A stretch of 29,749 nucleotides of DNA. Origin: Pseudaestuariivita sp. GTDB taxonomy: Bacteria > Pseudomonadota > Alphaproteobacteria > Rhodobacterales > Rhodobacteraceae. Numbering within the stretch: position 1 is the stretch's first letter; every line of letters begins with the position of its first letter. The notes under the pieces were generated by a model. That model ran no database searches. It worked only from the letters and a program-made list of their open reading frames with translations, and was not told where the DNA came from. Below, in pieces: positions 1 through 29,749 of this stretch. The position numbers and the translations under genes were made by a program. The stretch spans positions 2,106 through 31,854 of the forward strand of contig JAHDCH010000003.1 in NCBI GenBank assembly GCA_020629995.1. Direction: 5' to 3'.

Positions 1-664
1 ATTCGTCGGTCACAACCAGCGTCTCGACCCCGTCGCGCAGCATGGCCCGCAAGGCCGTACCGTTCGATTGTTCCTGACGGACCGATCGGCTGGTCAGCGG
101 AAACAGCTGGCGCAAAGCCGTGAAATCCTCGCGTTCGAGATTCTGCGTGAAATCGTGCATAAGGTGGTCCATCGAGGCAAGGCGCCCCACCGAAAGAGCA
201 TCAGTCGAGGCGCGAAACCGCCCCTGCCCGTCGACAAAGACGATCACGAGGCGCGGATCAATCTCACGCAGGCGATGGACGTACTGGTCGATGGCCTGCG
301 GTGTATAGGCGGTCGAGCCTGCCTCGAACTGCAAAACCACAGAACTGCGCGGCGAGACCCGGTCGATCTGGCGTTGAAGGCGCGGCATCTCGGCCTTGGT
401 CACGACCGAGATCGGCTCAGTCTCCAGCTCGACATCCACCGGCTGTTCGGCGGCGGCACGGAACTTGGCACCCCATCCGCCGGGGCCGCTGATTTCGGTG
501 AGCTGGCCCGAGGCCAGAAGAAAGCCCAGAACAGGAAAGAACAAAAGAGCGATAAAGATGGTCGCGTCCCCGCCGATCTCGTCCACTGATTTCAGCAGGA
601 TCAGACCAAAAAGGGCGATGCCGGCAGCCGCGACAAGGCCGGGGAAAAAGGCGTCCGGTTTCAT
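1..664 (-). CDS. Membrane-anchored protein of unknown function, C-terminus cut by window edge
   Basis: The reverse strand is open from an ATG at 664 to the window edge, about 221 codons without a stop, so this is the N-terminal part of a longer protein. An AGAGG ribosome site lies just upstream of the ATG. Two hydrophobic segments (about residues 6-23 and 30-49) form a hairpin anchor. A glycine-rich stretch (SGPGGWG) follows, then a soluble part with a predicted alpha/beta segment around residues 85-140 (SVVLQFEAGSTAYTP, LVIVFVDGQG). The last visible residues (ALRAMLRDGVETLVVTDE) resemble the start of a CBS-type domain, but too little is visible to be sure. I do not recognise the family. The reading frame, membrane anchor and start are well supported; the function is not. 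Confidence 0.7.
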   Translation of the reverse strand, partial: MKPDAFFPGLVAAAGIALFGLILLKSVDEIGGDATIFIALLFFPVLGFLLASGQLTEISGPGGWGAKFRAAAEQPVDVELETEPISVVTKAEMPRLQRQIDRVSPRSSVVLQFEAGSTAYTPQAIDQYVHRLREIDPRLVIVFVDGQGRFRASTDALSVGRLASMDHLMHDFTQNLEREDFTALRQLFPLTSRSVRQEQSNGTALRAMLRDGVETLVVTDE

Positions 665-741
665 GGCGGACCTCTCGAAATGCGTGCGATCAATGCGCAA
701 TACTACCGCATCACGTGCGACGCGGGACAGTCGGCTTTTCC

Positions 742-1278
742 TTACCGCTTGCGCGTCGGACGCTGCGGCGGGGTCCGGAAACTGGGGGCCATGTCACCAA
801 AAAGATCGCCCGTCGCCCCATCGCCCGAGGGCCGGTCATAGCGCAGCATCCACGGTGCGGGCGCGGCCAATGCACCCCCCGGATGCCAGTCAAAATACCC
901 CAGCGCGCCGGGCGCGGGTATGGGCGCAATCTGCCGCGCATCGGTCAGCACCAGACCGCGCGGCCCTCCGAACCAGTCGCTGTCAGACTGCGCAACGATG
1001 TCGGTTACCTCAACCGTGCCGATGATCGCGCCGCGCACCAGATCTTCGGGGCGCGGACAGGCGACGCCGTGCCGGTGAAGACGCCAATGCGCCCACTGGA
1101 ATTCGTCTTGCTTCAGACCGGTGGCGGCATGGATGCAGATTGGCCCCAGACCCATGCCGCCCGCCGCGATCGCGCCCGCAGTGCGGTTTTCGATCCGCTT
1201 GTGGCCGGCCACGATGGCCCAGGCCCAGGGCTGGCGCACCGACAGGGCAAGCGGCGGAAGATGGGCGGGTTTGTCCAT
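742..1278 (-). CDS. ASCH-domain (PUA-like fold) protein
   Basis: A 178-aa soluble protein. Near its N-terminus it has the ASCH-type signature LSVRQPWAWAIVAGHKRIENR (shown here as its parts SVRQPWAWAI and HKRIENR), followed by small beta-rich blocks (GPICIHAA, RGAIIGTVEVTDI). ASCH domains have a PUA-like beta-barrel thought to bind RNA or modified nucleotides; some members are nucleases or amidohydrolases. The C-terminal 40 residues are proline-rich and basic and probably disordered. The gene is separated from the membrane protein at 664 by about 77 bases and diverges from the EamA exporter at 1369. No partner gene points to a substrate. The domain call is good; the biochemical role is unknown. 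Confidence 0.8.
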   Translation of the reverse strand: MDKPAHLPPLALSVRQPWAWAIVAGHKRIENRTAGAIAAGGMGLGPICIHAATGLKQDEFQWAHWRLHRHGVACPRPEDLVRGAIIGTVEVTDIVAQSDSDWFGGPRGLVLTDARQIAPIPAPGALGYFDWHPGGALAAPAPWMLRYDRPSGDGATGDLFGDMAPSFRTPPQRPTRKR

Positions 1279-1368
1279 GGTCCTGATCTAGGGCGACGCC
1301 CGCACGTCGCAATTGTGTGGTCTTTGCAGGACGGATGCCGTTAACGATACGGCAACAACAGGACAAAC

Positions 1369-2289
1369 ATGCCGCATCCCCAGATCATCGATCCCGCGCT
1401 GCAAAGTGCCGACGCCCGGATGGCGCAGCGCCGCCGCGTGTTGGGCATTGCAGCGATGGCGGCAGGATTTTTCCTGTTTTCGATCGTCGACACGATCGCC
1501 AAGGTCCTGACGGCCGAGTTTCACCCGTTTCAGATCGTCTGGTCGCGGCAGCTGGGCATGGTGCTGGGCGTTGCGGTGCTGTTTGCGATGCAAGGTCGCG
1601 CTCTGTTCCGCACGGCGCATCGGGGCCTGCAGATCAGCCGGGGCGTGCTGGCGGCCTGCTCGGCGACGCTGTTCATCTTTGCGGTGGCCTATGTGCCGAT
1701 TGCCGATGCGGTGGCGATCAGCTTTGTCGCGCCGTTTCTGGTGACCGTGCTGGGTGCGCTGGTGCTGAAAGAGCAGGTCGGCCTGCGCAGGTGGACAGCC
1801 GTGTGCATCGGTTTTGTCGGAGCGCTGGTGATCCTGCGGCCCGGGATGGGTGTGGTGCATCCCGCGGCGGGTCTGGTCCTGCTGGCGGCCTTCTTTTTCG
1901 CGCTGCGCCAGATCGCCAGCCGGGTGCTGGGCAATGCCGATCCCACAGCGACCACGGTCGCCTATACCGCCGTCACCGCGACGCTGATCCTGACGTTGCC
2001 TGCGCTGCTGGTCTGGCGCACGCCAACCAGCGCGTTTGACTGGGGCCTGCTGGCGCTGCTGGCCGCGCTGGCGGCGGTGGCCGAAACGCTGATCATTCGC
2101 GCGCTCGAGCTGACCGAGGCCGTTGTACTGGCCCCGCTGCATTACACGCTGATCATCTGGGGCACGGGCTGGGGCTGGCTGGTGTTCCACCAGCTGCCGG
2201 ACCTGTGGACCTGGGTGGGTGCGGCGATCATCGTTGCCTCGGGCCTTTACACCCTGCGCCGCGAGAGGCTGGCCAAGGCGCGCAGCTGA
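1369..2289 (+). CDS. EamA/DMT-family drug-metabolite exporter
   Basis: A 306-aa inner-membrane protein of the drug/metabolite transporter superfamily. About ten hydrophobic helices are visible, in two homologous halves of five: the first spans roughly residues 22-150 and the second residues 160-300. Short loops and small-residue-rich helices are typical of EamA proteins. AGGA about six bases before the ATG supports the start. Family members export amino acids, nucleobases or other small metabolites by proton antiport, but the substrate cannot be read from sequence. It stands alone, divergent from the ASCH gene and convergent with the formaldehyde dehydrogenase gene. The length matches the usual 290-310 aa. 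Confidence 0.85.
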   Translation: MPHPQIIDPALQSADARMAQRRRVLGIAAMAAGFFLFSIVDTIAKVLTAEFHPFQIVWSRQLGMVLGVAVLFAMQGRALFRTAHRGLQISRGVLAACSATLFIFAVAYVPIADAVAISFVAPFLVTVLGALVLKEQVGLRRWTAVCIGFVGALVILRPGMGVVHPAAGLVLLAAFFFALRQIASRVLGNADPTATTVAYTAVTATLILTLPALLVWRTPTSAFDWGLLALLAALAAVAETLIIRALELTEAVVLAPLHYTLIIWGTGWGWLVFHQLPDLWTWVGAAIIVASGLYTLRRERLAKARS

Positions 2290-2317
2290 GGCGCGCCCTG
2301 GCACATTTTCAAAGCGG

Positions 2318-3430
<1,113 letters not shown>

Positions 3431-3541
3431 TGTCTTGTCCTTTCGTCTTGTTGCCACCAGCCTGAGCCAAGGTCCGCCGCATTTCAACTCCCCTGCGCCG
3501 CTTGATTGCCTTTCTGCGTCATGCCGGGGCAGAGTTGCAGG

Positions 3542-3802
3542 ATGAAACTTGTTCTGATCCTGACCGCCGCAGCGCTGATGCTGAACGCCTGCGAGACCGC
3601 CACCGAACCCGGCCCTGACACGTGCGGCGCCGCAGCGCTGCAAGACCGCATCGGCGAGGGGCGCACGGCGCTGACCGATCCTTTGCCCGAGGGCACGCGG
3701 ATCATCCCGCCGGGCACAGCCGTCACCCAGGATTACCGCCCCGAGCGGCTGAACATAGACGTCGACGCACAAGGCCGGATCACCCGCATCTGGTGCGGCT
3801 GA
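3542..3802 (+). CDS. I78-family peptidase-inhibitor-like lipoprotein
   Basis: An 86-aa secreted lipoprotein. Residues 1-18 form a lipoprotein signal peptide ending in the lipobox LNAC, so the mature protein is probably lipid-anchored in the periplasm. The rest carries the signature of the I78 (elastase-inhibitor-like) family: an early CGAAALQ block, then [21 protein letters not shown] and a terminal [12 protein letters not shown]. The two mature cysteines, near the start and the end, probably form a disulfide. Members are common and short in Rhodobacteraceae; protease inhibition is known for few of them. The ATG at 3542 is chosen because it begins directly with a basic residue and hydrophobic core; the frame extends upstream without a plausible signal. 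Confidence 0.8.
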
Positions 3803-3803
3803 C

Positions 3804-3829
3804 GGAACCCGGATCGTGGCTGGCACGTT
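3804..3829 (+). promoter_or_regulatory. Predicted sigma-EcfG (general stress) promoter of the 62-aa membrane protein
   Basis: GGAAC at 3804-3808 and CGTT at 3826-3829 are separated by 17 bases. This is an exact match to the alphaproteobacterial general-stress consensus GGAAC-N16/17-CGTT. Transcription would start near 3836 and leave a short leader holding the AAAGGAGA ribosome site of the gene at 3858. The match is seen in the sequence; activity is inferred. Confidence 0.7.
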
Positions 3830-3857
3830 GAGTTGTCAGCAACGAAAAGGAGACGAC

Positions 3858-4046
3858 ATGTCCGCGTCCGAGACAAATATCGAAAAGCAGACCCGCCGCC
3901 ACATCGGCCCGCTGGCAGGGATTGCACTGAGCCTTGCCTTTGCCGGGCTGCTGTACGTGGGCTATGTCCTGTTCCTTGCCGAAAACGGTCAGGAACCACG
4001 CGAAGCAAGCACCAACGAGGTGAACCTGCCCGCGGTCACTGACTGA
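3858..4046 (+). CDS. Small single-pass membrane protein, probable general-stress gene
   Basis: A 62-aa protein with a charged N-terminus (about residues 1-17), one hydrophobic helix (about 19-40, GIALSLAFAGLLYVGYVLFL) and a short acidic tail. The tail is probably periplasmic under the positive-inside rule. The ATG at 3858 has an ideal ribosome site, AAAGGAGA at 3845-3852. An exact sigma-EcfG promoter match lies 29 bases upstream of the start, and a strong terminator follows, so it is a monocistronic unit. I do not recognise the family. Its promoter places it in the predicted general stress regulon whose regulators lie 2.5 kb downstream, which is the only functional clue. Confidence 0.8.
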   Translation: MSASETNIEKQTRRHIGPLAGIALSLAFAGLLYVGYVLFLAENGQEPREASTNEVNLPAVTD

Positions 4047-4071
4047 TCAGCGCGATCGCCACCCGCATGAC

Positions 4072-4100
4072 AAGGCCGGACACCACGTCCGGCCTTTTTT
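4072..4100 (+). terminator. Rho-independent terminator
   Basis: The stem GGCCGGAC (4074-4081) pairs perfectly with GTCCGGCC (4087-4094) around a five-base loop and is followed by six T residues; flanking AA/TT extends the stem. It ends the transcript of the 62-aa protein. The opposite strand lacks a comparable T-tract position for the gene at 4127. Confidence 0.9.
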
Positions 4101-4126
4101 GCGTCTTTGCGCCGCGCGGGAGTGTG

Positions 4127-4954
4127 TCACGGCTCCTGCGCAACCTCGTGCCGGATCTGCGCCCATGTTAGCATGGTAAAGACCAGCGTGCCGCCCACCA
4201 CATTGCCCGCCAGAACCGGCAGGAAGAACCCAAAGACCGCGGGGCCAATGGCCAGATCACCTTGCACCATGAGATAGGCCATTTCGACCGAACCGGCGAT
4301 GATATGGGTAAAATCGCCCAGCGCGATCAGCCAGGTGAACAGCACGATCAGCGCCACGCGCCCACCCTGGGCCGAGGGCATCATCCACACCAGCGCCGCA
4401 ATCAGCACGCCTGCCGGAATGCCCCGGGCAAAGCCCGACGCCGCGCCCATGTGCGTTGCATGGTGGGACAGGTCGGCGACAATGCGTTTGATCTCGGGCG
4501 TCAGTGCAGGCGTGTAGGCCAGAAAAGTGGCAATCGCGAAGGCCCCGATCACATTGGCCAACAGCACAACACCCCACAGTTTCGCCGTGCAGACAATGCA
4601 CCCCCTCGGGTTCATCATCACCGGGACCACGGTTGTGATGGTGTTTTCGGTGAACAATTGCATCCGCCCGAGGATGACCAGCAAAAACCCCATCGAATAA
4701 CCGAAGTTTTCAACGATATGCCGCCACGGCACATCGGGCAGAGCGCCGCGCAAGGCGGCCTCGGCCAGCACGGAAAAGCTGATCAGGATACCCGCGGCGA
4801 TGCCCGACCAGAACAGCGACGCCATCGGGCGTTCAAGTTCTTCTTCGCCCTCGCGGCGCACGGTTTCGAAGACCATGCGCGCGGTCAGGCCTGTCGCCTC
4901 TTCGACGGCCTTGCGTTCGGATGGTGTCGTGATCGCTTGGTCGGCATGTGCCAT
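4127..4954 (-). CDS. YfdC-like formate/nitrite transporter (FNT) family membrane protein
   Basis: A 275-aa polytopic protein of the FNT family (FocA/NirC fold, six helices, pentameric channels for small monovalent anions). It aligns well by eye with the E. coli YfdC branch. It shares the N-terminal EELER block, the central GRMQLFTENT motif, LWGVVLLANVIG, WLIALGDFTHIIAGSVE and the C-terminal LPVLAGNVVGGT. The ATG at 4954 is preferred over 4975 because AAAGGA lies nine bases upstream. The gene follows a Crp/Fnr-type regulator in the same direction with a 54-base gap, so the two are probably co-transcribed and the regulator may control the channel. The substrate of YfdC-type members is not established; formate and nitrite are only family-level guesses. 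Confidence 0.85.
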   Translation of the reverse strand: MAHADQAITTPSERKAVEEATGLTARMVFETVRREGEEELERPMASLFWSGIAAGILISFSVLAEAALRGALPDVPWRHIVENFGYSMGFLLVILGRMQLFTENTITTVVPVMMNPRGCIVCTAKLWGVVLLANVIGAFAIATFLAYTPALTPEIKRIVADLSHHATHMGAASGFARGIPAGVLIAALVWMMPSAQGGRVALIVLFTWLIALGDFTHIIAGSVEMAYLMVQGDLAIGPAVFGFFLPVLAGNVVGGTLVFTMLTWAQIRHEVAQEP

Positions 4955-5008
4955 TTGGGAATGTCCTTTTCGCAATGCGCGGCTCGGGCGCTTGGCGGTG
5001 TGATCGGG

Positions 5009-5743
5009 TCAGATCAGCGGTCTGGGACGCGCGGCAGAGCCCCCGTCCACCATGCCGATCTCGGCCAGTTTGGCCGGATCCGGCACGTGCAGGCGGCCGC
5101 CGGCCCAATTGGCCAGACCATCCTCGCGCAGGGCGGCGAGCGTCTTGTTGGTGTGGACCAGCGACAAACCCAAGGCATCCGCCAGATCCTGCTGGCGGAA
5201 TGGAAAGCTGCATGATCCGTCAGCCGCGCAACCGTTCGTGGCCTGCGCGCGGGCGTGGATGCGGTGCAGGCACCATGCGACCCGGGTCCGCGCCGAATGC
5301 TGGCCCAGACGCGAAAGCGCTTCGCCCAGCAGATGTTCTTCGACCGCTGCAAGGAACGTCAGATCAAACGCCCGTTCGGGATTGGATTCGAACAGGGACC
5401 AAAGATCATGCCGGTTGAACACGCACAGGGTCATCTTTGTGGTGCTTTCGACCGCGTGGTGCATTTCGCCCATCACACCGGCCTGCAAGCCGATGAAATC
5501 TCCGGGCATGACAAAATTGACCACCTGCCGCCGCCCGTCCGGCAGTGTCTTGTAACGTAGCCCCAGACCCGACAGAACGGTATAGACCTGCGCGGCCTGC
5601 GCCCCTTCGACAAACAGCTGCGTGCCCGGGTCCACCTCCATTTCGCCTGATTTGAACCGCTGTGTCGCGCGTTCATCATCCTGCGAGAAGGCATTGAACA
5701 TGTCATGACGCCGCAAAGGGCAATTTTTGCATTCGATAACCAA
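5009..5743 (-). CDS. Crp/Fnr-family transcriptional regulator
   Basis: A 244-aa regulator. An N-terminal cyclic-nucleotide-binding-type beta barrel (about residues 25-135, with PGDFIGLQAGVMG) is followed by a dimerisation helix. The C-terminal winged helix (about 170-225) contains FPFRQQDLADALGLSLVHTNKTLAALRED. The N-terminus has CKNCPLR, like FnrL/FixK-type proteins, but I see only this cysteine pair and no full four-cysteine [4Fe-4S] set, so oxygen sensing of the Fnr type is doubtful. The start is taken as TTG at 5743, which follows GGGGAA at a proper distance. An in-frame ATG at 5788 lacks a ribosome site. It lies 54 bases upstream of the FNT gene and diverges from the gene at 5832. Confidence 0.85.
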   Translation of the reverse strand: MVIECKNCPLRRHDMFNAFSQDDERATQRFKSGEMEVDPGTQLFVEGAQAAQVYTVLSGLGLRYKTLPDGRRQVVNFVMPGDFIGLQAGVMGEMHHAVESTTKMTLCVFNRHDLWSLFESNPERAFDLTFLAAVEEHLLGEALSRLGQHSARTRVAWCLHRIHARAQATNGCAADGSCSFPFRQQDLADALGLSLVHTNKTLAALREDGLANWAGGRLHVPDPAKLAEIGMVDGGSAARPRPLI

Positions 5744-5831
5744 AACATTTCCCCAATCTATGTCACAGTTAAATGCGCGGCCGCGCATGGTGTGGTCTTG
5801 GTGCTGTCAGGGATCGACCGGAGCGCCAGTG

Positions 5832-6173
5832 ATGACAGACACCTCATTTGCAATTGCGACGGACAACGAGCTTGAGGCGCTGGACCTCGAACAGATTGTC
5901 GTCGGTGCGCTGAACGCGCTGAGCTATCGGATCAAGCTTCCTGGCTCGGCCGGCGGCACCCCGGATCGCCTGCCTGTCGATCCGCCCCCGCGCGCCTTGT
6001 TTCTTGGGCACAGCGAAAGCGATCCGCGCCATTCCCGCCTGATCTCGTGGGCGCGCGAGACCGGCGTGCGGGTTATCCGCATAAACGGCCGACCCTCCCG
6101 AGAAGCGGGGGACTTGTTCCTGGCCCGGCCGTTCACGCAAAAGGATGTCGAGCGCATCATCTACGACCTGTAA
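5832..6173 (+). CDS. Degenerate receiver-like small protein
   Basis: A 113-aa soluble protein that reads as a response-regulator receiver domain that has lost its active site. Residues 10-33 (DNELEALDLEQIVVGALN) match the acidic-pocket and helix-1 region of HWE/PhyR-associated receivers (EDEALIALDLE...). The C-terminus (VIRINGRP, then FLARPFTQKDVERII) matches strands 4-5 and helix 5, where receivers have T...KPF. The middle strand, where the phosphorylated aspartate should be, reads RALFLGHSESD, and the conserved lysine before PF is an arginine. It cannot be expected to take a phosphate in the usual way. It lies 0.3 kb from phyR, suggesting a link to that network. Its end overlaps the convergent gene at 6161 by 13 bases. 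Confidence 0.65.
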   Translation: MTDTSFAIATDNELEALDLEQIVVGALNALSYRIKLPGSAGGTPDRLPVDPPPRALFLGHSESDPRHSRLISWARETGVRVIRINGRPSREAGDLFLARPFTQKDVERIIYDL

Positions 6174-6415
6174 ATTGCACGGATCAGCCAGGCCCCAAGC
6201 GGGCTGATGTAGAAAACCGCAACGATCGCATAAAGCGCGCCCAGCGCGGCGAATGCGGTGTTGATCCCGTACCAATCGGTCAGAAGGTTCCAGCCCACGC
6301 CGGTTGCAACCACCACGAACATGGCCAGCGCAAGCGAGCCAAAGGCGCTTTGCGACAGCTTGCGCCAGACCCGGCGCAGAGCATGCCTGCCGTCAAAGTC
6401 ATGTCTGGTCAGCAT
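6161..6415 (-). CDS. Small two-helix membrane protein, unknown function
   Basis: An 84-aa protein with a basic N-terminus (RHDFDGRHALRRVWRKL) and two hydrophobic segments (about residues 23-42 and 49-72, the second containing GINTAFAALGALYAIVAVFYI). It ends in a short basic tail. The ATG at 6415 is chosen because upstream codons in the frame are charged and lack a ribosome site; AGGACGGA lies further upstream than usual. It is downstream of phyR in the same direction (95-base gap, with an intervening hairpin at 6462-6483), so it may be part of the phyR transcript. I do not recognise the family. Small membrane proteins next to phyR occur in this bacterial group, but no function can be assigned here. 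Confidence 0.6.
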   Translation of the reverse strand: MLTRHDFDGRHALRRVWRKLSQSAFGSLALAMFVVVATGVGWNLLTDWYGINTAFAALGALYAIVAVFYISPLGAWLIRAIYRS

Positions 6416-6509
6416 GGTGTGTTCATCCGTCCTGTCTTGCACACGGCAAAGCCGGCTTGGTCGCCCGTCCAAAAAGACGGGCGTTCAGAGATCCGGCGGG
6501 GTTTCGGGG

Positions 6510-7325
6510 TCAGGCTTTGAGCGTTTCGGTAGACGCGAAGAACATGGCCTGGCTGACCGCCGAGCGGACCTGTTCGGGCGCATAGGGTTTCGAGATCAGG
6601 AAGGCCGGCTCCGGCCCTTCGCCGGTCAACAGCCGTTCGGGATACGCCGTGATAAAGATCACCGGCACGTCGCCGTGTTCGGCCAGAATATCGTTGACCG
6701 CATCGATGCCCGAGCTGTCATCTGCCAGATGAATATCGGACAGGATCAGGTTCGGCATATCCCGGGCAGCAAGATCCCGTGCTGCATCTGCCGTGCGTGC
6801 AACGCCCGTGATCTGATGGCCCATTTCGGCAACGATCGCCTCAAGATCGACGGCGATGATGGCTTCGTCCTCGATGATCATCACCTTGCCGGACAGGGCC
6901 TGCCCCATCTCGTCATAGGCGATGGACACAAGCGACGCCGCCTCGTCGGCTGTCACTTTCATAACCGCCGCGATCTGCTCCATCGAAAGCTCTTCGATGG
7001 TGTGCAACAAAAGCGCTTCGCGGGTGTTGGGTGTCAGCCGCGCAAGGTGGCGTTGGGCCCGGGCTTCGATTCCGCTGTCGGTGTCTTCCAGCTCGACCGG
7101 CGTGCCAGTAGAGGACCAGATCGAATGAAACACCCGGAACAGAGCCACCTTGGGATCAAGCGACGTGTCGAACACCGATGTATCGCCGAGGATCGCCTCG
7201 AGCGTGGCGACCGCATATTGATCGCCCGACCCCTGAGAGCCGGTGAGAGCGCGCGCATAGCGACGCAGGTACGGCAGCATTTGGCCAAGACTTTCAGTGG
7301 CATCCGCCATGGAATTCGAAGTCAT
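6510..7325 (-). CDS. phyR: PhyR, anti-anti-sigma response regulator of the general stress response
   Basis: A 271-aa cytoplasmic regulator with the diagnostic PhyR architecture. An ECF-sigma-like domain without DNA-binding function (about residues 10-140: LPYLRRYARALTGS, LTPNTREALLLHTIEELSMEQIA) precedes a C-terminal receiver (about 147-265). The receiver has the acidic pair in IEDE, phospho-acceptor D197 in LILSDIHLA, threonine in FITAYPE and lysine in SKPYAPEQ. In the known mechanism, phosphorylated PhyR exposes the sigma-like domain, binds NepR and frees EcfG. It diverges from nepR-ecfG across about 100 bases holding a two-way sigma-EcfG promoter, so it is probably autoregulated. The start at 7325 has no clear ribosome site; 7310 is an alternative. 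Confidence 0.97.
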   Translation of the reverse strand: MTSNSMADATESLGQMLPYLRRYARALTGSQGSGDQYAVATLEAILGDTSVFDTSLDPKVALFRVFHSIWSSTGTPVELEDTDSGIEARAQRHLARLTPNTREALLLHTIEELSMEQIAAVMKVTADEAASLVSIAYDEMGQALSGKVMIIEDEAIIAVDLEAIVAEMGHQITGVARTADAARDLAARDMPNLILSDIHLADDSSGIDAVNDILAEHGDVPVIFITAYPERLLTGEGPEPAFLISKPYAPEQVRSAVSQAMFFASTETLKA

Positions 7326-7356
7326 TCAAAAAACCCGTTGTTTTTCTGTGTCACGC

Positions 7357-7390
7357 GGGAACCAAACGCCGACTTGCGTGTTTGGTTCCC
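7357..7390. promoter_or_regulatory. Palindromic bidirectional sigma-EcfG promoter between phyR and nepR
   Basis: GGGAACCAAAC (7357-7367) and GTTTGGTTCCC (7380-7390) are a perfect 11-bp inverted repeat. On the minus strand GGAAC (7389-7385), a 16-base spacer and CGTT (7368-7365) match the general-stress consensus exactly and point to phyR. On the plus strand GGAAC (7358-7362), 16 bases and TGTT (7379-7382) point to nepR-ecfG with one mismatch. The -35 of each promoter abuts the -10 of the other, so both directions share one element. Confidence 0.85.
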
Positions 7391-7428
7391 GAGTTTTTAA
7401 TCTTTCGCATCCGCAGGTCGACCACACC

Positions 7429-7608
7429 ATGCAGCAGAAAAAGCCAGCCGCCAGCGTTCAGCGCCAAATCGACGAGAATCTCAAACGCGTCTATGACGAC
7501 GTTCTCAATCAGGATTTGCCCGAACGGTTCAGCAAGCTGCTGAACGAGCTGAAAGAAAGCCAGGCAAATGATACCTCGTCGCGCGGCGGACCGGAGGCAG
7601 ACGAATGA
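7429..7608 (+). CDS. nepR: NepR anti-sigma factor
   Basis: A 59-aa protein with the NepR core: QRQIDENLKRVYDDVLNQDLPERFSKLLNELK (read as IDENLKRVYDD, then LPERFSKLLNELK). This is the two-helix segment that wraps around EcfG or the sigma-like domain of PhyR. It sequesters EcfG in unstressed cells. The start at 7429 is the only ATG close to the conserved core, although the frame is open upstream. It lies between phyR (divergent) and ecfG (4-nt overlap), the classic arrangement of the partner-switch module. The tail after residue 45 is polar and probably disordered. The length is typical for the family. Confidence 0.93.
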   Translation: MQQKKPAASVQRQIDENLKRVYDDVLNQDLPERFSKLLNELKESQANDTSSRGGPEADE

Positions 7609-8156
7609 AAGACGCCGATCCCCGCGACGAATTGGTCAGCCACCTGGGCGCCATGCGGGCGTTTGCCATGTCGCTGACCCGCAATTCGGCAACCGCCGAT
7701 GATCTGGTGCAGGACACGCTGGTCAAGGCCTGGACCAATATCGAAAAATATGAGGCGGGCACGAACATGCGCGCCTGGCTCTTCACGATTTTGCGGAACA
7801 CGTACTATTCGATGCTGCGCAAGCGCAAACGCGAGGTGGCCGACGCCGACGACACGCTTGCCGGGATGCTGGCGGAAAAGCCTGCCCATGACGGGCGCCT
7901 GCAGATGCGGGATTTCGAAGAGGCGTTTGCCCAGTTGAACGACGAACAGCGCGAAGCGCTTGTTCTGGTCGGTGCCGAAGGGTTCGCCTATGAAGAGGCC
8001 GCAGAGATGACGGGCGTTGCCGTAGGCACTGTGAAAAGCCGCGTGAACCGCGCTCGTGCACGGTTGGCCGAGCTGATGCACCTGGATGAAAACGAAGCGA
8101 TCGAGATGACCGACCAGGTGACGCAGGCCATCGTCAACAGCGCCCCGGCCGCCTGA
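7605..8156 (+). CDS. ecfG: EcfG-type extracytoplasmic function sigma factor (general stress)
   Basis: A 183-aa sigma factor. Region 2 spans about residues 10-80 (AMRAFAMSLTRNSATADDLVQDTLVKAWTNI, seen as ATADDLVQDTLVKAW, then MRAWLFTILRNTYYSMLRKRKRE). Region 4 spans about 100-155 (LNDEQREALVLVGAEGFAYEEAAEMTGVAVGTVKSRVNRARARL). It directs RNA polymerase to GGAAC-N16/17-CGTT promoters. The start ATG overlaps the nepR stop (ATGA), giving translational coupling of sigma and anti-sigma. Its own promoter is the palindromic element at 7357-7390, so it is positively autoregulated. The kinase gene begins 14 bases downstream and is probably in the same transcript. Confidence 0.96.
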   Translation: MKDADPRDELVSHLGAMRAFAMSLTRNSATADDLVQDTLVKAWTNIEKYEAGTNMRAWLFTILRNTYYSMLRKRKREVADADDTLAGMLAEKPAHDGRLQMRDFEEAFAQLNDEQREALVLVGAEGFAYEEAAEMTGVAVGTVKSRVNRARARLAELMHLDENEAIEMTDQVTQAIVNSAPAA

Positions 8157-8170
8157 CGAACCGGGACCGA

Positions 8171-9913
8171 ATGCTGGGAGAGACGGTAGAACATGTGCGC
8201 AGCCTCACAGCCCGGCTGCTGGGGCTGCTGACCTTTGCCCTGTTTCCGCTCGCCCTGATTTCGCTGTACCAGACCCAGGCCGTCGTCGACGAGGCAGAGA
8301 ACCTGTCGCGCATCGCCCTGCGTGCCGAGACGGAACGCGCCGCCATCAACGAACGCAAGCTGCTCGAAGAGGCGTTTGGCGCGGCCAAGGCCTTGGGGTC
8401 CGCCGTGCGGACGTCAGCCGGCGGCGACGGCGCCTGCAGCGACATTCTGCGCCGGTTTGTCGCCGACAATCCCAACTTTATCTTTGCCGGTTTCATTCAG
8501 GCGAGCGGGATGATGAGCTGCGCGTCTCAGGGTGACCCGGTCGATTTCAGTGGCCGGCCAACCTGGACCGAAGCGGTCACCGACATCCGCCCACGTCTGC
8601 AGGCCAACACGTCAGGTGCGGTGACCAAACGGTCGGTCCTCATCGCCAGCCATCCCGTGTTTTCGGATGGACGGTTTGCAGGCTACCTGTCGATCTCGAT
8701 CCCGCATGATGTGTCGGAACAGATGATGCCGCAGTCCGCGCAGCGCGACGATTTCTGGCTGCTGACGCTGGGTCCTGACGGTTCGATCCTGTCCGCTTCG
8801 GGCGACGAGAGCATGATGGTCGACATTCTGCCTGCCGGGATAAGCCGGTCCGAGCTGTTTGGACGGGTCAATGCAGTCTTCAACGCGCCCAGCGGCGCGG
8901 GACCCAAACGCAAATATTCCGTCATTCCGATCTTCGACGGTCACGTCCACGCCGTCGGGTCGTGGCCTCTTGCATCAACGAAAAACAGCCTTGTCGGGCG
9001 CGGTGCCAGCGCGCCTTTGGTCTTTCCGATCCTCATGTGGCTTGTCGGGATCGCGGTTGCCTGGCTTGGCCTGCACAACCTGGTGATCCGGCACATCCGC
9101 GCCTTGCGCGACGCGATGCGCAGGTTCGCGCTTGGGGAACGCAACGCACCCCAATTGCGGCTGCAAAACCCGCCCGAAGAGCTGGCCCAGGCAGAACGGT
9201 CGTTCAACCGCATGGTCACGATCCTGACCGAAACCGAAGAGCGGCGCGAAGCGGATCTGCACGACAAGACCGTGCTGCTGCGAGAGGTGCACCACCGGGT
9301 CAAGAACAACCTTCAACTGATCGCCTCGATCACCAACCTGCAGATGCGCCACGTCCGCGCGCCCGAAACGCGCCGCGTGCTGGCCCAGCTGCAACGCAGG
9401 GTGCGCGGTCTCGCGACGATCCACCAGAAACTGTACACAACGCCTGACCTGACGACAGTCGACGCGCGCGAACTGGTCGAAAGCATGGTCGCGCAGATGG
9501 ACCAGATTGGCGGGCGCATCGACGAAGCTCCTGTGGTGACCACGCATCTGGACAGCGCGATGCTGTATCCCGACCAGGCCGTTCCCCTGTCGATGCTGCT
9601 GGCTGAAGCGCTGAACAATGCCTGGAAACATGCCGGCAGCTTTGATGGCGAAAGGGCCCGGCTTGAGATCCGGCTGACCCAGGACAGCGATGATATCCTG
9701 CAGCTGGTCATCGAAAACTCGCGCGGCCCGGACAAGATCGACGGCGATGCCGAAATTCCGGACGGCGACGGCCTTGGCACAACGCTGATGTCCGCATTCG
9801 TGTCGCAGCTTGAAGGCCAGAGCGACGTGGAAACCGGCGACGATTTCTATCGCCTCACGGTACGGTTCGCCGCCGCAGCCTTTGACGACAACGGCAGCGA
9901 TCCCGCCGCCTGA
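8171..9913 (+). CDS. Membrane HisKA_2/HWE-type sensor histidine kinase of the general stress locus
   Basis: A 580-aa inner-membrane kinase. TM1 lies at about residues 15-35. A periplasmic sensor domain of about 240 residues follows (double-PAS/Cache-like spacing, with YLSISIPHD and DGSILSASG). TM2 is at about 279-302 and a HAMP-like linker at about 303-355. The kinase core has H374 in EVHHRVKNNLQLIASI, the HisKA_2 signature, and ATP-site asparagines N482/N483 in LAEALNNAWKHA, with the G-box in GDGLGTTLM. Such PhyK-type kinases phosphorylate PhyR. The position directly after ecfG (14-base gap) supports PhyR as the partner. The two cysteines in the sensor domain might be relevant to sensing, but no ligand can be named. 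Confidence 0.9.
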   Translation: MLGETVEHVRSLTARLLGLLTFALFPLALISLYQTQAVVDEAENLSRIALRAETERAAINERKLLEEAFGAAKALGSAVRTSAGGDGACSDILRRFVADNPNFIFAGFIQASGMMSCASQGDPVDFSGRPTWTEAVTDIRPRLQANTSGAVTKRSVLIASHPVFSDGRFAGYLSISIPHDVSEQMMPQSAQRDDFWLLTLGPDGSILSASGDESMMVDILPAGISRSELFGRVNAVFNAPSGAGPKRKYSVIPIFDGHVHAVGSWPLASTKNSLVGRGASAPLVFPILMWLVGIAVAWLGLHNLVIRHIRALRDAMRRFALGERNAPQLRLQNPPEELAQAERSFNRMVTILTETEERREADLHDKTVLLREVHHRVKNNLQLIASITNLQMRHVRAPETRRVLAQLQRRVRGLATIHQKLYTTPDLTTVDARELVESMVAQMDQIGGRIDEAPVVTTHLDSAMLYPDQAVPLSMLLAEALNNAWKHAGSFDGERARLEIRLTQDSDDILQLVIENSRGPDKIDGDAEIPDGDGLGTTLMSAFVSQLEGQSDVETGDDFYRLTVRFAAAAFDDNGSDPAA

Positions 9914-9987
9914 CCCTGCCCTTCTCCCGTTGTAACCGGTCGTCGGCGTTGCACTTGCCGACACAAAAAGATTGCGCGCTCGTAGTT

Positions 9988-9997
9988 TTGTATACAA
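9988..9997. promoter_or_regulatory. Candidate operator of the GntR/FCD regulator
   Basis: A perfect 10-bp palindrome, TTGTATACAA, lies 28 bases before the ATG of the GntR gene. FCD-subfamily GntR proteins commonly bind TTGTATACAA-like palindromes in front of their own operon. The 110-base stretch 9914-10024 otherwise holds only a weak hairpin. The site would control the whole catabolic operon. Confidence 0.65.
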
Positions 9998-10024
9998 TGT
10001 GTACGCAAAACCAAGCGAGTCGTG

Positions 10025-10732
10025 ATGCCCAAACTGTCCGCCAAAGAGCATTGCCTGAACGATTTGCGCCACCGGATCCTGATGGTCGATCTGGAGCCGG
10101 GCGCCGATCTTGATGAGGTGAGCCTTGCCGATCAATACGGCCTGTCGCGCACGCCCCTGCGCGAGGTGCTTCAGAGACTGGCCGGCAAGGGCCTTGTTGT
10201 TCTGCAGGCCAACCGGGGCGCCAAGGTCGCACCGATGGATCTGGCGACCATGCGCACGTTTTTCCAGACCGCGCCGCTGGTCTATGCCAACATCGCCCGC
10301 CTTGCCGCCGAGCTGCGCACCAGCAGCCAGCTGGACGACCTCAAGGCCGCGCAATCGGCATTTCTTGCGGGGACGCGGGCGCGCGACCCCGGCGCGACAG
10401 CGCTGGCCAACCACAGGTTCCACGCGGTGATCGGAGAGATGGCGCATAACCCGTATCTGTCCGCCGCTCTGGCGCGCCTGCTGATCGACCACACGCGCCT
10501 CAGCCAGACGTTCTATCGCCCGGCCTCGCCAGCGGAACAGGTGCTGGTGGTCAAGGCAAGCGACCAGCACGACGCGATGATTTCAGCCATCGAAGCGCAG
10601 GAGGCCGCGTTGGTCACCGACCTTACGCTTCAGCACTGGGACCTCAGCCGCGACCGGCTGGAGCGGTTCGTGCGTCCTGATCCGCTGCCGGTTGACGTGA
10701 TCTCTCTCAAGGACAAACGACATGCAGTTTGA
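10025..10732 (+). CDS. GntR-family (FCD subfamily) transcriptional regulator
   Basis: A 235-aa regulator. The N-terminal winged helix-turn-helix (about residues 5-70) contains DEVSLADQYGLSRTPLREVLQRLAGKGLV, the GntR signature. The all-helical FCD ligand domain (about 80-215) has the metal/ligand histidine pattern NHRFHAVIGEMAHNPYL and SDQHDAMISAIEA. Such proteins usually repress a catabolic operon until a carboxylate ligand binds. The ATG at 10025 is preceded in frame by a GTG at 10022; either could be used. Its end overlaps the DapA-family gene by 11 bases, so it is the first gene of the operon. It probably binds the palindrome at 9988-9997. Confidence 0.92.
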   Translation: MPKLSAKEHCLNDLRHRILMVDLEPGADLDEVSLADQYGLSRTPLREVLQRLAGKGLVVLQANRGAKVAPMDLATMRTFFQTAPLVYANIARLAAELRTSSQLDDLKAAQSAFLAGTRARDPGATALANHRFHAVIGEMAHNPYLSAALARLLIDHTRLSQTFYRPASPAEQVLVVKASDQHDAMISAIEAQEAALVTDLTLQHWDLSRDRLERFVRPDPLPVDVISLKDKRHAV

Positions 10733-11630
10733 GGGCATCTACACCCCGCTTGTGACCCCGTATCACGACGATTTCTCGCTGAACGAGTCCGCGCTTGCCG
10801 ACACGGTCGAACTGCTGATCGGCGCCGGCGTGCACGGGATCATCGTCGCGGGCACCACCGGCGAATATTACGCCCAGACCGCCGACGAGCGTATCCAGAT
10901 GATGACGCGGGTTCACGGCCTGATCGCGGGGCGCGTGCCCATGATCGTCGGCACTGGCGCGATCCGGACAGAGGATTCGGTGATGTATGCCGAACAGGCG
11001 GTGAAAGCCGGGGCGGACGCGCTGCTGATCGCCACCCCGCCCTATGCTTATCCCACGGGCCGCGAGATCGCGCTGCACGCGCTGGCCATCGACCGGGCCG
11101 CAAACCTGCCGGCGATGCTGTACAACTACCCCGGCCGCATGTCGGTGGACATGGATGAAGACTGCCTTGACCGGCTGGGCCGGTCACCCAATTTCCGCGC
11201 GATCAAGGAAAGCTCAGGCGACATCAACCGCCTGCACATGCTGGCGCGCGACTATCCTCATATCGGTTTGTCGTGCGGCATGGACGACCAGGCGCTGGAG
11301 TTCTTTGCCTGGGGCGCGCGCAGCTGGGTCTGCGCGGGGTCCAACTTTGCCCCCGAAGCCCACATCGCCCTGTATCGTGCCTGTGCGGTCGAGGGCGATT
11401 TCACAAAGGGCCGCGCGATCATGTCGGCGATGCTGCCGCTGATGCGGGTGCTCGAGCAAGGCGGGGCGTTTGTGCAATGCATCAAGCATGGCCTGACCAC
11501 CCGCGGCATCAACGCTGGCCCGCCACGCAAGCCTCTTCAGCCGCTGAACAAGGACGCCCGCCGCGAGCTGGAAGAGGTGATCCGCACCATGAACACCACC
11601 CTCCGCGCCATCGAAGGAGCGCTGACATGA
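10722..11630 (+). CDS. Dihydrodipicolinate synthase (DapA)-family aldolase/dehydratase
   Basis: A 302-aa TIM-barrel lyase of the DapA/N-acetylneuraminate-lyase superfamily. Visible active-site elements are TT in VAGTTGEY (residues 45-46), the tyrosine Y134 in LYNYPGR and Schiff-base lysine K162 in AIKESSGD. Members act on 2-oxo acids. In hydroxyproline catabolism a member deaminates 1-pyrroline-4-hydroxy-2-carboxylate to 2-oxoglutarate semialdehyde; others dehydrate keto-deoxy sugar acids. The next gene is an aldehyde dehydrogenase (4-nt overlap), which fits an aldehyde product. True DapA is unlikely because the operon is catabolic and the usual TLS motif after GTTGE is replaced by YAQT. The exact substrate is inferred only from context. 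Confidence 0.9.
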   Translation: MQFEGIYTPLVTPYHDDFSLNESALADTVELLIGAGVHGIIVAGTTGEYYAQTADERIQMMTRVHGLIAGRVPMIVGTGAIRTEDSVMYAEQAVKAGADALLIATPPYAYPTGREIALHALAIDRAANLPAMLYNYPGRMSVDMDEDCLDRLGRSPNFRAIKESSGDINRLHMLARDYPHIGLSCGMDDQALEFFAWGARSWVCAGSNFAPEAHIALYRACAVEGDFTKGRAIMSAMLPLMRVLEQGGAFVQCIKHGLTTRGINAGPPRKPLQPLNKDARRELEEVIRTMNTTLRAIEGALT

Positions 11631-13105
11631 CCGACCTTCTGACGCGCGCCGAATACGCCGCAATCGCCGCCGATCTCGATTTCCCGCGCACGCCGTTCAT
11701 CGACGGCAAGTTCCGCGCGGGCAGCGGCCCCACCATGGACACGCTGAACCCCGCCACGGGCGAGGTGCTGGCAACGATTGCCACGGCAGGGGCCGCAGAT
11801 GTGGATCTGGCGGTGCAAAAAGCCCGGGAGGCGTTTGATCAGGGCCACTGGTCCCGCGCCGATCCGGGGCACCGCAAGGACGTGCTGATCAAGCTGGTGA
11901 AATACATGACCCGCCGCCGGCGCGAACTGGCGGTGATGGAGTGTCTGGAAAGCGGCAAGCCGATCCGCGATTGCGAACAAATCGACCTGCCCGAGTCCAT
12001 GGCCTGCCTCAAATGGCACGCCGAGACCGCCGACAAGATCTATGACCAGACCGCGCCGGCGGGCGACGATGCCATCGCCATGGTGGTGCGCGAACCCATC
12101 GGGGTGGTGGCGGCGGTGCTGCCTTGGAACTTTCCACTGCTGATGATGGCATGGAAGATCGGGCCTGCGCTGGCCGCCGGGTGCAGCGTGATCGTGAAGC
12201 CCGCCGAACAGACCAGCATGACCGCCCTGCGGGTGGCCGAGCTGGCGCATATGGCGGGCGTGCCCCGCGGCGTGCTGCAGGTCTTGCCGGGCGATGGCCC
12301 GAGCGTGGGCGAGCCGCTGGGGCGGCACATGGACGTGGATATGGTGACGTTCACCGGCTCGACCGAAACAGGAAAGAGGTTCCTGACCTATGCGGGCGAG
12401 AGCAACCTGAAGAAAGTCACGCTGGAATGCGGAGGCAAGAACCCCGCCGTGGTCCTGGACGATGCCGAAAACCTCGACCATGTGGCCGAGCATGTGGTGA
12501 ACGCCGCGTTCTGGAACATGGGCGAAAATTGCAGCGCCGCGTCCCGGCTGATCGTGCACAAGGCAGTCAAGGCCCCCCTGATGGAGCGGATCGAGGCGCG
12601 ACTGCGCGATTGGAAAACGGGTGATCCGCTGGACCCCGCAAACCATCTGGGCGCGCTGATCGACGCCGGGCATTGCAAGAAGGTCGCCGGGTATTTGGCC
12701 AAGGGGGACGCGGCCGACGGGCCTTATATCACCCCCAAAGTGTATGAGGTCGCCAAGGATGATCCCAAGGCAACGGACGAGATTTTTGGTCCGATCCTGT
12801 CGGTGATCGAAGTCGCCTCGACCGACGAAGCGATCGCTGTTGCCAATGACACCACCTATGGGCTCGCCGCGAGCGTGTTCACAGCGCACGCGCGCACCGC
12901 CCTGCGCGCCGCGCGCGACATCCGGGCGGGCACCGTGACGGTCAACTGCTATGGCGAAGGCAACCTCGCCACACCCTTTGGCGGGTACAAGCAATCGGGC
13001 TTTGGCGGGCGCGACAACGGCGCACACGCGCATGACCAATACACCGAGCTCAAGACCATCTGGGTTGATCTGAGCGATCCCAAGGATGGCGACAATGTGG
13101 GCTGA
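11627..13105 (+). CDS. NAD(P)-dependent aldehyde dehydrogenase, PuuC-like
   Basis: A 492-aa aldehyde dehydrogenase. The cofactor and catalytic residues are in classic positions: N168 (LPWNFPL), K191 (KPAEQ), FTGSTETGK (residues 242-250), general base E267 (TLECGGKNP) and nucleophile C302 (GENCSAAS). The C-terminal PFGGYKQSGFGGRDNG block is typical. The overall pattern is nearest to the gamma-glutamyl-gamma-aminobutyraldehyde dehydrogenase (PuuC) group, with the REPIGVV and GRHMDVD blocks. In this operon it would oxidise the aldehyde made by the DapA-family lyase; 2-oxoglutarate semialdehyde is the attractive guess. The start overlaps the preceding stop (ATGA). A repeat element separates it from the MttB gene 94 bases downstream. 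Confidence 0.93.
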   Translation: MTDLLTRAEYAAIAADLDFPRTPFIDGKFRAGSGPTMDTLNPATGEVLATIATAGAADVDLAVQKAREAFDQGHWSRADPGHRKDVLIKLVKYMTRRRRELAVMECLESGKPIRDCEQIDLPESMACLKWHAETADKIYDQTAPAGDDAIAMVVREPIGVVAAVLPWNFPLLMMAWKIGPALAAGCSVIVKPAEQTSMTALRVAELAHMAGVPRGVLQVLPGDGPSVGEPLGRHMDVDMVTFTGSTETGKRFLTYAGESNLKKVTLECGGKNPAVVLDDAENLDHVAEHVVNAAFWNMGENCSAASRLIVHKAVKAPLMERIEARLRDWKTGDPLDPANHLGALIDAGHCKKVAGYLAKGDAADGPYITPKVYEVAKDDPKATDEIFGPILSVIEVASTDEAIAVANDTTYGLAASVFTAHARTALRAARDIRAGTVTVNCYGEGNLATPFGGYKQSGFGGRDNGAHAHDQYTELKTIWVDLSDPKDGDNVG

Positions 13106-13116
13106 GCAACGGCAAA

Positions 13117-13180
13117 GATGGGTGAAATCACCCATCCTACAACGCGCACCGATCCGTAGGATGGGTGCTTGCACCCATCT
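13117..13180. repeat. REP/BIME-like double hairpin
   Basis: Two short palindromes lie back to back. GATGGGTG-aaat-CACCCATC occupies 13117-13136, and GATGGGTGC-tt-GCACCCATC occupies 13160-13179 with one spare base. They are joined by a perfect outer inverted repeat, CACCCATCCTAC (13129-13140) versus GTAGGATGGGTG (13156-13167). GTAGGATGGGTG-type units are widely scattered in bacterial genomes as REP elements. This one fills the only sizeable gap in the operon (13106-13198) and may stabilise the upstream mRNA or attenuate the genes downstream. Confidence 0.85.
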
Positions 13181-13198
13181 GCTGCGAGGAGCCCGCAC

Positions 13199-14749
13199 AT
13201 GAGCGTCGAAGCCAGAGGCACGACCCGCCGGGGACGCGGTGCGCGCAAGGCCAGCAGGGTCGCCTTTGACACCACGATGCTGCCTGCCCTGCACCGCAAG
13301 CTGCCGCTGACGGAACCGATGGATCGCGAACAGATCGAAAAAATCGACGCCGCCTCCATGCACATACTGGAAAATGTCGGCGTGCAGTTTCGCGACGAGA
13401 TCGCGTTGGCTGATTGGAGGCGCGCGGGCGCGAAGGTCGACGGAGAGATGGTCTATCTGGACCGCCACCACGTACGCGAACTGATCGCCACCATCCCCGA
13501 AACCTTTACCTACCACGCTCGCGACCCGCAAAAGTCGCTGCCGTTCGGCCGCGACCACGGCATGTTCATCCCTATGACCGGCGCGCCCTATCTGCGCGAC
13601 TTGCAGGACGAACGCCGCAACCCGACGCTGGATGACCTGGCGATGTTTCACAAGCTGGCGCATATGCTGCCGGCGATGCATTCCTCGGCCCACCACATAG
13701 TCGAGCCCTATGACCATCCGATCAGCCAGCGGCATCTGCGGATCACCTATTCGTCGATGAAGCATTCCGACAAGACGTTCATGGGCATGACCACAAGCCC
13801 CAAGAACGCCGAAGACGTGATCGACATGTGCGCGATCCTGTTCGGTGAAGAGTACATCGACACGCACCCCGTGGTGACCGGCAATTGCAACGGCAACTCG
13901 CCGTTGGTCTGGGACGAGACGATGCTGGGCGCGATGCGCGCCTTCTGCAAACGGAACCAGCCGGTGCTGTGCTCGCCCTTTGTGCTCGGCGGGGCCAACA
14001 CGCCCGCGTCTGTCGCACCCACGGTCGCACAACTGAACGCTGAAGCGCTGAGCGCGCTTGCCTATACCCAAGTGATCCGCAAAGGCGCGCCTGCGATCTA
14101 TGGACACTACCTGTCCACCGTCAGCATGAAATCCGGAGCACCGATGGCTGGCACGCCCGAGATCAGCCTGATGAATTTCATGATCGGTCAGATGGCGCGC
14201 TTTTACGGCGTGCCCTGGCGCACGTCGAACACGCTGGGCGGGGCCAAGACCTTTGACGCCCAAGCCGGGTATGAATCCGCCATGACCCTGAACGCGGTCC
14301 TGATGGCAGGCGCCAATTACATGTGGCACAGCGCAGGCTGGAACGAAGCCGGGATGCATTGCAGCACCGCCAAGTTCGTCGTGGATGCCGAGATGTGCGC
14401 CATGGGCTACCGCATGGCCGAAGGCGTGCGCTGGGACGATTTCGACGAAGCGCTGGCGGCCGTTGGCGATATCGGCCCCGGGGGGCATTACCTCGGCCAT
14501 CCGCACACGCTTGAAAATTTCCAGCGGGCGTTTTTCATGCCCGAGATGTTCGACAACAACTCGATCGAGCAATGGGTGGCCGAAGGCAGCATATCGATCA
14601 CCGAGCGCGGGCTGAAACGGGCGCACGACCTTCTTGCGGCCTATGAAGAGCCAAAGCTGGACGAAGGCGTCGACGAGGCCCTGAGAGACTACATCGCCCG
14701 GCGCGAGCGCGAGATCCCCGCGGCAGACGCGCTTAATCAGGAGCACTAG
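13199..14749 (+). CDS. MttB-family (trimethylamine methyltransferase superfamily) protein without pyrrolysine
   Basis: A 516-aa TIM-barrel protein of the MttB superfamily. Recognisable blocks are the N-terminal IEKIDAASMHILENVGVQF, YLRDLQDERRNPTLDDL, HSSAHHIVEPYD, the central GNCNGNSPLVWDE and LGGANTPASVAPT, and the C-terminal FNM-type segment ANYMWHSAGWNEAGMH. Non-pyrrolysine members demethylate quaternary amines such as glycine betaine, proline betaine or carnitine, passing the methyl group to a corrinoid protein. The reading frame contains no internal amber codon. GAGGAG upstream of the ATG at 13199 fixes the start. The stop is TAG, directly abutting the next ATG. No corrinoid protein or second methyltransferase gene is in the window, so its methyl acceptor is unknown. 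Confidence 0.9.
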   Translation: MSVEARGTTRRGRGARKASRVAFDTTMLPALHRKLPLTEPMDREQIEKIDAASMHILENVGVQFRDEIALADWRRAGAKVDGEMVYLDRHHVRELIATIPETFTYHARDPQKSLPFGRDHGMFIPMTGAPYLRDLQDERRNPTLDDLAMFHKLAHMLPAMHSSAHHIVEPYDHPISQRHLRITYSSMKHSDKTFMGMTTSPKNAEDVIDMCAILFGEEYIDTHPVVTGNCNGNSPLVWDETMLGAMRAFCKRNQPVLCSPFVLGGANTPASVAPTVAQLNAEALSALAYTQVIRKGAPAIYGHYLSTVSMKSGAPMAGTPEISLMNFMIGQMARFYGVPWRTSNTLGGAKTFDAQAGYESAMTLNAVLMAGANYMWHSAGWNEAGMHCSTAKFVVDAEMCAMGYRMAEGVRWDDFDEALAAVGDIGPGGHYLGHPHTLENFQRAFFMPEMFDNNSIEQWVAEGSISITERGLKRAHDLLAAYEEPKLDEGVDEALRDYIARREREIPAADALNQEH

Positions 14750-15853
14750 ATGCGCCTCACCCGAGCCACGCTCTGGACAAGGGACTTGCCGGTCGTCGGC
14801 GGGCCGTATGTCTACGCAGGCGCCACGCACGACGCCCTGACAACCCTGATCCTGCGGTTGGAAACGGATACCGGGCTGACCGGATGGGGCGAAAGCTGTC
14901 CGTTGGGCGCGACCTATGCACCCGCCTTTCCCGAAGGCGTGGCCGCGGCCCTGCGCCGCCTCACCCGCGCGCTGATGGGGGCCAAGGCTCTGCCCCGCCC
15001 GGCCGCCGTGCGGATGGAGGCCGAAATGATGGGCCAGCCGCAGGCGAAGGCAGCCGTGGACATCGCGCTCTGGGACATTCTGGGCAAGGCGACAGGCCAG
15101 CCCGTGCACGCCTTGCTGGGCGGCGCGCTCCGAGACCGGATCCCCAGCTATTTTGCCGTGGGGCTGATGGACCCGGACGCCACCGCGGCCAAGGTCGCCG
15201 CTGTCGCCGCCGAAGGGTACACAGCCGTCCAGCTCAAGATCGGCAGCGGCGATGTCGCCCGCGATGCGGCATGCCTGCACGCGGCGCACAAAGCGCTGCC
15301 AAAAGGCGTGACGCTGACAGCAGACGCAAACCGCGCGCTGACGGTCGGCGATGCGATGCACCTGTCGCGTTTGACCGCCGATTTGCCCATCGCGCTGGAA
15401 CAGCCCTGCGCCACGCGGGCCGAATTGCGCGATCTGGCCGGCAAGATCGCGCACCCGATCTACTGGGACGAAGCGACCGAGGACCTGGCGCTGACCATGG
15501 ACGCGCTGGCGCGGGGCCATGCGCAGGGCCTTGGAATGAAGATCACCCGCGTCGGTGGCATTTCGGCCATGCTCGCCGTGCGCGACATGGCCGCCGCACG
15601 CAGGGTGCCGATGTCGGTCGACGATCACTGGGGCGGCGACATCATCGCCGCTGCCTGCGTGCATCTGGGCGCGACGGTGGCACCTGACCTGTTTCGCGGC
15701 ACGTGGCTCGCGCAGCCTTACGTGGCGCACCACTATGGCGCGACGGGCCCGACAATCTCGGGCGGGTGGATTGATGTTCCCCAAAGCCCCGGTCTTGGGG
15801 TCACACCAGACCCGGCGCGTTTGGGCCAGCCAACATTCGAGGTGACGGCATGA
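14750..15853 (+). CDS. Enolase-superfamily (MR/MLE) racemase, probable proline/hydroxyproline-betaine 2-epimerase
   Basis: A 367-aa mandelate-racemase/muconate-cycloisomerase-type enzyme. Two opposed catalytic lysines are visible: K163 (QLKIG) and K264 (GMKITRVGG). Metal ligands fit D192 (ADAN), E217 (ALEQPC) and D240 (YWDE). W294 in DDHWGGDIIAAAC matches the tryptophan of the Pelagibaca hydroxyproline-betaine epimerase HpbD that packs on the quaternary ammonium by cation-pi contact. The start (LPVVGGPY), YAPA and GLGVTPD blocks also resemble HpbD as I recall it. Two-lysine geometry argues for 1,1-proton transfer (epimerisation) rather than dehydration. It abuts the MttB stop without a gap; the ribosome site CAGGAG lies inside that gene's end. 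The substrate class is well supported; the exact betaine is not. Confidence 0.88.
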   Translation: MRLTRATLWTRDLPVVGGPYVYAGATHDALTTLILRLETDTGLTGWGESCPLGATYAPAFPEGVAAALRRLTRALMGAKALPRPAAVRMEAEMMGQPQAKAAVDIALWDILGKATGQPVHALLGGALRDRIPSYFAVGLMDPDATAAKVAAVAAEGYTAVQLKIGSGDVARDAACLHAAHKALPKGVTLTADANRALTVGDAMHLSRLTADLPIALEQPCATRAELRDLAGKIAHPIYWDEATEDLALTMDALARGHAQGLGMKITRVGGISAMLAVRDMAAARRVPMSVDDHWGGDIIAAACVHLGATVAPDLFRGTWLAQPYVAHHYGATGPTISGGWIDVPQSPGLGVTPDPARLGQPTFEVTA

Positions 15854-16566
15854 GCGATTTGAGCGGACAGGTCGCGCTGGTGACGGGTGCCATGGGCGGC
15901 ATCGGCCAAGCGATCACGGCAGCCCTGCGAACAAAAGGCGCGACCGTGGTCACCACCGACCGCAGCGGAAGCGACATGGACGGAGATCTGACCGACGCCG
16001 CCTTTTGCGATGGACTTCCCGCGCGGGTCGCGCAGGCACATGGGCGGCTGGATATCCTTTGCAACAACGCCGGCATCATCACGCGCGGCAAGATCACCGA
16101 AGCCTCCGATGACGACCTGGCGCGCAGCCTCGCCGTCAATGTCGAGGCGCCGTTCCGTCTGTGCCGCGCCGCCATCCCGATCATGGCGGCGCAAGGCAAA
16201 GGCGCCATCGTCAACACTGCGTCCTGCTGGGGTGTGCACCCCGGCCCGAACCACCCGATCTACATCATGACCAAGGCGGCAGTCGCTTCGCTGACCCAGT
16301 GCCTGGGCCGCGATCACGCGCATCAGGGCATCCGCGTGAATGCCGTCTGCCCGAATGAGGTGGATACGCCCATGCTGCGCACAGGATTTGCCACACGCGG
16401 TCTCGACCCGGCAACCGCAATTGCCGATCTGGACGCCAGCGTTCCTTTGGGGCGCATCGCGCAACCTCAGGACATTGCGGATGTCGTTGCCTTCCTGGTC
16501 TCGGATGCCGCGCGCTACATGTGCGGCGCGCTAGTCGAGGTGAATGGCGGAAAGCCCGTCACATGA
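15850..16566 (+). CDS. Short-chain dehydrogenase/reductase (first of two)
   Basis: A 238-aa classical SDR. It has the cofactor motif TGAMGGIG (residues 12-19), the NNAG motif, catalytic serine in NTASCWG and the YxxxK pair in IYIMTKAA, and ends EVNGGKPVT. An aspartate-type acidic residue after strand 2 (TTDRSGSD) suggests NAD+ preference. The ATG overlaps the epimerase stop (ATGA) and its own stop overlaps the next SDR (ATGA), so it is tightly coupled. In the operon it would oxidise a secondary alcohol, for instance a ring hydroxyl, or act on a downstream hydroxy acid. Its substrate cannot be read from the sequence. Confidence 0.92.
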   Translation: MSDLSGQVALVTGAMGGIGQAITAALRTKGATVVTTDRSGSDMDGDLTDAAFCDGLPARVAQAHGRLDILCNNAGIITRGKITEASDDDLARSLAVNVEAPFRLCRAAIPIMAAQGKGAIVNTASCWGVHPGPNHPIYIMTKAAVASLTQCLGRDHAHQGIRVNAVCPNEVDTPMLRTGFATRGLDPATAIADLDASVPLGRIAQPQDIADVVAFLVSDAARYMCGALVEVNGGKPVT

Positions 16567-17279
16567 CCTTGGCGGGCAAAATAGCCTTGGTGACCGGGGC
16601 TTCGTCCGGGATGGGTGCGGCGACGGCGCGGATGCTGGCCGCGCGTGGCGCGCGGGTCGTGACAGCGCAACGGCGTCGCGCCGGGTACGAAGATGTCGAG
16701 GTGGATCTGATGGACGCCGCAGCACCAGAACGCGTGATCGCGCGGCTGGACCGGCTGGACATCCTGATCAACTGCGCGGGCATGATGCTGGAAGGCACCG
16801 TGGAAGAAACCAGCATCGAGGAATGGCACGCGCAGCTGCACCTCAACCTCACCGTTCCGTTCCTGTTCATCCGCCATGCAATGCCGCTTTTGCGTCAATC
16901 ACGCGGCGCGATCGTCAACGTGGGCAGCATCGAAGGGCTGGGGAACAATCCCCGTCATCCGGCCTATGGCGCCTCCAAGGCCGGGCTGCACGGGCTGACG
17001 CGCGCGGTGGCGGTGGATCACGGACCGGACGGCGTGCGCTGCAACGCCGTCGCACCCGGCTGGATCGACACCCCGCTGAACGAGGACTTCATCGCGTCGA
17101 TGCCCGAGCCCGCGCGATTTCGCGCAAAAATTCGGGACGTTCACCCGCTGCGCCGCACGGCCGCGCCCGCAGAGGTGGCGGAACTGATCTGCTGGCTGGC
17201 CTCGGACGCGGCATCATTCGTGACGGGGCAGGTCTATACAATCGACGGCGGGCGCACGGCCCAGCTGCCATTGCCATGA
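16563..17279 (+). CDS. Short-chain dehydrogenase/reductase (second of two)
   Basis: A 238-aa classical SDR, a diverged paralogue of its neighbour. It has TGASSGMG near residue 12, NCAG (a variant of NNAG), catalytic serine in NVGSIEG, and YGASK as the catalytic YxxxK. It closes with QVYTIDGGR, standard for the family. The segment after strand 2 reads TAQRRRA, basic and without the acidic residue, which suggests NADP(H) rather than NAD, unlike its partner. Both ends overlap neighbours by four bases. Two SDRs with different apparent cofactor preference in one operon might run an oxidation and a reduction, or an epimerisation by oxidation and re-reduction. The substrate is unknown. Confidence 0.92.
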   Translation: MTLAGKIALVTGASSGMGAATARMLAARGARVVTAQRRRAGYEDVEVDLMDAAAPERVIARLDRLDILINCAGMMLEGTVEETSIEEWHAQLHLNLTVPFLFIRHAMPLLRQSRGAIVNVGSIEGLGNNPRHPAYGASKAGLHGLTRAVAVDHGPDGVRCNAVAPGWIDTPLNEDFIASMPEPARFRAKIRDVHPLRRTAAPAEVAELICWLASDAASFVTGQVYTIDGGRTAQLPLP

Positions 17280-18604
17280 TCGCGCCGCCCACAGATCCCG
17301 GCCCCGCAGCCTGGGCCCGCCTGCTGCCACCAGCGCCAGGGCGCGCGCCGCTGAGCGGGCGTCAGACAGCCGACTGGCTGATCGTCGGGGCGGGGTTTGC
17401 CGGGTTGGCTGCGGCCTACCGGCTCAGCCAGCTGCATCCCGGCGACCGCATCACTCTGGTCGAGGCAAAGGAGATCGCCGAAGGGCCTGCGGGCCGCAAT
17501 TCGGGGTTCATGATCGACCTGCCGCATGATCTGGCGTCAACCGACTACGCCGGGCAACTGGCCCGTGACCGCGCGACAACCAAAGACAACCGGCGCGCCA
17601 TCGCGCTGGCCGCCGAAATGGCAAAGACCTTTGCCTTGCCCACCGAAGCCTTTGATCCCTGCGGCAAGGTCAACGGCGCGGCCACGGCCAAGGGCACGCA
17701 GCACAACCGTGACTATGCCGCGCACCTGACCCGAATGGGTGAGACGCACCAGATGCTGGATGCTGCCGACATGCGCGCGTTGACCGGCACCACCTATTAT
17801 CAATCCGGACTGTTCACCCCCGGCACTGTCATGCTGCAACCGGCGATGTTCGTGCGCGGCGTGGCCGAGGGCCTGTGTTCGAACCGGGTGCAGATTTTCC
17901 CGGGCAGTCCAGTCACCGCATTGCAGCAAGAGGGCGACGGGTGGCGGGCGGACACGCCCGGCGGCAGCATCACCGCGCCGCGCGTGATCCTTGCGGTCAA
18001 CGGACATGCCGAAGCCTTTGGGCATGGCGCGGGCCGGCTGGTGCATGTGCACACCTATGCGTCCATGACGCGCCCGCTGACCAAAGACGAAACCGAACGA
18101 CTGGGCGGCGCAGCCCGCTGGGGGATCACCCCGGCAGACCCGCTGGGCACCACGGTGCGGCGTATTTCCGGCACCGGCGGCGACAGGCTGATCATTCGCA
18201 ACCACGTCACCTACGATCCCGCGCGCGCCGCGCCTCACGGATGGGAAGCCGCGATCACCCGCCGCCACGACGCCAGCTTTGCGGCCCGGTTTCCCATGCT
18301 GGCCGACGTGCCGATGGAACACCGCTGGGGCGGGCGTTTGTGCCTTGCCCTGAACGGCACGCAGATGGTGGGTGAGGCCGCGCCGGGCCTGTGGACCGCC
18401 TGCGTGCAGAATGGGCTTGGGACGGTGCGCGGCACTCTGGCCGGGCTGCTGGCGGCCGAAGGCGCCTCGGGCGTGGCCTCACCCGCGCTGACCCGCGCTC
18501 TGGACGCGGATGCCCCCAAGCGCCTGCCGCCGGGGATCATTGCGACGCCTGTCGCACGCGCGCGCCTGTGGTGGGGTCAGGCCCGGGCCGGCCGCGAGCT
18601 TTAA
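17276..18604 (+). CDS. FAD-dependent amino-acid/amine oxidase (DAO family, PuuB-like)
   Basis: A 442-aa flavoprotein of the DAO/glycine-oxidase fold. After a proline-rich N-terminal extension it has DWLIVGAGFAGLAAAYRLS (about residues 36-55, GxGxxG FAD motif) and an acidic E in LVEAKEI. The GRNSGFMIDLPHD block is characteristic of gamma-glutamylputrescine-oxidase-like proteins. The C-terminal flavin contact reads LCLALNGTQMVGEAAPGLWTACVQNGLGTVRGT. Members oxidise a C-N bond: D-amino acids, N-methyl amino acids or alkylamines. In this operon it would act on the epimerised, demethylated D-amino acid or remove an N-methyl group oxidatively. It is the last gene of the operon; its stop overlaps the convergent malonyl-CoA synthetase gene by four bases. 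Confidence 0.9.
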   Translation: MIAPPTDPGPAAWARLLPPAPGRAPLSGRQTADWLIVGAGFAGLAAAYRLSQLHPGDRITLVEAKEIAEGPAGRNSGFMIDLPHDLASTDYAGQLARDRATTKDNRRAIALAAEMAKTFALPTEAFDPCGKVNGAATAKGTQHNRDYAAHLTRMGETHQMLDAADMRALTGTTYYQSGLFTPGTVMLQPAMFVRGVAEGLCSNRVQIFPGSPVTALQQEGDGWRADTPGGSITAPRVILAVNGHAEAFGHGAGRLVHVHTYASMTRPLTKDETERLGGAARWGITPADPLGTTVRRISGTGGDRLIIRNHVTYDPARAAPHGWEAAITRRHDASFAARFPMLADVPMEHRWGGRLCLALNGTQMVGEAAPGLWTACVQNGLGTVRGTLAGLLAAEGASGVASPALTRALDADAPKRLPPGIIATPVARARLWWGQARAGREL

Positions 18605-20106
18605 CCGGTAAAGAGCGCCTTCAGCTCGTCACGCAAAGCGGCCTTTTGCACCTTGCCCATCGTGTTGCGTGGCAAGGCCTGCCGCATCACGTAGGCGCGC
18701 GGGTGTTTGAACCGCGCAAGCGCATTGGCGCAGGCGTCAGACAGCGCGGCTTTGTCCGCGCCGCCGTCCGATGCGATGACCGCGACAACTGTTTCGCCCA
18801 GGTCCGGATGCGGCACGCCGATCACGGCGCTTTCGATCACCCCGGCTTGGGCGTCCAGCACTTCTTCGACTTCTTTGGGATAGACATTGAACCCGCCCGA
18901 GATGATCAGATCCTTGCCCCGGCCCACGATCGTCACATAGCCATCAGCGCCCTGCACCCCCAGATCGCCGGTGATGAAAAATCCGTCGGCCCGTAGCTCG
19001 GCCGCGGTTTTGTCGGGCATCTGCCAATAGCCGCCAAAGACGTTGGGGCCACGCACCTCGATCACGCCGATCTCGCCATGCGGCAGCTCGGTGCCATCTG
19101 CGTCGCAGACTTTCAGCTCGACCCCCGGGAGGGGCAGGCCGACCGTTCCGGCGCGGCGCTCGCCCTCGTAGGGGTTCGAGGTGTTCATGTTGGTTTCGGT
19201 CATGCCGTAGCGTTCGAGGATCCGGTGACCGGTGCGCGCCTCGAACTCGGCATGCGTTTCGGCAAGCAGTGGCGCGCTGCCCGATACGAACAGGCGCATG
19301 TGCCCGGCGAGGTCTGCGTCAAACCGCGGATCCCCCAGCAAGCGGGTGTAGAAGGTCGGAACGCCCATCATGACCGTGGATTGCGGCAATCCGGCGATCA
19401 TTGCATCCAGATCAAAGCGCGGCAGATAGATCATCTGCGCCCCACAGGCGAGGCAGACGTTGGTGGCAACAAACAGGCCATGGGTGTGAAACACCGGCAG
19501 CGCATGCAACAGCACATCCGATTGCGCAAAGCGCCACGCCGCTGCCAGCGTGAGGGCATTGGACAGCAGGTTGCCCTGGCTCAGCATCGCGCCTTTGGAG
19601 CGCCCCGTCGTCCCCGACGTGTACAGGATCGCGGCCAGATCCTCGTTGGTCCGTGCCACGGGCGTGATGCTGGTGGGCAGATCGGTCGCGCCATCGGCAA
19701 AACTGCCCGCTCCGCCTGCGTCCATCGTTTCGATCCGCGCGCCGGCGCGGGCGGCAACGGCGGCCAGCGCGTCGGCCTGGCCCGGATCGCAGATCACCAG
19801 CCGCGCGCCGCTGTCGCCGATGAAATAGTCCAGCTCGGCCGGGGTATAGGCGGTGTTCAGCGGGATCAGAACCACGCCGGTCGCCACGCAGGCGGCATAC
19901 AGCGCCAGCCCCTCGGGTGATTTTTCCACCTGCAGCGCCAGACGATCACCGGGCTCAAGGCCCAGCCCGTTCAGCCGGTGCGCGAACTGCGCCGCCATCA
20001 TCAAAAACGCGCCATAGCTCAGCACGCCGCCATCGGGCGTGGCAAGGAACGGTGCGCGGCTGCCGGTGTGGACAGCAAACAGGCGGTCGTAAAGAGGGTT
20101 GGTCAT
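18601..20106 (-). CDS. matB: Malonyl-CoA synthetase (MatB-like acyl-CoA synthetase)
   Basis: A 501-aa ANL-superfamily adenylate-forming ligase. The P-loop-like motif is AILYTSGTTGRSKGA. The A5 motif is LERYGMTETNM, which in MatB enzymes helps select the small dicarboxylate malonate. A7/A8 reads FFITGDLGV...GRGKDLIISGGFNVYPKEVEE and the C-terminal catalytic lysine lies in NTMGKVQKA. It converts malonate, ATP and CoA to malonyl-CoA, AMP and PPi. The length fits characterised MatB proteins (about 500 aa). GCAGGAGA upstream of the ATG at 20106 fixes the start. Malonyl-CoA decarboxylase (matA) is not beside it, so malonyl-CoA probably goes to fatty acid synthesis or a remote decarboxylase. Methylmalonate is a possible second substrate. 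Confidence 0.85.
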   Translation of the reverse strand: MTNPLYDRLFAVHTGSRAPFLATPDGGVLSYGAFLMMAAQFAHRLNGLGLEPGDRLALQVEKSPEGLALYAACVATGVVLIPLNTAYTPAELDYFIGDSGARLVICDPGQADALAAVAARAGARIETMDAGGAGSFADGATDLPTSITPVARTNEDLAAILYTSGTTGRSKGAMLSQGNLLSNALTLAAAWRFAQSDVLLHALPVFHTHGLFVATNVCLACGAQMIYLPRFDLDAMIAGLPQSTVMMGVPTFYTRLLGDPRFDADLAGHMRLFVSGSAPLLAETHAEFEARTGHRILERYGMTETNMNTSNPYEGERRAGTVGLPLPGVELKVCDADGTELPHGEIGVIEVRGPNVFGGYWQMPDKTAAELRADGFFITGDLGVQGADGYVTIVGRGKDLIISGGFNVYPKEVEEVLDAQAGVIESAVIGVPHPDLGETVVAVIASDGGADKAALSDACANALARFKHPRAYVMRQALPRNTMGKVQKAALRDELKALFTG

Positions 20107-20226
20107 GGCGGTCTCCTGCGGCAGGGCGGCGGCGCTGCGCCCTATGGTGATGCGACGCCGCGCAGCAGAGGTAAAGAGGCGCGTTTGGGTTTGACGCAAT
20201 GCGCACAGCCGGGCACCGTGCGCCCC

Positions 20227-21273
20227 ATGGACTATTTCGCGAACCCGCACCGCCCCGCCGGCCTGACTGGCCTTGACGATGTTCCCTACCCCAGCACGGA
20301 TGCGGCCCGCGTCGCAGAACGGCTGGCCCGGTGCCCCCACGCCGCCGCCACCCCGCTGACCGCGCTGCCGGACCTGGCGCAAGAGCTGGGCGTTGCGCAG
20401 CTGCATGTCAAAGACGAACGCGGCCGCATGGGGCTGGGCAGTTTCAAGGCGCTGGGTGCGGCTTATGTCATCGCCTGCGATGCCGAAACCGGAGATGCAC
20501 GCGGCGCGACCTACATCACCGCAAGCGCGGGCAACCATGGCCTGTCTGTCGCCGCGGGGGCGCAGGCCTTCGGAGCCGCCGCACACGTCTACCTGTCCGA
20601 AACGGTGCCCGAAAGCTTTGCCGAGCGCTTGCGGGGCCTTGGCGCGACGGTCGTGCGCGCGGGCAGCACCTATGAGGAAAGCATGCAGGCCGCGCTGGAC
20701 GCGCGCGAGGCGGACCCAAGCCTGCGGCTGTTGTCCGACACCTCCTGGCCTGGCTACACCGAACGGCCCTGGCGGCTGATGGAAGGCTATGTTGCCTTGA
20801 TGGCCGAAGCGATCGCCGAGATCGACGCAGCGCCAACGCATATCTTCCTGCAGGCGGGTGTTGGAGGTCTGGCAGGGGCCGCGGCGGCCATGGCGCGCAA
20901 GGCCTGGGGCGACGCGCCGCATATCGCGGTTGTCGAGCCCGAAGCCGCCCCAGCACTGATCGCATCGGCCCGCGCAGGACGTTCGGTGGTGACCACCGGG
21001 CCGGTGTCGGCGATGGGCAGGCTTGACTGCAAAGAGCCGTCGCTGATCGCGCTGAAGGGGCTGACGCGGGACGCGGACAGCTTTGTAACGCTGACCGAAG
21101 CCGAAGGGGACGCGGGCGCGGAAAAGATCGCTCGGGCCGGGATGCCTGCCTCGCCATCGGGCGCAGCGGGCTTTGCCGCCCTATGCGCAGCGGATGGCGC
21201 GATGAGGGAAGCGCTTGGCCTGAGCGCGGCATCGCGCGTCATGGTGATCCTCAGCGAAGGGCCCGCCGCGTGA
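20227..21273 (+). CDS. PLP-dependent ammonia-lyase, diaminopropionate ammonia-lyase-like
   Basis: A 348-aa fold-type II PLP enzyme. The Schiff-base lysine is in GLGSFKALGAAY, the carboxylate-binding loop is TASAGNHGLSVAAG, and a glycine-rich phosphate cup reads LQAGVGGLAGA. The N-terminal YFANPH and the SFKALG spacing resemble diaminopropionate ammonia-lyase (DpaL) more than threonine dehydratase, but it is about 50 residues shorter than DpaL. Threonine/serine dehydratase or hydroxyaspartate dehydratase activity are alternatives. It diverges from matB across 120 bases without a clear promoter match. It is coupled by a GTGA overlap to the racemase-family gene, suggesting that the two act in one pathway on an amino acid. 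The ribosome site is weak. Confidence 0.8.
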   Translation: MDYFANPHRPAGLTGLDDVPYPSTDAARVAERLARCPHAAATPLTALPDLAQELGVAQLHVKDERGRMGLGSFKALGAAYVIACDAETGDARGATYITASAGNHGLSVAAGAQAFGAAAHVYLSETVPESFAERLRGLGATVVRAGSTYEESMQAALDAREADPSLRLLSDTSWPGYTERPWRLMEGYVALMAEAIAEIDAAPTHIFLQAGVGGLAGAAAAMARKAWGDAPHIAVVEPEAAPALIASARAGRSVVTTGPVSAMGRLDCKEPSLIALKGLTRDADSFVTLTEAEGDAGAEKIARAGMPASPSGAAGFAALCAADGAMREALGLSAASRVMVILSEGPAA

Positions 21274-22025
21274 GCACCCTGCCCTATCGGCTTGAAGAAA
21301 CGCCGGGCGCGCGACTGGGGCTGATCGTTCTGCAATCGGACGAAACGGTCGAGGACGAGATGCGCGCTTTGCTGCCTGCATCGGCCCGGCTGATGGTCAG
21401 CCGCGTGCCTTCGGGGCTCGAGGTGACACCAGAGACCCTGGCCGAGATGCAAGGCCACCTGACACGCGCGGCAGAGCTTTTCCCACGCGGCTATGCCTTT
21501 GATGCGGTGGGCTATGCCTGCACGTCGGGCAGCGCCGTGATCGGGTCAGGCGCGGTCGCCGATCTGATCCGGCAGGGCACCGCGACGCGCGCGGCGACCA
21601 ACCCGGCGGCGGCATTGATCGCCGCCTGCCGCGCGGCAGGCGTCACGCGGCTGGGGCTGGTTTCGCCATATGTCGAGGACGTGTCCGCCCGTCTGCGTGA
21701 CGTGCTGCAGGAGGCTGGCATCGCCACCCCCGCGTTTGGATCGTTCAATGAAGCATCCGAGGCGGCAGTTGCCCGGATCGATGCATCCTCGGTGATTGCG
21801 GCGGCGCGCGAGGTGGCAGCGCAGGCACCGGTGCAGGCCGTGTTCCTGTCCTGCACCAATCTTCGGACAGTGCCTGTCCTGGCCTCGCTGGCCACGACGC
21901 TGGGGGTGCCTGTCTGGTCCAGCAATCTTGTGCTGGCGTGGCACCTGGCACGAGAGGGGCGCGCAATCCCGCACCACGCGCAGCCGCACGATCTGCTTGT
22001 TCCGCCTCAGGCGGCCGAGATCTGA
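21270..22025 (+). CDS. Asp/Glu racemase / maleate isomerase family protein
   Basis: A 251-aa protein of the Asp/Glu-racemase superfamily. The two halves each present a catalytic-type cysteine: YACTSGSAVIG (about residue 85) and FLSCTNLRT (about residue 193). The first matches the maleate cis-trans isomerase and arylmalonate decarboxylase subgroup (CTSGS) better than true amino-acid racemases (CNTA). The start is a GTG overlapping the stop of the lyase gene (GTGA); upstream in-frame codons lie inside that gene. Given the PLP lyase partner and the malonyl-CoA synthetase across the divergent gap, roles such as amino-acid racemisation, maleate isomerisation or malonate formation are possible, but none is shown. 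It overlaps the convergent ggpS gene by 19 bases. Confidence 0.82.
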   Translation: MSTLPYRLEETPGARLGLIVLQSDETVEDEMRALLPASARLMVSRVPSGLEVTPETLAEMQGHLTRAAELFPRGYAFDAVGYACTSGSAVIGSGAVADLIRQGTATRAATNPAAALIAACRAAGVTRLGLVSPYVEDVSARLRDVLQEAGIATPAFGSFNEASEAAVARIDASSVIAAAREVAAQAPVQAVFLSCTNLRTVPVLASLATTLGVPVWSSNLVLAWHLAREGRAIPHHAQPHDLLVPPQAAEI

Positions 22026-23500
22026 GGCGCAGTTTCGCGGCGCACGCTCAGCCGGCCCGGTGTCCATTCCTTGACGTCATTGCCCAGCACCGCCTTGCGC
22101 ATCCCGGCCATCCGGGCGCGGCGCGCGTCCTGCGGCATGTCGAGCGCGGCAAGGATCGTGTGATCCATCGCCCGGTGCGAGAACGGGTTGACGATCACCG
22201 CATCGTGCAGCTCGATCGCGGCACCTGCGAATTCCGACAGGACAAGGACCCCGTCGCCGTCGGTGCGCGCGGTCACGAATTCCTTGCACACAAGGTTCAT
22301 CCCATCGGCCAGCGGCGTGATCCACGCGACATCCGCGGCTTGGTAATACGCCACCAGATCGGTGAACGGGATGGCCCGCGAGATCAGCGCGACAGGCTGC
22401 CAGCCCAGCGTGCCGAAACGGCCGTTGATGCGGCCCGCGACCTGTTCGACCTCGTTCTGAATCTCTTCATAGGCGGTCATGTTGCGGTTGGCGGCGACCG
22501 ACACATGCATCAGGCGCACCTTGCCGCGCAGGTCCGGATTGTCTTCCAGAATGCGCTCAAAGCTTTCCAGCTGTTGAACGCCGCCTTTGGTATAATCGGT
22601 CCGGCCGACGGACAGGATCAGCTGGGCCTCGCCAAGTTCGTCCCGCAGGGCGGCGCGGCGCTTTTGCGTTTCCGGGGCATTTGCGTGGTCGGTGATATAG
22701 GTGGTGTCTACGCCAACGGGCGTGACGCTCACTTGGGTTTCGCGCCCGTCAAAGCTCACTGACAGCGGCACACGGCGTTCGGTCAGCGCCGTACCTTCGG
22801 AAATCCAGCGTTCCGGCACGTCCACAAATTCGCTGACATCCACGTCGAACAGCGACCGCGCCACCGACACGAAATTGGCCGCATAGCGCGGGATGTGAAA
22901 GCCGACGTCGTCGCAGGCCAGAAGGCTTTGCACGATCTCCTTGCGCCAGGGCAGGACGTTGAACATGTCGGCTGACGGGAACGGGGTGTGGTGAAAGAAC
23001 GCGATACGCACGTCAGGCCGCATCGCTCGCAAGTACCCCGGGACCAGCCACAGGTTATAGTCGTGGATCCACACCAGAGCACCCGGCGCTGCCTCTTCGG
23101 CGGCGGCTTCGGCAAACCGGCGGTTCACGGCGCGAAAGTTCGCCCAATCGACGGGGTCGTAATTGTAGCGTTCCTTGAAGGCGTGCAGGATCGGCCAGAA
23201 CGCTTCCTTGGAGGTGACGTGATAGAATTCGCGCACCTGTTCAGCGGACAAAGGCAGGCGCGAGACGGAGTAAGACCCGTAGGCGTCCTTGATTTCGACC
23301 TTTTGCTCGAAATCCGGCTGATCAGGATCCTCGGCCAGTTTCCAGGCGATCCAGGCCCCCTTGTCGACCGATCCGAAAAAGCTTTTCAGCGTCGGCACAA
23401 TGCCGTTCGGGCTTTTGTTTTCGCGAAAGACGGTGCGCCCGTTTTCCTCGACCTCTTCATAGGGTTGGCGATGGTAGACGATGACAAGCTCGGACGACAT
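22007..23500 (-). CDS. ggpS: Glucosylglycerol-phosphate synthase (GT20 family)
   Basis: A 497-aa retaining glycosyltransferase of family GT20. It would join glucose from a nucleotide-glucose donor (ADP-glucose in characterised enzymes) to sn-glycerol 3-phosphate, giving glucosylglycerol phosphate. The N-terminus ([37 protein letters not shown] in two pieces), [41 protein letters not shown] and [15 protein letters not shown] match cyanobacterial GgpS and not OtsA, whose start has RLPGGL and GGW. Routine annotation would probably call it trehalose-6-phosphate synthase. AAAGGAG precedes the ATG. It follows the HAD phosphatase by 21 bases and gpsA lies before that, so donor-acceptor supply and dephosphorylation are linked. 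Confidence 0.9.
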
Positions 23501-23521
23501 GCGCGGGGCTCCTTTGATGGG

Positions 23522-24316
23522 TCAGCTGGCGGGGAACATGGATTTGGCAAGGATCGCCTCGGCGATGCCGCCGACGCCCACGGCCTTGGCCACATGCACG
23601 TGCTCGAGGTCTGCGACGCGGTCGATCAGCGCAGGTTCGGACCCGCCCACGGCCACGGCTGGCAGCCCCATGGCCAGCATCGACAAATCGTTCAGAGTGT
23701 CGCCGGCGACAAGAACCTTGTCGTTGGGCACACCCAGATGCGCCAGCAGGCGCAGCAGCGACGGGCCCTTGCTGACATCCTTGGGCAGCACATCCAGAAA
23801 GCGGTTGTCCGAGGTCAGCACATCCAGCCCAAGGTCCGAGATGCGGTCCAGAACGCCGGCGTCAAACTGATCCGGGTCCATGTCATAGCTGACCCGGTGG
23901 CGAAAACCGGTCGATTGCAGGCGCAGACCGGGCGCGCCATGCAGCATCGCCTGCACGCGGCCTCCGGCATTGCCCCAGGCCTCGGCGATCTCGGCCTCGA
24001 GCTCGGCGATCGGGGTCAGGGTATGATCGGCACCCACCGATGCAATCGTCGTGCCCACATCTGCCACGGCAAAGTCGGGGCGCGGCACGCCCTGTTTGCG
24101 CGTCAGGTTCGAGACAAACCCCGGGTCCCTGCCCGTCACGAATATCAGGCCGACCCGGTCCCGATGCGCCTCGATCCAGCGATAGAACTGCTTGCGCTCG
24201 GCCTCGCTGCCACCAAGGAAGGTGCCGTCGAGGTCGGTGGCAAGGACAAAGTCCTTGTCTTTTATCTGGTCAGAAATCCGGGCGGGGGTGGTCGGGAAGC
24301 TTTCGCGGCGGGTCAT
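23522..24316 (-). CDS. HAD-IIB phosphatase, probable glucosylglycerol-phosphate phosphatase
   Basis: A 264-aa HAD hydrolase of the sucrose-phosphatase-like (Cof/IIB cap) type. Motif I is D28-L-D30-G-T (nucleophile and acid/base), motif II has T61 in FVTGRDP, motif III has K183 in VSKGPSL, and motif IV is GDTLND with D206 and D210. It sits directly upstream of ggpS. In Stenotrophomonas and Pseudomonas the two activities are one fused GgpPS protein with the HAD domain first; here the same order occurs as two genes. It would release free glucosylglycerol. The start overlaps the gpsA stop (ATGA), with AAAGGA before it. Mannosyl-3-phosphoglycerate or sucrose-phosphate phosphatase are sequence-level alternatives, made unlikely by the partner. 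Confidence 0.85.
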   Translation of the reverse strand: MTRRESFPTTPARISDQIKDKDFVLATDLDGTFLGGSEAERKQFYRWIEAHRDRVGLIFVTGRDPGFVSNLTRKQGVPRPDFAVADVGTTIASVGADHTLTPIAELEAEIAEAWGNAGGRVQAMLHGAPGLRLQSTGFRHRVSYDMDPDQFDAGVLDRISDLGLDVLTSDNRFLDVLPKDVSKGPSLLRLLAHLGVPNDKVLVAGDTLNDLSMLAMGLPAVAVGGSEPALIDRVADLEHVHVAKAVGVGGIAEAILAKSMFPAS

Positions 24317-25452
24317 GGGGTCCTTTCGGCAAGTGTTGCGAGAACGTGATCGGTGGATGGATGGCTCAGCTCAAGATCCATCGAATTGGGTTCGGCGCGC
24401 ACCGGGCGCGCCCAGAGGGTGGCAAAGCCGTCGCGCAGCTCCACCCCGTCATGCAGGATGGCGCGAACGGTCTCGCAGATCGGCATGTCGACCTTGAGGC
24501 GACGCGCCAGATCCGTGACCGAGCGCGCATTCATCTCGCCTTCGACGACAACGGGCCGGCCATCAAAGCACGCATCGCGCGCGCGACCTTCTCCCAGCTG
24601 GAAACCCAGCGACATGTTGCGCGATGTCGGGCTGGAACAGGTCAGGCACAGATCGCCGATACCGGACAGACCCGTGACCGTTTCCCGCCGGCCTCCCAGC
24701 GCTTCGGCCAGCGCTTTCATCTCGTCAAGGCCGCGTGTGATCAGGGCGGCGCGCGTGTTCTCGGCAAAGCCGGCGCCGGTCATCATGCCACAGGCAATGG
24801 CGATGACGTTCTTGGCCGCCCCGCCTATTTCCACGCCCACCAGATCGTCCGACACATAGGTGCGCAGCCCACCCGCCGTCAGCGAAAGCGCAAATCGCGC
24901 CGCTGGGCTGTTTTCGGGCGACAGCCGGTCGGCGTATGTAAAAGGAAAGGCGGCGGTTGCCGCAGTGGGATGGCCAAGCGCCAGTTCGCGCGCAAAGGTG
25001 GGTCCGGACACGCAGCCAATCGGGTGGCCGGGCATTTCCTCTTCGGCGACCTGTGTCATCAGCAGGCCGGTTTCGTCCTCGATCCCCTTGGCGCAAATCG
25101 CGATGGGTATGCCAGCAGGCGCAAATTCCGCCACCTGGCGCGCGACGGTGCGGACCGACCTGGACGGCACGACGATCATCGCCGCGTCCACGTCCGCAAG
25201 CGCTCCGGCAAGGACATGCGTGGCGCGCAGGTCTTTGGGCAGGCTCACATCCGGCAGATTGGCCGCGTTCGTGTGGCTGCGGTTGATTTCATTCACGACG
25301 GTTTCGTTCCGCGCCCAGATACGCGTGTCGATGCCCGCACGCGCCAGCGTCACCGCCAGCGCGGTGCCCCATGATCCCGCACCAATCACCGCGACGCGGT
25401 CAAAACAGGTGCCAGCGGTTTTTCGGGAATCGGATTGGGTAGTTTCGGCCAT
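24313..25452 (-). CDS. gpsA: NAD(P)-dependent glycerol-3-phosphate dehydrogenase
   Basis: A 379-aa enzyme that reduces dihydroxyacetone phosphate to sn-glycerol 3-phosphate. The N-terminal Rossmann motif is VIGAGSWGTALA, followed by the GPTFA block, active-site lysine in GVEIGGAAKNVIAIACG, and GLSGIGDLCLTCSSPTSRN. It carries an N-terminal extension of about 17 polar residues and ends in a 30-residue tail, so it is longer than the usual 320-340 aa. The ATG at 25452 has AAAGG upstream. It is coupled by ATGA to the HAD phosphatase and so heads the glucosylglycerol operon, supplying the acceptor for GgpS. It could be the only gpsA of the cell (phospholipid synthesis) or a dedicated second copy; the window cannot tell. 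Confidence 0.93.
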   Translation of the reverse strand: MAETTQSDSRKTAGTCFDRVAVIGAGSWGTALAVTLARAGIDTRIWARNETVVNEINRSHTNAANLPDVSLPKDLRATHVLAGALADVDAAMIVVPSRSVRTVARQVAEFAPAGIPIAICAKGIEDETGLLMTQVAEEEMPGHPIGCVSGPTFARELALGHPTAATAAFPFTYADRLSPENSPAARFALSLTAGGLRTYVSDDLVGVEIGGAAKNVIAIACGMMTGAGFAENTRAALITRGLDEMKALAEALGGRRETVTGLSGIGDLCLTCSSPTSRNMSLGFQLGEGRARDACFDGRPVVVEGEMNARSVTDLARRLKVDMPICETVRAILHDGVELRDGFATLWARPVRAEPNSMDLELSHPSTDHVLATLAERTP

Positions 25453-25508
25453 ACGGTGTCGCCTTTGCGGTGTCTGAAGCCCGGTGTGTACCGTGATTAT
25501 GCCTGCAA

Positions 25509-25534
25509 AACACGCAAGACAGGCGCTTTGTTCC
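25509..25534 (-). promoter_or_regulatory. Candidate sigma-EcfG promoter of the gpsA-HAD-ggpS operon
   Basis: On the minus strand GGAAC (25534-25530), a 17-base spacer and TGTT (25512-25509) give a one-mismatch match to GGAAC-N16/17-CGTT. The -10 surroundings (CTTGCGTGTTTT) closely resemble the nepR-side promoter (CTTGCGTGTTTG). The predicted start lies about 50 bases before the gpsA ATG. Confidence 0.5.
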
Positions 25535-25574
25535 CCGCGCAGGCGCAGAAAATTGCTGCAACTGCAAAAAGATC

Positions 25575-25600
25575 GGAACCCGGGGCACGCCAATCGCGTA
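25575..25600 (+). promoter_or_regulatory. Weak sigma-EcfG-like match upstream of galU
   Basis: GGAAC (25575-25579), a 17-base spacer and CGTA (25597-25600) differ from the consensus at the last base. It points towards galU, whose ATG is about 150 bases away, and mirrors the gpsA-side candidate. The rest of the 296-base divergent region (25453-25748) shows nothing else I can name apart from the galU ribosome site. Confidence 0.3.
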
Positions 25601-25748
25601 AGATTTTCATAAATGCACACGGGGATTTCCCGCCGCATACCACCTGCTGCCGCCTGTGATTTGTGGGATCGAAACCTTTGGGGTGCATCACATCTGCATG
25701 GACGCGACGCATGGTATCGGCGCGGCCCCACGAAGGAGAAACCAAGCA

Positions 25749-26639
25749 ATGTCGATCAAGGTGCGCACCGCTATTTTTCCAGTCGCCGGCATGGGAACCC
25801 GCTTTTTGCCCGCTACCAAGGCCACGCCGAAAGAGCTGTTGCCGGTGATCGACACGCCCCTGATCCAATACGCCATAGACGAAGCGCGCGACGCCGGGAT
25901 CGAGCGCATGATCTTTGTCAGCCACCCCGAAAAGGCAGCCATCGAACGGCATGTGATGGACAATGCGGCGCTGCGGGCGGATCTGGCTGCCAAGGGCAAG
26001 CGTGCTCTTGCCGACGGGCTGAAAGAGGCATGTTTGTGCCCCAAGGCTGACGATGTCGTCTTTACGATGCAGGACGCGCCCAAGGGACTGGGCCATGCCG
26101 TGCTGTGCGCGCGGGATCACGTCCTGCCCGGGCCGGTTGCCGTTCTGCTGCCGGACGATCTGATCCTTGGCCGCGGCTGCATCGGCGAGATGGTCGAAAG
26201 CTATGCCGCGGCGGGCGCGGGTCACATGGTTGCCACCATGGACGTGGCCCGCGGGGACACCAAAAGCTATGGTATTCTCGACGTTGCGCAACGAGATGGA
26301 AACCTGCTGCGGGCACGCGGCATGGTCGAAAAGCCTGATCCGGCGGACGCCCCCAGCCGCAGCGCGGTAGTGGGGCGTTATGTTCTGGACCCCGCGATCT
26401 TTGACGCTCTGGCAACACAGACCGCAGGAGCGGGCGGCGAAATTCAGCTGACGGACGCAATTGCGCGCGGTGTCGCCGACGTGGGCCTTGCCGGATTCCG
26501 GTTTTCGGGCACGCGATTTGACTGCGGATCAAAGGCAGGCATGCTGCGCGCAACGCTGCATCTGGCGATGCAGGATCCCGAGCTTGCCGACGTTGTGTCA
26601 GACCATCTGCGCGCTGCCGCGATGGATCAGGCCGCCTAA
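25749..26639 (+). CDS. galU: UTP-glucose-1-phosphate uridylyltransferase
   Basis: A 296-aa nucleotidyltransferase making UDP-glucose from UTP and glucose 1-phosphate. The signature AIFPVAGMGTRFLPATKATPKELLPV lies at residues 8-33 (nucleotide loop GMGTRFLP and catalytic KELLP), followed by FVSHPEKAAIE and LPDDLI (metal aspartate region), VEKP and GTRFDCGSKAGML near the end. GAAGGAG upstream of the ATG at 25749 is a strong ribosome site. It diverges from the glucosylglycerol operon and converges with manC (4-nt overlap at the stops). UDP-glucose would serve surface polysaccharides and perhaps GgpS if that enzyme accepts UDP-glucose. Confidence 0.96.
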   Translation: MSIKVRTAIFPVAGMGTRFLPATKATPKELLPVIDTPLIQYAIDEARDAGIERMIFVSHPEKAAIERHVMDNAALRADLAAKGKRALADGLKEACLCPKADDVVFTMQDAPKGLGHAVLCARDHVLPGPVAVLLPDDLILGRGCIGEMVESYAAAGAGHMVATMDVARGDTKSYGILDVAQRDGNLLRARGMVEKPDPADAPSRSAVVGRYVLDPAIFDALATQTAGAGGEIQLTDAIARGVADVGLAGFRFSGTRFDCGSKAGMLRATLHLAMQDPELADVVSDHLRAAAMDQAA

Positions 26640-28075
26640 CCCTTGGCGCCCTGCCCCCGGGCATAGACGTCTTCGAACCGGATGATGTCATCCTCGCCAA
26701 GGTAGGCCCCTGTTTGCACTTCGATCAGGACCATGGGCACCTTGCCCGGATTTTTCATCCGGTGCTTGGCACCCAGCGGGATATAGACAGACTCGTTTTC
26801 CGTCACGAGGCGGGTCGTGTCGCCAATAGTCACCTCAGCGGTGCCCGCTACCACGATCCAGTGTTCCGAGCGGTGATGGTGGCTTTGCAGGCTGAGCGCC
26901 GCGCCGGGTTTCACCACGATGCGCTTGACCTGGAACCGGTCGCCCAGCGCCAGCGTCTCGAAATGGCCCCAGGGGCGGTGATCCATGGCAAAGTGTTCGG
27001 CCTGCCGCGTACCCTTGGCCTTGAGCGCGGTGACAGCATCCTTCACCTCTTGCGCGCGGGCCGGATCGGCCACCAGAACCGCGTCGGGCATCGCAACCAC
27101 AAGCAGGTCGGACACCCCTATGGCGACCAGCTCCTGGTCGGCGGATTCGGCGCGCAGCAGCGCATTGCGGCAATCGATTTGAGTGACCTCGCCCGAAGAC
27201 GACACGCCATTTGCATCAGGGCCCATTTCGCGCGCGACAGCCTCCCAGCTGCCCAGATCGCTCCAGCCCGCGGCAAAGGGCACAACGGACAAGGCCGCAG
27301 CCTTTTCCATCACCGCATAGTCGATCGATATGTCATCGGCCCCGGCCCACGCTTCGGGCGCAAGCCTAAGGAACCCAAGATCGGCCTCTGCGCCGTCAAC
27401 CGCCGCGCGCACAGGTGCAATCAGCGAGGGCGCGTGTTCCTCGAATGCGGCCAGCATGTCGCGCGCGGCAAACAGGAAGATGCCCGCGTTCCACAGGAAT
27501 GTTCCCGCCTCCAGCATCTGCTCGGCGCGCGCCAGATCCGGCTTTTCAACGAACCGCGACAACGGCACGGGCGCGCCATCCGACCCCGGCGCAGCCGCCA
27601 GCTCGAGATAACCATAGCCGGTTTCGGGTCGGTCGGGGGTGATGCCGAACGTGACCATGCGCCCGGCCTCGACCGCCGCAAGGCCGGCGGTGACCGCGCG
27701 CTCAAATGCGGCAGTATCGGGGATGACGTGATCCGAAGGCGCGACCAGCAGAACCGCGTCAGGGTCTGACTGCAATGCAGCCAGTGTTGCGGCCAGCACG
27801 GCGGGCGCTGTGTTGCGCCCTTCGGGTTCGATCAGAACCGGGCCAGGATCAACACCCGCGGCCAGCAATTGTTCGGTCACGACAAAGCGGAAATCGGAAT
27901 GCGTCAGCACCATCGGCGCGCCGAACCGCGCGCCCGACAGGCGCAGCGCCGCGCTTTGAAACAGCGACAGGTCGCCCATCAGCTGCGCAAATTGCTTGGG
28001 GTAGCCCTTGCGCGACACGGGCCAAAGACGGGTGCCCGAACCACCGCACAGAATGACAGGTTGAATTTGCGCCAT
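26636..28075 (-). CDS. manC: Mannose-1-phosphate guanylyltransferase / mannose-6-phosphate isomerase (bifunctional)
   Basis: A 479-aa two-domain enzyme of the ManC/AlgA/CpsB type. The N-terminal GDP-mannose pyrophosphorylase domain (residues 1-about 345) has VILCGGSGTRLWPVSRKGYPKQF, the PSDH motif (APSDHVI) and FVEKPD. The C-terminal cupin phosphomannose isomerase domain (about 355-479) has RPWGHFETL, the zinc-type LQSHHHRSEHWIVVAGTAEV and YIPLGAKHRMKNPG. It makes GDP-mannose, the donor for mannose- and fucose-type sugars of exopolysaccharide or O-antigen. The ATG at 28075 is chosen for position against the conserved start (MAQIQPVILCGG). The 188 bases 28076-28263, divergent to the next gene, hold no clear promoter. 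Confidence 0.95.
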   Translation of the reverse strand: MAQIQPVILCGGSGTRLWPVSRKGYPKQFAQLMGDLSLFQSAALRLSGARFGAPMVLTHSDFRFVVTEQLLAAGVDPGPVLIEPEGRNTAPAVLAATLAALQSDPDAVLLVAPSDHVIPDTAAFERAVTAGLAAVEAGRMVTFGITPDRPETGYGYLELAAAPGSDGAPVPLSRFVEKPDLARAEQMLEAGTFLWNAGIFLFAARDMLAAFEEHAPSLIAPVRAAVDGAEADLGFLRLAPEAWAGADDISIDYAVMEKAAALSVVPFAAGWSDLGSWEAVAREMGPDANGVSSSGEVTQIDCRNALLRAESADQELVAIGVSDLLVVAMPDAVLVADPARAQEVKDAVTALKAKGTRQAEHFAMDHRPWGHFETLALGDRFQVKRIVVKPGAALSLQSHHHRSEHWIVVAGTAEVTIGDTTRLVTENESVYIPLGAKHRMKNPGKVPMVLIEVQTGAYLGEDDIIRFEDVYARGQGAKG

Positions 28076-28263
28076 GACCACTGCGCCCTTGATTGTACAC
28101 ACGGTCCAGTAACACGCATCGAGGTGTCCAAGAAGTGGCAACGCCGTGGAGATGCCATGACATTGTGCCGATCCCGGCGCGATTTCGCCGCCTCGCCACT
28201 TGCTCAGGCGGCCCAGATGTGATGAGACGCATCGACGTCCAAAATTTTCAGAGGACCTGAGTT

Positions 28264-29271
28264 TTGCATAAGACCATTGCCCACGGGATCGTCGGGAGCC
28301 CGTTCGTGCAGGAGCTTGACCTGCCTACCGCCATCCAGCTTCAGCGCACCGAGGGCAAACTGCCCGGGATGTTGTCCTTTGCAGAACGCGGCATGCTGTA
28401 TGCTCTTGCCTCGCAGAAATGGCGCGGCGACGGAGCGATCATCGACGGCGGCAGTTTCTTTGGCTCGTCCTTGGTGGCCACGGCGATGGGCATGAATGCG
28501 AACCCCGCGACGGCCGGTCTTGATTTGGGCAAGTTCAACGAAGGCAAGCCGCTGCACGGGTACGAGCTGGGCTTTTTGCCCGCGCCCGAAGGCCAGACCG
28601 AGAACCTGGATCGCGAATTTGGCGGCGTGCCCTACCGGCTGGGTGACAGCTTCGTGCCGATCCTCGAGGACAACGTCAGCGCCTACGCCGACAAGATCAG
28701 CCTGCACATTGGCGATCTGAACAATGAAAAGTGGGATGGCAGCGACATCGAGATCGCGTTCATCGACGTGTGCAAAACGGCGCAGCTGAACCGGCACGTG
28801 TCGTCGCAATTCTATCCGGCGATGATCGGCGGCAATTCGATCCTGATCAATCAGGACTTCTTCTTTGACCGCCTGCCCTGGGTGAAGGTCACCATGGGGT
28901 ACCTCAAGGATTACTACCGCTGGGAAGGCCAGGTCTTTACCTCGTCGATCTACACCAGCCTCAAGGACGTGCCGCAGGACGTGGCGGATTACGATCCCTA
29001 TCACGAGGCCACGGCGGAAGAGTGCCTTGCCTATCACGATGCGGTCGAATTCCCCGGGATCGATCGCAAGTGGCAGTATTTCCTGGCGCTGTCGCGCGCC
29101 TACCTGCTGGCGCTGAAGCACCGCAAGGACGACGCGCTTGATACGCTGAAAGAGGTCGCCGTGACGTTCGAGGATATCCTCGAGGACACCGACAATCCGC
29201 GCGGGAACCAGTTCCGCATGGATCGCGCGGTGCGCCAGATCTCGAACGGCAACATCTTCAAGGTCTCCTGA
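28264..29271 (+). CDS. TylF/SAM-methyltransferase-like protein, first of a tandem pair
   Basis: A 335-aa soluble protein with what looks like a Rossmann methyltransferase core. IIDGGSFFGSSLV (residues 59-71) fits the SAM-binding glycine-rich loop. SLHIGD (146-151) and IAFIDVCKTAQLNRHV (from 164) with MIGGNSILINQDF (about 184-197) resemble the HID.DLY...L.PGG.I..DDY pattern of TylF/macrocin O-methyltransferases. The conserved acidic metal residues are less clear than in TylF. The start is a TTG at 28264, supported by AGAGGA eight bases upstream; no ATG is near. The C-terminal third (about 235-335) is helical. A paralogue follows after nine bases. Next to manC, a role in glycan modification is plausible but unproven. 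Confidence 0.7.
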   Translation: MHKTIAHGIVGSPFVQELDLPTAIQLQRTEGKLPGMLSFAERGMLYALASQKWRGDGAIIDGGSFFGSSLVATAMGMNANPATAGLDLGKFNEGKPLHGYELGFLPAPEGQTENLDREFGGVPYRLGDSFVPILEDNVSAYADKISLHIGDLNNEKWDGSDIEIAFIDVCKTAQLNRHVSSQFYPAMIGGNSILINQDFFFDRLPWVKVTMGYLKDYYRWEGQVFTSSIYTSLKDVPQDVADYDPYHEATAEECLAYHDAVEFPGIDRKWQYFLALSRAYLLALKHRKDDALDTLKEVAVTFEDILEDTDNPRGNQFRMDRAVRQISNGNIFKVS

Positions 29272-29280
29272 GGTCGCACC

Positions 29281-29749
29281 ATGGTCGCGTCCGGCATCAC
29301 GTACGAACGGCTGGGCGAAGAGATCATTGGCAGCCCCCTTCTGTCAGATCTGGGGGTCGCCGGTTTTCAGCTGACCGACGAAGAGCGCAACGCCCCCGGG
29401 ATGGTGTCGCCCGAGGAACGCAGCCTGCTGGTCACGTTGATGCAGCAGCGGTATCGCGGCAATGGAGCGGTGATCGACGGCGGCAGCTTTTTCGGTTCGT
29501 CGCTGGTGGCGGCCGCCAGTGGCTTGAAACGAAACCCCGGCTTTGCCGATATGTCCTTTGGGCATCTGCCCGACGCCCGCCCGATCCACGCTTACGAGCT
29601 GGGCTTTCTGCCCGCTCCAAAAAGCGACAAGATCGACCCCCATCGCGTGTTCAGCGGCATTCCCTACCGGTTGGGCGACAGTTTTGTGCACGTGCTGGAA
29701 GAGGCCGCAGCGCCGCATATGGACGTGGTCAGCCTGCACATCGGCGATC
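29281..29749 (+). CDS. TylF/SAM-methyltransferase-like protein, second of the tandem pair (cut by window end)
   Basis: An open frame from ATG 29281 runs to the window end (156 codons). It is plainly a paralogue of the preceding protein: both share VIDGGSFFGSSLVA, HAYELGFLPAP (GYELGFLPAP in the first), GIPYRLGDSFV (GVPYRLGDSFV) and SLHIGD at matching spacing, and the same lead-in (ERxxLxxL..Q..RGxGA). The N-terminal 25 residues differ. It begins nine bases after the first gene's stop, so the two are co-transcribed. The C-terminal half with the putative acid/metal segment lies outside the window, so catalytic competence cannot be judged. Confidence 0.75.
   Translation, partial: MVASGITYERLGEEIIGSPLLSDLGVAGFQLTDEERNAPGMVSPEERSLLVTLMQQRYRGNGAVIDGGSFFGSSLVAAASGLKRNPGFADMSFGHLPDARPIHAYELGFLPAPKSDKIDPHRVFSGIPYRLGDSFVHVLEEAAAPHMDVVSLHIGD

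Follow-up and report, generated by a model that had tools for sequence, protein, structure and literature searches.

Eight plus-strand genes at positions 10025-18604 of the window (the whole stretch of DNA analyzed, 29,749 nucleotides from Pseudaestuariivita sp.) probably form an operon for the catabolism of a quaternary pyrrolidine betaine, with stereoisomers of 4-hydroxyproline betaine as the most likely substrates. The substrate and each catalytic step are predicted from sequence, beside direct observations on gene content, conservation of the operon core, epimerase phylogeny, corrinoid genes and the linkage of MttB to HpbD-clade genes elsewhere.

The hydroxyproline betaine pathway of Pelagibaca and Paracoccus, reportedly described by Zhao in 2013 and Kumar in 2014, comprises HpbD, the Rieske proteins HpbB/C and HpbA. 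The window operon shares with it an enzyme from the betaine 2-epimerase side of the enolase superfamily, the FAD oxidase, DapA and aldehyde dehydrogenase classes and, in relatives of the operon, betaine ABC transporters. In contrast, the window operon carries an MttB-family protein, with a putative remote corrinoid partner, and no Rieske demethylase; its epimerase lies in a neighbouring clade, a pair of short-chain dehydrogenases is present, and HpbA is absent from the operon.

Gene content and conservation of the operon

All of the gene classes originally predicted were found, in order and co-directional: a GntR regulator, a DapA-family protein, an aldehyde dehydrogenase (ALDH), an MttB-family protein, a predicted HpbD-like betaine 2-epimerase of the enolase superfamily (MLE), two short-chain dehydrogenases (SDRs) and an FAD oxidase. 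Five of the seven gene junctions overlap by 4-11 bases, the MttB stop abuts the MLE start, and a 93-base gap separates ALDH from MttB. This gap (13106..13198) holds a plus-strand hairpin with an MFE of -44.3 kcal/mol (z -5.5). No transporter was detected among the eight genes. A long frame on the minus strand (11537-15784) was taken to be a shadow of the GC-rich codons.

The GntR/FCD regulator (10025..10732, ATG start) matched PF00392 and PF07729 above cut-off. A likely GntR operator, TTGTATACAATGTGTACGCAA at 9988..10008 on the plus strand, is the best match in the window (17/21) to a motif shared among related loci: 54 of 62 such loci had a match of at least 15/21 ahead of their GntR gene, versus 11 of 600 random 350-base segments from the same loci.

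The DapA-family lyase/deaminase (10722..11630; PF00701, 200 bits) carries the motifs GTTGE at 44, YNYPGR at 134 and IK162ESSG, with the Schiff-base Lys162 kept. Orthology with the enzyme of the putative S. meliloti hydroxyproline locus, which carries proline-racemase genes, was rejected: the DapA of that locus, taken as HypD, is only 27% identical to the window protein, and both types coexist in two genomes (G053 and G193). At a 4HypE-like locus (L164) of the genome taken as C. sphaeroides (G051), no recognizable DapA, ALDH or FAD oxidase of the window types was found. The catabolism of trans-4-hydroxy-L-proline runs through 4HypE, a c4Hyp oxidase, a DHDPS-family deaminase and a KGSA dehydrogenase (PMC4113996). 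The window operon has the same trio of FAD oxidase, DapA-family and ALDH classes; it differs in that its DapA is not orthologous to that of S. meliloti and in that an enolase-superfamily enzyme is proposed to epimerize the betaine itself.

The ALDH (11627..13105; PF00171, 504 bits on the longer ORF 11273-13105) carries ENC and LECGG motifs. Its nearest models were PuuC and betaine-aldehyde dehydrogenase, none above cut-off, and not those for oxoglutarate semialdehyde; a role as 2-oxoglutarate semialdehyde dehydrogenase is one that we only infer. SDR1 (15850..16566; PF13561) and SDR2 (16563..17279), 39% identical to each other, both found 3uxy as their best PDB relative, at 337 and 150 bits, respectively. 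The last gene (17276..18604; PF01266 on the longer ORF 16544-18604) encodes an FAD-dependent amine/imino-acid oxidase (DAO) of the glycine/sarcosine oxidase fold, and the best folds for its AF2 model (pLDDT 87.5) were glycine oxidase, L-proline dehydrogenase and sarcosine oxidase.

The best NCBIfam match of this oxidase, the pipecolate oxidase AmaA (111 bits, under the cut-off of 600), would suit a different cyclic betaine that lacks the 4-hydroxyl, for instance proline or pipecolate betaine; the MLE would be its racemase, and DapA and ALDH would act on a different later intermediate. Paracoccus HpbD reportedly also racemizes proline betaine, and some relatives carry P450 and P5CR-family genes, but proline and pipecolate routes are not known to need a DapA-ALDH pair. 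In the published pathway such a pair follows from a hydroxylated pyrroline (PMC4113996). We regard the non-hydroxylated substrates as possible, though unlikely.

A five-gene core, GntR-DapA-ALDH-MttB-FAD oxidase, was kept in 46 of the 53 relatives whose flanks were not cut by contig ends, and its conservation is therefore beyond chance. Among the same 53 relatives the SDR pair occurred in 20 and the MLE in four, so the core works without the epimerase. Of the 80 loci overall, 31 had both SDRs together and one had SDR1 alone. The coupling of MttB to an epimerase, which the original prediction had stressed, is thus optional when viewed from MttB, but it recurs around HpbD-clade genes. A window-type MttB gene lay within ~5 kb at 8 of 14 HpbD-type loci, and was the next recognized gene in seven. 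Among genomes, an MttB orthologue occurred in 12 of 13 with an HpbD-type gene versus 52 of 234 others (Fisher one-sided p 4e-7, with G000 left out and relatedness between genomes ignored).

Loci in which MttB is linked to HpbD-clade genes were found in Cereibacter, Leisingera, Roseovarius and Roseibium. Plasmid pB of C. sphaeroides 2.4.1 carries MttB (79%), both SDRs, the DapA-ALDH-FAD oxidase set and an enzyme of the HpbD clade that shares 77% identity with the product of the hpbD-annotated gene in P. pantotrophus, and the cluster adjoins proX and its ABC transporter; in S. meliloti AK57 the same set, partly broken, lies beside proX. In Aminobacter a single run comprises MttB (50%), a B12-binding protein, an MLE (43% to the window MLE, 57% to HpbD), an OYE-type flavoprotein (32% to HpbA) and a P5CR-like gene. 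An HpbA homologue (46%) lies inside one related operon (L017) and another is linked in G193. Betaine transporters and HpbA-type, P5CR-family and P450 genes accompany the cluster in some relatives; the P5CR-family gene was seen at 12 of the 80 loci, and since none of its alignments with the P5CR-like genes from P. pantotrophus and Aminobacter exceeded 60 bits, the likeness is claimed at the family level only.

The lack of the epimerase in 49 of the 53 uncut relatives would also suit a core whose substrate is an acyclic betaine, for instance gamma-butyrobetaine, a carnitine-like compound or beta-alanine betaine, with the MLE and SDRs as later add-ons for side substrates, as would the models nearest the ALDH and the demethylation of such betaines by MttB relatives of anaerobes (PMC12478193). 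The linkage of MttB to HpbD-clade genes in the four genera and to HpbA homologues in L017 and G193 argues against an acyclic substrate, and DapA together with a proline/sarcosine-oxidase-like flavoprotein suits a ring imino acid better; we consider this explanation improbable.

Phylogeny of the predicted epimerase

In a maximum-likelihood tree, the window MLE (14750..15853; MR_MLE_N and MR_MLE_C) fell on the betaine-epimerase side, split with support of 100/100 from 14 cis-3-hydroxyproline-dehydratase-like rows. It belongs to a separate clade of 22 rows (100/100) neighbouring that of HpbD; the fork that joins them is unresolved, and 2pmq and 4e8g lie in its 25-row branch (99/96). The enzyme, 43-49% identical to the HpbD-like rows, is accordingly classed as HpbD-like, not as HpbD: the original assignment as HpbD-type stands as to the betaine epimerases with which it groups, and not as to the HpbD clade itself. 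Its position outside that clade means that its substrate may differ. The concern that it might group with dehydratases was not borne out in the tree, where cis-3-hydroxyproline-dehydratase-like rows were the comparison, sugar-acid dehydratases being compared by score only.

The residues first offered as the HpbD signature, K163, K264 and W294, are present at exactly those positions. Both lysines, however, are the catalytic lysines of the MLE subgroup and were found in all 77 aligned rows, and W294 also occurred in 11 of the 14 rows outside the betaine group. Because non-betaine relatives carry them too, the three residues are undiagnostic for HpbD, and were rejected as proof of it. Discrimination comes instead from W319, found in 63 of 63 betaine-side rows and in none of the 14 others, which we take to be the tryptophan that holds the quaternary nitrogen in HpbD. 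Together, tree position and W319 suggest that the MLE is the C2 epimerase of a betaine.

The best PDB relatives of the MLE were 2pmq/4h2h (328-329 bits, versus 223 for 4mgg). Its AF2 model gave TM scores of 0.93-0.96 to the 4h2h chains, in a fold comparison that did not separate HpbD from its subgroup. A cis-3-hydroxy-L-proline dehydratase model (NF043002) was the top NCBIfam match, as expected if the MLE were that enzyme or a sugar-acid dehydratase in an operon unrelated to betaines, but its 261 bits fall short of the cut-off, 500, and HpbD of P. pantotrophus scored 245 against the same model; with the MLE placed outside that group and carrying W319, this already disfavoured reading is highly improbable. 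The window epimerase clade was detected at E 1e-90 in one of 385 genomes of the class (its own), with five candidates scored per genome, and the 248 family genomes, apart from its own, gave no match above 46%.

Proposed demethylation and candidate corrinoid partners

The MttB-superfamily methyltransferase (13199..14749; PF06253, 704 bits versus a cut-off of 25) has no in-frame stop and no amber codon, which places it in the non-pyrrolysine branch. In a comparison bearing on orthology to the glycine betaine enzyme MtgB, it scored 357 bits against 2qne/9yce, below the 476 against 4yyc. Matches at E 1e-200 or better, of 75-95% identity, were found in 64 of 247 other family genomes; counting its own, the protein was thus present with at least 75% identity in 65 of the 248 family genomes sampled.

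No Rieske gene was detected among the eight operon genes or the 20 window ORFs scanned with Pfam. In the assembly to which the window belongs (70% complete), HpbB/C-type Rieske matches reached 32% at most and HpbA gave no match at E 1e-100. The proposal that MttB takes the place of the Rieske enzymes agrees with this operon, but as a strict replacement it fails, since 5 of 14 genomes tested, including the one taken as C. sphaeroides, carry both an HpbB-type Rieske gene and MttB. On the best reading, MttB replaces or supplements the Rieske demethylase.

For the MtpB system of Eubacterium limosum, no epimerase and no downstream ring degradation are known. MtpB, a proline betaine demethylase cited in PMC12478193, likewise represents an MttB-superfamily protein that demethylates a pyrrolidine betaine, but comes from an anaerobe.

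None of the eight operon genes encodes a corrinoid protein. The same assembly does encode an MtgC-type corrinoid protein (C284; 81% to the Aminobacter protein and cut by a contig end), an adjoining MtgE-like gene and the corrinoid activase RACo (C20), and an MtgC-type protein was found in all 14 genomes tested (its own and 13 with an HpbD-type gene). Of the two options first raised, corrinoid-independent or remote-corrinoid, the former need not be invoked because the MtgC-type protein and RACo are encoded in the same assembly. The latter has a precedent in an aerobe: in R. pomeroyi, a remote MtgC serves aerobic demethylation of glycine betaine (PMC12478193). The window system resembles R. pomeroyi MtgBCD in its aerobic marine Rhodobacterales host, its PF06253 protein, an MtgC elsewhere in the genome, a corrinoid activase and an MtgE-like neighbour of the MtgC-type gene; it differs in an operon context that points to a ring betaine. 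As MtgC also works in methionine synthesis (PMC12478193), its presence is no proof of use by the window MttB; methyl transfer onto the remote MtgC-type protein is predicted. An MttB that serves as a sensor, or as an enzyme needing no corrinoid protein, is barely credible: although the operon has no corrinoid gene and the 80 related loci contained no match to the B12 protein of Aminobacter (threshold E 1e-12 and half the protein's length), the MtgC-type genes, the MtgE-like and RACo genes and the R. pomeroyi precedent (PMC12478193) all argue against it.

Proposed pathway and implications

In the preferred reading, a hydroxyproline betaine would be epimerized at C2 by the MLE, and MttB would take off one N-methyl group, passing it via the remote MtgC-type corrinoid protein to tetrahydrofolate. 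The product, an N-methyl or free imino acid, would be the substrate of the FAD oxidase; the DapA-family enzyme would then open and deaminate the pyrroline, and the ALDH would yield 2-oxoglutarate. The SDRs, one oxidizing and one reducing, would invert or remove the hydroxyl on the ring and so let further isomers enter the core, a role suggested by their paired presence only. GntR would act at 9988-10008, and the MLE and SDRs would be optional modules on the five-gene core.

A bolder and doubtful version holds that this B12-dependent, modular route for hydroxyproline betaine isomers is widespread in marine Rhodobacterales: MttB would remove one methyl only, the FAD oxidase would take the N-methyl ring directly, and the DapA-family enzyme would free methylamine rather than ammonia, so that a second demethylation of the HpbA type would be unneeded; the SDR pair would serve as C4 epimerase and the MLE as C2 epimerase, bringing stereoisomers into one core.

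Among the literature matches listed, no paper linked HpbD with an MttB-family protein. Homarine was dropped as a candidate substrate, no gene-level link being found among the same matches. The mBio paper by Kumar (2014) reportedly deals with the use of proline betaine by Paracoccus and by R. sphaeroides; the C. sphaeroides gene may already be named there. A genome can have as many as seven PF06253 ORFs, which may serve other methylated compounds (PMC12478193); hydroxyproline betaine and proline betaine are found in marine plankton (PMC11965087).

The analysis thus ties one uncharacterized PF06253 paralogue of marine Rhodobacterales to a likely substrate class, and the MttB gene beside HpbD gives a direct prediction for the culturable C. 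sphaeroides 2.4.1. With its SDR pair and an epimerase from a clade of its own, the operon also suggests a way in which a single gene cluster could handle several stereoisomers. If the proposal is true, ring-betaine breakdown in the ocean would depend on cobalamin, as does glycine betaine demethylation, and B12 would matter for one more marine nutrient, with a B12-dependent demethylase in place of oxygen-dependent enzymes.

Organization of the operon and its surroundings

The operon (10025-18604, + strand) comprises eight co-directional genes, encoding a GntR/FCD regulator, a DapA-family protein, an aldehyde dehydrogenase (ALDH), an MttB-family methyltransferase (13199-14749), an MLE-type enolase-superfamily protein (14750-15853), two SDRs and an FAD oxidase, in agreement with the gene content originally predicted. 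Neighbouring genes overlap at five of the seven junctions; the MttB stop codon is followed immediately by the MLE start, and 93 bases separate ALDH from MttB. A strong hairpin (13106-13198, z -5.5) fills this gap, and the nearest relative carries a different, longer, nearly perfect one at the same spot (L007, 9908-10000, z -13.1). An open antisense frame of 1415 codons (11537-15784, - strand), opposite ALDH, MttB and MLE, is interpreted as a shadow frame arising from GC-rich codon usage.

A double palindrome, TTGTATACAA-TGTATACAA, lies upstream of the GntR gene; matches of at least 15/21 occurred in 54 of 62 loci versus 11 of 600 random segments of those loci, a comparison that somewhat favours the motif, since its consensus was derived from the same loci. 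The best match in the window is at 9988-10008.

The genes flanking the operon, a PhyK-like histidine kinase directly upstream (8171-9913, + strand) and a malonyl-CoA synthase on the right (18601-20922, - strand), appear unrelated to it. The kinase and a PhyR-like response regulator (6510-7325, - strand), which adjoin the operon on its upstream side, belong to the general stress response. Also encoded on the - strand are a formate/nitrite transporter with a Crp-type regulator beside it (4127-5788) and a GT20 glycosyltransferase with an S6PP/HAD phosphatase (22007-24316), preceded by a glycerol-3-phosphate dehydrogenase (24313-25749); the GT20 and phosphatase pair likely serves trehalose or glucosylglycerol synthesis. 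The assembly (2.83 Mb, 378 contigs) is 70% complete, and genes missing from it therefore carry little weight.

Identity of the putative epimerase

In sequence comparisons the MLE scored highest against structures 2pmq/4h2h and 4e8g (324-329 bits), which we take to be HpbD, the 4-hydroxyproline betaine 2-epimerase, and lower against 4mgg (223 bits), presumably a cis-3-hydroxyproline dehydratase. A Paracoccus pantotrophus gene grouping with 4e8g bears the annotation hpbD, 4-hydroxyproline betaine 2-epimerase, in its own record. Among the best 120 of 368 protein matches, 42 relatives showed 50-62% identity (P0002-P0043), the rest 49% or less.

In a maximum-likelihood tree of 77 rows, the window MLE fell within a clade of 22 (support 100/100), while 2pmq, 4e8g and the P. 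pantotrophus gene belonged to an HpbD clade of 25 (99/96); these two clades and an Aminobacter/Mesorhizobium pair join at an unresolved fork. Fourteen rows resembling cis-3-hydroxyproline dehydratase were separated from the betaine side at 100/100, in a tree that was midpoint-rooted and drew a long-branch warning from the program around this split.

The original prediction of an HpbD-type enzyme relied on K163, K264 and W294. Residues were counted in groups set by hand in advance (22 window-clade, 41 HpbD-like and 14 other rows), the P rows being a sample (every second of P0002-P0042 and every sixth of P0044-P0116). Both lysines were kept in 77 of 77 rows, and W294 in all 63 betaine-side rows, yet also in 11 of the 14 others, so that none of the three discriminates. 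W319 (in GTWLAQPY), presumably the tryptophan holding the quaternary nitrogen in HpbD, does so: it occurred in 63/63 betaine-side rows versus 0/14 others. Assignment to the betaine side thus holds, on different grounds, but the protein lies outside the HpbD clade and, judged from its sequence, is HpbD-like rather than HpbD. Its AF2 model (pLDDT 93) superimposes on the 4h2h chains with TM 0.93-0.96; other subgroup members reach 0.94, so the fold by itself does not discriminate.

A stable core with optional modules

A genome scan with the window MttB confirmed 573 relatives, of which the best 80, with 79-95% identity, supplied the loci analysed. Most of these are from Rhodobacterales, judged by record titles, and 27 are truncated by a contig end close to the cluster. 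At the thresholds used, the full GntR-DapA-ALDH-MttB-FAD oxidase core was present in 46 of the 53 uncut loci, unidirectionally in 44 and with MttB reversed relative to the other four genes in two; five of the remainder lacked GntR only, and two had MttB alone. The SDR pair occurred in 20 and an MLE in four of these 53 (among all of the best 80: both SDRs in 31, SDR1 alone in one, MLE in five). The MLEs of those five loci are 57-71% identical to P. pantotrophus HpbD, compared with 44% for that of the window. The nearest relative among the best 80, Pseudaestuariivita atlantica (MttB 95%), retains the operon without MLE. Given this sporadic occurrence, the epimerase is a module gained by or lost from a stable core. 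In 12 of the best 80 loci a P5CR-family gene occupies the ALDH-MttB position, just before MttB. A P450 gene, found in seven (L017, L018, L037, L041, L050, L055 and L083; 73-80% identical to that of L018), always stands just before the SDR pair, with both SDRs present, and may hydroxylate the ring.

An enzyme of the HpbD type, with E at or below 1.3e-85 (the following group begins at 6e-69), was detected in 13 genomes besides our own, among 248 of the family. An MttB orthologue (E 1e-200 or better) accompanied it in 12 of the 13, versus 52 of 234 others (Fisher one-sided p 4e-7, genomes treated as independent). In the genome-neighbourhood check proposed for the MttB-epimerase pair, this MttB was the next recognised gene at 7 of the 14 HpbD-type loci in these genomes and within ~5 kb at 8.

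On plasmid pB of Cereibacter sphaeroides 2.4.1, proX with its ABC transporter, GntR-DapA-ALDH-FAD oxidase and MttB-MLE-SDR1-SDR2 are adjacent, and the MLE belongs to the HpbD clade (77% identity to P. pantotrophus HpbD). That set also adjoins proX on pSymA of Sinorhizobium meliloti AK57 (L089), where the cluster is undergoing decay: ALDH, FAD oxidase, MttB, MLE and a GlxA-family regulator are each broken across two or more frames. The frames of GntR, DapA, the two SDRs and the proX transporter genes remain open. In Paracoccus denitrificans, FAD oxidase-ALDH-DapA occurs with LysR and a betaine ABC transporter, and no MttB was found in that stretch. Mesorhizobium and Leisingera plasmids carry MttB-MLE together with DapA, ALDH and FAD oxidase; on the Mesorhizobium plasmid MesoLj131c2 (L092 1-21), a gene with the annotation "cobalamin-dependent protein" lies ~12 kb from MttB-MLE, at the edge of the plasmid segment covered. 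In Aminobacter a single run contains MttB, a substrate-binding protein, a B12-binding protein, MLE, an OYE-type flavoprotein (32% to the N-methylproline demethylase HpbA) and a P5CR-like gene.

Proposed demethylation and the later enzymes

MttB had been proposed to take the place of the Rieske demethylases. Among 14 genomes (our own and the 13 with an HpbD-type enzyme), eight carried MttB without a Rieske HpbB-type gene (55% identity or more), five both (including G051, taken as C. sphaeroides), one the Rieske gene without MttB (G117), and none lacked both. MttB can thus stand in for, or alongside, the Rieske enzyme; these counts do not support strict replacement.

A remote corrinoid partner, one of the options suggested originally, is possible. 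Our assembly encodes a RACo-type activase (C20) and, on C284, an MtgC-type corrinoid protein (81% identical to that of Aminobacter), whose gene is truncated at the contig end and adjoins a betaine--homocysteine-methyltransferase-type (MtgE-like) gene. MtgC-type genes were present in all 14 genomes tested. In Ruegeria pomeroyi, an MtgC encoded elsewhere in the genome serves the demethylation of glycine betaine (PMC12478193). MtgC also serves methionine synthesis (PMC12478193), so the presence of such genes permits, without proving, remote-corrinoid use here. The B12 protein of Aminobacter matched nothing in the best 80 MttB loci, which is consistent with one remote MtgC. The reading frame of the window MttB is free of internal stop codons. 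Its genome also encodes three other MttB paralogues, on C33, C55 and C210 (30-41% to the window protein); the one on C55 abuts an aldehyde dehydrogenase.

The window DapA retains the Schiff-base lysine. It is 27% identical to the DapA of an S. meliloti locus holding proline-racemase genes, presumably the hyp locus, and the two types coexist in G053 and G193; on this basis its substrate may be an N-methylated pyrroline. This reading is favoured by the absence of HpbA from the window operon, the proximity of HpbA homologues to only two of the best 80 loci (L017 and L031), and the lack of an HpbA-type gene (E 1e-100) in G045 (100% complete) and G139 (96%); it is disfavoured by such genes elsewhere in 11 of the 14 genomes, the exceptions being these two and our own. 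The predicted model of the FAD oxidase has the fold of glycine oxidase, sarcosine oxidase and L-proline dehydrogenase, which would suit a ring imino acid, whether N-methylated or free; a common fold is no proof of function. No specific match to any model was found for the window ALDH. The published hydroxyproline route (PMC4113996) comprises a DAAO-family oxidase, a DHDPS-family deaminase and a KGSA dehydrogenase, and all three classes are present in the operon.

Taken together, the window operon is probably a betaine operon with remote-corrinoid demethylation, and isomers of 4-hydroxyproline betaine are its somewhat favoured substrate. Two known systems are joined in it, a combination for which a literature search of limited depth turned up no publication. 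The 114-kb contig of G051 matching pB (L088/L136; G051:C1) bears a Rieske HpbB-type gene (59%) as well as the MttB-HpbD cluster. C. sphaeroides 2.4.1 is therefore a laboratory strain well suited to telling the two demethylases apart.
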